A stretch of DNA of 64,000 nucleotides from the NCBI RefSeq assembly GCF_009846525.1, contig NZ_CP024621.1, positions 2,852,001-2,916,000 of the forward strand. The letters run 5' to 3'. Of the stretch, positions 1 to 64,000 are shown in pieces. Positions within the stretch are counted from its first letter, which is position 1. Every line of letters begins with the position of its first letter. The notes below the pieces were generated by a model. It made no database searches. It saw only the letters and a list, made by a program, of their open reading frames with translations, and was not told the DNA's origin. The position numbers and the translations under genes are program-made. Source of the stretch: Halomonas meridiana (GTDB taxonomy: Bacteria > Pseudomonadota > Gammaproteobacteria > Pseudomonadales > Halomonadaceae).

Positions 1-24
1 TTTCCCGAGTCGCTGGTCTATGCT

Positions 25-300
25 GTGAGTATGAGTCAGCCGTGCCTAAGGGGTCTGGAAGACGACACGGCTGCTCTCTTTGAGGGGGATCACCCACATT
101 ACCCGAATTGGGGAGGTCAGATGATCCGTCAACATATTTTCAAAGGCACTCAGCCTGGCAGCCGAGAACATCTTGAGAAATATCTTATGGAACAAAAACA
201 TAGTCGTGCAAAAGCAAAACAGTTAGACGTAGTGACCGTCGCGACCGTGTCGTTCTTCGCGGGATGTCTGGTCACTTTACTAGCCACCTTCACGTTCTAG
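25..300 (+). CDS. small hypothetical protein with C-terminal membrane segment
   Basis: Short frame of about 91 codons starting with GTG at 25 or ATG at 31; the frame is open back to the window edge, so it may begin upstream and be partial. The last 25 or so residues (VVTVATVSFFAGCLVTLLA) form one hydrophobic helix, suggesting a small inner-membrane or tail-anchored protein. The middle is polar and basic. It is followed 30 bases later by a strong terminator, which supports it being a real transcribed gene. I do not recognise the family. Confidence 0.4.
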   Translation: MSMSQPCLRGLEDDTAALFEGDHPHYPNWGGQMIRQHIFKGTQPGSREHLEKYLMEQKHSRAKAKQLDVVTVATVSFFAGCLVTLLATFTF

Positions 301-330
301 CACCCACCGCTTCGTGCCCACAGACAGCGA

Positions 331-360
331 AATCCCCACGTGAAACGTGGGGATTTTTTT
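331..360 (+). terminator. rho-independent terminator
   Basis: A 10-bp perfect stem (AATCCCCACG / CGTGGGGATT) with a 5-base loop runs straight into a T tract ending at 360. It ends the small upstream gene. Confidence 0.85.
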
Positions 361-523
361 GTCCTGCTTGATTCATGTGAATTTTTGCAGACAGCCGAAA
401 CGGGTGATTGATTCTCACCCACCCCTGTATTACTCTCGAAGAGTACAAGACGCGTATAAATAGCGTTTTGATATTTCTGTTGCTCTTGCCGAGCAGCCGT
501 TGGCATTCACAAGGAGTCGTGGC

Positions 524-841
524 ATGCATACTCATTCTCTAGTCGATATCTCACAAGCGGGCTTGAAACTCGCCATTCAAGAAATCAAGGAAGAGATGTT
601 CGATACCCCGCAGTGTGACTACACCATTGCGAAACTGCTGAGCCACTGTGGCCAGTTCGACGCCGCCGAGCGACACATCGACGACATGCTATTGAAGTGG
701 GGAGCTTCCCCGGACGTCGTAGCCCTGACCGAACGCGCCTATGCCGACATGGCGAGCTTAAACGCGCAGCATGCCGCCCACGCGTCCGTGGCAATGTCTC
801 AGCGCCCATCAGCTTTGACCACTTCTAGCGCCGTTGCTTAA
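524..841 (+). CDS. hypothetical cytoplasmic protein
   Basis: I chose ATG at 524 because AAGGAG lies 7 bases upstream (511-516); an in-frame TTG at 500 has no such site. The product is 105 residues, soluble, and mostly predicted helix. A central stretch (YTIAKLLSHCGQFDAAERHID) resembles a single TPR-like helical hairpin, but this is only a look-alike. It stands alone between two terminators. Family not recognised. Confidence 0.55.
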   Translation: MHTHSLVDISQAGLKLAIQEIKEEMFDTPQCDYTIAKLLSHCGQFDAAERHIDDMLLKWGASPDVVALTERAYADMASLNAQHAAHASVAMSQRPSALTTSSAVA

Positions 842-875
842 GCGCTCAAGCGACCGTGTAACTCCCTATCGCTAT

Positions 876-914
876 AAACGGCTTGCCTCTTTCCAAGTGG
901 CAAGCCGTTTTTTT
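876..914 (+). terminator. rho-independent terminator
   Basis: A 12-bp stem (AAACGGCTTGCC / GGCAAGCCGTTT) with an 11-base loop is followed by more T residues. It ends the 524-841 gene and may also serve the convergent exported-protein gene. Confidence 0.85.
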
Positions 915-916
915 GT

Positions 917-1246
917 TCAGTCCAAATGATCCAGCGTCACGACGATGTCCTGGGTGGAGACGTCTACGTTCCAAAAGGTGTAGCTGTCATCATCCTCGTC
1001 GACCAAGCGGATATCGAATAAGGGGCTCTTGTAGCCCGTCAGCGTCACGCGCTGGGTATCCCCATCCATCAACACTTCGCTACCCAGCACGTCTTCCTCC
1101 CAGCTTTTCGAATCCGCCGGGCTTACGTACATGTAGTAAATGGTGTAGCCAGTGCGATTGGTGATATCGACGTAGTAGTCGGCAGCCATGACGAGCGACG
1201 AGCTACACAGCATCAGCAGTGCCGCTAACAACACTTTCATACGCAT
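917..1246 (-). CDS. exported protein of unknown function
   Basis: The start is set at the ATG at 1246, preceded by AAGGA at good spacing; an upstream extension to 1381 in the same frame is basic and out of character. The product is 109 residues. It begins with a clear Sec signal peptide (basic start, LLAALLMLCSSSL, cleavage near VMAA-D). The mature part is acidic and beta-rich with aromatic pairs (YYVDITNRTGY, YTFWNVDV), as in small periplasmic or secreted beta-sandwich proteins. I recall similar unnamed proteins in other proteobacteria but know no function. Confidence 0.65.
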   Translation of the reverse strand: MRMKVLLAALLMLCSSSLVMAADYYVDITNRTGYTIYYMYVSPADSKSWEEDVLGSEVLMDGDTQRVTLTGYKSPLFDIRLVDEDDDSYTFWNVDVSTQDIVVTLDHLD

Positions 1247-1480
1247 GGAACGTTCCTTCTTCTTTTTTTGAGATAGGCGGGGGTGGCACCAAGGCCACGC
1301 TGCGGTGATGCCCCGCAGCAAGCGAAGTATAGTCGGGCGCTCACGTCCGCGATAGCGAGTGACGATTTTTGACACACCCACCCAAGAGGGGCTCGCAACT
1401 GATAGAATGCTGCCCCTTTCAGGCGCGGTTGCGGTTACCGCCGCATCGCTTCCCTCCCTCTACTACCTGAGAGTCGCGCA

Positions 1481-2698
1481 ATGATTGCCACCGCTAATGC
1501 CGTTTTTCGGCCCTTGTTACGGCTGGGACTTATCCCTCAAATCGTGATCGGTATTGTCGCTGGGGTTCTGCTGGCCCTATTCGCCCCCGAGATGGCCAGC
1601 CATGTTGCGCTACTGGGCCAGCTATTCATTGCCGCGCTGCAGGCCGTGGCCCCTATCCTGGTCTTCGTACTGGTGGCAGCGGCCATTGCGGCCCACCAAA
1701 CGGGTCAACCGACCCGTATTCGCTCGGTGCTCGTTCTGTACGTCGCGGGAACGCTGATTGCTGCGTTGATTGCCGTGGCCGCAAGCTTTGCGCTCCCCAC
1801 GGAGCTGGCCTTGGATGCAGGACAAGTCAATGGCAACCCGCCTAGCGATATTCTGACCGTGCTGCGTGATCTGCTGCTCAACGCGGTCGCCAACCCCGTC
1901 ACGGCCCTGATGGAAGCCAACTTCATCGCCATTCTGGCCTGGGCAATTGGTTTGGGGTTGACGCTGCGCCAGGCCAGCGACACGACTCGCCAAGCGCTGA
2001 GCGATTTATCCGCCGCTGTTACGCGCATTGTCACGCTGGTGATTCGCTTAGCGCCGCTGGGTATTTTCGGCTTGGTGGCCGGTACGCTGGCGGAGTCTGG
2101 CGTTCAGGCACTGTTGAACTACGCCCAGCTACTGGGGGTAATCGTTGGCTGCATGCTATTTGTGGCGCTGGTGAGTAACCCGCTGCTGGTCTATTTAGCC
2201 ACCCGCCAAAATCCTTATCCGCTGGTCTTCGCCTGCCTACGGGGCAGCGCCATTACGGCGTTTTTCACTCGAAGCTCGGCGGCCAACATCCCGGTCAACT
2301 TGGAACTTTGCCGCCGCTTGGACCTGGATGCCGACACCTATGCGATCTCCATTCCGCTGGGCGCCACCATCAATATGTGCGGCGCGGCGATCACGATTAC
2401 CGTGATCACTCTGGCCACCACGCATACACTGGGCATTAGCGTCGACTTCCCCACTGCGCTGCTGCTCTGCGTGGTGTCGGCCCTCGCAGCCTGCGGCGTT
2501 TCTGGCGTGGCGGGCGGTTCGTTGATGCTGATTCCCATGGCCGCTAGCCTGTTCGGCATTCCCACCGAAGTCGCCATGCAGGCCGTCGCTATTGGCTTCG
2601 TGATTAGCGTGATACAAGACTCCACCGAAACAGCGCTCAACTCCTCCACCGACGTGCTGTTTACCGCCGCCGCCTGCCGAGCGCGCAAGCCTACCTAA
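1481..2698 (+). CDS. sstT: Na+/serine-threonine symporter
   Basis: A 405-residue dicarboxylate/amino-acid:cation symporter (DAACS family) of the SstT type, which takes up serine and threonine with Na+ across the inner membrane. Evidence is the full family length, eight or more hydrophobic segments, and the re-entrant-loop motifs: the serine-rich stretch [15 protein letters not shown] (about residues 261-275), the [13 protein letters not shown] unpaired-helix motif (about 290-302) and [16 protein letters not shown] near the C-terminus. GAGAG lies upstream of ATG 1481. It is followed by the XRE-azlCD unit, also amino-acid related, across an operator-like palindrome. Confidence 0.92.
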
Positions 2699-2726
2699 TC
2701 ACTTCTTACTGCTTCTCGATTGACAG

Positions 2727-2770
2727 CCCATTGTTCCTTATATAGAACGTTCTATAAAAGGAACAATGGG
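2727..2770. promoter_or_regulatory. 44-bp near-perfect palindrome, likely operator of the XRE-azlCD operon
   Basis: Two 22-base half-sites pair at 21 of 22 positions with no spacer; the outer arms read CCCATTGTTCC and GGAACAATGGG, the inner arms TATAGAAC and GTTCTATA. It ends 8 bases before the XRE start codon and has no U tract, so an operator, probably for autorepression by that regulator, is more likely than a terminator. Binding is inferred. Confidence 0.75.
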
Positions 2771-2778
2771 CAATCACC

Positions 2779-3309
2779 ATGGACGCGCACTCTCTTGTTA
2801 CGTTAGGCCAACACCTTCAAACGCTTCGCAAAACCCAGGGCTTCTCGCTTTCACAGCTTGCCAGCGCGGCAGGCATCGCGAAATCCAACCTATGTCGCTT
2901 AGAACAGGGCAACGGTAACCCGACGCTGGACACCATTTGGCGGCTGGCCGTCCAACTCAACGTTCCGTTTGGCACCCTGGTGGCACCGATCAGCGTACCG
3001 CTCGGTGAGGATGGCGTGCAGGTGCAGTTGATCGACCAGGGCAAGGGCGTGCCACAGGTGGATGCCTATTGGATGCGCTGCGCACCCAATACGCTGCGCC
3101 ACGCCGAGGCCCATACACCGGGCACGCGGGAAACGCTGACGCTCATTAGCGGATGGCTAGAAGTAGGCCCAGAGGGTGCTACTACGACGCTCACCGCTGG
3201 CGAAAGCGTCACGTTTCAGGCCGACCAGCCGCACCTGTACCGTACGCACACTGATGAAGCCACCCTGCTACTCACCGTCACCTACGGCCAAGAAGGGACC
3301 CCACCATGA
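2779..3309 (+). CDS. XRE-family regulator with C-terminal cupin
   Basis: A 176-residue two-domain regulator. Residues about 10-65 are an HTH_3/XRE DNA-binding domain (LRKTQGFSLSQLASAAGI, then SNLCRLEQGNGNPTLDTIWRL split across helices 3-4). Residues about 100-172 form a cupin_2 barrel (TLISGWLEVG, LTAGESVTF, PHLYRTH), probably the sensor for a small ligand. Such XRE-cupin proteins often precede azlCD and control amino-acid export. Its stop overlaps the azlC start (ATGA), so it is translationally coupled. The palindrome just upstream suggests it represses its own operon. Confidence 0.88.
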   Translation: MDAHSLVTLGQHLQTLRKTQGFSLSQLASAAGIAKSNLCRLEQGNGNPTLDTIWRLAVQLNVPFGTLVAPISVPLGEDGVQVQLIDQGKGVPQVDAYWMRCAPNTLRHAEAHTPGTRETLTLISGWLEVGPEGATTTLTAGESVTFQADQPHLYRTHTDEATLLLTVTYGQEGTPP

Positions 3310-4046
3310 GCCAGCCAGCCGATCACACGGTGCACGCCAACCACTCACCGCTGCGCTCTGCCTTACAGGGCGTGCGTGAAGCAATTCCGCTGTTAGGCGG
3401 CTATATTCCGGTCGCGCTCTCGTTTGGTTTGGTAGCGACCCAGGCCGGTTTTACCACTTGGGAAGCGGCCGCCATTTCAGCGCTGATTTACGCGGGTGCC
3501 TCGCAGTTTCTGTTCGTGGGCATGATTGCCGCTGGTGCGCCGCTCTGGCTGGTGGTGGCCATGACGCTACTCATCAACGTGCGCCACGTGGTGTACGGCC
3601 CCAATTTGGCCGCGCTGCTGCCCCGAAGCCGCCACTGGCCTTGGCTGATGCACGGCCTGACCGATCAAGTCTTTGCTCTGGCGCTCACACGGCTCCCCCA
3701 GCTACCGGAGGTCAAACGGTTTAGCTGGTTTGTTGGCGCCTCGCTGCTGGCGTGGGGGGTGTGGATTATCGGCACGGCAGTGGGTGCGACCGGCGGCGAA
3801 GCGGTCACCGCCCGCTGGCCGCTACTGGGTGAGATTATGCCCTTCGCCCTCCCCGCGCTGTTTCTCACCATGGTGGCACCGCGCTTTACCGACAAGCGCT
3901 GGGCCGCCGCCATGCTGTGTACCATTCTTGCCGCACTGGGGTTGAACCTGGCCGGGTGGAGCAATGTGGCCATTCCTCTCGCAGCCGCCTGCGGCGCGCT
4001 GTGCTTCTACACGGTCACGTTCCAACCACGGAGGAGCCGCCCATGA
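3306..4046 (+). CDS. azlC: AzlC-family branched-chain amino-acid exporter, large subunit
   Basis: A 246-residue inner-membrane protein of the AzlC/YgaZ family (LIV-E), which with AzlD exports branched-chain amino acids or related compounds. Typical motifs are GYIPVALSFGLVA, the ISALIYAGASQFLFVGM segment and INVRHVVYGPNL. Six or seven membrane segments are visible. ATG overlaps the regulator's stop, and its own stop overlaps the azlD start by ATGA, so the three genes form a tightly coupled operon. The actual substrate is not shown by the sequence. Confidence 0.9.
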   Translation: MSQPADHTVHANHSPLRSALQGVREAIPLLGGYIPVALSFGLVATQAGFTTWEAAAISALIYAGASQFLFVGMIAAGAPLWLVVAMTLLINVRHVVYGPNLAALLPRSRHWPWLMHGLTDQVFALALTRLPQLPEVKRFSWFVGASLLAWGVWIIGTAVGATGGEAVTARWPLLGEIMPFALPALFLTMVAPRFTDKRWAAAMLCTILAALGLNLAGWSNVAIPLAAACGALCFYTVTFQPRRSRP

Positions 4047-4378
4047 GCAGCGCCATGTGGATCGCCGTCATTATCTGCGCACTCGGCACACTGCTGATGC
4101 GGGTGGTGCCCTTTTTATGGATGCAGCGGCGGCTGGGCAGCGCAACGGGAATGAACGCCATGCCCCAATGGCTGGTGATTCTGGGCCCCATGATGATTGC
4201 CGCCGTGTTGGGCGTCTCGATTGTGCCCGTCAACCCCAGCGCTATCTCTTGGTTGGCCACCGCAATTGGCCTGAGCATTACGCTGATGGTGTGGCGTCGC
4301 CTGCGCTCACTGGGCTGGCCGGTGGCCGCCGGGGTGGCGGTGTTTGGGGCGGTGGAGGTAGTGGCTGCCCTCATTTAA
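4043..4378 (+). CDS. azlD: AzlD-family branched-chain amino-acid exporter, small subunit
   Basis: A 111-residue protein with four hydrophobic helices, the usual AzlD/YgaH size, beginning at ATG 4043 with GGAG just upstream and overlapping the azlC stop by 4 bases. Family features include the N-terminal LGTLLMRVVPFLWM and the LPxWLxxxGPMMIAAVLG-like segment (MPQWLVILGPMMIAAVLG). It completes the AzlCD heteromeric exporter. No terminator is visible directly after it. Confidence 0.88.
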   Translation: MSSAMWIAVIICALGTLLMRVVPFLWMQRRLGSATGMNAMPQWLVILGPMMIAAVLGVSIVPVNPSAISWLATAIGLSITLMVWRRLRSLGWPVAAGVAVFGAVEVVAALI

Positions 4379-4424
4379 AGAGCACGATCATCGCGCGCGT
4401 CGATTCAACGGCCCAATCACAATT

Positions 4425-4443
4425 GATAACTATTTGCATTAAT
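4425..4443. promoter_or_regulatory. candidate Fur box
   Basis: GATAACTATTTGCATTAAT matches the classical 19-base Fur consensus at 12 positions, with both GATAA and CATTA arms present. It lies about 70 bases before the MFS gene that opens the iron operon, where iron-dependent repression is expected. Confidence 0.55.
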
Positions 4444-4513
4444 AAGCCTTAACATGGCATCATCACTTTCTGGGTGAGGCGTCATAGCAGCACGTCTGCT
4501 TTGCCATATCCCC

Positions 4514-5998
4514 ATGACATCTCAGAAAGTGGGTCTCATGCCGAACGCGACTTCCAACGGCAAAAAAGTGCTGATTAGCGTGCTACTGGGCACCTTTACC
4601 GTCAGCCTCAATAACAGCGCTCTTAACCTAGCAGTCGCTGAACTCATGGTGACGTTTAACGCTAGTGCCACCCAAGTCAGTTGGGTGGTGACCATCTTTA
4701 TGATTGCCATGGCGATGACAATGCCGCTGACGGGCTATTTGGCAGGCAGATGGGGGCGAAAAACGGTTTACCTCTTGGGCCTATGCGGGTTTTTGGCCGG
4801 CTCGGGGCTCGGTGCCTTAGCGCAACATCTCAATGGCATTATCGTGGCCCGAGGCGTCCAAGGGATCGCCGCTGGCTTGATGATTCCGCTGTCTCTGTCG
4901 TTGATTTTTTCTGCTTACCCCCACGAACAGCGGGGGCGTGCCAGCGGCGTGTGGGGCTTTGCTGTGATGATGGCGCCCGCCATAGGCCCGACGGTGGGAG
5001 GCCTACTGTTGGAGATCAGCCACTGGCGAGCCCTATTTTTGATGAATATGCCCTTCGCGATCCTAGGTCTGATATGCGGTTACCGTTATTTATCCGCCGA
5101 CTCGCGGCCGCCTCAACGTCGGTTTGACCTAGCGGGCTTTTGTCTCATCACGTTGGGTATCGGAGGCGTACTGCTGTCTCTCAATGGCGTGGAAACGCTG
5201 TCTGACCTGTTGCGCCCCGCTACCCTCTTGCCGCTTCTCCTGGGCGCCATCGCGTTAACGCTGTTCATACGTGTTGAACGACAGCAGGCCGAGCCGCTGC
5301 TTGATCTGTCCCTGTTTAACCATCATCGCTTTCGCTACAGCGTGCTGCTTGCCAGTTTGCAATCGATCATCCTGTTTGGATGCATCTTGTTAATCCCTCT
5401 GTGGATGCAAAACACGCTGGGCTTTAGCCCGCTGACGACAGGCCTCGTGTTTCTCGCCACCGCGCTTGCTGCCGCTGCCTGTTCGCCCATCGCAGGCCGT
5501 TGGATCGACCGGGCGCCCCCTCAGTGGTGTATCGGTTTAGGCCTGATCGCCACGGTCATCAGCTTGATAGGACTTGGCACGCTGAGCGCGACAACGCCCG
5601 TTTGGATCATCGCGGCCTGGATGGGGCTTCGTGGGATGGGACTGGGATTCGCTTACTTACCGGCGACCACGGTGGGCATGAAAGAGCTTCCTGAACAGCA
5701 GGTGGCCCAGGCCTCGGCCATGAACAACATGGCGCGTCGACTCGTCTCCTCACTCGGGGTGGTCGCCCTATCGGTCTACTACGACATGAGTGTACGAGCA
5801 TCCCTAGACCTGGGCACTTCCTACTCCGAGGCCAGTGCCTCTGCCCTGCATGTGGCCTTTTTTGCCTTGGCGGGTATCGCGCTGGCATGTCTCCCTCTGG
5901 CGTGGGTACTGGGTCGCGCCGGTGTTCCACCGGACATGGCGATGCCCTCCTCCTCGAACAGCCCGCCGCAAACGTCGCTTCAAGGAAGAGCCAAATGA
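4514..5998 (+). CDS. DHA2-type MFS exporter, probable siderophore exporter
   Basis: A 494-residue major-facilitator transporter with about 14 membrane helices, as in the EmrB/QacA (DHA2) group. Motif A-like GYLAGRWGRKTVYLLG and motif C-like APAIGPTVGGLLLE are visible. Start is ATG 4514, with an in-frame alternative at 4538. Its stop overlaps the start of the ferric-siderophore binding protein (ATGA), and a Fur-like box lies upstream. The shared transcript suggests it exports a siderophore or a degradation product; this is inference, since DHA2 pumps also export drugs. Confidence 0.85.
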   Translation: MTSQKVGLMPNATSNGKKVLISVLLGTFTVSLNNSALNLAVAELMVTFNASATQVSWVVTIFMIAMAMTMPLTGYLAGRWGRKTVYLLGLCGFLAGSGLGALAQHLNGIIVARGVQGIAAGLMIPLSLSLIFSAYPHEQRGRASGVWGFAVMMAPAIGPTVGGLLLEISHWRALFLMNMPFAILGLICGYRYLSADSRPPQRRFDLAGFCLITLGIGGVLLSLNGVETLSDLLRPATLLPLLLGAIALTLFIRVERQQAEPLLDLSLFNHHRFRYSVLLASLQSIILFGCILLIPLWMQNTLGFSPLTTGLVFLATALAAAACSPIAGRWIDRAPPQWCIGLGLIATVISLIGLGTLSATTPVWIIAAWMGLRGMGLGFAYLPATTVGMKELPEQQVAQASAMNNMARRLVSSLGVVALSVYYDMSVRASLDLGTSYSEASASALHVAFFALAGIALACLPLAWVLGRAGVPPDMAMPSSSNSPPQTSLQGRAK

Positions 5999-6975
5999 TC
6001 CCTTTTCGAACGCACCGAATGACATGGCGACCTTCATGGGGCAAAACGCTGTTGGGCGTTGCCTTCGTCGTGAGCTTGATAGGCGCTACCTGTGCCGCCC
6101 AGCCCCATATGCGCCAAACACCCTCCGATGAACGCATCGTAACGCTTTACCAAGGAGCCACAGATAGCGCCGTTGCCTTGGGGATCACCCCCATTGGCGT
6201 GGTGGACTCATGGTTGGAAAAACCCATGTATCACTATCTGCGCGACGAATTAAACGACGTGCCGCACGTGGGCCTGGAAACACAGCCAAACTTGGAAAAA
6301 ATCGCTTGGCTAAGCCCCGATGTCATCGTGGCTACGGATTTTCGTCATCAGAGGATACAACCGTTGTTGACGGCCATCGCCCCCACTGCCACGGCCGATA
6401 ACGTTTTTGACTTCAAAGAGACGCTGACCCTGGTGGCCAATGCCACAGGTCGAGAGGAAGTAGCCAATGCGTTACTGCGCGATTGGGCAACGCGAGTCGA
6501 CGACTTTCACCGGCAAATAGCAGACGCACTTGGAGACGCGTGGCCGCAAAAAGTCGCGGTGATCCGCTTCAAAAGTGATCACCTGCGCATCTACTCTGGC
6601 GGCTTTGCGGGTTATATTCTCGATGAGCTAGGGTTCGAGCAACCCGATACCTTGAACACGCACGGTTGGGGCATGAAGCTTTCCAGCACGGAGAACATCC
6701 CTATGTTGGATGCCGATGTCATTTTCGTTCTGCTGGAGCCAGACCCCGCCATTCTCGATAACTACCAGCACTGGTCGTCCCACCCTTTGTGGCAGCAGCT
6801 AGAGGCCGTTAAACATCAGCGGGTATTTGAGGTCGACCCCGTCAACTGGATGATGGGCGGCGGTATACTCGCCGCCAATGCCATGCTCGATGACCTCTAT
6901 CGCCACTATGGTCTTGAAGGCATCGAGCAACGTGATGCGCTTGCTAGCCGCCAGGAGACGCAGGATGCTAGATAG
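5995..6975 (+). CDS. periplasmic ferric-siderophore binding protein (FecB-like)
   Basis: The start is ATG 5995, with AAGGAAGAG upstream and 4 bases overlapping the MFS stop. The 326-residue product has an N-terminal signal peptide (LLGVAFVVSLIGATCAA) and the class III periplasmic binding fold of FecB/FhuD proteins: RIVTLYQGATDSAVALGITPIGVV in two lobes joined by a long helix, with the typical PDVIVATDF and KVAVIRF strands. It should carry an iron-siderophore from the outer-membrane receptor to the permeases encoded next. Its 3' end overlaps the first permease by 11 bases. Confidence 0.88.
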   Translation: MIPFRTHRMTWRPSWGKTLLGVAFVVSLIGATCAAQPHMRQTPSDERIVTLYQGATDSAVALGITPIGVVDSWLEKPMYHYLRDELNDVPHVGLETQPNLEKIAWLSPDVIVATDFRHQRIQPLLTAIAPTATADNVFDFKETLTLVANATGREEVANALLRDWATRVDDFHRQIADALGDAWPQKVAVIRFKSDHLRIYSGGFAGYILDELGFEQPDTLNTHGWGMKLSSTENIPMLDADVIFVLLEPDPAILDNYQHWSSHPLWQQLEAVKHQRVFEVDPVNWMMGGGILAANAMLDDLYRHYGLEGIEQRDALASRQETQDAR

Positions 6976-7969
6976 CCACATCGCTAAAAGCCTCGGTCTG
7001 CTGGTTGGGGTGGTGGTGACCTGCAGCGCATTGTTAACCAGCACGCTATCAGGAACGACCGATATTGCGTGGCACGCGCTGTGGTCGGCCTTACATCACT
7101 ATGATCCCGGCAATGTCGAACACATCATTCTCATCACCGAGCGTCTTCCTCGAGCGATCATCGCAGCGTTAGTGGGTGCTAGCCTCGCCATTGCCGGAGC
7201 TCTGATGCAAACCATCACACGCAACCCGCTGGCCTCACCTAGCCTCTTAGGCATCAATGCGGGGGCCATGTTTTTTGTCGTGGTTGCCGTGTCGCTCCTG
7301 CCGCTATCAGCGCCTGCCCACTATGTCTGGGCGGCTCTTCTCGGTGCATCGGTGGCCGCGCTCTTGGTCATTCTGCTAAGTAGGGGGCGACACGGAGAGC
7401 TATCGCCGCTGCGTGTCGTACTGGCCGGGGTGGCCGTGACGGCCATGTTCGTCGCCTTCAGCCAGGGGCTACTGGTGATCGATCAGCAAAGCTTCGAAAG
7501 CGTGCTCTACTGGCTGGCAGGCTCGGTATCCGGGCGAGAACTTGCGCTGGTGGTTCCTTTGTTACCGTTATTTGGCGCGGCGCTACTGCTCTGCACCCTG
7601 CTGGTCCGACATGCCAATGCACTCTTGTTAGGCGACGACATGGCGACAGGCCTGGGGTTACAGGCCACCACGATCAAACTGCTGCTCGGACTCGTCGTGA
7701 TCGTGCTGGCGGGCAGCTCCGTGGCCCTATCGGGGATGATCGGGTTTATAGGGTTAATCGTTCCTCATATGGCGAGGGGGCTGTTTGGTATCGATCACCG
7801 TTGGCTTTTGCCCGCCTGTGCGCTACTAGGCGCCAGCCTTCTATTGCTGGCAGATGTGGCATCACGCTTTTTAATTCCTCCCCAGGAGATCCCCGTGGGC
7901 GTGATGACCGCTTTACTGGGGACGCCTTTCTTCGTTTATCTGGCGCGACGCAACATGGCTGGCCAATGA
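6965..7969 (+). CDS. FecCD-family iron-siderophore permease 1
   Basis: A 334-residue inner-membrane permease of the BtuC/FecCD family with about ten helices. Typical motifs are RLPRAIIAALVGASLAIAG, GALMQTITRNPLASPSLLGI (split) and the ATPase-coupling loop GFIGLIVPHMAR. The start at ATG 6965 overlaps the binding-protein gene by 11 bases; the stop overlaps permease 2 by ATGA. Together with 7966-9000 it forms the heterodimeric channel. No ATPase follows here; the ATPase at 11411 on the far side of the receptor gene is the likely partner. Confidence 0.9.
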   Translation: MLDSHIAKSLGLLVGVVVTCSALLTSTLSGTTDIAWHALWSALHHYDPGNVEHIILITERLPRAIIAALVGASLAIAGALMQTITRNPLASPSLLGINAGAMFFVVVAVSLLPLSAPAHYVWAALLGASVAALLVILLSRGRHGELSPLRVVLAGVAVTAMFVAFSQGLLVIDQQSFESVLYWLAGSVSGRELALVVPLLPLFGAALLLCTLLVRHANALLLGDDMATGLGLQATTIKLLLGLVVIVLAGSSVALSGMIGFIGLIVPHMARGLFGIDHRWLLPACALLGASLLLLADVASRFLIPPQEIPVGVMTALLGTPFFVYLARRNMAGQ

Positions 7970-9000
7970 CATCACATACTTCAAGCTCCTTTATCTCTTC
8001 TGAACAGCGCCATGACGATCGGTCGCTGCTCACAGTCGTCGGCTTGGCTATTCTGCTGTTTGCCAGCGCAGGCGTATCGCTGAGCTTGGGTAGCTTTCCT
8101 ACCTCATTCGCGGACGTTTTAAAGGCGTTAGCAGCGCCGCAGAGTAGCGACATTGCCTTTATCGTTTGGGAGTTGCGTCTACCGAGAATCGTATTGGCTA
8201 TCTTGGTGGGTGGCGCGTTGGCGATGGCCGGCGCCATTTTGCAGGGTATCGTCCGCAATCCGCTGGCATCTCCTGATGTCATCGGCATGACTAGCGGCGC
8301 TGCACTGGCGGCAGTTCTATTTTTGGCGCTATTCAGCAGTACTTTGGGTATTCACTGGCTGCCACTCTTTGCCATGCTGGGTGCCCTGGTATCGGCCTTG
8401 CTGGTCTTTGTACTCGCTTGGAAAAGCGGGCTGCACCCGTCGCGTATGGTACTCGTGGGTATTGGTTTGGCCGCGGCCATGGGCGCAGGCACCACGCTAT
8501 TGATCGTCATTAGCAGCGACGCTGCTGCCATGTCGGCCTACGTCTGGCTCACCGGCAGTCTCTATGCGGCACAGTGGCGGGACGTCAATGGCTTACTGCC
8601 GTGGCTGTTGGTGACTACGCCGGTATGCTTGGCCTTCGCTCGCCATGCAGATGCCATGACGCTGGGGGATCAGGTGGCGGAAGGTCTAGGCGTCGCGGTG
8701 ATGCGTAGCCGAGTCATCCTACTGGCCTGTGCCGTGGTTTTGGCAGGCGCTGCGGTGGCCTATGCAGGGGCCATCAGTTTCGTGGGCTTAATGGCACCTC
8801 ATATCGCGGCGAAATGTGTGGGACGCCATATGGCACGTCTCATTCCTACATCGGCGCTGGTCGGGGCGCTGATCGTCCTGTATGCCGATTTGCTGGGCCG
8901 GGTCGCTTTTCTTCCCAAAGATCTGCCCGCAGGTATTTTCGTCGCTGGCATCGGCGCGCCCTTCTTTGTTTACCTCTTGCATCGGGCGCGCCGACATTAA
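7966..9000 (+). CDS. FecCD-family iron-siderophore permease 2
   Basis: A 344-residue partner permease. The true start is ATG 7966 (ATGA overlap with permease 1), not the long upstream in-frame extension from 7801 that reads through permease 1. Motifs: LRLPRIVLAILVGGALAMAG, GIVRNPLASPDVIGMTSG and FVGLMAPHIAAK. It ends 3 bases before the convergent receptor gene, so the two transcripts meet tail to tail without a visible dedicated terminator. Confidence 0.9.
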   Translation: MTSHTSSSFISSEQRHDDRSLLTVVGLAILLFASAGVSLSLGSFPTSFADVLKALAAPQSSDIAFIVWELRLPRIVLAILVGGALAMAGAILQGIVRNPLASPDVIGMTSGAALAAVLFLALFSSTLGIHWLPLFAMLGALVSALLVFVLAWKSGLHPSRMVLVGIGLAAAMGAGTTLLIVISSDAAAMSAYVWLTGSLYAAQWRDVNGLLPWLLVTTPVCLAFARHADAMTLGDQVAEGLGVAVMRSRVILLACAVVLAGAAVAYAGAISFVGLMAPHIAAKCVGRHMARLIPTSALVGALIVLYADLLGRVAFLPKDLPAGIFVAGIGAPFFVYLLHRARRH

Positions 9001-9003
9001 GCC

Positions 9004-11139
9004 TTAGAAATCCAGCTGATACCCCACCGTGAATGTGCGTCCACGGCCAGTGAAGTAGTACTCATCGCTGATGCGAGCGGCTTGAGAGTAATAAGTGAGG
9101 TAGTCTTCGTCGGTCAGGTTCTCGATACCCAGGGATAGCTGCCCTGCGGGAAGCTGGTAAGCCAGCGAGGCATCCACCAACCCGTAGCCATCGAAGTCGA
9201 GCGCCGGGTTATCGACGCTGCGGTCGAAGTAATAGCTACCCTGTAGGCGCGTCGAGAGACGGTCGTTCCATACGGCGCTCCAGCCCAACTTGAGTGTATC
9301 GGGCGCGATGTTGATCCCGGTGAGCTTGGTATCCACGCTGCCATCGCCGTCTTGGTCCGACTTGCCTTCGGTATGGGCATAGGAGAGCGACAGATCATGC
9401 TGGTCATTGACCTGCATGTTGCCGGTCACTTCCACCCCTTGGATTTCGGTTTTCTCACGGCTGCCCACCCACGTACCGTTCTGTTCGGCCAAGCGCTGGC
9501 CAAAGTCAGAGTTCGATTCGTAGTAGCTGACTTCCAGGCCGTAACGCTCCCAGTCGAAACGCGCGCCAATTTCTTGGTTATCGGTGACGATGGGCTGCAA
9601 TTGAAGCAGCGTATCCACATCCTGGCCCGGTTCGCTGATGCCCCGCAGCACGCGACCAACGTCCGGCATGCCAAAACCTTCCGAGTAGCTGGCATACAGC
9701 TGTGCCCACTCCGTGGCCTGGTACGTCAAACCCACGTTATAAAGCGTTTCATCGAAACTGGGATTGCCGCCCCCTACCGCGACGTTGTCTTGAGTGACGT
9801 TGCTACGGTCAATCGTCTCGTAGGCATCCACCTCAAGATCGGCGTGCTCATGGCGAACGCCGGCATGCAGCGTGAGCGGGTCGGCGATCTTGAACTGACC
9901 CTGCAAGAACGGCGCAATGTTGCTGTAGCGGCTTTCCGGCACGTAGGTACGCCCGGTCTCTACCAGCATTTGGCGGGTTTCATCCTCGAGGATGTCTAAC
10001 CCCACCGTCACGCCGAGCCGGTCATCCAGCATGCCCTGGCGGTTCAGGGTGAACTTGGCGCCCTGCTTATCCGATTCGTTACGGGTTTGGTCGAACTGGG
10101 TATTGCCGTTGCCATCCAGGTAAGGGAAGAACGGCGTGGTGGCAAAGCGCGCTCGGAAGCGCTGGCGATACACCTGGGCATCGACCGCGTTGCCGTACCA
10201 ATCCGCGTGGGAGTACGCCAAGCGGGCGGTGGTGACTTCATTGAAGCCTGGCGCGCCGTCGGGTGTGCCCCGCTCGGCGCTGGTCGGGATGCCCGCATCG
10301 CGGTCGCCCACCACGGGCACGTAATCGTCGCCCTCTTCCAAATCAAAATGATTGAGCGACAGCTCGATATTCTGATTATCGTCGATCCAGTAGCCCAGCT
10401 TGCCGAACAGGTCGTAACTTTCCGAGTTTTGCAGCTCGCCGGGGTAGGCAATGCCCACGCGACGGTCGCCGCCATCGTAAAACACGCCCCTCTCTTGGCG
10501 GGTGGCCGCGGCCACGAAATCCCAGTCGCCCTGCTGGCCGCTAATGCGATAGTTGAGCTTGTTGCCCAAGCCTTCCGAGTGAAGGTCGTCGTCAATGGTG
10601 ACGCTAATGCCCGCGCTTTGGCTAATACCGCCCCCTTCGGCCCGACGGGTGACGAAGTTGATCAAACCGCCGGTGGCTCCCAAACCATGCTCGGCGCTGG
10701 CCCCGTGAATCACTTCAATCCGCTCGACCATGGAGAGGTCGATGGTGTAACTGTCACGAGAGCTATCGCGCAGCGGATTGGACTGAGGCACGCCATCGAT
10801 CAGGAACAGCGCATCGCGCCCGCGCAGCGTCTCCCCGGCGTTGGACAGCTTCTGACGGCTAGGTGAAAAGGAGGGAATCAAGTTGCTCAAGACCTGGCCA
10901 GGGTCGTCGGTGATGGCGAGCTGCTGTTCGATCTGCTCACGCGTGATCACTGTCACCCGCTGCGGGGTTTGGCCTTCTTCGCTGCGGCTACGCGTCGCCG
11001 TCACGACCATGGTGGGTGATGACTCGTTGAGCGCCTGCCCCACGTCAGTTGCCTCTTGCTGGGCATTGGCCTGAGTGGCTGCCACTAATCCTGCCAAGGT
11101 GACCGTTGGCCAGAAAGCGGCGTGTTTCATCGTTTGCAT
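9004..11139 (-). CDS. TonB-dependent siderophore receptor
   Basis: A 711-residue outer-membrane receptor. There is a signal peptide (residues 1-26, ending TQANA-Q), a TonB-box-like start (TMVVTATRSRS), a plug domain with RGRDALFLIDGVPQ and VERIEVIHGAS, then a beta-barrel ending in aromatic YQLDF as required for assembly. AGGGAG precedes ATG 11139. A Fur-like site lies in the 5' region. It imports a ferric siderophore, presumably delivering to the 5995-9000 system encoded convergently. The substrate cannot be read from sequence; the plug and barrel resemble xenosiderophore receptors. Confidence 0.9.
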   Translation of the reverse strand: MQTMKHAAFWPTVTLAGLVAATQANAQQEATDVGQALNESSPTMVVTATRSRSEEGQTPQRVTVITREQIEQQLAITDDPGQVLSNLIPSFSPSRQKLSNAGETLRGRDALFLIDGVPQSNPLRDSSRDSYTIDLSMVERIEVIHGASAEHGLGATGGLINFVTRRAEGGGISQSAGISVTIDDDLHSEGLGNKLNYRISGQQGDWDFVAAATRQERGVFYDGGDRRVGIAYPGELQNSESYDLFGKLGYWIDDNQNIELSLNHFDLEEGDDYVPVVGDRDAGIPTSAERGTPDGAPGFNEVTTARLAYSHADWYGNAVDAQVYRQRFRARFATTPFFPYLDGNGNTQFDQTRNESDKQGAKFTLNRQGMLDDRLGVTVGLDILEDETRQMLVETGRTYVPESRYSNIAPFLQGQFKIADPLTLHAGVRHEHADLEVDAYETIDRSNVTQDNVAVGGGNPSFDETLYNVGLTYQATEWAQLYASYSEGFGMPDVGRVLRGISEPGQDVDTLLQLQPIVTDNQEIGARFDWERYGLEVSYYESNSDFGQRLAEQNGTWVGSREKTEIQGVEVTGNMQVNDQHDLSLSYAHTEGKSDQDGDGSVDTKLTGINIAPDTLKLGWSAVWNDRLSTRLQGSYYFDRSVDNPALDFDGYGLVDASLAYQLPAGQLSLGIENLTDEDYLTYYSQAARISDEYYFTGRGRTFTVGYQLDF

Positions 11140-11233
11140 GTCTGCTCCCTTGCGTTGTGTGTAACGTCGTACGAATGAACCCTTGGTGAATTATCACTTT
11201 AGCGGCCGCTGAAATGCTAACGCGGATCTAAAT

Positions 11234-11252
11234 GATAATGATTATATTATGC
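11234..11252 (-). promoter_or_regulatory. candidate Fur box for the TonB receptor
   Basis: GATAATGATTATATTATGC matches the 19-base Fur consensus at 13 positions, including nine in a row at its left. It lies about 95 bases upstream of the receptor start (11139). Confidence 0.7.
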
Positions 11253-11338
11253 ACAAAGAAACAGGCAGGTCTACCGTTGCGAACGCACCGTTCGAACGTC
11301 CGCAATGACACAGAACAGGCAGCCACAAGAACAACATT

Positions 11339-11357
11339 GAAAATGAGAATATTTTGC
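11339..11357 (+). promoter_or_regulatory. candidate Fur box for the ABC ATPase/reductase pair
   Basis: GAAAATGAGAATATTTTGC matches the Fur consensus at 13 of 19 positions and sits about 55 bases before ATG 11411. With the site at 11234 it suggests that both divergent iron genes respond to Fur. Confidence 0.6.
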
Positions 11358-11410
11358 CTTAGGGTGCTGACTGCCCTAATTTCGTGACTGAGCTTGCCTG
11401 AGCCTACCTT

Positions 11411-12232
11411 ATGCCCGCCTATTCCCACCCTGCATCACGACTCACCGCTGACGGCCTGCACGCTGGCTACGACACCAAGCGCATTCTGCAAGGGGTAGAT
11501 ATGGCTGTAGCGGAAGGCCAACTCACCGTGCTGCTAGGGCCCAATGGCAGCGGCAAATCGACTCTGCTGAAAACGCTGGCGCGCACGCTGACGCCCAGCG
11601 GCGGGCATGTCTATCTCGATGGCAAGGACATTCATCGCAGCAACACCCGGGAGGTCGCCCAGCGGCTAGGCATTTTGCCGCAAGGCCCCATCGCCCCCGA
11701 GGGGTTGAGCGTAAAACAGCTGGTGGGGATGGGACGCTTTCCCCACCAAGGGTTTTGGAAAAAAGATCCGCAGCAGGATGCCAACGCCATCGCCGAAGCC
11801 ATGGCCTATATGCACGTGACCGAGTTTGCCGACCGGGATGTGGAAGCGCTCTCCGGTGGCCAGCGCCAGCGCTGCTGGATCGCGATGGTGCTCGCCCAGC
11901 AGACCGATTTAATTTTGCTGGATGAACCCACCACCTTTTTAGATTTGAAGGTGCAGGTAGACCTGCTGGCACTGCTTTCTCGGCTGGCCCACGACCATGG
12001 CCGCACACTGCTGCTGGTACTGCACGACTTGAACCTCGCCGCCGCCTACGCCGACCATCTAGTGATGATGCGCGACGGACAAATCGTCACCAGCGGCGCG
12101 CCAAACGACGTGTTCACCGCGGCCAACCTAAAGCGCGTCTTCGACCTAGATGCGCATATTCTGCGCGACCCCGCTAGCGGCAGCCCAGTGTGCGTGCCCT
12201 TCACCTCGGCGACGTTACAGGCAGCTCTATGA
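11411..12232 (+). CDS. iron-siderophore ABC transporter ATPase (FecE/FepC-like)
   Basis: A 273-residue cytoplasmic ATPase. Walker A is GPNGSGKST (residues 43-51), the Q loop lies near LGILPQG, the signature is LSGGQRQR (about 143-150), Walker B is LILLDEPTTFLDL, and the switch histidine is in VLHDLNLA. This is the iron-siderophore/B12 class. It supplies the ATPase missing from the 5995-9000 permease operon. Its stop overlaps the start of the ferredoxin-like gene (ATGA), so uptake energy and iron reduction are probably co-expressed. Confidence 0.92.
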   Translation: MPAYSHPASRLTADGLHAGYDTKRILQGVDMAVAEGQLTVLLGPNGSGKSTLLKTLARTLTPSGGHVYLDGKDIHRSNTREVAQRLGILPQGPIAPEGLSVKQLVGMGRFPHQGFWKKDPQQDANAIAEAMAYMHVTEFADRDVEALSGGQRQRCWIAMVLAQQTDLILLDEPTTFLDLKVQVDLLALLSRLAHDHGRTLLLVLHDLNLAAAYADHLVMMRDGQIVTSGAPNDVFTAANLKRVFDLDAHILRDPASGSPVCVPFTSATLQAAL

Positions 12233-13125
12233 ACCATACCTTCTGCGCGGATTTAAGCCGTGAACAGCACGATCCGCTGGCCGGTAGCGCCGCCCATGCC
12301 GAGCGTAACTTACTGCTCAGCTGGCCGCGCGCGAAGTGGCAGCGCAAACTGCGCCACGCCAGCGATATGAGCGATTCATTAAAGCAAACGCTGGATACAC
12401 TGGCCGACGATGGCCTGCGCATCAACCTGATCCAACAGCCGGGCATGGAAAAGTACCAACATCAGATCTTTCTGATGCCGGAGCGGCGTTGTTTTCGGGT
12501 AGCACGATGGGAGTTAGAGACGTTTTTCAGTGCGTTTCAAAGCGGTACCAGCCTTAGCCAGTGGGAGCAGCCGCCGCTGCTAGAGGACCTCGTGCTCTGC
12601 TGCACCCACGGCACTAAAGACAAATGCTGCGCCAAGTACGGTTATAAAACGTTCAAAGCGCTAGCCAGCACGGTGGCAGAGCACCCGCTGCCGTTCGAAG
12701 TGTGGGAGAGCAGCCACCTCGGCGGCTGCCGACTCGCTGCCAGCGTGATCATATTGCCCAATGTGCGCAAATATGGGCGTATCACGCCAGAACAGGCCCT
12801 GCCTTTCTTACAGGCGGAAGCCCACCAACAGCGCTTTCTGCCCGGCTATCGCGGCGGCTCGCAATCAACCCCCGCACAACAAAGCGCTGAAATCGCTGCG
12901 TTAACACACCTCAGCACAGATACCGCACAGCCAACGTTGGCTCTGATCAGCGATCACGGCAACGACCAAACACGAGAGATACGCTTTCAGTGGCGGCTCG
13001 ACCAGCGGCAAGGTGAACTGACCGTGCACTGCCAAGCCACCACGCTATGGCGGGTAGACACCTGTGCCGACCTTGAGCAAGGCCCCACCGAAAGCATCGT
13101 ATGGCACGCGACGGTGAATGGGTAG
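12229..13125 (+). CDS. sucrase/ferredoxin-like protein, probable ferric-siderophore reductase
   Basis: A 298-residue protein of the Suc_Fer-like (thioredoxin-fold ferredoxin) family. Cysteine motifs CCTHGTKDKCC (residues 124-134) and HLGGCRLA (163-170) would hold a [2Fe-2S] cluster. Start is ATG 12229, overlapping the ATPase stop. Family members located with siderophore ABC genes are plausible cytoplasmic reductases that release iron; here the role rests on context and cluster motif. A hairpin follows at 13154-13180. Confidence 0.78.
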   Translation: MNHTFCADLSREQHDPLAGSAAHAERNLLLSWPRAKWQRKLRHASDMSDSLKQTLDTLADDGLRINLIQQPGMEKYQHQIFLMPERRCFRVARWELETFFSAFQSGTSLSQWEQPPLLEDLVLCCTHGTKDKCCAKYGYKTFKALASTVAEHPLPFEVWESSHLGGCRLAASVIILPNVRKYGRITPEQALPFLQAEAHQQRFLPGYRGGSQSTPAQQSAEIAALTHLSTDTAQPTLALISDHGNDQTREIRFQWRLDQRQGELTVHCQATTLWRVDTCADLEQGPTESIVWHATVNG

Positions 13126-13153
13126 TACATAGACGAACAACAACGACGAACAA

Positions 13154-13180
13154 CAACGCCCGGCTTAAAGCCGGGCGTTG
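13154..13180. terminator. perfect 13-bp-stem hairpin between convergent genes
   Basis: CAACGCCCGGCTT and AAGCCGGGCGTTG pair perfectly around a single base. It sits between the ends of the ferredoxin-like gene (13125) and the FhuA-like receptor (13209). There is no long U tract on either strand, so termination is likely but not certain. Confidence 0.65.
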
Positions 13181-13208
13181 TGGGTTAAGATTGAGTGCCA
13201 ATGATCAA

Positions 13209-15353
13209 TTACCAGCGGTACTTCACGCTGCCGATCACACTGCGAGAAGCACCGTAATAGCAGTAGAAATCGCAGCCGCTCACGTACTCTTCATCAGTGA
13301 TGTTGTTCACGTTCACCTGCGCGGTCCAGCTGTCGTTAATATCGTAGCTGGCCATGGCATCGTAGAGCGTCGTGGAAGGCACATCGCGGTTAATACCGCT
13401 GCCAGGGCTCGGAGACGTTTCACCGATATAGCGCACGCCTGCCCCAACGGAAAGCCCAGGCAAGCTGCTGCTCATATCGTAATCCAACCACGCTGACGCC
13501 ATATGGAAAGGCACCAACGGCACGCGCTCATCCTGCTGGGAATCGCTGATATCGTAGCGCGCATCGGTATAGGTGTACGCGGCGGTGAGCTGTAGATCAT
13601 CGGTGAGGTAACCCACACCTTCAATCTCCACACCCTGCGAACGACGCTCGCCAGCCTGCTCTTGCACCGGCGCACCGGTGGAAATCAGCGTGTTGTCCTC
13701 TTCCACGTCAAACACGGCAACGGTCACATAGCCATCCACATCAAACGGGGCAATTTTCACACCGGCTTCTAGCTGGCTACCTTCCAGCGGCTCATAGCTA
13801 GCACCATCCGGCCCGATACCCGCGACAGGTGTAAACGACTCGCTGTAGCTAAGGTAAGGTGAAATGCCGTTATCGCCCAGGTACATGGCCCCGGCTGTAA
13901 GTGATAGCTGCTCGTCATCGTAGCCCTGGCTGCTTCTACCGGTGACATCACTGAAGTCGTCGCTGCTATCCACGCTGTCGTAGCGTGCACCCGCGAGGAA
14001 CACCCACTTATCTGCCACGCGCAGCTGGTCCTGCACGTAAATACCGAACTGGCGGCGGTCCACATCATGCTGGGTGGGGTCGCCGGTATCCGGCGCGGTA
14101 AAGGCGGCGTAATCCGGGTTATAGAGGTCTACGGTATCCACGTTGGCGAAGAACGTAGAGCCATCGCCCAAGGTACGGAAGCTATCGCGGTTGGTGTAGT
14201 TCAGGTTCAACTCTTGATAGCCCGCGCCCACCAGCAAGGTGTTTTCCGTGTTGTCGGTGTAGGTGCGTGCAATCAAGCGGTTATCGATATTGAACGCATC
14301 GTACTCGCCGTCGCGATCAATCACGCCACGGGAAATACTGCGCGGCGGGGTAACAAACGAGTTGGGATAAACATTACGCAGCTCAAGATCTAAATGCGTA
14401 TAGCGAGCGTTCTGCTGGAACTCCCACGTATCGTTGATCTGGTGCTCAAGCTCGTAACCAATGCCTACTTGGCGCTGATCCAGACGGTCGTAATCCGGCT
14501 GGCCCAGGTTGGTCTCGGGGTCGATTTGGCCAAACGGAGAGTCGTTCAGCGTACCCAGTGCCGGGAAGAAACCGGTAGTGGGCACACCCTCATCTTTCTG
14601 CACGCTGGCTAGGAAAGTGACTGTGGTATCGTCGCTGACATCCATTTCCAGGCTAGGCGCAAAGTAGTAGCGCTCTTTCTCGCTGCCGTTAAGCTCCCCT
14701 TCTCCATCGCGATAAAGCCCGACCATGCGGTAACGCATATCGTCGCGCTCGGCCACCGGGCCAGAGACATCAATACCCACCTGACGATGCTGCTGGTTGC
14801 CCGCCTCAATTTCCAACGTGCCCTGTGGCTTGCTGGTCGGGCGCTTGCTGATGGCGTTAATCACACCGCCGGGAGGCGCTTCACCGTACAAAATAGAAGC
14901 CGGGCCTTTCAGTAAATCCACCCGCTCAACGCCAAACGTTTCATTCATCCACCAGAAGTAGCCGCCAGTGCGGAATAAACGCAGGCCATCTTGGTAGGTC
15001 GCGCTTTCCGCGCTGAAGCCACGTAAAAAGAACCAATCCGTGTTGTTGTCATCGCCGTAGGGCTGGGAAACAACGCCAGAACGATACTGGAACGTTTCGT
15101 CGTACTTATTAACGCCACGGGTTTCCAGCTCTTCCGCGCTCACGGTAGAGATCGCGCGAGGCGTTTCTACCTCGGGGGTGTCTACCTTCAACGCGGTCGC
15201 GGTGACCACGGTGGTACCGGTGTTAATGGTTTCTTCTTGGGCCAGCGCGGCCAGCGGCGCAACGCTCAGCATTCCACCGAGCGACACCACCAGTGAACGA
15301 CGAACGGCAGCAGGCAACGGCGCGACGGAAAACGGGAGAGTTTTACGGAGCAT
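13209..15353 (-). CDS. FhuA-like TonB-dependent siderophore receptor
   Basis: A 714-residue outer-membrane receptor with a signal peptide (residues 1-38, ending LAALA-Q), plug domain (FQYRSGVVSQ, FLRGFSAESATYQDGLRL, VERVDLLKGPASILYGEAPPG split here by residues) and a barrel ending VKYRW. The EEYVSGCDFYCYYGASRSVIG block near the C-terminus, with two cysteines, is typical of FhuA/FoxA/FpvA-like hydroxamate receptors. Function: import of ferric hydroxamate-type siderophores (inferred). A 72-bp array of 9-bp repeats lies 110 bases upstream. The genomic island begins about 315 bases upstream. Confidence 0.9.
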   Translation of the reverse strand: MLRKTLPFSVAPLPAAVRRSLVVSLGGMLSVAPLAALAQEETINTGTTVVTATALKVDTPEVETPRAISTVSAEELETRGVNKYDETFQYRSGVVSQPYGDDNNTDWFFLRGFSAESATYQDGLRLFRTGGYFWWMNETFGVERVDLLKGPASILYGEAPPGGVINAISKRPTSKPQGTLEIEAGNQQHRQVGIDVSGPVAERDDMRYRMVGLYRDGEGELNGSEKERYYFAPSLEMDVSDDTTVTFLASVQKDEGVPTTGFFPALGTLNDSPFGQIDPETNLGQPDYDRLDQRQVGIGYELEHQINDTWEFQQNARYTHLDLELRNVYPNSFVTPPRSISRGVIDRDGEYDAFNIDNRLIARTYTDNTENTLLVGAGYQELNLNYTNRDSFRTLGDGSTFFANVDTVDLYNPDYAAFTAPDTGDPTQHDVDRRQFGIYVQDQLRVADKWVFLAGARYDSVDSSDDFSDVTGRSSQGYDDEQLSLTAGAMYLGDNGISPYLSYSESFTPVAGIGPDGASYEPLEGSQLEAGVKIAPFDVDGYVTVAVFDVEEDNTLISTGAPVQEQAGERRSQGVEIEGVGYLTDDLQLTAAYTYTDARYDISDSQQDERVPLVPFHMASAWLDYDMSSSLPGLSVGAGVRYIGETSPSPGSGINRDVPSTTLYDAMASYDINDSWTAQVNVNNITDEEYVSGCDFYCYYGASRSVIGSVKYRW

Positions 15354-15463
15354 GAGGAAGTCTCAACGGATAGGAAGAGGAGTATCGTTATAGTAAGGCG
15401 AATGATACGAATTTTTATTCACAACCACAATCACTCGGGCAGGACAAGGGATTAAGGTGGAAC

Positions 15464-15535
15464 GGGGTGTTCGGGGTGTTCGGGGTGTTCGGGGTGTTCG
15501 GGGTGTTCGGGGTGTTCGGGGTGTTCGGGGTGTTC
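15464..15535. repeat. tandem repeat, eight copies of GGGGTGTTC
   Basis: Eight perfect 9-bp units (72 bp) lie in the 5' region of the FhuA-like gene and 130 bases from the island boundary. The frame across it encodes only a repeated tripeptide and is not a gene. Copy number may vary by slippage. Confidence 0.95.
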
Positions 15536-15667
15536 GAGGGGAACATCGGTGGAAAAGCCTACAGAGAGACATGAGGCTTTGAAAATAGAGAATATGGCAA
15601 AGGAGCCGTTTACTGACGTTGGTCAGCGGCTTGAAGATAAGGCGATCTAGGGGGAGAGGCTAAGAAA

Positions 15668-15713
15668 TGGTGGGCCCAGTAGGACTTGAACCTACGACCA
15701 AGGGATTATGAGT
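15668..15713. other. attL, 46-bp tRNA 3'-end copy
   Basis: Identical over 46 bases to 55814-55859, the 3' part of the tRNA gene including CCA. Identity stops in the anticodon stem at 15714, so this copy is not a tRNA gene. It marks the distal island end created by integration. Confidence 0.93.
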
Positions 15714-15947
15714 GCAACCAAACAAACTTTGGGATCGCGCCTGCAATGCGGAAACAAAGATTTTTCAATGAGTTAAGCTTTCCATGGTTTACATTACTCA
15801 CATGGTTTTCACCCTGTTAGCCGCCAAATGACAACCGCATGGCAACCACATCACCGCAAGGCACAGCAAAATGCAGAGTCAATAATTGACAACCAATAAT
15901 GTACTATGTACACCAAAATACGCACTGGCTGAAGGAAGTGCTCTAAC

Positions 15948-16194
15948 GTGAGCCGTACGATTGAATTTATCGAAACCCCGGCGGTTCACCCGCCAGATTG
16001 GGCCATGCCACTGACGACGAATTTAATGAACTGCAACGCACCTTATTGCTCAACCCGACAAGGGTGACCTGATTCAAGGCACGGGAGGACTACGCAAAAT
16101 ACGTATGGTGTTGGGCAACCAAGGTAAGAGCGGCGGCGCTCGGGTTATTTACTTTTTAGCAACGGCAGAGAGAATCTACCTGATACTGGCCTAA
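15948..16194 (+). pseudogene. RelE/HigB-type toxin, frameshifted and truncated
   Basis: Translation must change frame at least twice to follow the family: VSRTIEFIETPA from GTG 15948, then DDEFNELQRTLLLNP, then GDLIQGTGGLRKIRMVLGN and GGARVIYFLATAERIYLILA before a stop at 16192. The usual C-terminal tail after the last strand is absent. It would have been the mRNA-cleaving toxin of a type II toxin-antitoxin pair; it cannot be made as one protein now. Confidence 0.8.
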
Positions 16195-16266
16195 ACCAAG
16201 AGTGTGAAGGGCAGCTTAACGCCCGCTGAAAACACTGGCCCACCAACTGAAGGGGGAGGTTTCCAA

Positions 16267-16574
16267 ATGAACATTTTTGACGAGCTGCAAACATCGCTGC
16301 AGGAAGCAATTGAGATTAAACAAGGCAAAGCTCAGGCCAGCCGCATCACACGCCATGAGGTAGCCGATGTGAAGACCATCCGCGCCAAGCTAAACGTCTC
16401 CCAGGTAGAATTTGCTGAAGCTATGGGAACTAGTGTGGACACCATTAAAAGCTGGGAAACCAAGCGACGTAATCAGCTGGACTAGCGGCTAAGGTGCTGG
16501 CGACGATTCAAGACAACCCAGGCTTTTTCAACGAACTTGCTTCGCACCAAATCACAGGCTACAGCAAAAAATAA
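16267..16574 (+). pseudogene. HigA-type antitoxin, frameshifted
   Basis: MNIFDELQTSLQEAIEIKQGK starts at 16267 (no more than the first residues quoted) and runs through an XRE HTH (VKTIRAKLNVSQVEFAEAMG, DTIKSWETKRRN) before an early stop at 16485. The family's conserved C-terminal stretch LAAKVLATIQDNPGFF continues in another frame to 16574, showing a single frameshift after the RRN. The truncated 73-residue form keeps the DNA-binding domain and could still act as a repressor. It follows the decayed toxin, the usual order for HigBA-like pairs. Confidence 0.8.
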
Positions 16575-16597
16575 GTCTTTAGCTTTACAACACACCA

Positions 16598-16645
16598 ATC
16601 AGCCCATCAGCCCATCAGCCCATCAGCCCATCAGCCCATCAGCCT
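16598..16645. repeat. tandem repeat, ATCAGCCC x6
   Basis: Five perfect and one imperfect 8-bp unit, ending 9 bases before the ISL3 element. It has no coding role that I can see. Confidence 0.9.
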
Positions 16646-16830
16646 AGAAATTATGGGTATCCGGAATTTCTGGTTGATAAAATGCCAAAGATGTAAAGAA
16701 GAAAATCTTTCTCAGCGGATTATCTGATTGATCCTCTTCAGCCTACTCTACTGCCAATTTTCTGTTTCCACCTTCGCCTGAGTCTTCATAGCGATGCTGA
16801 CTAGGGAGGACAGCGAGAGCTGGGCAAGCG

Positions 16831-17145
16831 TCAAAGCGGTTCTGGTTCATGCGCAATCCGGACACCTGCACAACATTCCTCTTGTAAGAAACCGATCAAA
16901 TTCTCTAGGTGCCCATACTCGGGTATACAGACAATCGTGCGGCTATGTTTCTCCTGCCGGATCAGCCCTACCTTGGCCATGCGCGCAAGGTGATGTGATA
17001 GCGTCGAAGCAGGAATACCCAGCCCCTTCTGGATATCTCCGGCCGAAGCCCCATCATGGCCAGCTTTGACCAGAAAGCGGAACACGGACAGTCGGTGACT
17101 ATTCCCTAGCTCAGCTAAGCTGGCTGCAACCTTTTCGTGATCCAT
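16831..17145 (-). CDS. ArsR/SmtB-family repressor
   Basis: A 104-residue winged-helix regulator from ATG 17145 (a TTG at 17157 is less likely). The HTH is clear: ELGNSHRLSVFRFLVKAG, then DIQKGLGIPASTLSHHLARM, then the wing KHSRTIVCIPEY. A vicinal cysteine pair near the C-terminus (EECCAG) could bind As(III) or another thiophilic metal. It is divergent from the permease gene, with paired TTTCTAG-type sites between, and probably represses both. It travels inside the ISL3 element. Confidence 0.87.
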   Translation of the reverse strand: MDHEKVAASLAELGNSHRLSVFRFLVKAGHDGASAGDIQKGLGIPASTLSHHLARMAKVGLIRQEKHSRTIVCIPEYGHLENLIGFLQEECCAGVRIAHEPEPL

Positions 17146-17161
17146 AGCACGCCCCAATAAT

Positions 17162-17244
17162 TCGATGTTTCTAGAATTATAGTTGACAGGTCGGATAAAC
17201 GCAAGTAGGCTGCGTACATCATTTCGACAATACTAGAAATATAG
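17162..17244. promoter_or_regulatory. paired operator-like sites between arsR and permease
   Basis: TTTCTAGAATTATAG (near 17168-17182) and, on the other strand near 17229-17243, TATATTTCTAGTATTG share the core TTTCTAG-ATT in opposite orientation, one near each divergent start. TTGACA at 17183-17188 is a possible -35. These fit ArsR binding sites. Confidence 0.55.
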
Positions 17245-17256
17245 GAGTAATATTGA

Positions 17257-18291
17257 ATGTCATCTCAACTCCAAGACGCTCTAGGCATGTTCGCCTTTCT
17301 CGCTATCGAGCTATCGGTTATATTCATTGGCATTAGCTTGCTGGTCGGAGTTCTTCAACGTCACATCCCACCATCCAAGGTGGAAGCGTTACTGACTTCC
17401 AGTGGGAAGCGAGGCTATTTTCTTGCTGCTGGTTTAGGAGCTATAACGCCCTTCTGTAGTTGCTCGACTATCCCCATGTTGAAAGGGTTGATTCGGGCAC
17501 GGGCCGGTTTTGGGCCGATGATGGTGTTTCTTTTCTCATCTCCGTTGCTGAATCCTATCGTCGTCGGCCTGCTGGTTGCCACGTTTGGATGGACACTTAC
17601 TGCTATCTATGTGCTCGCCGCTTTGGTGGTCGCGGTAGGTGCCGGATGGCTGCTTCACACGCTTGGCTTCGAGCGTTATGTGCGCCGGACGGCGACACAA
17701 GAGAGCAGTGGATGTAGTTCATCAGCAAGCCCGTGCAGTGCTACATCGACCGCATCGAGTTGCGGCACCAACAGCTGCGACACCACTCCGAAGACGGCTT
17801 CTTGCGGGGCTGATAGGAAGACAACAGTCTCTACGTCTAGCGAATGCTGTGACAGTCAACCCACTGTCACGGTTAAGAAAGAAGGGAAGTACAGTGGTGT
17901 GTGGCGGGAAGCTTGGTCGGACTTTATCGATGTGTTGCCTTACCTGCTCATCGGTATTGCGATTGGCAGCGTGGTCTATGGTTTCATGCCCACTGACTTA
18001 TTGGAGCAGTATGCAGGCCCAGATAATCCCTTTGCCATTCCAGTTGCCGCTGTCATCGGCGTGCCGTTGTATATTCGCGCTGAAGCCGTCATACCTCTGG
18101 CAGCGGCTCTGATGGCCAACGGCGTGGGTGCCGGGACGGTGCTAGCGTTGATCATCGGCAGTGCCGGAGCCAGCCTGACTGAGCTCATTCTGTTGCGCTC
18201 TTTGTTCACGCTGAAGCTTTTAGCGGCGTTTTTAGCAGTCATTTTTGCTATGGCGATGATTGCCGGTTACGCCACCTACCTGTTTTTCTGA
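17257..18291 (+). CDS. ArsP-like permease (DUF318) with cysteine-rich loop
   Basis: A 344-residue inner-membrane permease of the ArsP/YraQ family with about eight helices in two halves. The family motif TPFCSCSTIPMLKG (about residues 68-81) is present; in ArsP these cysteines bind trivalent organoarsenicals. The central cytoplasmic loop (about 145-205) is unusually rich in cysteine, with repeated GCSS, SCGTNSC, SCG and ECCD clusters, suggesting metal or metalloid capture. Context with an ArsR having a CC pair supports metal(loid) export. The exact substrate is unknown. Confidence 0.82.
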   Translation: MSSQLQDALGMFAFLAIELSVIFIGISLLVGVLQRHIPPSKVEALLTSSGKRGYFLAAGLGAITPFCSCSTIPMLKGLIRARAGFGPMMVFLFSSPLLNPIVVGLLVATFGWTLTAIYVLAALVVAVGAGWLLHTLGFERYVRRTATQESSGCSSSASPCSATSTASSCGTNSCDTTPKTASCGADRKTTVSTSSECCDSQPTVTVKKEGKYSGVWREAWSDFIDVLPYLLIGIAIGSVVYGFMPTDLLEQYAGPDNPFAIPVAAVIGVPLYIRAEAVIPLAAALMANGVGAGTVLALIIGSAGASLTELILLRSLFTLKLLAAFLAVIFAMAMIAGYATYLFF

Positions 18292-18303
18292 TCAAGGCGG
18301 GAG

Positions 18304-19581
18304 ATGATTAATTCGTTAAGCCTTCCTGGGTACCAGTTGGTGGATTCTGATGAGCAGAATGAAGACATACATTTTCGGCTTGAAGCACCTACACCAGTAG
18401 CCTGCGAGGGGTGCGGCGTGCAGGGTGAGTTCGTGCGGTTCGGCAAGCGTGACGTTCCCTATCGTGATCTGCCCATCCACGGCAAGCGGGTCACTCTCTG
18501 GGTGGTCCGCCGCCGATACACCTGCCGGGCCTGCAAGACAACATTCAGGCCCCAGCTACCGGAGATGGTGGACGGATTCCGTATGACACTGCGGCTGCAT
18601 GAGTACGTGGAGAAGGAATCCTTCAACCACCCCTACACCTTTGTGGCGGCACAGACCGGCCTGGACGAGAAGACGGTGCGCGACATCTTCAACGCCCGCG
18701 CCGAGTTCCTGGGGCGCTGGCACCGCTTCGAGACGCCCCGCATCCTGGGCATTGACGAGCTATACCTGAACAAGCGCTACCGCTGCATTCTGACCAACAT
18801 TGAGGAGCGAACCCTGCTCGACCTGCTGGCCACCCGCCGCCAGGACGTGGTGACCAACTACCTGATGAAGCTGAAAGACCGGCAGAAGGTCGAGATCGTC
18901 AGCATGGACATGTGGAACCCCTACCGGGCAGCGGTCAAGGCTGTGCTGCCCCAGGCCCGTATCGTGGTCGATAAGTTCCATGTGGTGCGCATGGCCAACG
19001 ATGCCCTAGAGAGAGTGCGCAAGGGCCTCAGAAAGGAGCTGAAACCGTCCCAGAGCCGGACTCTCAAGGGAGACCGGAAAATCCTGCTGAAACGCGCTCA
19101 CGAAGTCTCAGACCGGGAGCGCCTCATCATGGAGACCTGGACAGGCGCGTTCCCGCAACTGCTGGCCGCCTACGAGCACAAGGAGCGCTTCTACGGCATC
19201 TGGGACGCCACCACACGGCTCCAGGCAGAAGCCGCCCTGGACGAGTGGATAGCCACCATCCCGAAGGGCCAAAAGGAAGTCTGGAGCGATCTGGTCAGGG
19301 CAGTGGGAAACTGGCGCGAAGAGACCATGACCTACTTCGAGACGGACATGCCCGTCACCAACGCTTACACGGAGTCCATCAACCGACTGGCCAAGGACAA
19401 GAACCGTGAAGGGCGCGGTTACTCCTTCGAGGTGATGCGGGCACGAATGCTCTACACCACGAAGCACAAGAAGAAGGCACCGACTGCGAAGGTCTCTCCT
19501 TTCTACAAGAAAACCATCGGTTACGGACTGCCGGACTTCGCAGAGGAACTCAACTACGGAGTCGATCTATCAACCATCTGA
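18304..19581 (+). CDS. tnpA: ISL3-family DDE transposase
   Basis: A 425-residue full-length transposase. The N-terminal zinc-binding part has CEGCG and CRACK motifs (about residues 34-80), followed by an HTH. Catalytic acidic residues are in LGIDELYLNK, VVDKFHVVRMAN and NAYTESINRLAK. It is the last gene of the 2,985-bp element, reading away from arsR and in line with the permease, 12 bases downstream of it. It appears intact, so the element may still be mobile. Confidence 0.95.
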   Translation: MINSLSLPGYQLVDSDEQNEDIHFRLEAPTPVACEGCGVQGEFVRFGKRDVPYRDLPIHGKRVTLWVVRRRYTCRACKTTFRPQLPEMVDGFRMTLRLHEYVEKESFNHPYTFVAAQTGLDEKTVRDIFNARAEFLGRWHRFETPRILGIDELYLNKRYRCILTNIEERTLLDLLATRRQDVVTNYLMKLKDRQKVEIVSMDMWNPYRAAVKAVLPQARIVVDKFHVVRMANDALERVRKGLRKELKPSQSRTLKGDRKILLKRAHEVSDRERLIMETWTGAFPQLLAAYEHKERFYGIWDATTRLQAEAALDEWIATIPKGQKEVWSDLVRAVGNWREETMTYFETDMPVTNAYTESINRLAKDKNREGRGYSFEVMRARMLYTTKHKKKAPTAKVSPFYKKTIGYGLPDFAEELNYGVDLSTI

Positions 19582-19647
19582 TAATGGTATCAGGTTGGTG
19601 GGGTAAAGGTGCCCCATCAACCATTAAATCCGTATACCCGAAATTAT

Positions 19648-19999
19648 TTGCTTCGATGGCCTAATTTGATGTAGACCCAGAGAAAAATTTCATTTTAAAT
19701 AGCGCTTGCCTTTGCATTGTCTTTCTGTCAAATAATTGTAAAAAAAGCCTTCCAAAAAACCGGAGCGCTACTTATAACAACCAAATAAAAGACGACACTA
19801 ATATAAAGCCATTTACTAAAACCTGAACAAATCCATAATTTTTTCTTCAAAAAATAGTCCACAGCCCTACACATTGACTGTCATATGAAAAAATAAAACT
19901 TTATGAAAAATTCATAACAATCTCGACTTCAATGCAAAGTACTAATTTTATATTTTTAAATATTACAAATGCGAGACACTAAGAGACTTTGGGGGCTAT
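19648..19999. other. AT-rich non-coding stretch before the McrB-like operon
   Basis: No convincing reading frame. The segment is much more AT-rich than the flanks, with A/T runs throughout, and probably holds the promoter of the 20000-24681 pair. I could not pick a reliable -35/-10 pair. The high AT content would suit xenogeneic silencing by H-NS-like proteins. Confidence 0.5.
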
Positions 20000-22147
20000 G
20001 TGACATCCGAATCATCTGAGCAAAATGTAAACAACAATCCAAATGAAAATGAAATTGATCGAGAACTCCCTTCTTTCTTATGGCTAGAATCGGAATTGTT
20101 GGAATATCTTGCTCAAGCCTGGGATCAGCAAGATCCGTTACATATAAAAGTCATTGGACGTTTGCAGCAAGCCGACAAAGGAAGCTTCGGTTTTCTAGAA
20201 GATCTACATCATCCAGAGACAGGCATTAGGCTCTTTTACCCACTTAAAGGCTCTAAAGTAAATCCAAATGTATTTGTTCCACCTGATGAGCTTACTGCCT
20301 TTCAGAAACAGTGGGAAAACGAGACGTACGCGCTTGCCGAGTTAGACCTTTCGCCCTTGCAAAAAAGAAAGGATCGTGACGACCCGTTTGCTTGTATTGT
20401 TCGTACCAGCACACTGGAGCCACTTAGCCACATTCCAGAAAGCTGGTGGAAAATCCACAATATTCAATCAGACCCCATGCCAATAGTACTGGCAAAAGCT
20501 CGCAAAGCCATAGAAGACCTTCTTCGACGTGAGACTTCTGAAGCTGAGGATGAACTACGCGTTCTACGTTCGGCTTTAGAATCGGCTGTTTTGGAAAAGA
20601 ATTCGCTCAACGACGAATGCAAACAGATCGACATTGAAGTGAGGCAACAAGTTAAACGTATCGCAGCTCTGGAGGCAGAGTTCGTGCAGAGGAGAAATGA
20701 ATTGGAAAAAAAATTCCGCGAGCTAGAACTTTTCCTTAAGGAGAGTGGAAAACGAATGGTCGCGCTCGACCTCGTTGACAGTTCTGATCTTGAAAAGCTG
20801 TTTCCTCCAATAAATACTCAGGATGCACGAGAAGGACACTCCTTCCAAAAGGCTCTTTCCGGCGACTTCCAGAGTTTAGCTTCGTACATTCAAGCACATC
20901 TTTGGCGTAAGGGTATTCACTACACTCGTGCGCAATTGCTTGACTACTTTACCCTATTACGCACGAATGATTTGATTGTACTAGCAGGAGATTCGGGGTC
21001 AGGTAAGACCAGCCTAGTGAAGTCTGTGGCATCCGCTATAGGTGCACGCTGCACAGTTGTGCCCGTAAAACCAAACTGGACCGGTTCGGAAGATCTTCTA
21101 GGCTACTACAACCCAATTGAGCAGCGCTATCAACCGTCACAATTCCTAGTTGCTCTGTTAGATGCTGCCCGTGAGCCGGAAATACCACATTTCATTTGCC
21201 TCGATGAGATGAATCTTGCACGTGTTGAATATTACTTTGCCGATTTTCTTAGTTTACTTGAAACTCGCGGCGAGGCGCCATGGATCCACCTATACTCAAC
21301 CTCTGAGGAACGACAAGCTATCACCGATAATAAAATTTTCCTGGCCCTTGAAGAAGAGGCCAGAAAGCGCGCTGGTCTGACTGAAGATGCCTCTTTCCAG
21401 GACATTCTAATGAATGACCAGGCCAACCTCGAGCTGCGCAGGCTAGCAGGGTTTCAAGAAGCGGATACTGTACTTAACCACCATGCGAAAATCAGACGCT
21501 CAATTTCGACTCTGATCGATACCCCAGCCGGATTCAGGTTTCCTCAAAACGTCTGGATTGTCGGTGCAATTAACGTGGACGAGACTACGCATTATCTCTC
21601 GCCAAAGATTCTCGATCGTGCGCACATCATGCGATTCCGTAATCCAGTATTAATGGATTGGGAAAAGGTTGAGCAAGAGTTAAGAGAGTTTAACTTGGAT
21701 TTGGATTTACCTGTAAGAATGCTTGCTGCTGAAATCGGCGCGCGCTCAGAATACCCTAAATTAGATCAAACCGACCCGCATGTAAAACTTCTGATCAGAC
21801 TAGCTCGAGATTACCTCGACCCTTTAGGAATCGAGTTTGGCCTTCGAGCTATCCGTCAATCACTCAACTATATCCAAAAAGGAAAAGAAGCCCAAATTAG
21901 TGCATTAGAAGCTCTTAATAACGTCGTATTACACAAAATACTTCCCAAAATTATTCTCGATGTTGAGAAACCTTCAACCAATGGAAGGAAGCGATATGAT
22001 CTTCTAATTGATTTTAGGGATGAGCTTGAAAAAACATTAGATGGCCTCGATGAAACCAAAGTAAACGAGTCTGCGATTAAGTCACTCGACGATTTGATCG
22101 CGCGCTCAGAAGTTAATAATGGCATCGCTAACTTCTGGGCTAGATAA
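20000..22147 (+). CDS. McrB-like AAA+ motor with coiled coil and N-terminal nucleic-acid-binding-like domain
   Basis: A 715-residue protein from GTG 20000 (GGGGG upstream). Residues about 45-90 (IKVIGRLQQADKGSFGFLED) look like a cold-shock/OB fold. Residues about 165-255 are a charged coiled coil. The AAA+ core has Walker A GDSGSGKT (330-337), Walker B ICLDEMNLARVEYYF (from 399), as in McrB, and sensor-region NVDETTHYLSPKILDRA (525-541). The canonical McrB GTP motif NxxD is NVDE here. With the nuclease gene 2 bases downstream it forms an McrBC-type restriction unit; layout resembles the coiled-coil nuclease tandems (CoCoNuT). Probable antiphage role (inferred). Confidence 0.8.
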   Translation: MTSESSEQNVNNNPNENEIDRELPSFLWLESELLEYLAQAWDQQDPLHIKVIGRLQQADKGSFGFLEDLHHPETGIRLFYPLKGSKVNPNVFVPPDELTAFQKQWENETYALAELDLSPLQKRKDRDDPFACIVRTSTLEPLSHIPESWWKIHNIQSDPMPIVLAKARKAIEDLLRRETSEAEDELRVLRSALESAVLEKNSLNDECKQIDIEVRQQVKRIAALEAEFVQRRNELEKKFRELELFLKESGKRMVALDLVDSSDLEKLFPPINTQDAREGHSFQKALSGDFQSLASYIQAHLWRKGIHYTRAQLLDYFTLLRTNDLIVLAGDSGSGKTSLVKSVASAIGARCTVVPVKPNWTGSEDLLGYYNPIEQRYQPSQFLVALLDAAREPEIPHFICLDEMNLARVEYYFADFLSLLETRGEAPWIHLYSTSEERQAITDNKIFLALEEEARKRAGLTEDASFQDILMNDQANLELRRLAGFQEADTVLNHHAKIRRSISTLIDTPAGFRFPQNVWIVGAINVDETTHYLSPKILDRAHIMRFRNPVLMDWEKVEQELREFNLDLDLPVRMLAAEIGARSEYPKLDQTDPHVKLLIRLARDYLDPLGIEFGLRAIRQSLNYIQKGKEAQISALEALNNVVLHKILPKIILDVEKPSTNGRKRYDLLIDFRDELEKTLDGLDETKVNESAIKSLDDLIARSEVNNGIANFWAR

Positions 22148-22149
22148 CA

Positions 22150-24681
22150 ATGCAAGATGAAATCGAAGTTCGTTATTTGATGATTGAATGGCAGTCAAAG
22201 GGCATAGCCCGGACAATCGAGGCTGCATCGGTTCCTTTAGAATTAGAACCGCTCATTGATGGGAAAATTGTTGTCGAAAGCACAATCTTCAATGATTTTC
22301 ATCCCTGGCTAGGTATTCGCCTTGGAAAAAAGCTCGATAGTCAAGTGCCGACGTTCGTAACAGCTTCAGGGCAGGCAACCCCTATGATGAGGGTTCTAGA
22401 TCCACTTGGCAGAGGATACTGGTGGCTCCGGAATGATGGTTGGGACTATGTAGGCAAGCGCCACCTAAGTGAGCTTCAACGGAGCCCAGGAACCTACAAT
22501 ATCCAAGTAGGGGATATAACGCTCCAGGTTGAAAATCGCTTATCAGCTTTTGGTCGCGCTGACATCCAAGCGTATGTTGACGACTTCCGGGGCAACTTGC
22601 TGTGGATGATTATAAACAATTGTGCCGATGCCACAGCAGCCGGTAGAGGCACTGGGCCTGGAACTGAGCTCGCTGATGCAGTAAAAGAGTTACATAATGC
22701 ATCATATAAAGTACTGGCATCCCCAGCCGTTACTATTCATGAGGGGCAGGCACAGCAACCAGTCTCAAAGGTACGTCCTAACGCCACAAGCTTTCGTGAG
22801 TATGCACGAAACCCTATAGCACGCCAATTAACAAGCAGAGTCTTTGAAAGCTCTGCGGATATAGCTGAGAACCGCTACTTACGGCACATGTTGTCAGTTT
22901 CCATTAATATATCCAAAGCCTATGTATCAGCTTCTTCACAGCAGTCTGATTTTCTTGAAAAATTGGCCACACAGGAGAGTGGGCGCGCCCAACACAACCG
23001 TGAAATGGAGGGTCGCACAGTTGACCCTGTAGTATTTGATCAACAAACAGAAGAGATTACGCGCAAGCTACATGAAATTGCAAACTTTCGGTATATAACG
23101 GATGGCAACGTTAACCCGGTTGGAGAGTTTCCAATTACTTTGAGTGGAAGATATTACGAAAAATATTCGTATTACTATGCTCCGCAGGAGAGCACAAGCC
23201 GTAATGTCGATAACAGTGTCGACTATAGAGTGGTAGTGCTACCCGCAGGCTTATTTGAACTAGTCTCGGGTATTCAACATCTCTGTAAGTCTTTCACCAT
23301 CACAGGCAGCGTAGAATCCTGTGTTCGGTATACAAATTCTGGAAAGCAATTCCGGCGAATCAAATTCAATTCCGTATATCGAGTCATACCGCAAACAGAC
23401 ATCGTAGAGAAAAGGGCAAAAAAGAGGCGAGGTTTAGAAGCAAATAATTGGTATGTTCGACTCACCAATAATGAAAAAACTGAGCTGGCACGTGAGGCAA
23501 AGACAGGTGAACGCCGCGCGCAGCAAGCTCTTAAGAAGAAGGAAGAGATTTCCTTGTCAGTGGTAGAAATTGATCAGGGAGTTCGGCAATTAGCTGAAAC
23601 TGATGCCAAATTTAGCCACCTAGGAATTCAGCAAAGTCCAACTTTTCCATTGGGTATGCGATTCACTTCCAATCCAGAATATGCAGCATGCTTATCGGCA
23701 TTTAAGAAGATTCGCAAACTCTTTGAGCGTGGCGGCTTGGACATGTCGCAATTGGAAGAAGTAACGAGCGTCGGAATTCTTCATGCTAGTGATATCTATG
23801 AGAAGTGGTGTCTGCTTAAGATATTACAGCTGCTGCAGTCCGACTTCCAGTTTAAGGCAGAACGGGGCTGGGTAGAAAAACTGGTTGCAGCTGTGCTTGG
23901 GCGCGCAACGAATGTCAAATTCGAGCTGTCACGTGACGACCTGCATATGAAAGCAATTCTAACCTGTCAGGCCGAAATGCCTTCAGGAAAACGGCCAGAT
24001 TTCATCTTAGAAATCATCAATACCAGTGATGATTTTTATTTATATAAGGGTAGTGAAAGTGGCTGCTCTATTAGCATCGTTATGGATGCTAAATTCAGGA
24101 GCAGCTGGAAACATGAGGGCCTGTCCCGCATGCTTAGCGACTTGATCCTAGTAAAAGGCTATGATCAGGCGGTCGAAAGTGGAAAAGTTTTCATCCTGCA
24201 GCCTTGCGATGGCACAGTTGCCCCTGTTGCCTCCCCCCTCGAATGGGGAGCTCACTGCGATTACGGTGGTAAGGATTCACATCATCAAGGCTGGATACAA
24301 ACTGGTGTTAAACCTTCGGGGGTGAGTTCGACAGAGCACCTCAAGCGACTCTTAGGGATGCTATTCCAAAGTGTATTTCCTGAGCCACAAGAAGTTCACA
24401 ACGAAGATGGCACAAGCAAATGGACATCCCTCAGCTTTTGCATAGGTTGCGGTGAACACCATAACGACATCATGGCAAAGAGCACGCAGAGCGGAGCAAA
24501 AAGATGGCGTCTAAACTGCAAGCTATGCGGGGTATGGACCATCAGAAACCATTGTTACCAATGCAAAACACCTTTATTTAAAAGTGGCACAGTGTGGACA
24601 TATCACCTCACTGTAGCCGATCAGGTGACAAACGTAATCTGCCCCCGATGCGGTTCCCATTTTGAGAAAGATGTTTTTTGA
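22150..24681 (+). CDS. DUF2357/McrC-like PD-(D/E)XK nuclease with C-terminal zinc ribbons
   Basis: An 843-residue partner of the preceding motor. The N-terminal half carries DUF2357-type features (AENRYLRHML; ASDIYEKWCLLK). The nuclease core reads RPDFILEI (D617) followed by VMDAKF (D646, K648), the PD-(D/E)XK arrangement of McrC. The tail has four CxxC pairs (764/767, 790/793, 802/805, 831/834), two likely zinc ribbons that may read nucleic acid or contact partners. It should cleave DNA or RNA when activated by the AAA+ motor. The gene pair is AT-rich compared with its neighbours, a sign of separate acquisition. Confidence 0.82.
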   Translation: MQDEIEVRYLMIEWQSKGIARTIEAASVPLELEPLIDGKIVVESTIFNDFHPWLGIRLGKKLDSQVPTFVTASGQATPMMRVLDPLGRGYWWLRNDGWDYVGKRHLSELQRSPGTYNIQVGDITLQVENRLSAFGRADIQAYVDDFRGNLLWMIINNCADATAAGRGTGPGTELADAVKELHNASYKVLASPAVTIHEGQAQQPVSKVRPNATSFREYARNPIARQLTSRVFESSADIAENRYLRHMLSVSINISKAYVSASSQQSDFLEKLATQESGRAQHNREMEGRTVDPVVFDQQTEEITRKLHEIANFRYITDGNVNPVGEFPITLSGRYYEKYSYYYAPQESTSRNVDNSVDYRVVVLPAGLFELVSGIQHLCKSFTITGSVESCVRYTNSGKQFRRIKFNSVYRVIPQTDIVEKRAKKRRGLEANNWYVRLTNNEKTELAREAKTGERRAQQALKKKEEISLSVVEIDQGVRQLAETDAKFSHLGIQQSPTFPLGMRFTSNPEYAACLSAFKKIRKLFERGGLDMSQLEEVTSVGILHASDIYEKWCLLKILQLLQSDFQFKAERGWVEKLVAAVLGRATNVKFELSRDDLHMKAILTCQAEMPSGKRPDFILEIINTSDDFYLYKGSESGCSISIVMDAKFRSSWKHEGLSRMLSDLILVKGYDQAVESGKVFILQPCDGTVAPVASPLEWGAHCDYGGKDSHHQGWIQTGVKPSGVSSTEHLKRLLGMLFQSVFPEPQEVHNEDGTSKWTSLSFCIGCGEHHNDIMAKSTQSGAKRWRLNCKLCGVWTIRNHCYQCKTPLFKSGTVWTYHLTVADQVTNVICPRCGSHFEKDVF

Positions 24682-25219
24682 GTAAATCTGCAAAATATTG
24701 ATACAAAAACCACCACATCAATCAGGTCGAGGTTAGCACATCAACGTTCTTATGGCGTTGGTTATAGGTGAAAGGAGTAACGAATGGCAAATTGAGCAGA
24801 TACCCACGAAACAGGGCCTTTTTGATACTATATACTTCAATATCCATGCTCCGCTTCATAGGTGATGCAATGCTCCAAGCCCCCGAGATCTTCAAACGCA
24901 GCCTCGATGACATCAAGATCGATGGATTGCCACAGCGAGATGCACCGGGCTTCGAAGATGACGTCCTTCAGGCCATCACCCTGCAGTACGCGGCCAAAGG
25001 CTATACCGCGGTGATCGTCGTCCAGGACGGTTATGTATTAGGTGTCGCGGTTCCGCAAGAAGGTGTCGAGCCCAAGCAGTACATTTTGGGACTACTAGAG
25101 CACGGTTTTCTTGAGGACGCGCTACCAGCTCTTGAAGTCATGGCCGAAATGATCGATGACCCTGAGATTCTCTACAACTATGAACCGCCCCGGTTATTCC
25201 GGAGACCGGTTTGTTTGAG

Positions 25220-26436
<1,217 letters not shown>

Positions 26437-27493
26437 AACTCCATCCTCTCAAGATATGGAGTCTCCGGTAAAGCCGGGGCGGTTCACTACGGCGTCTGCT
26501 TATCCGAGATGGGTCGTGTAGAAGAGTCAGTGGCACCGCTTAAAGCCTGTACCGAAGCAGAACCTAACTATGCACACGCCCATGCGGCTTTAGGCTTCTC
26601 CTACATTAAGCTCGGTGAGCTTGATAAAGCCGAAACTACTCTGCGTAATGCAGCAGACAAGCTACCTGATGACCTATGGATCAACCGGAATCTTGCAGGC
26701 CTTCTGGCCAAGCGTGGCAAACATGAAGACGCTAAGGCCTACTTCGAACGCGCCCTGGCAACTAATCCGCAGGATGCCACCACGCTTTACGGTTTGGCGT
26801 TGAACCTTGAAGAGCTAGGCCCGCAAAGCTACGAGCAAGCCATCGGCAACTATCAGCGCATCATCGAGTTAGAGCCAAACTCTCCTATCGCATCCGAGGC
26901 CAAAAAAGCGTTAAGCCGTTTGGCTCAGGTAAATATGAAGCGAAAGAACGACGGTGGCCTACGGATGGATGCCGTGATGTATATGACGGGAGCATTTGAA
27001 ACCTTCGAGAAGATGGACAAACAGCAACTAGCCACCACGGTATTCGAGATTGCCAAACTGGGCGAGAGCGGCCTGTCCATCAACGACCCGGACAAGCGCT
27101 ACTCTCTTAAGTCGCTCACAGGTGACTTCTCTGGCCTGCAGCTGCTATCGATGATGCATGTCGGCCTGAAGCTGATTGAACCTTCACTGGATTCACAGTC
27201 GGGCCTTGATGCTGAGTATGATGCTGCCAAGAAAATGGCTGGCAAATAATTCACTTCCTGGGCTAGGGGTTATCACTCCTGGCCACTTCCCATAATCACG
27301 CAATGATGGCGTGAACCTGCCGGCTCACTCCCGCAACAATTACAGCTAGAAGAAAGTTCGTTATTGAGGCCACTATCTCTTACGACAGGCCCTTTCTCAC
27401 GCTGGACCTCAGCCGCTGCCTCTCGTATTTATCATTCCCGCGAGCAACAGAGACGAATAGCGGCGATAAGATGCGGTCATGACACCGCACCCA

Positions 27494-30370
27494 TTACTCC
27501 CCCTCAAACTCCGAGCTGCTAAATTTCAGCACGTTGCAGTTCTCTTTGATCGTCCGCTGCAGCGCTTCATCAAACCCGTCAGAACTGGTAGCCTCAATCT
27601 CCACGGAGATCTTCACCTCTACGCCTGTTCGCAGAGTAAACTGTTCGACAATCTCATCAACGACGGTGGCAAAGTCCATTTTGGCCTTTACGGGATCAAG
27701 ACTCACCGTACCGTAAAATTGCTTCTTGGCAATATGAGTAGGAGCAGCCTCTGGCCCAGCCGAACTACCAACGCTTTCTCCAGCGCCCATAGGGTGAGCT
27801 ATTCCACTGCTTCCTACGTCTGAACCACCACCTTCATCGCTTTGGCCAGATGAGTTGTCTGTATTGCGATCAGCAAGCTCTCTGGCGCGCTGGGCAGCAT
27901 CAGCTGCGAGCTTGTCTCGGTAGGCTTTAGCAGCCTCACGCTCGATAATGAGCGCCTCACCATCTAGCCCACCAATACTCCCTTGCCCAAAGGTAAAGCC
28001 AAGATAAGTATCGCCTTCTTTTCCTGAGGCGTAGCCAAAGAAATCCTCCGATGCGACACCTTGGTTCATGGCATTTTTAAATACCTGATCGTTCACCAGG
28101 CGAGGTAGGTAAAGGTAGTGGCAGCAGTCTTGCCATACTTTCAGGGCGCTAACCTCAGTAACACCATCCTTGAAGTACCATTGGTTGAGAATATTGCGCA
28201 GGAAGATTGGCGACCATTCGTAGATCAGCCACTCTTCTTCACGCAGCTTGTTCTCAATCGTGTCTACTAAGTTCGGCGTCGTGGTCGAGACCTGAACCAC
28301 TTCCCACTCCAGCGTTGGTTTGCCTTTTACAAACTCCTCTACTGGGGCCATCAGCCACTTATAAGTCTCACGGATTAACTGCGACAGCGATGAATCTGCT
28401 GCGTCACGGCTTTGTTTGGCCTGCCGCAAGTGCGTCATATCGTGATTCAACGAACCGTTTTCAATGTCTTCTACAATCGACTTCCATGCCAAATAGGTGC
28501 GTCCCTGATCCTTCAAACGACTTACCACATCGAAATCGGCTGCCAGAAAAATCAACCGGTTCTGCTTTTGGCGTGGTTGTTCCCCACGGTTGCGCAAGAT
28601 GTCTTGCGCCGCTTGAAAGGCCTGGTTGCTCTCTGTGCGGCTATAAGCGAACTCCGTTGGCAACACCACCAAACGTGGCCCGATGCCATATTCGTCCGGC
28701 ACATCGCCAGATTGAGTAAATACATGGATGCCCGCAAAGTGGTGTTGGCGTCCCATGAGACGCGTCGTGCGGTCTTTGAGCAGCGGAATCAAAGCATCCC
28801 GTTCATGGATGTTTTGTTTGCGACTTTCCATCTCCTTTCGGAGGTTGGGCTTCGTATCAAACCAGAAGCGATCCTGTTCAGAATAGAGATAATGAAGACG
28901 GTCGCGCAGACGCTTGAGCACGTCTTCAAAAATCCCAATAGACTGACCCGGTTGAACGGCACCCAGCAAGATGCGCTCCTGCTTGATACCTCGGGCCGCC
29001 TGGGTGCTGCTGGAAGCAGCACTACCCAAAAAGATAGTACGTGCAGCACGACGGGCTGCATGCACGCCACCAAAGAGTGCAACATCATTATCAAGCGTTT
29101 GAGCAGCCGAGCGAGGCCCATCTATCTCTCGCTCAATCACCGGCTGCCAACCTCCGGGTAAATAGTGAATGCTCTTATCGCGCACATGGCTGTCTTCTAA
29201 CGGCAGCGACCCCGGCATAATTAAAGCGTCACGATTGCCCGACTCCCACAGTTTATGGATCACGAACGCCATGTACTGAAGCACCCCACGGGTGCGCTGG
29301 AATTTATCCAGCGTCGACCAATCTTCGTAAAGACGGTCGAATACTTCAGGGTGGATCGGATAAGAGCGGCAAAGTCGCTCAAAATACTCGTTAGACTGCG
29401 TCTCGTTGGGAAACTGCGCGGCGTGCTGCCGGTAGAAGTCAGAAAACTGGCGGCTGATACCTTCTATTTCGGCACGCTCACCGGCATGTTCGAACAGGCG
29501 GCGGCGAACAATCTCGAATGCCTCTTCGGTAGCCACTGGCTTCCACACTGATTCTACACGTCCAAAGTACTTCTCAAGGGCTGTCAGCGTTTGCTGGCCC
29601 ATGGTGCCGCCCACCTCAAGCTCAGACTCCGGCAACGAAGCAAGTAGGATGGCATTGGGTACCGCCTTCATTGCCTCAGTCAGCGCTTGAATGAAGCTGA
29701 TATTGCTATCGTAGGTACCTGCAGAATAGGATTTCCCTAGCTCAAACTGACGAATGTAAGCTAACAGCTCGTCTACCAGCACTACACAAGGGGCAGCTCG
29801 CTGCAGCAAGTCTACTAATACCTGTTTACCAGGCGACGTGCCTTGCTCGTGGGATTCCTTTACCAACGCCAGGCCTTCATCACCCAGCAGCTGCCACGCC
29901 AACTCACCCCATAGCGTCGTGACTTTTTGCCCTTGCTTTTTCACCGACTGCTGGCTCGGGGCCATGTTGATACCGTCGATAACGGCTACACGAGCGTGGG
30001 GCAGCTCATGGATACCAGCCTCATCAAGAATAGGTGAAATGCCATGCAGCTTATCGGTAGACGTCTTGCGAGATGCGAGGTGATAGACCGCCAGCATCGT
30101 GTGGGTTTTGCCGCCACCGAACGCTGTCTGCAACTGAATAACGGGGTCGCCACCGTTGCCAGAGAGGCGCTGGGCCACCGAAATCAGCAGCAGTCGCATA
30201 CCCTCGGTAATGTAAGTCCGCGAGAAAAACTTCTCTGCGTCTTGGTACTCTTCAGGCGCCGTGCCGGTTGCTACCTGGGTGATATCCGCAGCAAACTCCG
30301 ATTGTTTGAACAGGCCTTTTTGAACATCCTTGTGAGGCGTGGCGATATCTCTCCAGGCTTTCAATGACAT
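27494..30370 (-). CDS. DUF499-family ATPase, last gene of the nine-gene operon
   Basis: A 958-residue P-loop protein of the DUF499 family, related to PglY/BrxC-type large ATPases of phage-defence systems. The Walker A variant is [11 protein letters not shown] (around residue 81-91) and Walker B is [11 protein letters not shown] (199-209). A Gly/Ser-rich linker lies near residue 850, before a small C-terminal domain. Its ATG overlaps the upstream gene's TAA by one base (TAATG), so expression is coupled. Members occur next to DUF1156 methylases and helicases in defence loci; the step it performs is not known. Confidence 0.85.
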
Positions 30371-32799
30371 TATGACGGCTCCACGTCTTCTTCTACGATG
30401 AATTCAAGGTCATCCACTGGTTGGCCAGTAGGTGAATCTAATAGGCGTCGCCGCTGAACACGCACAGTTGAATGGCGCGTTTTCAGGGTCTTCCACTCAA
30501 TAAACTTTTCCCAGCTGCTAATAAACTGCAACTCAGGCACCTGCTCCTGAAGCGCTACTTCCAAGCCCAGCCGGGTGATGAAATAACGCCCTGTACGATT
30601 ACCCTTCATCTGGCCACCCGCCTTCAAGTTAGCGTGCTGTATCGAATCCAGATGATAGACATAGTAAGGCTGATCAGGCTTGCTTGGTTTCCACTGGGTG
30701 CCCGTCTGATGAAGTTCATTCCCTAGCAGCACTTCAATACTAACGACATTGGCCCAGCCTATAATTTTGCGCTCCAACTGATCATACAGCGCTACAGCTT
30801 TCACCTCATGCAGTGGATAGCGCGATGATTCAGGACACAGGGTATAAAATATCTGTTGTTCAAAATGATACTTAATCCTAGCATCTCGCTGCTTCTGGGG
30901 CACCAAGCCGACCATCACCATGTCTCGGTTAGACTGGCGGCGCTGCTGATAGGTACGATCATCGTAATGATAGAGCGACTCAGTGATGACCTCGCCCGGC
31001 TGCTCAAAAAGGCTATCCAGATACTCCTGAAACAGACTGTTTTTGCGAGACTTGCCTGGCTGCAGCGGTATCGCGCCAATATTGACCTGCTCGATGCTTT
31101 GATAAAAAGGGTGCGCTACAAATTCCTGTTCGTCCTCCGGATAGGGAAACAAGATCACACCACCAATGCTCTTGTTGGCCATTTTGACGGTTTTCTGCTG
31201 CTCTTTCTTGTCTTCCCACAAAATGGCGTCACGGTAGCGATGCAGCTGAGCGATGGTATCTAGTGGCGGCCCGTAGGGTGTGCTTTCAGAGCCAGTAGGA
31301 TACCCCTTTGATCCACGGTCAAAGCGATACTTGGCATCCATGATCACTTTGAACGACTTTTTATCACGACTGCTGCCGAACCCACTGCGAGAGAACTCGA
31401 TAAACTGATCTGGCTTCTGGTCGAACGTATAGGTGTAATCTTTCCTAGGAAACGTGCGGTTAAAATAGATCGCGATGTCATCACCCGTGCCCCGCTGCAC
31501 GAAATTGACGGCCGATTTCTTGCCCTTCTTGAGGCTCACCTTAAAACGGTGATGTTCCAACTTAACAATATCGTTGCTAGCCAAATCGTATTTTGGGTTC
31601 TCCCGCAGCAGCTTCACGGTCTTCAAGAAGCACCAATACTCGTAAATGGTCGCGATGTCCTTATAGTCCATCTTGAACAACGGGTGCTCGGCCATGGTCA
31701 GGCCTTTACGCAACAGCAGAAAGCGGTGATAGAACTCCTTGTACCCCGGCGCCATCGTCAGGGTAGTCGAGAAGAACATCTGATGATTAAAAGTACCCAC
31801 TTCAGCGAACATTGGACTTCTGAGGCGGCGCCGCAGGTGCGATTTGCTACGCTCCAGCGCTTTGACCTCTAGTTGAACCCGCTGGCTATCCAGGCCGCGG
31901 CCTCTATTTAAGTGGCGAACGGTACGCTGAATCTGGCGCAGGATATCGGTGATTGCCCAGGCAACGAAGCGGTTTTCTTGGGTGTCGTAACTTATGCGCT
32001 TGTGCTGCTCGGTAAGATGCGAAAGCTGCACACCGGGCGCTACCGACAGGCCACCGCCACGACAATAACGGTCTGGGCGCTGTGTCGCCGCCTTGATCGC
32101 TTGAGGTGTCGCTCGCTTCACTCGGTGAACAGGCTTCACTCTCGATTCTTTACGCAAATCCGATTTGGGTGAGCGAAGTAGCGTGTCCAAGCTCTGCTCC
32201 AAACTGTGGTAGAGCGCTTTGAACAGATTTAGCCACTCTGAAGTGAGCTGGTGGTAGGTCGAACGCGGACGCGTCGAGGCAAACGTCTTAGTAAACGCAT
32301 CGAAGGCCAGTGAGTAGAGAATTTCACTGATCTCATCCAGCATGGCCGGAAAGTCATCTTTGTAGTCCAGCTTCTGGGGAAACACCTCACTATCTAAGCC
32401 AAACAGCACCTTGCTATTTGCATCACGGATCTCAAAGCGCGTCAGCCCGACGCTATTTTCCAAGTTCGTGGTACCCGTCAAGCGTACCTGACCATGCAAC
32501 AATCTCGACCGAACCCGTTTCTGGTACACCCCATTCACATAAAGCGCTAACGGAGGTTCGCACCGGCAACTTGGCCCAGGCTCAAACAGCCACTCCAGCT
32601 GCTGCCACTCGAAAAACAGTGGCGAACTCAGCGGCTGCTCTAGCGCTGACTCCTCCGTATTGAGTGACAAGCCGTGCACGTTAAAACGGGCGCGTGTCTC
32701 AATGTGTCGCTGGGCTTCAATGGAACGCGGCAATGTCACTTCGCTCACAGCGAGCTGGCAGATAGTACCGTCAGGGTGGTCAAAACAGAGCACGGTCAT
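30370..32799 (-). CDS. DUF2357/McrC-like PD-(D/E)XK nuclease
   Basis: An 809-residue protein with DUF2357 features ([17 protein letters not shown] about 271-287; [14 protein letters not shown] about 385-398) and a PD-(D/E)XK nuclease core, KPDQFIEF (D464) then [10 protein letters not shown] (D488, K490). Unlike its homologue at 22150 it has no zinc ribbons; the C-terminus instead has an extra beta-rich domain. It follows the McrB-like gene by 6 bases and should be its nuclease partner. The cut substrate, modified DNA or something else, cannot be told. Confidence 0.82.
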
Positions 32800-32805
32800 A
32801 TCAAA

Positions 32806-35322
32806 TTAGAGCCAAAACGACGTGAAGCCGTCATCATGGAAGCGTTGTAACATAAACAGCAGCTTCTTGACGCTTCTGGGGTAGCGAGTGTTCTGCGGGT
32901 TGACCTCCTTCTCAATAACACTGTACTCAGCGTCTTCCTCGAGCGGCGTGTTGGCCAGTAAGCTTAGTAGGCCTATCATTACCTTGAGCACGCTTAGCGA
33001 GCTGCCCTGGATACGAGGCAGCACTTTCTGCATCAGCTGGAAATCCATGGCGGCGTCGGTATCAAAGCCTTCCAGGCTTTCTAACGCCTCTTCCTGATGT
33101 AGAGTAAGATAGAAAGCGACCTCGTCACGTACCCGATAGCCAAAATGCAGCCCAGCCGGTTCGAGAATACCGTTGACCTGCATTAGCATCTTCATAGAAC
33201 TGGCAAGCGCTTTTTTATGGGCATCGCTAAGATCATTCGAATTGAGAAACGGTGCCCTAAGCGCATCAGCATAGACGCCAGAAATCGGCATCACATCACG
33301 CTCTGGGTTCACCCACGCCAAATCGATATCGTTCATTTCAATGGCGTTGGCGCGGTCCAACACCTTACGACTGAATGCATGGGTAGATTCGTCCATATTC
33401 ACCGTGCCCACCACCATCAGATTCTGCGGCAGATAAACCGGGCGACCGCCATTCACATCGGCACGGCTGATCAGCGGCTCAGTGACGATAACGTCATCAC
33501 TGTCACGCTCTCGCGTCTCGATAAAGCTCAAGAATTCTGAAAAGTAGTGCTCCACACGAGCCAGGTTCATCTCATCCAGAATCACGAAGTAAAGCTCATC
33601 AGGGTGCTCAATGGCGCGTGCCATCACATCCAACAACGGCTTAGTCTCGAACTTGCCCTGGATGTTGGCATAGCCGATGAGATCGGAGCTGTCGGCCCAA
33701 TCCGGGCGCACAGCGATTAGCACACAGTGGTCAGAGTCACCATAGCCAATGGCTTTAGCAAACTGACGCACCAGCTGTGTTTTACCGGTACCCGAGATGC
33801 CCGCCAACATTGCCAATGGCTTGGTACGCATACAGAGGTAGAAATTGGCGACCTCTGCCAACGAATAATGAAAGCCCTGGCTAGCCATATAGGCCTTTAC
33901 GCGGGGCAGCCACTCGTTGGCCGAGGTTTGGGTGATCGCAACCGGTAGGCGGCGCTCCTCGGCTTCTTCAAGAGAGCTGCTTTCTTCAGTGGCCTTATCT
34001 ACTTTCTCGATTAGATCGTCGGGGGCCGGCAGCCAGCGCTGGAGTTCATCGGGCAACGCGACAGAGTGGCCATTCAGAAGAATCGCTAACGCCTCCCAGG
34101 TGAACTCGAAGAGATACCCCTGATTCCCGGTGCCATCACGATTGTAAGGACCACGTACATCAGCCAGGGCTCTTTGCAACAGCGCTTGCTTCTGCCGGAT
34201 CACTTCTATGGTGACCGGCTGCTCTAACTGAAAGAGAACCTTCAGATCGACGCGATTCCCATCACCACGCCATTCGTTATCGACGTCACCGTGATGCGGC
34301 GTAACGAAGGGCATTGACTCCGCTCGCGAGATTGCTTGAACCCCACCTGCCGCGTGGTGAACAACAATATCTCCCGGCTTAACGTTACACACGGCTTTCC
34401 AGTGGTTAAACGAGCGGCCACCCTTTCCTTCGAGCGGCGCCCACAGGTAGGCCAGGCCCTGGTCGGGATTATAGGTTTTCCCCTGCATGACATACCAAAC
34501 GCGGGGTTCATGCTGCTGCTCTGGCTCTTCTTGATCGCCTACATGGGCGCGCAACGCCTGATAGCAAGTCTGCAGCTGCAAAGCGACCTCTTCTTCCCGC
34601 GCGAACACCTCGAGCAATAGGTTAACCCGCTCCAGGTTATTCTTGGCAGCATTGGCACCAACCTCCGGCCCAGAAATGTAGGAATGTTCACCACTACCAA
34701 ACGTTTTCCACTGCCAGCCCGGCGGCGGGTGCTGCAGTGACCGGACTTCGATGCAGACGAACTCAGGATACTCACCGCTGACCTCAAAGGCCTCACCCTG
34801 ATGGGTGAAGCGGCTAACATGACTTTCCTCATCGTATTCGGCACGGATCAGAGTATCTTGAATAAAGCCAAACAGCACACGAGCATCGCTGTTATTGACC
34901 ACGAATACCGGGGCGCCGCGCTTCAGTTTGGCAAATTTCTCGCGGTTCCAGTAAAAGCGGTTCTGGTTGGCCGAGAACAGACGCTTGAAGTTTTCCTGTA
35001 CCAAAGGCGGTTTCTTCACCTCATAAACCATCACCGTCAGGTTGGTATCACCGAGCTGACGCGGGTTACTAACCACCGCAAACTCACGTTCCTTAAGCGC
35101 TTCCACAAAGGGTTCATAAAGCGCCTGTTCTAGCTCTTCTTCATCAACCCGATACTGTTTAGTCGTTGCTAATGCCTCTGCAATTAATTGCTTAGGGTCA
35201 AAGCGACGACCCTTGTACAGGCAAGAAACGCGCTCACCAGGCGGTATTGGCTGAGTGCTCGCATCGATGGTGCGGATCACATCGGTGCGCGTTAGCTGCT
35301 GAATAGCCTGCTCAATGCTCAT
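32806..35322 (-). CDS. McrB-like AAA+ protein with EVE-like reader domain
   Basis: An 838-residue protein (ATG 35322, AAGGA upstream). The N-terminal 270 residues have no family I can name. Residues about 275-375 (VWYVMQGKTY, FNHWKAVCNVKPGDIVVHH) look like an EVE/PUA-type domain, which in other proteins reads modified bases. The AAA+ core has Walker A GISGTGKT (508-515), Walker B VILDEMNLARVEHYF (from 580) and NMDESTHAFSRKVLDRA (642-658). As in the 20000 gene, NxxD is replaced by NMDE. It overlaps the previous gene by ATGA. Likely a modification-sensing motor that activates the DUF2357 nuclease. Confidence 0.83.
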   Translation of the reverse strand: MSIEQAIQQLTRTDVIRTIDASTQPIPPGERVSCLYKGRRFDPKQLIAEALATTKQYRVDEEELEQALYEPFVEALKEREFAVVSNPRQLGDTNLTVMVYEVKKPPLVQENFKRLFSANQNRFYWNREKFAKLKRGAPVFVVNNSDARVLFGFIQDTLIRAEYDEESHVSRFTHQGEAFEVSGEYPEFVCIEVRSLQHPPPGWQWKTFGSGEHSYISGPEVGANAAKNNLERVNLLLEVFAREEEVALQLQTCYQALRAHVGDQEEPEQQHEPRVWYVMQGKTYNPDQGLAYLWAPLEGKGGRSFNHWKAVCNVKPGDIVVHHAAGGVQAISRAESMPFVTPHHGDVDNEWRGDGNRVDLKVLFQLEQPVTIEVIRQKQALLQRALADVRGPYNRDGTGNQGYLFEFTWEALAILLNGHSVALPDELQRWLPAPDDLIEKVDKATEESSSLEEAEERRLPVAITQTSANEWLPRVKAYMASQGFHYSLAEVANFYLCMRTKPLAMLAGISGTGKTQLVRQFAKAIGYGDSDHCVLIAVRPDWADSSDLIGYANIQGKFETKPLLDVMARAIEHPDELYFVILDEMNLARVEHYFSEFLSFIETRERDSDDVIVTEPLISRADVNGGRPVYLPQNLMVVGTVNMDESTHAFSRKVLDRANAIEMNDIDLAWVNPERDVMPISGVYADALRAPFLNSNDLSDAHKKALASSMKMLMQVNGILEPAGLHFGYRVRDEVAFYLTLHQEEALESLEGFDTDAAMDFQLMQKVLPRIQGSSLSVLKVMIGLLSLLANTPLEEDAEYSVIEKEVNPQNTRYPRSVKKLLFMLQRFHDDGFTSFWL

Positions 35323-35915
35323 GCTTCGTTCCTTGTCACCTGGCAATCTAACCCAGCGTCTCCCGGGTTCTGCTCGTTCACGACAAACCCTTGGACTCCA
35401 TAGGGCGCCAGAGCAGTCTCCATTTTTGACCGCAAACGAGTCGCCAAACGTTTGAAGTCTCGCTGATTCCAGGTCAGCAATAAAACAACCTTAAGCGTTG
35501 ACGCTTGTGGCCAAACGATGTGAAAACTTGCTAGCTCAGGATCACCTTCCCGCTGGGCGACGGTGAGCGCCGCCAGGGTATCGCGGAGCTTTTCCTCGAC
35601 TTCATCAACGATAAATGGCTTGCGTCGTGCCACCTGCACCTTTGGCTTAAGCCCTTGTTGCTCAACCCACTGCCTGGCCTGGATAACCTCACCTGGGTCC
35701 GCCCCTGAGAGCCGCGGACGGTTTTCTGGCTCGTAGCCTTCGCAATCTTTGACTTCGACCCACCAGTGGGTGGGGCCACCATTGTGGGCCAGTATATCCA
35801 CTCCCTTAAGGCGACTCTTCATCCGCTGGCGATACCAGGAACTGTCATCGTATTTAGCCAGCTGCCAGCCCTCGGGAAAGCGGAAGGTCAGTTGGCCCTC
35901 TGTCACTTCAGGCAT
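35319..35915 (-). CDS. small PD-(D/E)XK-like protein
   Basis: A 198-residue protein of no family I recognise. I chose ATG 35915, overlapping the ATPase gene by 8 bases. KGVDILAHNG (D40) followed by THWWVEVKDCEGY (E54, K56) fits the PD-(D/E)XK nuclease core, as in many small restriction-type or VRR-like enzymes. The rest is alpha/beta with strands FHIVWPQ and LKVVLLLTWN. It sits between an OLD/RecF-like ATPase and the McrB-like gene; an ATPase-nuclease pairing is plausible. The nuclease call rests on three residues. Confidence 0.55.
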   Translation of the reverse strand: MPEVTEGQLTFRFPEGWQLAKYDDSSWYRQRMKSRLKGVDILAHNGGPTHWWVEVKDCEGYEPENRPRLSGADPGEVIQARQWVEQQGLKPKVQVARRKPFIVDEVEEKLRDTLAALTVAQREGDPELASFHIVWPQASTLKVVLLLTWNQRDFKRLATRLRSKMETALAPYGVQGFVVNEQNPGDAGLDCQVTRNEA

Positions 35916-36957
35916 TGACCAGCTCCATCTCACGGTCGTATTGGGCCAACTCCTCATCAAGACTCACCAGATGCTCCAAGCCGCTGAGGCGGTCGGCCAC
36001 CTCGATACGTTCAACCAACCCATCACCACGAACCAGAGCAAAGTAACGCTGCGCCACTGCCTGCTGGCGAGTGAGGAGATCAAGCTCCTTGAGCAAGAAA
36101 TAGCTGTGGGTGGCAATCACCACCTGAATGCCCTGCTGGCTGAGCGTTACGGCTGCCAAAGCCACCAGCTTGATAAGTTTGGGGTTGAGATTGGCCTCCG
36201 GTTCATCCCAGAACAGGTAGCCCTTATCCAGCAACGAGCCGGTGGTGATCAAGCGGGCGAGCATCGCCAGCTTACGCAGCCCTTCTGCCACCAACGGCAT
36301 TTCCAGGTTGCCTTGCCCAGGAATACGCAGATAGAAGCGCCCATTCTTGTCCAACACCACCTTGCCGCCCATCGCCTCTTCCAAGGGTGCCACCAGCTCG
36401 GCGACCGTCTTTTCGCGACTGCCCTTGACGGCAGGGGCACCCAGCAGCTTGCACAGGTCGATATGGTGCTCTTCGATATCCACGTGCCGGTTTTCGTAGA
36501 GCGGCAACAGCCAATGGTATTGGCTTAACAGTTCGCGTGTCGGCATAAAGACCGGCGCCTTCTCCTGCCAGGCGCTGGGTAAGCGGTCGATCTTAACCTC
36601 AGTCTGTGAACGGGTGCTGAAGCTGAAAGCGGTATCCAGCACAGCCTGCTCAAAGGCGACGGAGACCCTACAGGTCTGCGCCCCCTGGCGGCGGCTAGCC
36701 AGCCGCCCCAGAGACTCAGGCCGAAACACCTTGATCAGCTTGTCGGCAATGCCCTTCTGAAGCAGCGACTTGGTGGGGTCGGCTACGCTCGGCTCATTAG
36801 CCTGCTCGTAAGCGTTAGCGATGACGCTGTAAGCCACCTTGAGCAGATGCGATTTGCCGGTACCATTTTCGCCCACAATAACGTTTAGCCCCGGCGCGAA
36901 ATCCAGTCGCGCCTTGGGAAAAAGCGTGAAGTTATCCAGTTCTAACCGCTTCAGCAT
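35908..36957 (-). CDS. RecF/OLD-like AAA ATPase
   Basis: A 349-residue ABC-type ATPase of the AAA_15/AAA_21 kind: LKRLELDNFTLF at the start, Walker A GENGTGKS (29-36), the signature region LVAEGLRKLAML, and Walker B LFWDEPEANLNPKL followed by VIATHSYFLLKEL (switch). Similar ATPases act with small nucleases in OLD/Gabija-, Septu- and retron-type defence. It begins 9 bases after the DUF1156 gene stop and overlaps the small PD-(D/E)XK-like gene, its most likely partner. Confidence 0.8.
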   Translation of the reverse strand: MLKRLELDNFTLFPKARLDFAPGLNVIVGENGTGKSHLLKVAYSVIANAYEQANEPSVADPTKSLLQKGIADKLIKVFRPESLGRLASRRQGAQTCRVSVAFEQAVLDTAFSFSTRSQTEVKIDRLPSAWQEKAPVFMPTRELLSQYHWLLPLYENRHVDIEEHHIDLCKLLGAPAVKGSREKTVAELVAPLEEAMGGKVVLDKNGRFYLRIPGQGNLEMPLVAEGLRKLAMLARLITTGSLLDKGYLFWDEPEANLNPKLIKLVALAAVTLSQQGIQVVIATHSYFLLKELDLLTRQQAVAQRYFALVRGDGLVERIEVADRLSGLEHLVSLDEELAQYDREMELVNA

Positions 36958-36965
36958 GCTGCCTC

Positions 36966-39776
36966 CTAAATATCTAAGCCACCCTGTTCGCCAGCATGCC
37001 CCGTTTCATGGGATGCCGCTACGATGGCATGCCAGGAGCCAATTAGCTCGTTGTAGGCGCGTGCTTCCTCGGCCCATTTCTTACGCTCACAGAGGGTATA
37101 GAGATGGTACGACAGCTGACGAATTGCCTCGCCCTTCTCCGGCATCTTGGCCAGCAGTTCACCGGCAGCGGATTCACCATGGTTCTGCAGGCGGCGGATC
37201 ATCTGATGGCAGGCTTCCCACACCGGCGTGCGCTTGTCGGTGGTCGGGTCCCATTCAGATTGGTACTCGCCCCACTTAAGCAGGCGCACCTTGCCGCTAC
37301 CGGATTCGATCACGCCGGCTTCCCTGACGCCATCTGCTGTGGTGCCCTTAGCCTGTGCAAGCACCTGTGCCTCACCAAACGGCCCTGCGCTCCAGGCGTA
37401 CTGATCGAACCAGCTGGCACAGAACTGAGTATCAGCATCGAAGTTGCCGGAATCAGGGCTCAAAAACTCGGTAATAGCGCGGTTGATCAGTACCAGGGCA
37501 TCGTGGACGCTCATCTTTGAGCCATCTTGATTCAGCACCGCCTCGTACTTAGAGTAAATAGCCATACCCGGCCCGATCGCCGCCTGGGCGAGATCCACTG
37601 GAGCAATGGGTGTTTGGCCTGTCTGGCCGCCAATCATAGTCTCCAGGGCTTCAGGCATTTCCGTTCGCAATTGACGCTGGAAGTCACGGCGAGAAACGGA
37701 CTCTGCAGTAGTTTCACGCTTACGACAGACTAAGACAATGGAAGACGCAAGCGCATTAGCACCTTGGTTACGTGATCGATTTTCACGTTCTGTTCTTAGA
37801 GGCCATGTCCCTGTTATTATCAAACCAGACTCTACAATTGATTCTATAAATGTTTCCCAACCCTTGGAAGCCGTGCTTCCACTTTTTGTTTCTGACTGTT
37901 TAAATGCATAATAAATTGTCATTGGATAAAATTCAGACGATGCACTTGCGAGATTTCTAAACGTATTTTTCATGCCATTCATGAAAAAACTTTCAGACTG
38001 CTCCTTACCACCATGCCGGAACTGGTTTGCAACTAGCTCTTCTTGTTTCGGAGTTAGCATTGTAGGTACAAGGTTAGGCGATATCTCTTTCAAAGATCTA
38101 CGAAGCCATATATAAAAAAAATCGGATAAATTAGAATACGGTATATTATCGTAGTATGGTGGATCTGTAGATATGACAACATTTTTTATCTCGGAGCAGG
38201 ATGCTGCATCAGCAAAAAACGCCTTTGAAATTGAAACAGATCTGGTATCACAATTTTTTAGACCGTCAGCCGTTGTTGTCAACATAGACAAAAAAGATCC
38301 ACTAGGACCGTACAATATATTTGTCTCAGAGTAATCCCAGTTCATGGGAATCGCATGCTTAGAAAAAAGATGGCCTGGACACTCAACAGAAGGCATCCAT
38401 GCAGAAAGGGAGTTTGCTCTATTAGCTGTTTTTGATATAGAGAATGCTATATAAAGGCATATTGCATTTGCATAATTTTGAGCTTCATGCTTCAGTTCTG
38501 GATGAGCAGAATTAAAATCATCAATTATTATTGGCTTTATATTTTTCAACTCATCACACATATACGTCAGTGTCTTAAGCTGCCTATTAGTGAAAAGTTT
38601 TTCAAAACGATCCATACCATATACAACTGAGTTTGTGCATCCTGCCCAATGGTCTATTTCAGCTTCTGGATAGTCGCTAACTTCGACACATTTTGCAATT
38701 TCTTCATGTTCTTTATCAGCAGGATAATAGCCTCTCCCTTTTTTCTTTTTAGTCACAATTGCAATAAGTTTATGGCCAATTCGACCAGACCTGCCCTCCT
38801 CTCTTATGTATTTAAGAGGAATATTAACCCCCGACATCAAACATGTCGCGCCTTTTCTTCCAACAATTCCTTGTTGATCTGGCTTCTCAAATTTATTTAC
38901 AATTTCAAAGTACCAACTTCTTTTTTCGCTATCAACTATCGGCTTTAAGTATGCACCATCCCCTTTTGTTGATAGGGTAAAGGATTTTATGAGAGGAACA
39001 TCACAATCTGAAAACGCCGGATTCGGGCTTTTTACGGTTCTAGCCCAAATCCAGCATATAACGTCTTCAGAAACTGAATCTTTCTCGTTATAGTACTTTG
39101 GGTAAATATCGCATAATGCTTCCCGAGCTTTGTCTAATAATAACCCTCCATAAAATATGATGTCTTGTGCCAACCCTTCATAACCATGAAGATTCTCGAT
39201 TGCTACTTGGCCTTTTGGTAAAGAAACTGGTGAAAATTTCGAAAATTCCGCAGGTATCTCAAGACTTGCTTTGCCAAGCATCACAGGTATTGGGTTTAAA
39301 TCTGAAGCATAAACGTCTAAGCCTAAACGACTTGCCTCTAACGGAATAGCTCCACCTCCTGAGAAAGGATCCCAAAGCGTAAGATTCAGGTCTTTTTCGT
39401 CAAACTTCAATCCGTTCAACTCGCATGTTTCACGCCAACTTTCCACAATTAGTGAGCGAGCCTTAGCCAACACATCAAAGTTATTATTATTTTTCCATTG
39501 ACAAAGTTCTTCAAGGACACCAAAAATTTCATTTCTCTTTTCCTCACAGATTTTTTTGGGTTTGCCTTTAGACCATCCTCTTACACCGCCAGGATCGTTG
39601 ACCATTTGAGAGAAAATAATTGCGCGAGCAGCAACCAGTGGTCGACGTGCCCACCACATATGCAGCGTTGAAGGATGCCCCTTCCTAATAGATTTTTCAG
39701 CGGATGCAGCTTGATTAATTAGATCTAGTGGTAGCGCCACTTCGATCAGCTTTTTGGGAGATTTAATAGAGTGCAT
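36966..39776 (-). CDS. DUF1156 DNA methyltransferase
   Basis: A 936-residue DNA methylase with the DUF1156 N-terminus (STLHMWWARRPLVAARA, residues 36-52). SAM-binding motif I is DPFSGGGAIPLEA (136-148) and the catalytic motif is STDPPYYDNIPYS (536-548), as in amino-methyltransferases. DUF1156 enzymes are usual partners of DUF499 proteins and SNF2 helicases in DISARM-related loci, where methylation marks self DNA. Codons for about residues 1-680 are AT-rich while the C-terminal 250 are GC-rich like the neighbours, so the catalytic and recognition part seems to have been exchanged. Confidence 0.87.
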   Translation of the reverse strand: MHSIKSPKKLIEVALPLDLINQAASAEKSIRKGHPSTLHMWWARRPLVAARAIIFSQMVNDPGGVRGWSKGKPKKICEEKRNEIFGVLEELCQWKNNNNFDVLAKARSLIVESWRETCELNGLKFDEKDLNLTLWDPFSGGGAIPLEASRLGLDVYASDLNPIPVMLGKASLEIPAEFSKFSPVSLPKGQVAIENLHGYEGLAQDIIFYGGLLLDKAREALCDIYPKYYNEKDSVSEDVICWIWARTVKSPNPAFSDCDVPLIKSFTLSTKGDGAYLKPIVDSEKRSWYFEIVNKFEKPDQQGIVGRKGATCLMSGVNIPLKYIREEGRSGRIGHKLIAIVTKKKKGRGYYPADKEHEEIAKCVEVSDYPEAEIDHWAGCTNSVVYGMDRFEKLFTNRQLKTLTYMCDELKNIKPIIIDDFNSAHPELKHEAQNYANAICLYIAFSISKTANRANSLSAWMPSVECPGHLFSKHAIPMNWDYSETNILYGPSGSFLSMLTTTADGLKNCDTRSVSISKAFFADAASCSEIKNVVISTDPPYYDNIPYSNLSDFFYIWLRRSLKEISPNLVPTMLTPKQEELVANQFRHGGKEQSESFFMNGMKNTFRNLASASSEFYPMTIYYAFKQSETKSGSTASKGWETFIESIVESGLIITGTWPLRTERENRSRNQGANALASSIVLVCRKRETTAESVSRRDFQRQLRTEMPEALETMIGGQTGQTPIAPVDLAQAAIGPGMAIYSKYEAVLNQDGSKMSVHDALVLINRAITEFLSPDSGNFDADTQFCASWFDQYAWSAGPFGEAQVLAQAKGTTADGVREAGVIESGSGKVRLLKWGEYQSEWDPTTDKRTPVWEACHQMIRRLQNHGESAAGELLAKMPEKGEAIRQLSYHLYTLCERKKWAEEARAYNELIGSWHAIVAASHETGHAGEQGGLDI

Positions 39777-39785
39777 CGGTATTCC

Positions 39786-40430
39786 TTATCCGCTCACCCG
39801 GCACAACGTGTGCCGAATGGCAGTAACAAACGGGAGGTGTTCAATAGCATCAAGCTCTTCATCGAGCAGCGCTTGCCACTCTTCATCAGAAAATTCGTCA
39901 ACTAACGACCAAAGTTCTTCAGCAGTGTCTATGTAACCAGCCTTAGCGGCCTTTCGCATTCGGCGCAAAGCACCGTGCTCAGCATCCAGGTTAAACACCC
40001 GCAGGGTTTCTTCTGCCCTGCACTGTTGCTCAGCATTGAGCCATTGCCGTGGATAAATCGTTCCGTCAGGAACAAATACAAAAAAATCATCAGGATCATC
40101 AATATCAGGTTTTAGTAGGTCAGCCGCATGGTAATCCCCTGCGTCATGATCCTTGTGCTTACCGCAGGTCTCTTTACGGTCACACGAGCCAAAGAGATTG
40201 TCCCACTGAAACGTCACGCGCGGGTCTCGACCTTTCTGAACAAAATGTTCTACATGACGCCGACCTTGCTGAATCTCTGCCTCACAGTAGGCACAGCGGT
40301 TTCCCTGCATGGCTTCAAGTGCCAACCAGAGCTCAGCGCGGTCGTTGTTGTTCAGGTCGCGCCAGTTATCTCGGCCATGCTGGTAGTTTTTTAGGCAACC
40401 AGGCGCGTGGCCACGGGTGAGAAAGTGCAT
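39786..40430 (-). CDS. ptuB: PtuB-like HNH endonuclease (Septu)
   Basis: A 214-residue HNH nuclease of the TIGR02646/PtuB kind. The zinc/HNH core shows CAYCEAEI (C46, C49), RRHVEHFVQKG (59-63 motif HVEHF) and NLFGSCDRKETCGKHKD. In Septu, PtuB is the effector nuclease held by the PtuA ATPase. It follows ptuA by 2 bases and precedes the DUF1156 gene by 9. The same family serves retron Eco7 (Ec78), but no reverse transcriptase is present here. Confidence 0.87.
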   Translation of the reverse strand: MHFLTRGHAPGCLKNYQHGRDNWRDLNNNDRAELWLALEAMQGNRCAYCEAEIQQGRRHVEHFVQKGRDPRVTFQWDNLFGSCDRKETCGKHKDHDAGDYHAADLLKPDIDDPDDFFVFVPDGTIYPRQWLNAEQQCRAEETLRVFNLDAEHGALRRMRKAAKAGYIDTAEELWSLVDEFSDEEWQALLDEELDAIEHLPFVTAIRHTLCRVSG

Positions 40431-40432
40431 CC

Positions 40433-41866
40433 CTAGCGGCCCTCTTTGTCACGCCGAGCAGGCTTGCGCCGTTTAAGCGCCTGCAACCTGATTAACCGAT
40501 CGCACTCCAGAATATGTGGATGATGCTTTCCATAGTGCGCTTCCAACAGCGAGCGTAACTGGATTGCCTTATCGTGGGACTCCAAACCTTGCTGAATCAG
40601 CGCCATGTAGTGGCTTAGTTGGCGGACAATCTCGATATTCGGTAATGGGTCGGTACCCATGATCTCTGCCAGCAAATCTGAGCTTGCAACCCCTTGAGTC
40701 TGACGAGTCACTGGATGAACCAAGATGCGTTGCTGGTCACGTTCCTCATCCCACTCCGACGCCAGGATTCGAATGCATTCAGCCGGAATGGTACTAAGCA
40801 CCTGAGGGCTGTGCGTAGTGACGGTGAATTGCACTTGTGGAAAAGCCTCTTGCAGCTGCTGCAGCACCACCTGCTGCCAGCGTGGGTGCAGGTGCATATC
40901 CACTTCATCAATCATTACCACGCCTATCGTTTCCCGTGCGGCATTGACGCCCATGTGTGGGTTAAGTTTGATGCAGCGGTAAGCAATGTCCCCCACCATG
41001 GCCAATACGCTGCGAATGCCGTCGCTGAGCTGTTCGACATCGAGAGTGCCTTGATCCTCATGATGCAGAATCAGCGATTTCTCGCGGCTGATGCTGTATT
41101 CCAGCGTATGCCACCCGGTGATGGGCTTTAAAAAGGTATCGATCGCCTGCTGAACCACACGGATGCGGCCCTGAGCTGCGCTCAGCTCCTCGTCGTTGGA
41201 ACGCCCCTCCATCTTGTTGATCTGCTGCTCTCGCAGGCTCTCATAGGCCCAGATAAACCACTCTTTGAAGTGCTTGTAAGAAGAAGCTGGGTCAAGGCAG
41301 TTCACATAGCCAAAGGTTCGAATATAGAAATCAGGATCCTGCGTATCATCTTTCCCTTTTGGCTTTTCAATCAGACGCTTTTGCGCCCAGAGCCTTCCTG
41401 TACCGTAGTAACCAAAAACTGGCAGGTCCAGCGTAGGTTTGTCGGGGCTCCTAATCTGAGCTTGAACGGCAGAGCTCCAGTTTTTCATCTTACTGGTATC
41501 GCCATCGTCTTTGGTCTTGGTCGCCTTGGCTTCACTATCACGATAGCGTACCCAGGTATCAGAGCTTCCCATACCGAAATCACCAGTGAGCGCCACTTCG
41601 GTGGGTAGCTGCCTAGCCATATCTCCATTTGGTAAACGAACCAAGCGAACATCACTAATAGCGATAGCATTGCCCGGCGGATTAAAAGCTGGCCGAGCAA
41701 GATCAAAACTACTAACAAATGGCCAGAGACCAATACGAATGGCATCCAGCAGTGCTGACTTACCCTGGCCGTTCTCTGCAACAAGAACCGTCAATTGTTC
41801 GTTGAGTTCCAACTCAAGGTCGGTGAAGCAGCGAAAATTCTTGATACGTAGCTTGGAGAGTTTCAT
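40433..41866 (-). CDS. ptuA: PtuA-like ATPase (Septu)
   Basis: A 477-residue ABC/OLD-type ATPase: [17 protein letters not shown] at the start, Walker A AENGQGKS (30-37), signature [17 protein letters not shown], and Walker [16 protein letters not shown] followed by [13 protein letters not shown]. Size, motifs and the adjacent HNH gene match PtuA of Septu. Its ATG overlaps the helicase stop (ATGA), so the Septu pair is translated as part of the larger operon and is not a separate insertion with its own promoter that I can see. Confidence 0.87.
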
Positions 41867-44800
41867 TCGAAGACACCCACTGGCGCTGCTTTAGAAAGCA
41901 GCTCCTCCAGGTCATAGTTGATACTGGCCACGCCAAAGTCAGGTTCACTTGTAAAGGGCTTCTGCACGTAATAAGGCCCTTCTACGCTATCGCCCTCCAC
42001 GATGACGATAGCCAGCCAAAATTTGTCGGCTTGGTTAAGGCCATAGATAATTTCGTTACGAGAGACAGTAATGGTGCTCTGCCCTTTTGCACGCCCCTTC
42101 ACCTCAATATGGCGATCCGGCAGGATCGAGCCATCCGTATTGGCTGGAGGGCGGGCGGTCACATCCCAGCCGCACTTCTGACCGGAAACATCAAACACTT
42201 GGTTGCCCATGGCGCGCTCGGCGTCCATTACCGCTTGCATGGCGAGCTGTTCGATGCGGGCGCGAGCCTGGGCATCGACGCTGAACTGAGTTTCGCCTTG
42301 GCGCTGGGCCAGCAAGCCCTGAGGAATCACCAGGGCGCCGCCGATCACCACCGGCGTGCTGGAGACCACCTGCTTCATGGCATCGAGCTCGCTGCGGCGC
42401 TGGTTGAGCCGCTCGGTCAGTTCATCCACCCGCCTGCGCGCCATCTCTGGCTGCATGCGCGGCTGCTTTCCGGCCTTCATATCGTCGGTGAGCTTGATGT
42501 AACGGTCAGACCAGTAATTGATCTCCTTGACCAACCGCTCGTTGACGGCATTGAGCACCTTGTCGGCGTGGCGTTCGCGGCGCCCCTTCACCTCGCGGAA
42601 GTGCTCTGGCACTAGCGCCTGCACAGCGTGATTGAGCGCCAGGGCCTCTAGGTCGCCAGTGACCCATGGCGCTTTGAGCACATCCTGCACCAGGTTGAGT
42701 TCATGATCATCGATGGGCTGCATGTCCAAATGCGGCGCCCAGCCCGCATGAGTCGCTCTGCCCTGCTCGTCGATTTCCACGAACTGTAGGCGGCGTGAAA
42801 CCACCCTGGGCGAGCCGTTGATCTGTTTCTCAACTTCACGCACCGAGTGATCGACCATGAACAGCACTTTAGGCTCAGTGCTGTCGTCGTTGGGGTCTAC
42901 CAGCACGGCGCCCTGCTTTAGCTTGGCCCTGTGGGCCTGCAGCACCAAATCGGTCGTGGCATGCATTAGCGGGTGCATGGGGTGAATCAAATCAGCCATG
43001 GGCTTGCCAGGCAGGCGTACATGCTCTTTCTCAAAGCAGATACGCTCATATTTTCTCAGCACTGGCGTTCTACTTTCTCCAACGATGCGATCCCGCTCAC
43101 GTATGGCGGCGGGAACGTGGCGTACTTCATAGCGCCCTTGCTCTCTTGGGCGCATTTCGCCTCGCAGCCCTTGAAATGCTTCAGTGAAAAAAGCGCGGAT
43201 AAAGTAGGGCTGCAGCTTGCGTGCTTCGGCCTTCTCCATCTCCTCCTTCACCGCGTAGAGCTCTTCCAGGCCCATATGCTGTTCGACCAGGGCATTCCGG
43301 CGAATGATCTCGCGCAAGTGGTCGGTATCCAACGCACCTTCAATCACCTGCTCTAACCGCGACTTCACTTCGTCGGACTCGCCATAGCGAATGGCTTCTA
43401 CTAACAGGTCTTTCAGCGAAGTATTCTCAAACGCCTCACCAAGAATATCGAAGACCTTGCCACCAAGCGCGCTCTTCTCCACCTCGAGCTTGTCGAAAAG
43501 CTTCTGAAATACGGCACCTTCACGCGTCTCATTAGCCACCAGGTTCCATAGGTGGCAGACCTCAGTCTGGCCGATGCGGTGAATTCGCCCGAAGCGCTGT
43601 TCCAAGCGATTAGGGTTCCAAGGCAAATCATAATTCGCCATCAAGTTGGCATTCTGTAGGTTAACGCCCTCACCGGCGGCATCGGTGGCCACTAATACCA
43701 GCACATCCGGGTCGTTGCGGAACTGCTCTTGGGCTTTACGGCGCTCATCACGGTTAGTGCCGCCATGGATGGTGATCACCGCCTCAGGGCAGCCCAACAG
43801 GCTGCGGATGCGATCAACCAGATAGTTGAGCGTATCTTTATGCTCGGTGAAGATGATCAGCTTTCGGCGACTGCCGCCGGACGTGTACATCTCAGGGCTG
43901 TCTTGTAGCAGGTGCGAAAGCTCTTCCCACTTGCGGTCGTTACCAGATGCGACCAGCTGCGAGGCCTGCTCCTCTAAGTCCTGAAGAATCAGTATCTCAG
44001 CCTCCAATTCGGGCACAGTCTCCGCGGCGGTGGCCTGATCCACTACCTGTTCGGCGTAGAGCTCGTACTCCTCGGCGCTCAGTTCTTCATCTAGCTCGTC
44101 TAAATTATCTGGCAGTTCAATCTGCTTCTGTACCGCATAAGTGCCCAGGGTGGAGGCGACTTTCCCTTCATGAATAGCCTGACCACGAGCCATGAGCTTC
44201 ATCTCATTAAGGCGGTCTTCCAACTTGCGACGGCGCCGCTTGAGAGACTGGTAAATCGCCTCTGGGCTGGACGCCAACCGCCGCTGCAGCTGAGTTAGTG
44301 CGAAACCTACAGTGCCCTTTCGTTTACCAGAGAGCGCATCGGCTCGGTTCATTTCGTTGCGAACGTAGTCGGTCACTTGCTCGTAGAGCGAAGCCTCTGA
44401 GTCGGAGAGGTCGTAATTAGCGGTGTAGGCGCGGCGCTCAGGGAAAAGTGGGGTGCCATCGAACTTGAGCAGCTCTTCCTTAACCCTACGCTGCATCATG
44501 TCGGAAACATCGACCTTGTGGGCACCTTCGCGGAACTTGCCGTAGAAGCGGTCGCTATCAATCAGCGATAGCCAAATCTGGAAGTCTTCTTCCTTGCCAT
44601 TATGCGGGGTGGCCGTCATCAACAAAAAGTGGCGGGTAATCGAGCCTAGCAGCTCACCGAGTTGGAAGCGCTTGGTCTTGTTGATCTTATTGCCGAAGTA
44701 GTTGGCCGATAGCTTGTGGGCCTCATCGACAATTATCAGATCCCACTCCGTATTGGCGAGCTTCTGTTGATAAAGCTCGTTGCGCGAGAGCTGGTCCAAG

Positions 44801-45414
44801 CGGCAGATCAGTTGGTTTTGCTCATCGAAATAGTTACCAGAAGCGCACTGCTCCTGTTTCTCGCGGCTAAAGATTTCGAACTGCACGCCAAATTTCTCTA
44901 GCAGCTCATCCTGCCATTGGTCGGTCAGCCCGCCGGGCGACACGATGAGGATGCGCTTAGCATCGGCACGCATCAGCAGCTCGCGAATCAACAGGCCCGC
45001 CATGATGGTTTTACCAGCACCGGGATCATCAGCCAGTACAAAACGTAGCGGCTGACGAGGTAGCATAGCCTCGTAGACAGCAGATATTTGGTGAGGGAGC
45101 GGCTCCACGTTAGAGGTATGAACTGCCATCATGGGATCGAACAGCGCCGCCTGGCTGATGCGGTAGGCCTCTAGGCCCAGCTTGAAGTCAGCGCCGGGGG
45201 CGTCAAAGGCCCAAGGACGCCCAGCCTGGGCTAGCGAGAGGTTGGGCTCGTTGTCACGAAACAGCATCTGCTCATGAACCGCGCCCTGGCTATCCTTGAA
45301 GTAGATGGTCAGCGCATCGGCGCCCACCGGCACCACGGCTACAACTCGTACCACCTCATCAGGCTTGATGCCGCGAACCTGAGCATCCTGTTTGATCTCT
45401 TCCAGCTTCAGCAT
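41863..45414 (-). CDS. SNF2/RapA-like helicase with C-terminal DUF3883, first gene of operon
   Basis: A 1,183-residue superfamily 2 motor. ATG 45414 is preceded by GGAGG; the in-frame upstream ATG lacks a site. Walker A is [13 protein letters not shown] (128-140), motif II DEAH (230-233), motif III-like [10 protein letters not shown], and the C-lobe has [15 protein letters not shown] and [13 protein letters not shown]. The end carries a DUF3883-type module ([18 protein letters not shown]), a fold related to PD-(D/E)XK with E-V-K. It resembles DrmD-type helicases of class 1 DISARM and related systems, which probably travel on invading DNA. Confidence 0.87.
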
Positions 45415-45477
45415 GCAGCTCCCTCCGCAAGTCGGCTTTTGCCGTTTCTTCATTTATCGTCGATCTGGGCCAGCTGG

Positions 45478-45503
45478 AGTATTGCCCCTACTGGGCTAAT
45501 ACT
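45478..45503. promoter_or_regulatory. imperfect palindrome upstream of the nine-gene operon
   Basis: AGTATTGCCC and GGGCTAATACT face each other across CTACTG-type spacer, with one bulged base. It lies 64 bases before the helicase start, on the operon's leader, and could be an operator or leader hairpin. No regulator gene accompanies it. Confidence 0.4.
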
Positions 45504-45597
45504 AACTGATACGCTGCATTTCTTCAGCGCTCCCACAGAAACTCAGCCGCTGCTCACTTAATTGCCTACAAAAATCAAAAAAAATACTGTGACAAAC

Positions 45598-45619
45598 AAG
45601 CCGCCAAATGAGGCGGCTT
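45598..45619 (-). terminator. terminator of the lprI-like gene
   Basis: An 8-bp stem (AAGCCGCC / GGCGGCTT) with a 6-base loop directly after the stop at 45631 reading leftwards; a short T-rich stretch follows on the minus strand. It separates the recombination module from the defence operon. Confidence 0.7.
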
Positions 45620-45630
45620 TATGGGGCACA

Positions 45631-46044
45631 TCAAGGTTGCAGCGACACAATCAGATCAATCTGCTTAGCGGTTTGGCTCATCATACAAAGCTTATAATTT
45701 AATTCACCACCTGGGGCGTAATCTGTCACGCCTTCAAGCTGGCACCAGCTCTCTCGAAAATTGAGCCACGCTCGCTGACCAGCAAGCAGTGCTGACTGCT
45801 GATCTTGCGAAAAGCTTCCACGTAGCTGTTGGTACTCGCGATTAAGCACCACATCCTGCCTTTCAAGCTCGCCTTCTACGCAGTTATCTAGCTGAGAGTT
45901 TCTAAAAGCACTATCATCAATATTGCCTAAGCACGCATAGTACTGGTCTGAATGCGCTGTTTCTGCGGCAACAGGCAACGACACTAATGCAGTAACACAT
46001 GCCCCAACAATCAACGCCGCCTTGATAGCTGTCTGACTCTTCAT
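45631..46044 (-). CDS. LprI/DUF1311-family exported protein
   Basis: A 137-residue protein with signal peptide (LIVGACVTALVSLPVAA) and an LprI-like domain with four cysteines (YACLGN, LDNCVEG, ESWCQLEG, YKLCMMSQT) and the family core AWLNFRESWC. Some LprI members inhibit lysozyme, which acts on peptidoglycan in the periplasm; others are unknown. GGAG precedes ATG 46044. It follows radC and is the last gene before the defence operon. Whether it belongs to the island's own biology is unclear. Confidence 0.8.
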   Translation of the reverse strand: MKSQTAIKAALIVGACVTALVSLPVAAETAHSDQYYACLGNIDDSAFRNSQLDNCVEGELERQDVVLNREYQQLRGSFSQDQQSALLAGQRAWLNFRESWCQLEGVTDYAPGGELNYKLCMMSQTAKQIDLIVSLQP

Positions 46045-46104
46045 TTACTGCTCCGCTTCATGATCAATATAAAGTGAATGGGTAGCACCATAGTCTCATC
46101 ATTC

Positions 46105-46602
46105 TTAGATATATCCCATCTCAGCAAGTGATTTGCACCCATCGCTTCCCACTACCACATGATCAATCACCCGTATATCCATCAAGCCAAGCGCTTCTTT
46201 GAGGCGTTCAGTAATACGCCGATCCGCATCGCTAGGCTCAGGATCACCGCTGGGGTGGTTATGCACCAGAATGACAGCGGCGGCGTTGTAAGCGATTGCC
46301 GCTTTTAGTACCTCTCGTGGGTACACGCTGGCTGAATCAATCGTGCCGCGAAAAAGCTCTTCAAAGCGGATGACACGATGTTGGCTATCGAGGAACAGCA
46401 CGCTGAACACCTCGTGCTCATAGTCCTGAATCAAAAGCTGTAGGTGCTCAAACGCTTGCGAAGGCTGAGTAATCTTGCGGCCTTTGGCGAGCTTGCGGCG
46501 TGCGAAGCGCTTGGCCATGGTAATGATGTCTTTTTCCGTGACCGGTGATGTGACTAAGTAGGTGCCCGCCACTTCACCGGCTTTGAGTTTGCTATGGGGC
46601 AT
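46105..46602 (-). CDS. radC: RadC/JAB-domain protein
   Basis: A 165-residue RadC-like protein; GGAGG five bases upstream fixes ATG 46602 (a TTG at 46614 overlaps that site). The JAMM motif is HNHPSGDPEPSDAD, with the catalytic-type glutamate in the preceding strand region. It lacks the N-terminal HhH domain of chromosomal RadC and is the short form common on islands, plasmids and prophages. The function is not settled; it groups with recombination genes, as here. Confidence 0.88.
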   Translation of the reverse strand: MPHSKLKAGEVAGTYLVTSPVTEKDIITMAKRFARRKLAKGRKITQPSQAFEHLQLLIQDYEHEVFSVLFLDSQHRVIRFEELFRGTIDSASVYPREVLKAAIAYNAAAVILVHNHPSGDPEPSDADRRITERLKEALGLMDIRVIDHVVVGSDGCKSLAEMGYI

Positions 46603-46608
46603 GATGAC

Positions 46609-46649
46609 CTCCAAAAAAATAAAGATGCCGGGGTGGTGGCCCCGGCATC
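46609..46649 (-). terminator. rho-independent terminator after the YqaJ gene
   Basis: A perfect 10-bp stem (GATGCCGGGG / CCCCGGCATC, 46624-46649) with a 6-base loop; on the minus strand it runs into TTTATTTTTTT. It precedes radC closely, so radC may depend on partial read-through or its own promoter. Confidence 0.85.
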
Positions 46650-46692
46650 TATGTCGTTAATAGTGGATGTGTATTGTGGTTCAGTGGGCAAG

Positions 46693-47304
46693 TCACGCCG
46701 CCATCACTTGGCTGATACGCCGCTCCATCTCTTCATGAAAGGCATCAACACGCTCGGCAATTGTGCGGATCAGAGCCTCGTCTCGGTAAGCACGCTTCAC
46801 AAACAGCGGCATACCCGGCCAGTAGCTCACAAAGTCGATCCACTCCCGTTCACTGACCCAGAGCCCACCCTGGCATTGGGGCACGTGTTCGTCGGGTATT
46901 TCCCCACTGAGCAGCACCTCAATCTGGAACTTGGGCAGCTTGGTCTTGATCTCCAACAGGCCGTTTTTGCCAATCAAGCTATCCGGTGAGTAGCCTACGT
47001 TGTGGTTGAGGATCAGGCCCACTTCTTTAGGCTTCGGTGCGCCGGTCATATCGCGATACAGCGAGCGGGCGACGCTCTCTAGCTCCTGCCCCCGCTTGGT
47101 GTGGGCATTGCCTTGAAACGGCTCGGCCAGCTCACCGGTCATGCGCTCGCCGATCAACTGATGCATGTAGGTAATGGCTCCAGTCCCTAACCCACCGGGG
47201 CCTTTACCATTCACCAGCAGCGCCTTGAGTTCTGACATGGTGACGCGCCCAAGACGCGCCGCCAGCCACTCGGGCGACCCTTGTGGCATGGTGAGTATCT
47301 TCAT
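46693..47304 (-). CDS. YqaJ-like phage-type exonuclease
   Basis: A 203-residue lambda-exonuclease/YqaJ-family nuclease; AGGAGG fixes ATG 47304. Motifs: QGSPEWLAARLGRVTMSE (helical DNA-entry part) and the PD-(D/E)XK core GYSPDSLIG then LLEIKTKLPK, with VPQCQGGLWVS after. It resects double-strand ends 5' to 3' to give single strands for the annealing protein encoded just upstream, making a Red-like recombination pair. It could serve island mobility or recombination with other elements. Confidence 0.88.
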   Translation of the reverse strand: MKILTMPQGSPEWLAARLGRVTMSELKALLVNGKGPGGLGTGAITYMHQLIGERMTGELAEPFQGNAHTKRGQELESVARSLYRDMTGAPKPKEVGLILNHNVGYSPDSLIGKNGLLEIKTKLPKFQIEVLLSGEIPDEHVPQCQGGLWVSEREWIDFVSYWPGMPLFVKRAYRDEALIRTIAERVDAFHEEMERRISQVMAA

Positions 47305-47348
47305 AACGCCTCCTGTAGGCGATGAGAGATCGGGCTGAGACGCGATTG

Positions 47349-48140
47349 CTATTTCACGGCTCGCTTGGTGAGGGATGCGCGGAGCTTGTCGAAATCTGCC
47401 TGAGGCACCTGAACCGCAACGCCGTATTTGCCGCTGAACCACTCTTGGGTAGTGGCTGGGCATTGGCTGATCAAACGCTGAATCTGCCCCGCTTGAAAGG
47501 CCGTAACCCTCTTTACAGCTGCTCGTGTGCTGGTCTGACCATTATCGTCTTGCCCGCGTGTGGTGATGTTGAGCAAGGCGCACAGTACGTAGCGCTTGCC
47601 GTAGCTGGTGGACGAACCAAAGGCCTGGACCGCGTTTTTGTTACCGCTCATGTCTGCAGGCAGCAGCATGCTGGTCTCTTCCCGGTGGCCGTCCTTGTGC
47701 ATCAGCACGCCCGTCACTTGAATGCCGCGTTCCTGTGTCTGAATACGGAAGCTCACTGCGAAGCCGTGTTTTTGCAGGATGGGCCTCACGGTATCGACAA
47801 TGTCTTCCAGCGTGGCATAGCAGCCGTTATTGGTTTGGCCACGCTCTTCAATGCTGGGCAACTCGGTCTGCATCGCTGCCATAGCAGCGCTGTAGGCCAT
47901 CATGGCCTGGCGGTCCATCACGCGCTCCTGCATTTGCAGCAGGCGCTCCATCTTGTCGATATCGACATCCGGGTTAAGCGCCGCGCGCTCGATCACTTGG
48001 ATAATGGCTGTACTATCAGCCGTCGGATGCGCTTCTAGCGCCGCTGAGTTTGGGGAGTGCTGAGCGTTGGCGTCTGCTTGAATGGAAGGTACTGGGCCTT
48101 TTTGGGAAGACGCATTTACTACATGAGTACGCTGTGCCAT
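47349..48140 (-). CDS. erf: ERF-family single-strand annealing protein
   Basis: A 263-residue ERF-family recombinase (P22 Erf type). The conserved core ATLEDIVDTVRPILQKHGFAV (first 20 shared in family) and GSSTSYGKRYVLCALLNI are present, with Ser/Thr-rich ends. AAAGGAGG precedes ATG 48140. It anneals complementary single strands made by the YqaJ exonuclease encoded 44 bases downstream. Confidence 0.9.
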   Translation of the reverse strand: MAQRTHVVNASSQKGPVPSIQADANAQHSPNSAALEAHPTADSTAIIQVIERAALNPDVDIDKMERLLQMQERVMDRQAMMAYSAAMAAMQTELPSIEERGQTNNGCYATLEDIVDTVRPILQKHGFAVSFRIQTQERGIQVTGVLMHKDGHREETSMLLPADMSGNKNAVQAFGSSTSYGKRYVLCALLNITTRGQDDNGQTSTRAAVKRVTAFQAGQIQRLISQCPATTQEWFSGKYGVAVQVPQADFDKLRASLTKRAVK

Positions 48141-48202
48141 GGGGCACCTCCTTTTACGTGAAGAGGGAAATGCGGGCTAGTCAGCCCTGTTCATGGGGTG
48201 TG

Positions 48203-48397
48203 TCATTTAACGGGCGCAGGAACGTCGGGTAAGTGACGCGCAATGTCTGCGGGATCGATACGCTCCAGGCGTATCTCCGCGCGATAGAACTCGCCCTGGG
48301 CGCACACCAGCGACGTTGCGTTGTGGGCGTCGTGCTCTAGCAGTTGTTTGGTTAGTCGAGTGAGCGCCATCTCGATGGCGTCAGAAACAAAGCTCAT
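48203..48397 (-). CDS. small hypothetical protein
   Basis: A 64-residue acidic, mostly helical protein (MSFVSDAIEMALTRLTKQL at the start) from ATG 48397 with GAGG upstream. It lies between DUF932 and erf in the same direction and is probably co-transcribed. Family not recognised. Confidence 0.55.
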   Translation of the reverse strand: MSFVSDAIEMALTRLTKQLLEHDAHNATSLVCAQGEFYRAEIRLERIDPADIARHLPDVPAPVK

Positions 48398-48430
48398 GCG
48401 GGTACCTCGCGGTATAAGCCCCACAGCAAA

Positions 48431-48458
48431 ACGCCCAGCCTTTTCAGGGGCTGGGCGT
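48431..48458 (-). terminator. hairpin downstream of the DUF932 gene
   Basis: A 10-bp perfect stem (ACGCCCAGCC / GGCTGGGCGT) with an 8-base loop, followed by TTTTG on the minus strand. It would end or attenuate the DUF932 transcript. Confidence 0.65.
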
Positions 48459-48521
48459 CTATGCCGTGAGGGTGAGGATGATCATTAGGTGAATCGCTTG
48501 TGGGGATGGGGGTATGGATGG

Positions 48522-49490
48522 CTACGACACCAGCTGTAGGGCGGCATCCAAAGCCTCTTGTTTGAGCTGTGCCCCCTGACCAAACCAGGCTGAGTCCATA
48601 CGGGTATCGTTACTGCGTGCCCGCTTGTCGTGATCGACGTACTCGGTCACGGCGTTCAGCAAGCCCCAGGCCGTGTCTTTGGCGGTCACCAAGTGAGACC
48701 CCCGACCTTCGCCGTGGTAGAGCTTCTGCACCTTATTCAGCGCTCGGTAGTTGGGCAGTTTAGAGGGATCGTCAAGCGGCTTCTCAGCTCCGCAAATCAC
48801 CGACTGAAGATACTGCTGCGCTTCCTGCCGAGTGATTTTACGCTCTGCTAGGGTTTTCATCCGGTACATGAAGTCATTCCATTGCGACACCGAAATGCCA
48901 AGCTGACGCTTCACGGCACGCGGATCAAACTCTGAACGATGGGGCACCTTCACCGCTTGTGACGTACCATCGACGGCAATTTGCAGCGTGTTATTGCACA
49001 CCACCCGCACCGTGGTAGGCGTGGCCATGGTGGCAAGGGTGCCATCGCAGGAAGTGGCCAATAGCAGGTAGTCATTGACCTCATCCTGGCCTTTGAGCGA
49101 CGTGCTTAAGCCGCTACGGGCTAGCGCCCAAAACTTACGTCCGCCTTTCAGCACGCCAGCGGTTTCTAGCTCATACCCGGCGTATTCGGTCAGGTCGCGA
49201 TAGAACTCCAGGATCTCTTCAGGCTGTACCACCTTATAGCGCTGAGACACCACCGATAGCGGTGCTTTGGTATCTGAGCGGTAGAGCACTTTTTGCTCAG
49301 GGAACGAGTGAATGCTGCCCAGGTGGCTAGCCCCTTCGGCAATAAAACGCACTGGTGCTTCTTCGATATGCCAGTTCATACCGGCCTGTTGCTGCCAGAC
49401 CTCCAGCGGTTGATGACGAGACAGTTGCTGCCCCAGGCCATGCCAGGGGGTATCGCCTACGTAAGCCATGTGTTCAACGAGATGTGCCAT
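48522..49490 (-). CDS. DUF932 phage/plasmid-like protein
   Basis: A 322-residue DUF932 (TIGR03299) protein: MAYVGDTPWHGLGQQL at the start, then YKVVQPEEILEFYRDL, GGRKFWALAR, LLLATSCDGTLATMA, TTVRVVCNNTLQIAV and the C-terminal WGLLNAVTEYVDHD. The family is widespread on phages, plasmids and islands, often beside recombination genes, but has no proven activity. It leads the module that includes erf and the YqaJ exonuclease. Confidence 0.87.
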   Translation of the reverse strand: MAHLVEHMAYVGDTPWHGLGQQLSRHQPLEVWQQQAGMNWHIEEAPVRFIAEGASHLGSIHSFPEQKVLYRSDTKAPLSVVSQRYKVVQPEEILEFYRDLTEYAGYELETAGVLKGGRKFWALARSGLSTSLKGQDEVNDYLLLATSCDGTLATMATPTTVRVVCNNTLQIAVDGTSQAVKVPHRSEFDPRAVKRQLGISVSQWNDFMYRMKTLAERKITRQEAQQYLQSVICGAEKPLDDPSKLPNYRALNKVQKLYHGEGRGSHLVTAKDTAWGLLNAVTEYVDHDKRARSNDTRMDSAWFGQGAQLKQEALDAALQLVS

Positions 49491-49587
49491 GAGTCATTCT
49501 CCAGACATAAAAAAAGCGCTGACAAAAGCCAGCGCGAGAAATTGAGTAAGCAGATCATTCGCCCCTCACAGGGCGAACAACGATGGG

Positions 49588-49926
49588 TTAAGCGTTAGGT
49601 GCTAAAGGCGGATAGGCGTCACGGTAAGGGCAGCCGCAAGACAAGCATAACCACGGTGTCCCGCTGCCAACTGGCAGCCACTGTTCAAACAGTGAGGTGG
49701 CCATACGTGAGCCGGTTTGGCCACCGGCCACGGCCCCCATCATGGCGGCATGCAGTTTTGCCAATGGAAAGCGAGTCACAGTTAGCGGCAGTGGGCTGGT
49801 GATGGCCGTCGCGCGCCATGCGCCAATAGCACCGCCAATTAATGTGCTGCCTACTACGCTCACGCGTTGGGCAGTCTCCAGGTTCAGCAGGCGTGTTGAT
49901 GCACAACGCTTACAGGGTGGGGACAT
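49588..49926 (-). CDS. small zinc-finger-like protein with glycine-rich hydrophobic centre
   Basis: A 112-residue protein with a CKRC pair near the start and CLSCGC near the end, which could form one zinc site, and a glycine/alanine-rich hydrophobic middle (STLIGGAIGAW; MMGAVAGGQTG). It lies upstream of DUF932 in the same direction. Not recognised; similar genes accompany radC/DUF932 modules as far as I recall. Confidence 0.5.
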   Translation of the reverse strand: MSPPCKRCASTRLLNLETAQRVSVVGSTLIGGAIGAWRATAITSPLPLTVTRFPLAKLHAAMMGAVAGGQTGSRMATSLFEQWLPVGSGTPWLCLSCGCPYRDAYPPLAPNA

Positions 49927-50585
49927 ATTGAAGCTCCTATGCAGCGGAAAAGGTTCCAGTGGGGTGGATGCATAGGAGTGATATAGGTCTGAATATTTTT
50001 TACTGGCGTGACTGATACTGTGAGCCTGACAGATTTCTTATTATCTCATTGATTAAATGGAATTATTTTTTTCATCTTCAGGGATAGTCCCTCATCACAT
50101 CCATCACTGAACATCGTGCCTCGAATGGTGCCGACGCCACCATAAGAATAGGAATAATGACGGTAATAGTAATATGCAGTAGCAAATTAATAACTAATAG
50201 TAATAAAGGTACGGAGGAGATTTAGAAATAGGGCTACTAGGGAGGAGGCCTTTCGAAGCCTCCGACCATCCCATAAAAAGAGACCAGAGAAGTCCTGTTA
50301 ACGCAGTATCAACAGGAAGGATCACACCGACAGCAACGTGATGGCGAATAACGCTATGACAATAAGGCCACCTCAGAAGATCGCCTTTTTAAGAGGCGAT
50401 GCACAGACAAATTCGCTACTGACCAGCACTTACAACGCTGCACCTCCTTATTCGCACAAGGCCACCCTATGCAGGGCCCGTGACGACAGATACATCTTCA
50501 CCCCATGACTATCACTCAAAGCCACTGCTTAAATGCGGAGAGTGCCGTGTATGCGTGTGTCATGAACTACACCTAAGAGACTCTC
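49927..50585. other. 659-base non-coding region between divergent modules
   Basis: No convincing gene. The first half (50000-50230) is AT-rich; GGAGGC and GCCTCC face each other at 50244-50263 as a small hairpin. It should contain the promoters of the minus-strand recombination module and of the plus-strand gp2 gene, and is a candidate origin region. Confidence 0.5.
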
Positions 50586-51272
50586 ATGTTCACGAATAAA
50601 CCAAAACGCCACCCTCACAATACGAAGCTACGCCTCTATTACGATAGCTGGTACCAAGGGCTACCAGTTCAGCAACGTCTACAGGGCCCTCAGATTGAGA
50701 ACTATCTGGAGACCACTCTGCGGGTACTACAGCACACTACCTACGAGCAGAACCGAACCTTGGCGTTTCGCCTCGACCTGCGCTTCCCCCAAGCAATGCC
50801 AGTTGGGCCGATCCACGCTGACAACGCGTGCCTTAACCGGTTTTTCTATGCCTTGCGGAAGGAGCTTGAAGCGGCAGGCACCAAGTATCACACCGAAATC
50901 CGCTACCTGTGGGCCCGAGAGCAGGACACTAGCGACAAGCCTCACTACCATATGCAGTTATTGCTTAACTATGATGCCTTTTGTTCACTGGGGTGCTTCT
51001 CCCCCTCCTCCAGTGGTAAATACGAGCAGGGCAATCTCTACCACCGTTGCGTTAGGGCTTGGAGCTGGGCCATCAACTGGCCGATTTACGACATGGCTGG
51101 ACTACTCCATGTCGCCACGGACAAGCTGACAAAGCAGCCCTATGTGTATCGCATGCACCGAAATGACGCGGAAACTTTTGCACAGGTTTTCTACGCAGCC
51201 TCCTATCTGAGCAAAGCCTACTCCAAGCCCATCGCCCAAAGAATCCGCTGTCACCAAGGCAGTAGCCGGTAA
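50586..51272 (+). CDS. inovirus Gp2/YagK-YfjJ-like protein, probable HUH-type replication protein
   Basis: A 228-residue protein like the inovirus Gp2 and YagK/YfjJ C-terminal family of phage and satellite elements. The core KPHYHMQLLLNYD contains an HxH pair typical of HUH nucleases, and downstream FYAASYLSKAYSKP offers tyrosines that could be the nicking residue. RYLWAREQDTSDKPHYH precedes it, a family hallmark. It would nick and start rolling-circle-like replication of the excised island; that is inference from the family. Confidence 0.75.
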   Translation: MFTNKPKRHPHNTKLRLYYDSWYQGLPVQQRLQGPQIENYLETTLRVLQHTTYEQNRTLAFRLDLRFPQAMPVGPIHADNACLNRFFYALRKELEAAGTKYHTEIRYLWAREQDTSDKPHYHMQLLLNYDAFCSLGCFSPSSSGKYEQGNLYHRCVRAWSWAINWPIYDMAGLLHVATDKLTKQPYVYRMHRNDAETFAQVFYAASYLSKAYSKPIAQRIRCHQGSSR

Positions 51273-51522
51273 GTCTTTAATTGGACCCCATATTTGGATT
51301 ATCTCTAAGTTGTTCCAAGCTCAGAACGTAATTCCATCCCCCCCGTATCGACTGATTAAAGCAACGTCTTTACTCATTGGCATGTAGCGCGGCAAGCTAG
51401 AAACCTCCCATAAACCATCCATTATCAACTTAGTATATAAAGAAATAGAATATAAATTTTAACCACCCACACCCTGTAGGTGCTCATCGGTATGAGGCAT
51501 AGCTCCTACTGCCAGTGTAAAA

Positions 51523-51560
51523 GCCGGTCATTTTGGCTATCCGTAGCCAAAATGACCGGC
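51523..51560. repeat. perfect 17-bp inverted repeat with 4-base loop
   Basis: GCCGGTCATTTTGGCTA, loop TCCG, TAGCCAAAATGACCGGC: all 17 pairs match. It stands alone in the 479-base gap between gp2 (ends 51272) and the DUF3987 gene (starts 51752). There is no U tract. It may be a replication origin/nick hairpin or a strong terminator; the remainder of the gap is AT-rich with no gene. Confidence 0.9.
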
Positions 51561-51751
51561 TAGATTGACTGTTTACCTTTAAACATTCAAAAACCTCGTC
51601 ATTATTTTAATTGTTTTGTCAACCCCTCTGCCTATCCAGCCGTCTAGCTTGTAAGCAGCGCTAGTTTCACCCCTTTCAACAAGCCTCACTCTCTTCACTG
51701 ACACCGAAACAGGCTCGATGGAGCCCAACCACACGAATTAGGAGAGTGACA

Positions 51752-53206
51752 ATGAGCTATCTCTTTTACCCGATACTGCCTGCCCCGGGCAGTTTCAATC
51801 CCCAACGCGTCGCATCAACTCTATTGTGGCGATCCAGCAATGAGCTCAGTCAGAATTGCCAGGTGTCACAAGATCTCACCACTCTGACCCTGTTAGCAGG
51901 GGTCAGTATAGTGGCTCAGGGTCGCTACGATTTGAGGATGCCCTTTGGTGCGATCAAACCAACCTCTATCAACGTGCTAGGAGTTGCTGGCTCCGGCGAA
52001 GGTAAATCTCCGCTCTTCGACAAAGTGCTACACCCCATTCAAGAAGAACAGCGCAGGCAGCGCAAGGAGTGGCGCAAACAGCTGGATACCTATCAAGGGG
52101 AGCTAGAGGAGTGGCGAACCGAGGAGAAGGTGCTGACTCAATCAATCTATCGCAAACGGACCAAAGGCGGTACAGCGGAGCGTGAACGACAATTGCTGCA
52201 AGAGCTGCATCAACGCCGGCCCCAATTACCACGTGAGTTCCGGTTACTGTACGACGACACCTCACCAGAAGCACTCTTTTCAGGACTAGATAAGAGGGTG
52301 CCAAGCGCCGCGTTGGCGACAGACGAAGCGGAGCTATTCTTCAAGGGCCCTATGAATCGGGCACGCAGCCATATTAACTCCCTATGGAGCGGTGGTAGCA
52401 CAATCATCACCAGGGCTACTAAAGAAGATATTGCCTTAGATGATGTCCGCCTAATGCTGCTACTAATGGTGCAGCCCGGCATCCTGGACAATTACATAGA
52501 AGCACAGGGTCGACAGGCAAGAGACTCCGGCATGCTCGCTCGCTTTCTCGTCTGTGCACCGCTACCGACTCGCGGTCAACGGCTCCACTCGCAACAGTCC
52601 TCCTCGACATGGGATGCTTGGGAACAAGCTGAAGTACGCCTGACCACTCTGATGCGCGAGAACCTGATCCTGACAAACGAACCAGACACACCAAGAGAGG
52701 TACTTGAATTTACGCCAGAAGGTGCAGCCTGCTGGATACAGATGGCCAATGAGATCGAGCAACAGATGCGCCCGGGGGGGTGCTTTGAAGCGTGTCCCGA
52801 CCATGGCTCGAAGCTGGCGGAAAACGTGGCTCGCGTCGCGGCATTGATCCACTTGCTCGAGGAGTATGACGGGGGTATCACACAAGAGACAGTGTTGATG
52901 GCAATGGATATCAGCCTCTATTACTCTGGCCACTTCATGCAGGTTTTCATGCCACCTCCCCAAGAGGAGCAAGATGCTCAGCGGCTAAACGAGTGGTTCA
53001 ATGAGCTGAGGCAATTCGGCTGGCGTATTATTCGGTACAACGAAGTGCGTCAACGCGGTCCACGCCCGTTGCGTGATAAGAAGCGGCTCAAAGCAGCGCT
53101 TGATGTGCTGCTTAACCATCAGCAAGTGGCTGTTTTTACTCTCAACCGAACCCGCCACATCGACATCGCTCCTTGGCTGGGTCCGCAGAACCCGAGCATT
53201 TACTGA
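51752..53206 (+). CDS. DUF3987/YfjI-like P-loop protein
   Basis: A 484-residue protein; AGGAG seven bases upstream supports ATG 51752 over GTG 51746. It matches the DUF3987 (YfjI) family of phage and satellite primase/helicase-like ATPases: Walker A-like VAGSGEGKSPLFDKVL (about residues 79-94), a charged coiled segment (about 105-150), then YDDTSPEALFSGL, ATDEAELFF (Walker B-like) and MVQPGILDNYIE. Together with the Gp2 protein it suggests a replication module for the excised element. Confidence 0.82.
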   Translation: MSYLFYPILPAPGSFNPQRVASTLLWRSSNELSQNCQVSQDLTTLTLLAGVSIVAQGRYDLRMPFGAIKPTSINVLGVAGSGEGKSPLFDKVLHPIQEEQRRQRKEWRKQLDTYQGELEEWRTEEKVLTQSIYRKRTKGGTAERERQLLQELHQRRPQLPREFRLLYDDTSPEALFSGLDKRVPSAALATDEAELFFKGPMNRARSHINSLWSGGSTIITRATKEDIALDDVRLMLLLMVQPGILDNYIEAQGRQARDSGMLARFLVCAPLPTRGQRLHSQQSSSTWDAWEQAEVRLTTLMRENLILTNEPDTPREVLEFTPEGAACWIQMANEIEQQMRPGGCFEACPDHGSKLAENVARVAALIHLLEEYDGGITQETVLMAMDISLYYSGHFMQVFMPPPQEEQDAQRLNEWFNELRQFGWRIIRYNEVRQRGPRPLRDKKRLKAALDVLLNHQQVAVFTLNRTRHIDIAPWLGPQNPSIY

Positions 53207-53219
53207 CACTCGTGGTTCA

Positions 53220-53241
53220 TTGCCGCCCAGCTGGGCGGCAA
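53220..53241. terminator. 22-bp perfect palindrome between convergent genes
   Basis: TTGCCGCCCAG joined to its exact inverse CTGGGCGGCAA, between the ends of the DUF3987 gene (53206) and the unknown gene (53254). A bidirectional terminator is likely although no U tract follows. Confidence 0.6.
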
Positions 53242-53253
53242 GTACTAATTACG

Positions 53254-54333
53254 TCATTTGTCTTCTTCAGGCACCTGCAGCACGGTTTGCCAAGACGACG
53301 CCTCGGGCAACCGATCAATGCAGGCCAGAAGGTCGTGAATATCAGAAATCGAGTTTACTCGTTTACGTCCTTCATCTGGCAATTCGCTGAAATGTTGCTC
53401 TAATAAATATATTAAAGTGGACCGAACCCCTTCTCGATGGCCTCGCTCGTGGATCAAATCCGCATCTTCACAGCTACTATTCTCACTATTGGAGTTTCTA
53501 CCCTTATCTAAAAGGGCTTGAAGTCTCAAACTTACACGCATGTGCCTCTCGCTGACACCTTCACTCTTACTACGTTTCTTTATTAATACATTTAGAACTT
53601 CTCCTCGAAACTTATCAAGCCCACCGCCCCAGCTAAAAATAGGAATTTTCTTATTAATCTCGTAAATCTCTTCTGCCCACTTATCTGCTACTGCTGTAGC
53701 ATTTCGCTTAATTCGGCTTGACGCCTCTAGATCTGAGCACATCAACCCTGTTATCATAGTTTTTAAAAGTTTTCGCTGATCTTCTCCTGAAGCAGGTTGA
53801 GGCAGTGAGTGCCCACCTTTGGCCGCTCGAATGGTATAAATTTTCTTTCTAACATTTTCCAAAACATCTAATGCGGCCAAGTGCCGCTGCGCTTCAACCA
53901 ACCAGTTTATCATGAGCTGAAAGGACTCAGCTGATTGTTTAAAAAAGGGTGCCTCAGGGTATACTAGCGAGGTTTTTACATTTCTATTGAATTCCTCCAA
54001 TACTGCAACAGCATATCGAATCGCTTGGTCAGCACAGAGCTTTCGGAACTCAACATCTTCAACTTCATACTGATTAAACTCGACAGATTGATATAACTTA
54101 CGATCCTTAAAACGAATATCAAAGATACTTCCTTCAAGCTTTGACAAGTATTCTTTTCGCTTATTTTCATCTGAAATGCTTAAACGCTTGAAAGTCTGAT
54201 TAACAACTTTCTGCGCACAAGCACTTAACTCCTGGAAAACCCAAAACATATCCCCGATCGACTCAGGGCGCAATGTCTCTTCCTCAGGCTTCTCATCACC
54301 CACCATATTTGGCCCCATCTCATCCCCACGCAT
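53254..54333 (-). CDS. unknown 359-residue cytoplasmic protein
   Basis: AGGTGG before ATG 54333 sets the start. The protein is soluble and almost wholly alpha-helical, with charged helices (KRKEYLSKLEGSIFDIRFKD; AIRYAVAVLEEFNRNVK) and no P-loop, HTH or nuclease motif that I can find. The gene is clearly AT-rich compared with gp2 and the integrase, so it is probably a cargo gene acquired separately. It lies alone, convergent with DUF3987, in the cargo spot next to the integrase. Confidence 0.6.
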   Translation of the reverse strand: MRGDEMGPNMVGDEKPEEETLRPESIGDMFWVFQELSACAQKVVNQTFKRLSISDENKRKEYLSKLEGSIFDIRFKDRKLYQSVEFNQYEVEDVEFRKLCADQAIRYAVAVLEEFNRNVKTSLVYPEAPFFKQSAESFQLMINWLVEAQRHLAALDVLENVRKKIYTIRAAKGGHSLPQPASGEDQRKLLKTMITGLMCSDLEASSRIKRNATAVADKWAEEIYEINKKIPIFSWGGGLDKFRGEVLNVLIKKRSKSEGVSERHMRVSLRLQALLDKGRNSNSENSSCEDADLIHERGHREGVRSTLIYLLEQHFSELPDEGRKRVNSISDIHDLLACIDRLPEASSWQTVLQVPEEDK

Positions 54334-54587
54334 AAAACACCACCTAATCATTACCAAAGTTTAAGCAGACCAAAAATCAATGCGAACTAGAAAACTCTTT
54401 ATTCAGCCTTAGACGCATCCACCTAATCGATTCAGAGCAGTTTCTCAAGTGACTCAAAACTCATAAATCACTGAAAAAGTCAATGCAGCTGCTTATCTAA
54501 AAAAACAGTCGCTTAGCAGACAGTATGAAAAAGCCAAGACTTTTCGCAATCATATTTTCGTCAACTTCTTCAGTGGCGAGGATACTT

Positions 54588-54896
54588 ATGGCCAGATCGC
54601 TAATAAAACCAGAGCAGGTAGCAGAGCAGTTGGGTATGAGCCTGAGCTGGGTATACGAGCACAAGCAAGACATCGGATTCGTTCAATTTGGGAGCGCTGT
54701 GCGCTTTGATCAGCAAGAGGTTGAGGAGTACGCTAGGAACTGCAGGCGCGGTCCTCAGCGTAAGGAGGATCGAAAATGGGATACACCGTCTCACAAAGGA
54801 AAGATCGAGGCACGTGGATCGTCCGCGCCAGGATCAACGGCCAGCGTACTCAGCGAACTTTTCAAACAGAAGGAGAAGCGAGGCAATACGCATTAA
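54588..54896 (+). CDS. xis: HTH_17 excisionase-like protein
   Basis: Start ATG 54588 with GAGG upstream; the longer frame from 54525 is less likely. Residues about 5-55 are a MerR/excisionase-type HTH (PEQVAEQLGMSLSWVYEHKQD, VRFDQQEVEEYAR). The tail is basic and low in structure, and overlaps the integrase gene by 121 bases in another frame, so only the HTH may matter. Position before the integrase suggests the directionality factor. Confidence 0.72.
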   Translation: MARSLIKPEQVAEQLGMSLSWVYEHKQDIGFVQFGSAVRFDQQEVEEYARNCRRGPQRKEDRKWDTPSHKGKIEARGSSAPGSTASVLSELFKQKEKRGNTH

Positions 54897-55774
54897 AGGC
54901 AGAGGCTCAACGCCAAGAAGATGAATTCAATGGGGTCATGGGCCGCAAGCCCAAATACACCTTTTCAGAGGGACTGCAGCGAATGGTCAGCGAATATGAC
55001 GTTCGTTCTCAGAAGCAGCACATCCTATTGGTCGCTAGGTGGATGGATGAGCATGCTCCAGGCGTCATCATCGGCCAGGAACTGCTAGACGCGGCGCGTA
55101 GAATGCAGAAGGCTCTGAAAGAAAAGGGATTGGCACAGTCGACCATCAACAACCGCATACAGGCCGTCAAGCGAGTGCTCTCGCTATCGTATCGCGAATG
55201 GGATTGGATCGACTTGCCACTCGACGGAAAGCTACGTAAGCCCTCGCCTAAAAACGAGCGCCACGTTTATCTCTCTGAACTGGAACTTGCTGAGCTGCTG
55301 GAAGCCGTACCCGAGCGGTATCAGGTCGAACGGAAAGTAATTTTGTTAGCCATGCTAACAGGCATGCGGCGCGGTGAGCTGATGGCACTGGAACCGAGGA
55401 ATGTTTACAACGGCCGGATTGTCCTCAAACCACACCAAACGAAAAACGGCAAACCGAGGGTCATCCCGCTTTCCGAAGAAGCGATACCGCTGCTTGAAAG
55501 CTTACCGTTTGATACAACGGGGGATAGAGTTAGGGGAGCATTTGAAAGGGCTAGGGAAGCAATCGGTCGTCCAGATATCCGTTTTCACGATATGCGACAT
55601 TGCTATGCCTCATTACTAGCTAGCAAAGGAGAGTCACTAACGAGTATCAGGGATTTGCTGGGACATTCATCGCTGACTGTAACAAGCCGATATGCCCATG
55701 CTGATCCAACAAGATGGGATAGTGTGGTTGCCAGATTGCCGCGCATTAGCAACCAAATGGCAACCAAGCACTGA
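54776..55774 (+). CDS. int: tyrosine-type site-specific integrase
   Basis: A 332-residue phage-type integrase. AAGGAGG upstream supports ATG 54776. An N-terminal arm-binding domain (VSQRKDRGTWIVRARINGQ) is followed by a SAM-like core-binding domain (about 65-155) and the catalytic domain: LTGMRRGELMAL (Arg I), HDMRHCYASLLA (H-x-x-R), LLGHSSLTVTSRYAH (His and nucleophile Tyr). It ends 40 bases from the tRNA gene, the usual arrangement for its att site. Confidence 0.95.
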   Translation: MGYTVSQRKDRGTWIVRARINGQRTQRTFQTEGEARQYALKAEAQRQEDEFNGVMGRKPKYTFSEGLQRMVSEYDVRSQKQHILLVARWMDEHAPGVIIGQELLDAARRMQKALKEKGLAQSTINNRIQAVKRVLSLSYREWDWIDLPLDGKLRKPSPKNERHVYLSELELAELLEAVPERYQVERKVILLAMLTGMRRGELMALEPRNVYNGRIVLKPHQTKNGKPRVIPLSEEAIPLLESLPFDTTGDRVRGAFERAREAIGRPDIRFHDMRHCYASLLASKGESLTSIRDLLGHSSLTVTSRYAHADPTRWDSVVARLPRISNQMATKH

Positions 55775-55813
55775 CAGAAACAAGCTCTAATCTCTGTAAC
55801 CACTTGATTTCAT

Positions 55814-55890
<77 letters not shown>

Positions 55891-56008
55891 GAAAAGCGTG
55901 CACATAATAGCGAATGTGTGTGGGCGAGGCTACCCCCTTAGGGCGCTATCTTACGGCGTGATCGGCATTTTTTCGGCACTAATTGCCAGCGCTGGGGTCT
56001 GGTGGTGA

Positions 56009-56605
56009 ATGCTTCTATGGAGAATCGCTTTGAAAGCTTTGATGGCTCTTTTCCCGCTGCTGTTGGCGCTGCCGGTGCAGGCGGATTGGCAGCTTGATCC
56101 TGGCCAGTCTCAGGTGCAGGCGTCGATTACCCAACTGGATGGCGAAGCCCCGCAAACCCATCACCATCAGGTGAATAATTTGCAGGGCGATATTGCTGCC
56201 GATGGCACGCTGCGCCTGCCGCTGCGCTTGAGCCAAACCGACCTGCTCAAACGCTTTGGGGAGCTGCCGCCATGGGTGGGCTTGCTGGCGAACACCACGC
56301 TGGTGACGCTGGTGGCGCAAATGCCGCCGGAGCGGTTAGACGGCTTGGATATTGGCGAATCGATGGTGGAAACCCTCACCTTCCGGGTGCAAACCGATCT
56401 GATTAACCAAGAAGAGGCGGTGCCGCTGCGCTTTACCCGCGAAGGGTTGAACGAGGTGCGCGTGACCCACGCCGAACCCATGGCGCTGGATGGCAATGCG
56501 CTGATGGCCAACAGCACGGTACGCACCGTGCTGTCGATGTTGGGCTACCAGCAGATTGATGAGCATGTGCCCGTCACGCTAAATGCGCTGCTGGTAAACC
56601 GCTAA
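56009..56605 (+). CDS. YceI-like periplasmic protein
   Basis: A 198-residue protein with signal peptide (ALKALMALFPLLLALPVQA) and the YceI-type start DWQLDPGQSQVQASITQLDG, followed by repeated beta-strands of a lipocalin-like barrel that binds isoprenoid or lipid ligands in the family. ATG 56009 is used; TTG at 56030 with GGAG upstream is an alternative that keeps the signal peptide. It is the first host gene right of the island. Confidence 0.75.
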   Translation: MLLWRIALKALMALFPLLLALPVQADWQLDPGQSQVQASITQLDGEAPQTHHHQVNNLQGDIAADGTLRLPLRLSQTDLLKRFGELPPWVGLLANTTLVTLVAQMPPERLDGLDIGESMVETLTFRVQTDLINQEEAVPLRFTREGLNEVRVTHAEPMALDGNALMANSTVRTVLSMLGYQQIDEHVPVTLNALLVNR

Positions 56606-56631
56606 CGTTTGGCTTAGCCACTGATGAGCGC

Positions 56632-58467
56632 CTAGTGGCTGAGCGCTTCTACATCGCCTGCCTGGGCGGCCCCGGTTTGTACCCGCCACTGGGCGGCATA
56701 ATGGCCGTCCGCCGCTAACAGGCTGGCGTGGGTGCCGCGCTCGGCCACTTGGCCTTTCTCGATCACCACAATCTCGTCGGCGTGCACAATGGTGGAAAGC
56801 CGGTGGGCAATCATAATCACCGTACGGCCGTGGGCGATGCGTTTTAGCGAGCGCTGAATGGCCGCTTCGGTTTCGTTATCCACCGCACTGGTGGCTTCAT
56901 CCAGCACCAGAATCGGCGGGTCTTTTAACAGCGCCCGCGCCAGTGAAAGCCGCTGGCGTTGGCCGCCGGAAAGGCGCACGCCCCGCTCGCCCACTGGCGT
57001 ATCCAGCCCTTGGGGCAGCGTTTCGATAAAGCTCCAGGCTTCGGCGGTTTTGGCGGCGTCGATAATCGCAGCATCGTCGGCATCCGGCTGGCCGTAGGCG
57101 ATGTTGTCGCGAATGCTGCCTTCAAACAGGTACACATCCTGGCTCACTAGGCCAATCGCTTGACGAAGTGAGTGCATACTTACGTCTGTGATGGGTTGGC
57201 CATCTACCAGCACACGGCCACTGGCGGGGTCGTAAAAGCGCAGCAGCAGTTTGATCAGCGTCGATTTACCGGAGCCAGTGGCCCCCACCAGCGCCAGCGT
57301 ATTGCCAGCGGGCACGTGTAAGTCCACGCCGTTCACGCCTACTTGACTGGCTTCATATTGAAAACTCACCGCCTCAAAACGCACGTCGCCTTTTACCGGG
57401 GCAGTTAAAGGCGTGGTGCTGTCGTCCTTCACGGCAATCGGTACTTCGAGCAAATCCAGAATCCGTTTGGTGCTGGCCATGGCGCGCTCGAACAGGTCAA
57501 TCACTTGGGCAAGGCCGGTGAGCGGCCACAGCAGGCGCTGGGTCAGAAACACCAGCACGCCATACGCGCCCACGTTGAGGCTGCCGTTCAGTGCCATCAT
57601 GCCGCCGACGGTAAAGGTGGCGAGAAAGCCCGCCAAAATCGCCATGCGGATGACCGGAATAAACGCAGAACTGACTTTAATCGCGCGGCGGTTGGCGTCT
57701 ACATAAGCTTCGCTGGCCTCCCGCAGCCGCTCTGCTTCCCGCGCTTCGCTGGTGAAGCTTTTAATCGTGGCGATGCCGCTGAGGTTGTTGGAGAGACGGC
57801 TAGCAAGGTCGCCTACTTTTTCGCGCACGTCGCTGTACAGCGGCCCGGCTTTGCGCTGGAAGAAAAACGCGCCCCAAATGATCAGCGGAATGGGCGTAAA
57901 CGCTAGCAGCGCGATCAGCGGAGAAAGCACGAAGAACACCGCGCCTACGGCCACCACCGTAACCACTACTTGAATCAGCGCGTTAGCACCGCCATCCAGA
58001 AAGCGCTCTAGCTGGTTGACGTCATCGTTCATGGTGGCCACCAGCTGGCCGGAGCTTTTCGATTCGAAAAACGCCATGTCGAGGCGCTGGGCGTGCTCAT
58101 AGGTGTCTTGGCGCATATCCGCTTGCAGCCGCTGGGCCAGGTTGCGCCAGAGAATCTGGAACAGGTACTCAAACAGCGACTCCCCCGCCCAAATAAAGAA
58201 GGTGAGCACCGCCAAAATGGTGATCTGCTCTTGAGGCGATTCAAACCCCAGCCGCGCCACGAAGCTGCTTTCCTGGTTCACCACCACGTCGATCGCCACG
58301 CCAATCAGGATTTCCGGGGCGATATCGAATAGCTTGTTGATAATCGAGCAAATCGTGGCGGTGATAATCTGCCGCCGATAGCCTTTGGCGTAGCGCAGCA
58401 GGCGCATTAAGGCGTGAAAGCTTTGATTGACGGACGCTTTGTCAGCGCGGGTCGGGGAAGAAGCCAC
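56632..58467 (-). CDS. ABC exporter-fold half transporter, probably siderophore-linked
   Basis: A 611-residue protein with six membrane helices (about 30-330) fused to an ATPase: Walker A GATGSGKST, Q-loop SQDVYLFEG, signature RLSGGQRQRLS, Walker B ILVLDEATSAVD. It starts at GTG 58467 (AAGGA upstream) 38 bases after the FecE-like gene in the same operon. Exporter-fold half transporters in siderophore operons include YbtPQ and IrtAB, which import ferric siderophores, so import, or export of a siderophore, is possible. As a single gene it would form a homodimer. Confidence 0.85.
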   Translation of the reverse strand: MASSPTRADKASVNQSFHALMRLLRYAKGYRRQIITATICSIINKLFDIAPEILIGVAIDVVVNQESSFVARLGFESPQEQITILAVLTFFIWAGESLFEYLFQILWRNLAQRLQADMRQDTYEHAQRLDMAFFESKSSGQLVATMNDDVNQLERFLDGGANALIQVVVTVVAVGAVFFVLSPLIALLAFTPIPLIIWGAFFFQRKAGPLYSDVREKVGDLASRLSNNLSGIATIKSFTSEAREAERLREASEAYVDANRRAIKVSSAFIPVIRMAILAGFLATFTVGGMMALNGSLNVGAYGVLVFLTQRLLWPLTGLAQVIDLFERAMASTKRILDLLEVPIAVKDDSTTPLTAPVKGDVRFEAVSFQYEASQVGVNGVDLHVPAGNTLALVGATGSGKSTLIKLLLRFYDPASGRVLVDGQPITDVSMHSLRQAIGLVSQDVYLFEGSIRDNIAYGQPDADDAAIIDAAKTAEAWSFIETLPQGLDTPVGERGVRLSGGQRQRLSLARALLKDPPILVLDEATSAVDNETEAAIQRSLKRIAHGRTVIMIAHRLSTIVHADEIVVIEKGQVAERGTHASLLAADGHYAAQWRVQTGAAQAGDVEALSH

Positions 58468-58505
58468 ATCAATTCCTTTTACGTTGTTATCTGCGTAAAT
58501 CGCCT

Positions 58506-59306
58506 TTAAACGGGTTGCGTCGCTCGGCGCACGTTGGCAAGCAAGGGGCTGCCGGTATCAGGGTCAAGCAGCAGCGTGCACTCCACCTGATACAGCTCCC
58601 GCACCAGCGCGGGCGTCACCACCTCAGCGGGCGCGCCCTGGGCAACGATCTGCCCGTCGCGCATGGCAATCAGGTGGTCGGCATAACGGCAGGCGCTGGC
58701 TAGGTCGTGCAACACCATCACCACGGTGCGGCCGTGGCAGGCCAGATCGCGCACCAGCTCGAATACTTCGATTTGGTGGCCTAAGTCTAACGCGGAGGTG
58801 GGCTCATCGAGTAGTAAAAGCGGCGTTTGCTGAGCAATGGTCATGGCGATCCAGGCGCGCTGGCGCTGGCCGCCGGAAAGCGCTTCCAAAGGCCGGTCGG
58901 CAAGCGCCTCAAGCCCGGCAGCGGCCAGGGCGTAGTGCACCACCTGCTGATCTTCCGCTGACCACTGGCGCAGCCAGCCCTGGTGGGGCTGGCGACCAAA
59001 GCGAATCAGTTCGGTGACGGTTAGCCCTTCCGGAGCGACCGCCTCTTGGGGCAGTAGCGCCAGCTTGGTGGCAAGTTGTCGGGCGGGCATCTGGGCGATG
59101 TCGTGCCCGTTGAGCAGCACGGCACCGCTGTCGGGTTTGTGCAAGCGGGCCAGCCCAGAGAGCAGCGTGGATTTACCACAGCCGTTGGGGCCAACAATGG
59201 CGGTTACTTGCCCGCTGGGCAGGCTAACGCCGAGCTCGTGAATCACTTGGCGCTGGCCGTAGCTCATGCTGAGCGCATCGGTGGAAAGCGTGGGTAATGA
59301 GGTCAT
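58506..59306 (-). CDS. iron-siderophore ABC transporter ATPase (FecE/FhuC-like)
   Basis: A 266-residue cytoplasmic ATPase: Walker A GPNGCGKST (39-47), LALLPQEAVAPEG (Q-loop), signature LSGGQRQRAW, Walker B LLLLDEPTSALDL, and switch VLHDLASA. The class is iron-siderophore uptake. ATG overlaps the permease stop by ATGA. It energises the two permeases encoded directly upstream. Confidence 0.92.
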   Translation of the reverse strand: MTSLPTLSTDALSMSYGQRQVIHELGVSLPSGQVTAIVGPNGCGKSTLLSGLARLHKPDSGAVLLNGHDIAQMPARQLATKLALLPQEAVAPEGLTVTELIRFGRQPHQGWLRQWSAEDQQVVHYALAAAGLEALADRPLEALSGGQRQRAWIAMTIAQQTPLLLLDEPTSALDLGHQIEVFELVRDLACHGRTVVMVLHDLASACRYADHLIAMRDGQIVAQGAPAEVVTPALVRELYQVECTLLLDPDTGSPLLANVRRATQPV

Positions 59307-60433
59307 GGGCGGCTCCGTTGCGGGCGCATTAATATCCAGAGTAGCCAGGGGCCACCCACCACGGCGGTGACAATCCCCACGGGGATTTCGATGGGGGCAA
59401 ACAGCGTGCGGCCCGCTACATCGGCCAGCACCATCACCAGCGCTCCCGCCAGCGTGGCGGCTAAAATCGGCACATGGCGGGCGCTGGAGAGTGAGCGGGC
59501 GATTTCAGGGCCAATCAGCGCCACCAAGCCCACCGGCCCTGCCACGGCAACGGCCAGCGCAGTGAGCACCACTGAAAGTAACAGCACCTGCAGCCGCCGC
59601 GCTTTCACCGCGGTGCCCAAGCCACTGGCGATGGCATCCTTAAAGCGCAGCAGCGTGAGCGAGCGGGCCAGCGCCAGCGCGGCCACCAGCCCCAGCGCTA
59701 AGCCAATACCCAATAGCTGTACCGCGCTTGCCGGGCGGGCATTGAGGGAACCAACGGTCCAGGGGTAGGCGGCGTTGGCGGTATCAATCGCTACCCGCGC
59801 CAACATAAGCTGTGTAACCGCGCCAAAAACCGCGCCCACGCCAATGCCCGCCACAATAAAGCGATAGCCCTGGGTGCCGCTGCCCGCCGCTAGGCCAAAG
59901 GTGAGCACGGCGGCGGTGGTCGCCCCCGCCAGTGCCATGGCAGGCGGGGCAATCCCTACGCCTAACCCAACAATCGAGGCCACCGCAAAGGCGGTGGCAC
60001 CGTTATCGATGCCGATAATGCCGGGGGTCGCCAAACGGTTACGGGCCAGGGTTTGCATTAATACCCCGGCCAGCGCAAAGGCAGCCCCAGTGAAACAGGC
60101 AGCGATCAGGCGCGGCAGGCGCAGCTGCTGCACCATAAACGCGGTCATTCTATCGCCTTGCCCCAGCAAGGAAGCCACCACCGTATTCGGGGAAAGCGTC
60201 ACGCTGCCCAGGCTTAAATAGAGCACGCAGGCGGCCATCAGTGCGGCACTCAACCCGATATTCACCGCCACGGCGCGCTTTTCCAGCAGCACGCTCACCC
60301 CATAACGGGGCAGCGCAGCGCGCCAGTAGCCCTGCGGGGCAGCGACCTTTTGTGCGCTCGACTCTTCTCGATAAGCGGTGGATGTATGGGGCAGTGCCAC
60401 ACCGCTCATCGACTGTTTTGCCGTCATTTTCAT
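59303..60433 (-). CDS. FecCD-family permease (FepG-like)
   Basis: The start is set at ATG 60433; the same frame runs open to 60880 through the other permease but is not translated. The 376-residue product has about ten helices and family motifs QLRLPRLIAACFTGAAFALAG, RNRLATPGIIGID and VALIGPEIAR (coupling loop). The N-terminus has an extra 40-residue cytoplasmic stretch. It is 26 bases downstream of its partner permease. Confidence 0.88.
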   Translation of the reverse strand: MKMTAKQSMSGVALPHTSTAYREESSAQKVAAPQGYWRAALPRYGVSVLLEKRAVAVNIGLSAALMAACVLYLSLGSVTLSPNTVVASLLGQGDRMTAFMVQQLRLPRLIAACFTGAAFALAGVLMQTLARNRLATPGIIGIDNGATAFAVASIVGLGVGIAPPAMALAGATTAAVLTFGLAAGSGTQGYRFIVAGIGVGAVFGAVTQLMLARVAIDTANAAYPWTVGSLNARPASAVQLLGIGLALGLVAALALARSLTLLRFKDAIASGLGTAVKARRLQVLLLSVVLTALAVAVAGPVGLVALIGPEIARSLSSARHVPILAATLAGALVMVLADVAGRTLFAPIEIPVGIVTAVVGGPWLLWILMRPQRSRP

Positions 60434-60459
60434 AGCATCAGATAACCAAAGAGAGTGCG

Positions 60460-61509
60460 TTAGAGCATCGGCAGGCGCTTGGCCCGCACCACCGCAATCA
60501 GCACCGGCGCGCCGCATAGCGCGGTGAGTACGCCCAAGGGCAGCTCGGAGGGGGCGACGACGACACGGGAGATAATATCGGCGGTGAGTACGATCAGCGG
60601 GCCGACGGGTAGGCAGAACCAGAGCGTGCGGCGAATATCCGGCCCGGCGATGGCCCGCGCTACAAAAGGCACTACCAGCCCCACAAACGCAATCGGCCCG
60701 GCAATGGCGGTGGCCGCGCCGACTAATAGCGCCACACAGCCCACCGCCAGCCAGCGAATCAGCCCAGGGCGGTGCCCTAAACCGCTGGCGGCCCGCTCCC
60801 CCAGCGCCAGCGCGGCCAGCGGCCGGGCAATCAATACAACGCCCACTCCTGCTACCAATAGGCTTGGCAGCACGGCCCATAAATCGTCTAGCCGCCTACC
60901 CGCCAAGCTGCCCACCACCCAAAAGCGAATCTCATCGGCGGCACGCTGGTCGTAGAGCAGCATCAGTGCGCTGAGCGAGCCAAGCAGCCCCGAAAACGCG
61001 GCCCCCGCTAACACTAAGCGCACAGGGTCGCTCCCCACACCGCGCAGCCGCGCCACGCTGAGTACGCATACGCAGCCGATCAGCGCGCCTAACTGGGCCA
61101 CGGGAATGCGCAAAGTGGCCGCGCTGGCCCCTAATACCAGCGCCAGGGAAACGGCAAACGCAGCGCCTGCGCTCACGCCTAACAAGCCCGGCTCGGCCAG
61201 CGGGTTGCGGGAAACCGCTTGCAGCAGCGCCCCGGCCACGCCTAGCGCCACGCCAACTACAATGCCAATTAGCGTGCGGGGCGCGCGCAGCTCCCAGACG
61301 ATAAAACGCGCTTCCGCGTGTTCTCTACCGCTTAGCAGCCCCAGCACTTGGCGGGGGCCAACACTGCCTGCGCCTATCAACAAACTAACGACGCTCACCG
61401 CCACTAGGGCGGTGAGCAGAAGGATCATCCAGGTACGAGGTGAGCAGCGCCTGCCGCTCACGTTGTTCGCAACAGAGTTAGCAAAAGAGCTCACGGCAGC
61501 CTCGTTCAC
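60460..61509 (-). CDS. FecCD-family permease (FepD-like)
   Basis: A 349-residue partner permease starting at GTG 61509, overlapping the binding-protein stop (GTGA). Motifs ELRAPRTLIGIVVGVALGVAG, VSRNPLAEPGLLGVSAG and FVGLVVPFVARA are typical. The gene is very GC-rich with frequent GCG/GCC, like the rest of this operon. Confidence 0.9.
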   Translation of the reverse strand: MNEAAVSSFANSVANNVSGRRCSPRTWMILLLTALVAVSVVSLLIGAGSVGPRQVLGLLSGREHAEARFIVWELRAPRTLIGIVVGVALGVAGALLQAVSRNPLAEPGLLGVSAGAAFAVSLALVLGASAATLRIPVAQLGALIGCVCVLSVARLRGVGSDPVRLVLAGAAFSGLLGSLSALMLLYDQRAADEIRFWVVGSLAGRRLDDLWAVLPSLLVAGVGVVLIARPLAALALGERAASGLGHRPGLIRWLAVGCVALLVGAATAIAGPIAFVGLVVPFVARAIAGPDIRRTLWFCLPVGPLIVLTADIISRVVVAPSELPLGVLTALCGAPVLIAVVRAKRLPML

Positions 61510-62441
61510 GGCAATAAGGCATTCTCGATGTCATCCAGAATCGCCTGGGCCGCCAGCGGGCCGTTGGCGCTGCTCCAGAGCTGGCCGTTGACCAACACCA
61601 CTCGTTCGTTCTGTACCACGTTCAAGCGGTTGAAGGCAGCGCTCTGTTTGGCGCTATCTAGGGCGGCTTGGCCGTCATCATTTAGCGTGGCCAAAAACAG
61701 CCAGTCGCCGTCTACCTGGGAAAGGTTTTCTAGGCTCAATACATCGCTATGCACGCCCCGTTCACCGATCAGCTCGCCGCCTTGCACATCCAGGCCGACG
61801 CGCTCTAACAGGCCGGTGGCAATCAGGTTTTCCGACATCACCATGGGGCCGCCGGGCATCCAGCGCACCAGATAGGCGTTGCTGCCCACGTCGGCTTCAG
61901 CTACTGCGTCTGACATAGCATCGACCCGCTGATCGACGGCGCTGATCGCTTCGTCAATGGCCTCTTCCTGGTTCAAAGCCTGGCCGAATAGGCGCGCTTC
62001 GGCTTCCCAGTTATCGGCCGCCAGTGGTTGCGTGTGGGGCACCACGGTGGGAGCAATTTGCGATAGCAGTTGGTACTGCTCCTCCGGCAGTTGGGCCGCG
62101 GCTAGAATCAGGTCCGGCTGCTGGGCTAGCACTGCTTCAATATTAATTTCCCGCACGACGCCCACAATCTCAGGGTGTTTTAACTCATTCGCACTGAGGT
62201 AGTCGGTCACATATTGCGCCACGTTGTCGCCGCCACGGGTGGTGACCGCCCCTACCGGGGTCACGCCTGCCGCCAGCGCGGCATCCAACGCGCCCTCATA
62301 CAGTGTGACGACACGCACAGGGTTGTCAGCAACCTCCACGTCGCCGTAGGCGGTCTCCAAGGTGCGCGCTTGAGCAGTACCCGACAGCAAGCCGCCCATC
62401 AATATCCCTATTAACCCGCGCTGCAGTAACGTGTGTCGCAT
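61506..62441 (-). CDS. periplasmic ferric-siderophore binding protein (FatB/FepB-like)
   Basis: A 311-residue class III binding protein. GGAG six bases upstream supports ATG 62441 over the upstream in-frame start at 62570. Signal peptide LIGILMGGLLSGTAQA, then RVVTLYEGALDAALAAGVTP, PDLILAAAQLPEE and ERVVLVNGQLWSS, the family's order. It opens the second iron operon (to 56632) and is divergent from a FepA/CirA-like receptor, its likely outer-membrane partner. Confidence 0.9.
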   Translation of the reverse strand: MRHTLLQRGLIGILMGGLLSGTAQARTLETAYGDVEVADNPVRVVTLYEGALDAALAAGVTPVGAVTTRGGDNVAQYVTDYLSANELKHPEIVGVVREINIEAVLAQQPDLILAAAQLPEEQYQLLSQIAPTVVPHTQPLAADNWEAEARLFGQALNQEEAIDEAISAVDQRVDAMSDAVAEADVGSNAYLVRWMPGGPMVMSENLIATGLLERVGLDVQGGELIGERGVHSDVLSLENLSQVDGDWLFLATLNDDGQAALDSAKQSAAFNRLNVVQNERVVLVNGQLWSSANGPLAAQAILDDIENALLP

Positions 62442-62485
62442 ATGACTCTCCGGTAAAACGCTATGCCTAAATGATTCTCGCCGCT

Positions 62486-62504
62486 GATAATAACGATTCT
62501 CAAA
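62486..62504 (-). promoter_or_regulatory. candidate Fur box of the second iron operon
   Basis: GATAATAACGATTCTCAAA matches the Fur consensus at 11 of 19 positions with a full GATAAT arm; a second partial arm (ATGATTCTC) lies just left at 62471. It is about 45-60 bases before the binding-protein start. Confidence 0.5.
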
Positions 62505-62700
62505 AGCACTTGCACCCATATTCCAACGAATCTCCCGTTGCATGTCCCGCAACGCTGGGTGGAACGGCACACGTCGGCTTCAAATCCTACGGGCAGATCA
62601 ACGTCTCTCTGTCGGCAATCGTTCCATTAATAGCAACGCCATGTTCGATAAAACCATCTCGCAAGTGGGAACTTTTCTTCTTAGAATCCGCAGCTCATTT

Positions 62701-62719
62701 GATAATTAGTTTCATTAGC
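62701..62719 (+). promoter_or_regulatory. candidate Fur box of the FepA/CirA-like receptor
   Basis: GATAATTAGTTTCATTAGC matches the Fur consensus at 14 of 19 positions and lies 28 bases before the receptor's start codon. Confidence 0.65.
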
Positions 62720-62746
62720 AAACAAGACTCATATCAGGGGATCGCC

Positions 62747-64000
62747 ATGCCACGCTTTACTCGCACCGCCCTCGCCAGTGCCATCGCGCTGAGCGTTACT
62801 GTGGTGGCTAATGCGCAAGAATCAGCGCAACTGGATAACATCGTTGTCTCTGCCAGCGGGTTTGAGCAGGCAATGGTGGATGCTCCGGCGAGTATCTCGG
62901 TTATTTCCAGAGAAGAGCTTCAGCGCGAACGCATTACCAGTGTGGCCGATGCCCTGCGTAACGTAGAAGGGGTAGATGTCGGCGGTTCGGTGGGCAAAAC
63001 CGGCGGCAGTAACATTAGTATCCGTGGCATGCCTAGCGACTACACGCTGATCCTGATTGATGGCCGCCGCCAAAATGCGGCTGGAAGCGTCACGCCTAAC
63101 GGTTTTGGTGAAACCTCGACCAGCTTCTTTCCTCCCGTTTCCAGCATTGAACGCATCGAGGTGATTCGCGGGCCGATGTCCACCCTATACGGTTCAGATG
63201 CCATGGGCGGCGTAATCAACATTATTACCCGCCGAGTAGATCGCGAGTGGGTTGGCTCGGTCGGTGTCGAGAATACCTTTAATGAAGATCGTGACTTCGG
63301 CGACCGCCGCGAGATCAACCTCTATACCAGCGGCCCCCTGGTAGAGGACACGCTGGGCGTTCAACTGCGCGGGCGTTTGTATGAGCGTGACGCATCAGCG
63401 CTTGTCTACACCGACGCTAACGGCAACCCGGTTGAGGTGAGCCAGCGCGGCCCTAGCCCGGTAGAGGGCGATGTATACAACCTGGGCGGTAAACTGACCT
63501 GGACACCTAACGACAGCCACGACCTTTGGCTGGATGGGGAGGTGAACCGCCAGCGCTACAACAACGACGAGTGCCAACTCGGCACGCTGGATGGCCGCAC
63601 CCGCAGCTGTGCGCCCAACCCTGGCGTGGCAAACGGCTATGCCGACGAGCTACGCTTTGAGCGGGAGCAAGTGGCTATCGGCCATACTGGGCGCTTTGCC
63701 ACAGGCACGCTGGAATCGAGCCTAATGCGTAACACCACGGAAACCACTGGCCGTACGATTCCGGGTGATGAGGGTGTTGCTTACGAGGGCTTCCCCAGCA
63801 TTATTGGCGGTGCCCCGCGTAAGCTGGAAACCACCAATACGGTACTGGATAGCAAGTTTATTATGCCGTTGGGTAACCACATGACCACCGTTGGCCTCCA
63901 GTGGTGGGATGCGGAGTTGGATGACGGCTTGGCCAATGAGACTTTCGAGCAAACCACTTGGTCGCTCTTTGCAGAAGACGAATGGATGCTGCGGGATGAT
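62747..64000 (+). CDS. catecholate-type TonB-dependent receptor (FepA/CirA-like), 3' end outside window
   Basis: Starts at ATG 62747 with AGGGG upstream and remains open to the window end, 418 codons in. A signal peptide (TALASAIALSVTVVANA) is followed by a TonB box-like DNIVVSASGFEQ, the plug with VADALRNVEGVDV, ISIRGMPSDYTLILIDGRR (first 19) and IERIEVIRGPMSTLYGSDA, then barrel strands. CECQLGTL/RSCAPN-like cysteines (NDECQLG, TRSCAPN) match an FepA/IrgA extracellular loop. Receptor for catecholate siderophores by family; regulated by Fur in all likelihood. Confidence 0.9.
   Translation, partial: MPRFTRTALASAIALSVTVVANAQESAQLDNIVVSASGFEQAMVDAPASISVISREELQRERITSVADALRNVEGVDVGGSVGKTGGSNISIRGMPSDYTLILIDGRRQNAAGSVTPNGFGETSTSFFPPVSSIERIEVIRGPMSTLYGSDAMGGVINIITRRVDREWVGSVGVENTFNEDRDFGDRREINLYTSGPLVEDTLGVQLRGRLYERDASALVYTDANGNPVEVSQRGPSPVEGDVYNLGGKLTWTPNDSHDLWLDGEVNRQRYNNDECQLGTLDGRTRSCAPNPGVANGYADELRFEREQVAIGHTGRFATGTLESSLMRNTTETTGRTIPGDEGVAYEGFPSIIGGAPRKLETTNTVLDSKFIMPLGNHMTTVGLQWWDAELDDGLANETFEQTTWSLFAEDEWMLRDD

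Follow-up and report, generated by a model that had tools for sequence, protein, structure and literature searches.

The tandem of an McrB-like AAA+ protein and a DUF2357 nuclease found in a 64,000-nucleotide stretch of the Halomonas meridiana genome (the window) raises the question of whether such a pair is an ordinary McrBC system, a member of the coiled-coil nuclease tandems (CoCoNuTs) or a new CoCoNuT subtype, and of which nucleic acid it would act upon. CoCoNuTs were described in 2024 and are defined by computation (Bell et al., eLife, PMC11090510). An earlier note on this DNA had pointed to a coiled-coil McrB and a DUF2357 nuclease at 20000-24681 (forward strand), and two intact ORFs are indeed present there. 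Very probably, they constitute an intact Type I-A CoCoNuT of two genes, a restriction system of McrBC-like (Type IV-like) kind that rides on a tRNA-Met island as a passenger defense module. The genes are as follows:

20000..22147, forward strand: cnuB, GTG start, 715 aa, McrB-like AAA+ protein and putative GTPase
22150..24681, forward strand: cnuC, ATG start, 843 aa, McrC-like partner

The spacing between cnuB and cnuC is 2 nt, and the sequence GGGGG stands upstream of cnuB at a normal distance. Both products have full-length matches in PADLOC-DB (CnuB to PDC-M26A, E 1.9e-285; CnuC to PDC-M26B, E 0). PDC-M26A/PDC-M26B is a phage-defense candidate catalogued by PADLOC in 2023, for which PADLOC states no mechanism, and a literature search for PDC-M26 found no papers. 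Just 3' of cnuC lies a 160-aa ORF (24768-25250, forward strand) with no family match.

The AAA+ core that had been noticed in CnuB is borne out by Pfam (AAA_5 at residues 326-423, E 1.4e-8) and by an AlphaFold2 model of moderate quality (mean pLDDT 76.7, pTM 0.57), plasmid rows having been excluded from the input alignments for both CnuB and CnuC. In this model, the core (283-682) aligns with E. coli McrB (6ut6_D: Z 14.9, 3.1 A, 181 residues; 6hz4_E: Z 14.2), and many other AAA+ proteins match it as well. Walker A reads GDSGSGKT (330-337) and Walker B HFICLDEMN (397-405), and the signature GAINVDE (522-528) has the form N-x-D followed by E, that is, NxD and not NxxD. A shortened NxD motif characterizes the CoCoNuT branch, within which Type I-A is recognized by additional helices inserted between Walker B and NxD (PMC11090510). 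The model of CnuB places such an insert at helices 434-507. The gap from Walker B to the N of the signature is 116 aa long in CnuB and 115-116 aa in each of its 23 close relatives, which range from alphaproteobacteria to plasmid forms of Klebsiella and E. coli; in E. coli K-12 McrB it is 47 aa, and among the other NxD homologues 42-74 aa.

Ahead of the core, residues 162-255 are modeled as a single unbroken helix of 94 residues, in line with the coiled coil of about 90 residues that had been proposed. Across the CnuB family, the hydrophobic periodicity in residues 168-245 is about 3.5-3.55 residues, a value reached by 27 of 5000 shuffles; taken by itself, the window sequence gives no significant periodicity (798 of 5000). 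The modeled helix and the family periodicity together support a coiled coil in CnuB. The model shows one module of about 110 aa in front of the long helix, with nothing in between. Residues 49-134 of this module are predicted to have the beta-beta-beta-alpha-beta-beta order of strands and helix seen in OB folds, and we call the N-terminal domain (approximately 45-135) OB-like from this predicted topology alone. A fold search aimed at the N-terminus returned a list filled by AAA+ matches. Of the cold-shock/OB-like N-terminus named in the earlier note, the OB-like part thus agrees with the model, whereas the cold-shock identity finds no support in sequence, since the family profile ranks CspA ninth among 501 when set against its own shuffles and the module has no Pfam match at E 10.

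The layout of CnuC was examined on a second AlphaFold2 model of moderate quality (pLDDT 77.6, pTM 0.74). Published Type I-A CnuC proteins consist of an Ig-like N-terminus, a DUF2357 region with a coiled-coil/OB insert, a nuclease and a zinc tail (PMC11090510), and the model reproduces this order. Residues 1-135 form an Ig-like beta sandwich with many Ig and filamin matches of modest Z (5.1-5.8), and the DUF2357 helices are interrupted by coiled-coil helices 239-311 and 417-490, between which an OB fold (321-418) is inserted. The insert resembles single-stranded DNA-binding protein (E. coli SSB, probability 0.99, E 0.05; M. pneumoniae SSB 2hql, Z 5.3), and nearly all its top Foldseek OB matches are SSB proteins. 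Pfam detects PDDEXK_7 (E 4.9e-5) and, weakly, DUF2357 (E 0.007), and the CnuC profile found no match to solved structures at E up to 0.5. The PD-(D/E)xK domain spans approximately 545-742 (P616 D617 ... D646 A K648), and the zinc tail carries CxxC pairs at 764, 790, 802 and 831. The core and the four pairs had both been read from the sequence earlier, and both hold across the family: RPD615-617, DAK646-648 and all eight cysteines show no variation among 21 homologues. Judged from these residues, the active center of CnuC is intact.

Could the pair nevertheless be an ordinary McrBC of the NxxD branch, cutting methylated DNA and bearing an unrelated helical N-terminus? CnuB is homologous to E. 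coli McrB (6hz4, E 2.7e-4), the whole CnuC model matches E. coli McrC (6ut6_G, Z 8.5) and part of it T. gammatolerans McrC (6ut5_G, Z 8.5), and the intact nuclease motif has the same DAK form as that of K-12 McrC. The nuclease domain of CnuC also matches Can2 (Z 7.7-8.1). Against these resemblances stand the NxD signature, the Ig-like N-terminus, the DUF2357 insert and the zinc tail of CnuC, and Pfam searches of both proteins found no modified-base reader domain. A YTH/EVE-like domain, in particular, is absent from the CnuB model and has no Pfam match in CnuB. Membership of the ordinary McrBC family was rejected on the NxD signature and the insert of CnuB, and we regard it as highly improbable; the CoCoNuT likeness that had been suggested is supported by the NxD signature and the N-terminal helix or coiled coil of CnuB, together with the Type I-A insert and the layout of CnuC.

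The earlier note had further raised the possibility of a new subtype, defined by the OB domain of CnuB and a double zinc-ribbon tail on CnuC. In its favor, the window protein has four invariant CxxC pairs, only one of which is CPxC, while the zinc tail described in the literature consists of three CPxC motifs (PMC11090510), and the clade to which CnuB belongs, with 24 members, stands separate in the tree. However, a cold-shock-like OB domain in CnuB and zinc ribbons in CnuC are already listed for Type I-A (PMC11090510), and the four CxxC pairs do not set the window locus apart, because homologues on E. coli and Klebsiella plasmids have them too. Because CnuB has the insert by which Type I-A is defined and PADLOC already includes the family, the new subtype was rejected, and there is very little chance that it is correct. 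The cnuBC pair adds an intact member to Type I-A and provides a good further example of a kind already known. The assignment was made by comparison with the published description of Type I-A (reference proteins ROR86958.1 and APL73566.1).

Phylogeny agrees with this placement in its main outline. In the tree, the window CnuB clusters with its 23 relatives (83/98), and the reference Type II/III loci fall separately (83/84); these loci were picked by their partner genes, namely UPF1-like helicases, a helicase-MTES_1575 nuclease fusion and a PLD nuclease. Types II and III have been reported to branch from within Type I-A (PMC11090510), a branching order that was not reproduced in our tree, which has few sequences, long branches and unsure deep branches. 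No gene for CnuH, the UPF1-like helicase present in reference loci L056, L060 and L065, was found at the window locus, and no third conserved neighbor (helicase, CnuA) accompanies cnuBC in the loci examined. Conversely, none of the Type II/III reference CnuC proteins examined has the PD...DxK motif.

Relatives of cnuBC were found in alpha-, beta- and gammaproteobacteria. The nearest CnuB relatives occur in Pseudomonas and Aromatoleum (67-74%), followed by Comamonas, Sphingomonadales, Rhizobiales and others, and plasmid forms, mostly from Klebsiella, lie at 34-44%; the plasmid-type form is present in 39 of 5426 E. coli genomes. Within the genus, full-length PDC-M26B was detected in only 2 of about 37 genomes searched. 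Searches of viral contigs with CnuB and of phages with CnuC returned no relatives. Elsewhere, cnuBC has Type I restriction, DISARM-like DrmD and Dnd genes as neighbors, and in related Pseudomonas loci it is adjoined by BREX genes and by RadC/DUF932 genes like those of the window. In Comamonas testosteroni SWCO2, an NxD pair that groups with the Type II-like locus L065 (L041:17719-22079, reverse strand) lies a few kb from a Type I-A-like cnuBC, placing two CoCoNuT types side by side.

A congener (G370) offers a direct comparison. Its homology to the window amounts to 77% over 4.6 kb and is confined to 20087-24671, ending before the 160-aa ORF; cnuB and cnuC alone are common to the two genomes, in different settings. 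That the shared segment comprises this pair only and breaks off at the gene ends supports the pair as a complete unit. Both genes are under purifying selection (dN/dS 0.11 for CnuB and 0.15 for CnuC), and these ratios, together with a gene layout conserved from alpha- to gammaproteobacteria, argue against a chance arrangement. From these data, we infer that cnuBC is a complete, mobile and sparsely distributed unit that is kept functional. The 46-bp attachment sequence described below also occurs in this congener, at a tRNA-Met copy and as a distant exact copy (G370:C1:195702-195747 and 2471426-2471502).

In the window, cnuBC is held by an integrative island at tRNA-Met (15668-55859, 40.1 kb), with a GC content of 51.4% inside and 58-61% outside, which is delimited by the following features:

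15668..15713, no strand: left attachment repeat of 46 bp, exact copy of the tRNA-Met end; left island end
54776..55774, forward strand: island tyrosine integrase (Phage_integrase, E 5.6e-21), adjoining tRNA-Met
55814..55859, no strand: right attachment repeat of 46 bp, inside tRNA-Met (55814-55890); right island end

Besides cnuBC, the island contains HmaA, HmaB, HmaC, PtuA/PtuB (Septu), a HEC-02-like pair and a second NxD McrBC pair. CoCoNuT islands usually sit in mobile elements (PMC12458937), and the tRNA-Met setting of cnuBC agrees with this remark. The Hma system (HmaC, HmaB, HmaA) occupies 27494-45453 on the reverse strand, and the intervals between its genes house Septu PtuA/PtuB (39786-41866) and the HEC-02-like pair (35319-36957). 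Also on the reverse strand, between HmaC and HmaB, lies the second McrBC-like pair (30370-35346), whose NxD signature is GTVNMDE with a gap of 52 and without the long insert, and whose DUF2357 and PDDEXK_7 domains score well above cut-off. PADLOC matches the McrB of this pair over the AAA+ part only (PDC-M26A, 171 bits), and this McrB was found in none of the other genomes of the order (294 genomes, E 1e-40); the pair fits the methyltransferase-associated NxD class (PMC11090510). RadC, YqaJ, ERF and DUF932 genes are present in the island as well, RadC and DUF932 being common to Pseudomonas loci L032-L034. A TonB-dependent receptor (13209-15353) lies to the left of the island and iron-type ABC transporter genes (58506-62570) to its right, and a siderophore-uptake locus was probably interrupted when the island inserted.

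By analogy with McrBC, CnuB would assemble through its AAA+ domain into a nucleotide-hydrolyzing ring, presumably using GTP and translocating. Recognition of foreign or aberrant nucleic acid of single-stranded character would fall to the OB-like domain and long helix of CnuB and to the arm-borne OB fold of CnuC. CnuC would dock through DUF2357 and stimulate hydrolysis at the NxD site, its PD-(D/E)xK center would cut the bound nucleic acid, and its zinc tail may help in substrate binding. The domain order, the intact catalytic motifs, the two-gene unit, its conservation and its island setting are seen in the sequence or the models, whereas ring assembly, use of GTP, translocation and cleavage are carried over from McrBC. 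On this scheme, cnuBC would serve in defense, a role favored by its neighbors here or in relatives (Hma, Septu, BREX, Type I restriction and Dnd genes).

Which nucleic acid the pair would cut is a separate question, on which the earlier note had mentioned action on RNA. One possible mechanism, to which we give rather less than an even chance, is RNA-targeting abortive infection, in which CnuB and CnuC would recognize RNA or stalled translation and cleave RNA. Cold-shock-like OB domains are as a rule RNA-binding, which favors RNA as the target; PD-(D/E)xK nucleases, on the other hand, are DNA-specific as a rule, and no HEPN or other RNase gene accompanies the cnuBC loci examined. The OB fold of CnuC, moreover, resembles SSB and not an RNA-binding protein, even if OB folds are hard to tell apart and too alike for a fold search to settle the ligand of CnuC. 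RNA targeting has been proposed for CoCoNuTs in general, and is considered ancestral by its authors, as a hypothesis (PMC11090510). Given the intact nuclease motif, an SSB-like insert and no RNase gene alongside, cleavage of DNA by the Type I-A pair, perhaps of single-stranded or replicating DNA, is at least as plausible as cleavage of RNA. In the strict form of this reading, the substrate that Type I-A CoCoNuTs detect and cleave would be phage DNA, single-stranded or in replication, and not RNA. It derives from the SSB-like OB fold that the coiled-coil arm of CnuC carries ahead of an intact PD-(D/E)xK nuclease, and we put it forward only tentatively, as a doubtful proposal. If true, the DNA reading would revise the proposed RNA targeting for the CoCoNuT subtype that retains an active McrC nuclease. 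The cnuBC pair provides a compact and intact two-gene example of a system for which our literature search found no laboratory test, including any phage-defense test of a Type I-A CoCoNuT, and its Klebsiella and E. coli plasmid homologues make the choice between RNA and DNA testable in standard strains.

Among known systems, the window pair is closest in layout to Type I-A CoCoNuTs, with which it shares the two genes, the NxD motif, the helical insert behind Walker B and the N-terminus of CnuB with its long helix and predicted OB-like module, as well as the succession of Ig-like domain, interrupted DUF2357, PD-(D/E)xK nuclease and zinc tail in CnuC; it departs from the published description in having four CxxC motifs (one of them CPxC) in place of three CPxC motifs. 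No differences were detected from PADLOC PDC-M26, which both proteins match over their whole length. Type II/III CoCoNuTs (L056, L059, L060, L065) likewise combine an NxD AAA+ protein with a DUF2357 protein, but add genes for a UPF1-like helicase and/or other partner nucleases that the window pair lacks. E. coli K-12 McrBC resembles the pair in its McrB-like AAA+ core, its McrC-like partner and its D...DAK nuclease motif, whereas K-12 McrB has NxxD (NTAD) and neither the insert nor an OB/coiled-coil arm, and K-12 McrC, at 348 aa, is devoid of the Ig-like domain and the zinc tail of the 843-aa CnuC.

Follow-up and report, generated by a model that had tools for sequence, protein, structure and literature searches.

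Hma (helicase, methylase, ATPase) is described in the relevant part of PMC8565338 (2021) as a three-gene operon that is often, but not always, found in the company of Septu type I. Type-1 DUF499-centred systems, as outlined in sections of PMC12839542, have a tripartite core with a helicase bearing a C-terminal REase and a recognition insert within the methylase, and OLD-ABC proteins paired with HNH or PD-(D/E)XK nucleases are regarded as back-up effectors in their loci. According to the same sections, the phage-defence role of the HmaA helicase was confirmed by Liu et al. (2024) in Halomonas meridiana. 'Septu in Hma systems' is given as an example of embedding in a passage of PMC12255303, and the term 'HEC (Hma embedded candidates)' appears in part of PMC10855318. 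Fusions of EVE to a McrB-like AAA+ protein, accompanied by a DUF2357-PD-(D/E)XK McrC, are covered in extracts of PMC7641849 and PMC11090510, one of which also notes archaeal DUF499 operons that are accompanied by an EVE gene standing alone.

Nine minus-strand ORFs form a tight run in the window (the whole 64,000-nucleotide stretch of DNA analysed here), at the coordinates that an initial annotation had given (Table 1). In transcription order they are HmaA, PtuA, PtuB, HmaB, HEC-02B, HEC-02A, McrB, McrC and HmaC. Start codons were chosen at 45414, 35915 and 35322 for HmaA, HEC-02A and McrB, whose listed ORFs are longer, and with these starts the junctions agree with the 1-8 base overlaps and 2-9 base gaps noted before: overlaps were measured for HmaA/PtuA (4 bp), HEC-02B/HEC-02A (8 bp), HEC-02A/McrB (4 bp) and McrC/HmaC (1 bp), and gaps for PtuA/PtuB (2 bp), PtuB/HmaB (9 bp), HmaB/HEC-02B (8 bp) and McrB/McrC (6 bp). 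The family calls of the annotation held as well (DUF499, DUF2357 plus PDDEXK_7, AAA_5, DUF1156 and SNF2/Helicase_C/NOV_C in Pfam; PtuA and PtuB in PADLOC). Eight ORFs matched their families at E 1e-50 or better and HEC-02A at 1e-15, and motifs sought by pattern were present in all nine proteins. Since nine long ORFs with family matches stand in a single tight run, chance is no issue. A promoter/terminator scan of the operon gave no excess over shuffles; the nine genes are probably co-transcribed. The operon lies inside a 40-kb island bounded by exact 46-bp tRNA-Met repeats. The island also carries a second McrBC-like pair and IS elements.

Table 1. Positions of the island, the nine operon genes and selected domains in the window.
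Feature	Position	Strand	Basis
Genomic island, exact 46-bp direct repeats 15668-15713 and 55814-55859	15668..55859		3' part of tRNA-Met
Tyrosine integrase of island	54776-55774
HmaA, SNF2 helicase with C-terminal NOV_C/DUF3883 PD-(D/E)XK-like domain	41863..45414	-	PADLOC HmaA 2239 bits
PtuA, Septu ATPase, embedded in HmaA-HmaB slot	40433..41866	-	PADLOC PtuA 599 bits
PtuB, Septu HNH nuclease, embedded in HmaA-HmaB slot	39786..40430	-	PADLOC PtuB 321 bits
HmaB, DUF1156 amino-methyltransferase, apparently chimaeric	36966..39776	-	PADLOC HmaB 1477 bits
HmaB residues 1-700, foreign composition: methylase and putative target-recognition insert	37677..39776	-	GC, identity
HEC-02B, OLD/RecF-like ABC ATPase, embedded in HmaB-HmaC slot	35908..36957	-	PADLOC HEC-02B 530 bits, motifs
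HEC-02A-like small PD-(D/E)XK-type protein, HmaB-HmaC slot	35319..35915	-	PADLOC HEC-02 partner models 54-56 bits
EVE-McrB-like AAA+ protein, embedded in HmaB-HmaC slot	32806..35322	-	AAA_5, McrB chains, 6yex
EVE-like domain inside McrB	34090..34500	-	phmmer match to 6yex_A
McrC-like, DUF2357 and PDDEXK_7 nuclease, HmaB-HmaC slot	30370..32799	-	Pfam
HmaC, DUF499 AAA+ ATPase	27494..30370	-	PADLOC HmaC 1572 bits, Pfam DUF499 102.8 bits

We read this locus, with a probability of roughly 0.7, as an Hma operon on an integrated island that carries three independent modules in two slots and in which a chimaeric HmaB would set specificity. Judged by its sequence, the core is Hma, i.e. a Type-1 DUF499 BREX-related operon. 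Homologues of HmaA, HmaB and HmaC lie on one strand within 18 kb, and the respective PADLOC models are nearly fully covered (2239, 1477 and 1572 bits; the HmaA match spans ORF residues 14-1190). Of the initial description as a DISARM-related locus, the DUF499/DUF1156/SNF2 core stood, but the label had to be replaced: on the same helicase DrmD scored 395 bits versus 2239 for HmaA, and no Drm models were among the PADLOC matches listed for the other eight operon proteins. The initial annotation had also pointed to the ARMADA group; the related DUF1156/DUF499/PLD-helicase trio was likewise rejected, with PADLOC scores of only 94, 173 and 112 bits, respectively, and NCBIfam scores below the cut-offs (DUF499_antiphage 210 against 1200, DUF1156_antiphage 122 against 1000, phospholipD_antiphage 166 against 1100). 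HmaA contains the Pfam domains Helicase_C, SNF2-rel_dom and NOV_C and the motifs DPGAGKT, DEAH and EVKG; its extra C-terminal PD-(D/E)XK domain corresponds to NOV_C at residues 1067-1157, with EVKG at 1117. HmaB combines a DUF1156 domain with the motifs DPFSGG and DPPYYDN. An AlphaFold model of HmaB was modest (mean pLDDT 70.3 and pTM 0.53, with values below 50 in parts of the methylase core) and was used for secondary structure only; it places an alpha+beta region near residues 228-352.

The locus thus shares its three core families with Hma as presented in that part of PMC8565338, but differs from it in holding three passengers and in the apparent chimaerism of HmaB. HmaB is called an m5C methyltransferase there, whereas the motif here is DPPY, and sections of PMC12839542 have the family as N6. 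With the Type-1 DUF499 BREX-related systems of these sections it has in common the tripartite core and the helicase REase and, putatively, an OLD-ABC/nuclease pair and the insert in the methylase.

The sole genes between HmaA and HmaB are adjacent PtuA and PtuB without a reverse transcriptase, i.e. Septu type I. PtuA carries a P-loop, IDEVD and THS, and PtuB reaches 183.6 bits with the NCBIfam PtuB model (cut-off 150). In the second slot, the ATPase noted before as RecF/OLD-like is HEC-02B, and its small nuclease-like partner matches the HEC-02 partner models weakly; its VD...ExK pattern is present in 7 of 7 near-full-length alignment rows, one 62-aa fragment being set aside. McrC has strong domain matches (DUF2357 175.6 bits, PDDEXK_7 106.9 bits, both Pfam) and a DAKYR motif. 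McrB matches AAA_5 with 29.5 bits and the solved McrB chains 6hz4/6ut6 weakly (E 2e-4 to 6e-4). The EVE call made for it is supported by phmmer, which aligns ORF residues 283-419 with residues 3-138 of 6yex_A (E 5e-10), a chain that we take to be the EVE-HNH enzyme VcaM4I; the Pfam EVE model gave no reported match at E<=5. By gene content, McrB/McrC is a putative McrBC-type IV module, consisting of a McrB-like AAA+ protein with a specificity domain and a DUF2357-PD-(D/E)XK McrC. It is not a standard PDC-M26, since the nuclease subunit fails (PDC-M26A 171 bits, PDC-M26B only 20.5). The other pair in the island, at 20000-24681, scores 947 and 1370 bits with these two models.

Embedded defences, i.e. 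defence genes between the genes of a host defence system (Hma-embedded candidates), are reportedly the subject of a preprint by Payne et al. (10.1101/2024.01.29.577857). The HEC-02 models match here, and HEC-01/05/06/08/09 models match cargo of relatives; the cargo combination of the present locus may be listed among the candidates of that preprint. The extracts of PMC7641849 and PMC11090510 have the same EVE-McrB fusion and McrC, and placement inside an Hma operon is not described in them.

We then considered the organization of related loci. The 95 loci read were mostly ranked by similarity to the HmaB of the window (80 kept of at least 590) and had flanks of about 10 kb, so the sample favours small slots and related loci. 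Cargo was listed for ORFs of about 100 residues or more, and for shorter ones if they matched a protein of the window. Seven places were found in other genomes, for which six genomes were read and G424 was left out. The HmaA-HmaB slot was measured in 77 loci (23 empty, 51 holding at least 450 bp) and the HmaB-HmaC slot in 82 (44 empty, 36 holding at least 450 bp); contig ends, the other strand or a missing gene left 18 and 13 of the 95 without a measurable slot. Both slots were empty in 16 of the 71 loci where both were measured, i.e. three-gene Hma is common. PtuA was found in the HmaA-HmaB slot of 15 of 77 loci and in the other slot of 0 of 82, and HEC-02B (above 100 bits) in the HmaB-HmaC slot of 9 of 82 and in the other of 0 of 77. 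A slot rule for all cargo is contradicted by two other families that use both slots (4 HmaA-HmaB and 3 HmaB-HmaC; 3 and 3). On a 72-row HmaA FastTree the Septu state changes at least 11 times, and the HEC-02 state at least six times over the 68 rows with the HmaB-HmaC slot measured. Cargo modules are found alone or combined in other ways, and the content varies within one genus (window, L121, L122). The full nine-gene set was present in none of the 95 loci, in line with the earlier statement that no system with exactly these genes was known. Nearest are L038, in which the four-gene block HEC-02B/HEC-02A/McrB/McrC recurs, and the sister operon L122, in which HEC-02 looks broken and the remaining genes that were read are open (the stretch ends within HmaC). 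A draft error could explain the frame break in HEC-02B of L122. Megablast gave no match for the whole operon DNA in E. coli genomes, nor for the part 30370-41900 in plasmids.

The initial annotation had proposed one composite system in which a single methylase serves several nucleases. An obligate machine of nine cooperating genes, whose methylase shields self from all nucleases, would agree with the tight overlapping junctions along 18 kb, with the motifs kept in all nine genes and with the recurring four-gene block. But core-only loci are common, cargo varies within the genus, HEC-02 looks broken in L122, and none of the other seven proteins, Hma included, is matched within the 20 kb read for the McrB/McrC relatives in L168 and L169. 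We therefore regard such a machine as highly improbable, and the survey of relatives also weakens the idea of a composite unique to this genome. The parts occur as separable modules; since the slots of relatives are empty or differently filled, the locus is modular. Defence genes cluster in genomes, and ordinary crowding in a defence island, with modules side by side but without shared expression or selected slots, could account for the further McrBC-like pair and IS elements, for a promoter/terminator signal no better than chance and for cargo families present in both slots. We consider this unlikely, because the cargo lies between core genes in the same direction with junctions of 1-9 bp, and because Septu and HEC-02 were each confined to a slot of their own in the loci sampled (15 against 0 and 9 against 0). 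Taken by itself, the nine-gene operon is a heavily loaded case of an arrangement that has already been published.

What looks new here is a chimaeric HmaB, with a break in composition and identity inside the gene. Residues 1-700 have a GC content of 39.5% (GC3 30.9) and residues 701-936 of 57.9% (GC3 64.1); the junction lies in frame between residues 681 and 700 (window 37677-37736). HmaB is present in a single full copy in this genome. Identity of residues 1-700 to the loci compared does not exceed 51.1% (94 of the 95; one row had too few aligned residues). HmaA and HmaC of the sister L122 are 99% identical to those of the window (HmaC over the part read), whereas its HmaB is only 46% identical over residues 1-700 and 93% over residues 701-936, and this break was also mapped as breakpoints in the DNA. 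The end branch of the window HmaB measures 2.61 for the N-terminal and 0.045 for the C-terminal part. A donor was found neither in the 94 loci and 390 genomes of the order nor in phage records, viral contigs and 388 genomes of the phylum (best 51.1% overall); 73 plasmid records had HmaB matches, of which 18 were fetched and four (L117-L120) compared over the N-terminal part. AU tests do not reject grouping the N-terminal part with L122 (p 0.34) or with L122, L038 and L121 (p 0.41).

Because of the last two results, import rests on composition, the sharp junction and branch length. Fast evolution of the N-terminal part in place would fit the missing donor and the unrejected resident groupings, and recognition segments do vary in most pairs of relatives (see below). 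It would have to produce the low GC of the whole methylase part and an in-frame break next to sister HmaA and HmaC proteins that are nearly identical, and we give it hardly any credence. HmaB thus looks like an in-frame fusion between a methylase/recognition part of foreign origin and the C-terminal domain of the resident protein; as a consequence, the operon has probably changed its target motif while the restriction machinery was kept.

In the mechanism we infer, HmaB would methylate an amino group (by its motifs), most likely adenine N6, at a motif chosen by the recognition insert, and HmaC (DUF499 ATPase) and HmaA (helicase-nuclease) would survey DNA and degrade molecules that lack the modification at this motif, with HmaB dictating their specificity in the manner of type I restriction or BREX. 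The chimaera is presumably active; a change like this would be expected to expose the host's own DNA unless HmaA/HmaC depend on HmaB for specificity. The passengers would cover other routes, each with its own sensors: EVE-McrB/McrC may act against modified-base DNA, and Septu PtuAB and HEC-02 may be ATPase-nuclease back-ups. HmaB is a natural experiment, in which near-identical HmaA/HmaC are combined with methylase recognition parts that differ strongly, and these differences make self/non-self discrimination by Hma directly testable.

Variation of HmaB was compared between pairs of the 83 loci, window included, that had all three core proteins at 80% length or more; L146 was left out because its helicase is annotated in two pieces. 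Among the six parts compared, the recognition segment (HmaB 201-530, limits set from motifs and PMC12839542) had the lowest identity in 144 of 149 pairs. In 28 T. thermophilus pairs it averaged 84.2% identity (minimum 76.4%), with HmaA at 98.5-99.6% and HmaC at 98.4-99.6%, and in three Rhodococcus pairs it was 54-63%, with HmaA/HmaC at 98%. Rapid evolution of the recognition domain would be expected of methylases in general. At the DNA level, Thermus is mosaic: L147/L150, for example, drop to 54% in one 150-bp bin, and all but three bins are at 93-100%. In Rhodococcus, identity along HmaB declines and recovers gradually, without sharp blocks, and HmaA/HmaC DNA is 94-95% identical. These data point to HmaB as the exchangeable specificity subunit of Hma. 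Whether it sets both the self-mark and the HmaA/HmaC target, and is swapped in blocks onto a fixed C-terminal docking domain, by horizontal recombination in this genome and in some lineages by inversion, appears to us evenly balanced; on that reading the locus would serve as a platform changing target and passengers separately. HmaB exchange, inverted HmaB copies, Septu/PtuA/McrBC cargo and a recombinase, integrase or inversion find no mention in the sections of PMC12839542 concerned.

Two of 109 loci (L104 and L112, one assembled locus each, both MAGs) contain a second, inverted, C-terminally truncated HmaB facing the full copy, together with a recombinase pair. Exact inverted repeats of 53 bp and 59 bp, respectively, lie near the start of the HmaB C-terminal domain. 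Phase-variable specificity loci, such as invertible hsdS or BREX pglX, combine repeats and recombinases with incomplete, inverted copies of the gene for specificity; L104 and L112 resemble them in all three, the gene here being HmaB. If these loci truly switch, the Hma target of some bacteria would be reversible, with consequences for predicting Hma-linked phage resistance from genomes. An 'HmaB piece' in L100 was not confirmed as a second copy. L104 and L112 share a matching pair of tyrosine recombinases, which is not specific to Hma: similar tandem pairs lie beside other genes on two plasmids looked at.

By sequence, the core of the operon (27494-45414, minus strand) is Hma, because the PADLOC models of its three genes score high (HmaA, an SNF2 helicase-nuclease, 2239 bits; HmaB, a DUF1156 methylase, 1477; HmaC, a DUF499 ATPase, 1572) and those of other candidates score low. 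The DISARM-related core proposed in the initial annotation had to be given up, since DrmD reached only 395 bits. A DUF1156/DUF499/PLD-helicase core was likewise rejected (94, 173, and 112 bits in PADLOC; NCBI counterparts far under their cut-offs). A 2021 description (PMC8565338) presents Hma as an operon of three genes, often beside Septu type I but elsewhere too. PMC12839542 (2026) terms such loci Type-1 DUF499 BREX-related and traces the neighborhood to papers of 2013 and 2020.

Open reading frames and translations of the window confirmed the nine closely spaced minus-strand genes of the initial annotation, running from 45414 down to 27494. Their junctions lie between the extremes of an 8-bp overlap and a 9-bp gap, in agreement with that annotation. 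Searched motif patterns were found in all nine proteins (see table). Additional genes, referred to as cargo, lie in slot A-B (between HmaA and HmaB) and slot B-C (between HmaB and HmaC). Slot A-B holds Septu (PtuA, 599 bits; PtuB, 321 bits in PADLOC). Slot B-C holds HEC-02 (ATPase HEC-02B, 530 bits; small partner HEC-02A, 54-56 bits) and a McrB/McrC pair. This McrB bears an EVE-like domain, of which residues 283-419 match 6yex, presumably VcaM4I, with an E value of 5e-10. HEC denotes Hma-embedded candidates in PMC10855318, and Septu in Hma is an example of embedding in PMC12255303. In an automatic scan, promoters and terminators did not exceed chance expectation; a GC-rich hairpin after the upstream LprI-family gene was noticed by eye and is absent from the scan list.

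Features of the window
Feature	Position	Remarks
tRNA-Met gene 3' part, exact 46-bp copies	15668-15713; 55814-55859	
ISL3 transposase	18304-19581	in island
Second McrBC-like pair	20000-24681	in island; standard PDC-M26A/B; strand opposite operon; 947 and 1370 bits
IS3-type element	25220-26436	in island; ALIL pseudoknot match at 26045-26161
HmaA		Walker and DEAH motifs
PtuA, HEC-02B, McrB, HmaC		P-loop in each
PtuB		HNH-type residues
HmaB		DPFSGG and DPPYYDN
HEC-02A		VD...EVKD
McrC		DAKYR
GC-rich hairpin	~45600-45617	
LprI-family gene	45631-46044	upstream neighbor
RadC, YqaJ, ERF, DUF932, YfjJ-like, DUF3987 genes	46105-53206	island backbone
Tyrosine integrase	54776-55774	

The HmaB of the window appears to be a chimeric methylase. 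Compared to the sister operon L122 of the same genus, HmaA and HmaC are 99% identical and HmaB residues 701-936 (C part) 93%, but residues 1-700 (N part) only 46%. At the DNA level, the match is lost within PtuA (41712) and regained within HmaB (37763), if short or weak pieces in between are set aside. The N part has a GC content of 39.5% (GC3 30.9), compared to 57.9% (GC3 64.1) for the C part; its identity never rises above 51.1% across the 94 loci compared out of the 95 related ones, and its end branch measures 2.61 versus 0.045. The junction of the two parts maps to residues 681-700. In a structure model of modest quality (mean pLDDT 70.3), this stretch has the final predicted strand of the methylase (677-686) on one side and the mainly helical C-terminal region (696-926) on the other. 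The genome contains a single HmaB match. Since AU tests did not reject a resident grouping of the N part (p 0.34 and 0.41), no donor is shown.

Target setting by HmaB would predict a recognition segment that varies while HmaA and HmaC remain constant. We chose the limits of this segment as residues 201-530 of the window HmaB. Eight plasmid loci of T. thermophilus form 28 pairs, in which identity is 98.4-99.6% for HmaA and HmaC but averages 84.2% (minimum 76.4%) for the segment; the three Rhodococcus pairs (L155-L157) show 98% and 54-63%, respectively. The segment was the lowest of six parts in 144 of 149 pairs with at least 78% HmaA identity, drawn from 83 loci including the window. A merely fast-evolving domain is the alternative to allele exchange. 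Between two Thermus loci, L147 and L150 (HmaA 98.7%, HmaC 98.6%), the DNA is a mosaic in which three 150-bp bins drop to 78, 54, and 86% and the rest stays at 93-100%; such blocks at about 1% divergence elsewhere fit allele exchange better than fast evolution. Fast evolution is less excluded for Rhodococcus, because the two pairs examined show a more gradual HmaB profile and 94-95% DNA identity in HmaA/HmaC.

A search within the available stretches of 109 loci revealed a second HmaB piece in two, L104 (Gemmatimonadetes MAG) and L112 (Acidobacteria MAG). In both it is inverted, lacks most of the C-terminal domain (residues 4-778 of 968 and ~261-810 of 996, respectively), and adjoins two tandem tyrosine recombinases that match one-to-one between the loci (362 and 438 bits). 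Although the copies are only 66-69% identical as proteins, they share exact inverted repeats: one of 53 bp in L104 (residue 749) and two in L112, of 59 bp (residue 791) and 53 bp (residue 282). The repeats near the C-terminal domain begin ~15 (L104) and ~24 (L112) residues beyond the equivalents of window residue 700 (734 and 767). Taken together, inverted copy, recombinases, and repeats (L104:5495-12907, L112:5578-12991) likely constitute a methylase-specificity switch. Elsewhere among the 95 loci scanned for these recombinases, matches at E 1e-10 or better come only from L063, L108, and L119, with at most 50.3 bits. The recombinase family as such is not Hma-specific.

The 95 related loci comprised 80 genome contigs, four plasmids, and 11 further genomes. 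Slot A-B was empty in 23 of 77 measurable loci, 150-449 bp in three, and larger in 51; slot B-C was empty in 44 of 82, 150-449 bp in two, and larger in 36; both were empty in 16 and at least 450 bp in 23 of the 71 loci measurable for both. These counts are biased toward small slots, because most loci were ranked by likeness to the window HmaB, with ~10-kb flanks. None of the 95 carries the full nine-family set, in agreement with the initial annotation, to which no described system with this exact gene set was known. L122 has a different Septu allele and McrB/McrC, no HEC-02A match, and a HEC-02B split into two frames (reverse strand, 11063-12228) between open neighboring genes, possibly a draft error; its HmaC overruns the end of the stretch. 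L038, a Halomonas MAG, combines HEC-02 and McrBC with an empty slot A-B, and L121 a Septu pair (PtuB weak, 24 bits) with HEC-02B without McrBC. PtuA occupies slot A-B in 15 of 77 loci and slot B-C in 0 of 82; HEC-02B (>100 bits) occupies slot B-C in 9 of 82 and slot A-B in 0 of 77. Slot preference is no general rule, because two other cargo families use both slots. On the HmaA FastTree, Septu changed state at least 11 times (72 rows) and HEC-02 at least six times (68 rows). Ten other cargo proteins were scanned, among them members of HEC-01, -05, -06, -08, and -09.

A cargo family of 393-587 aa occurs in either slot (L049, L063, L069, L089, L103, L109, L110), its L069 member with a weak pAgo match (56.6 bits). 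An unannotated 1,400-residue family lies in slot A-B (L116:4006-8214, L126:1991-6241). In the Thermus plasmids (L144-L153), inter-Hma genes vary by strain (Fic protein, HicAB, RelE-like, TnpB-related), and the T. thermophilus loci examined have the helicase on the opposite strand.

Among 369 sampled genomes of the class (E 1e-30 or better; six of seven genomes with matches examined), McrB relatives occurred in four others and HEC-02B relatives in three. Two loci (L168, L169) have McrB and McrC without another operon-protein match in the 20 kb examined, and two (L170, L171) McrB alone. HEC-02B adjoins a helicase match at 30% in L172 and stands alone in L173, although another small contig of the latter's genome (G326) carries part of an HmaB.

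We infer the enzyme activities, co-transcription, and division of labor: Hma would act in restriction-modification with target specificity supplied by HmaB, beside three co-expressed, independent back-up systems, of which EVE-McrBC would handle modified DNA and Septu and HEC-02 would serve as ATPase-nuclease pairs. The operon arrangement is of an already known kind, and a preprint by Payne et al. on embedded defenses may list this cargo set. Of the papers searched, only PMC12839542 mentions DUF1156 together with a 'target recognition domain'; a word search of it found nothing on HmaB exchange or inversion in the text covered, a weak test of novelty with preprints and most subscription-journal papers outside the search.

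From the two tRNA-Met copies and the tyrosine integrase, we read the operon as sitting on a 40-kb integrated island. The PDC-M26 pair has a lower GC content of 45-46%.
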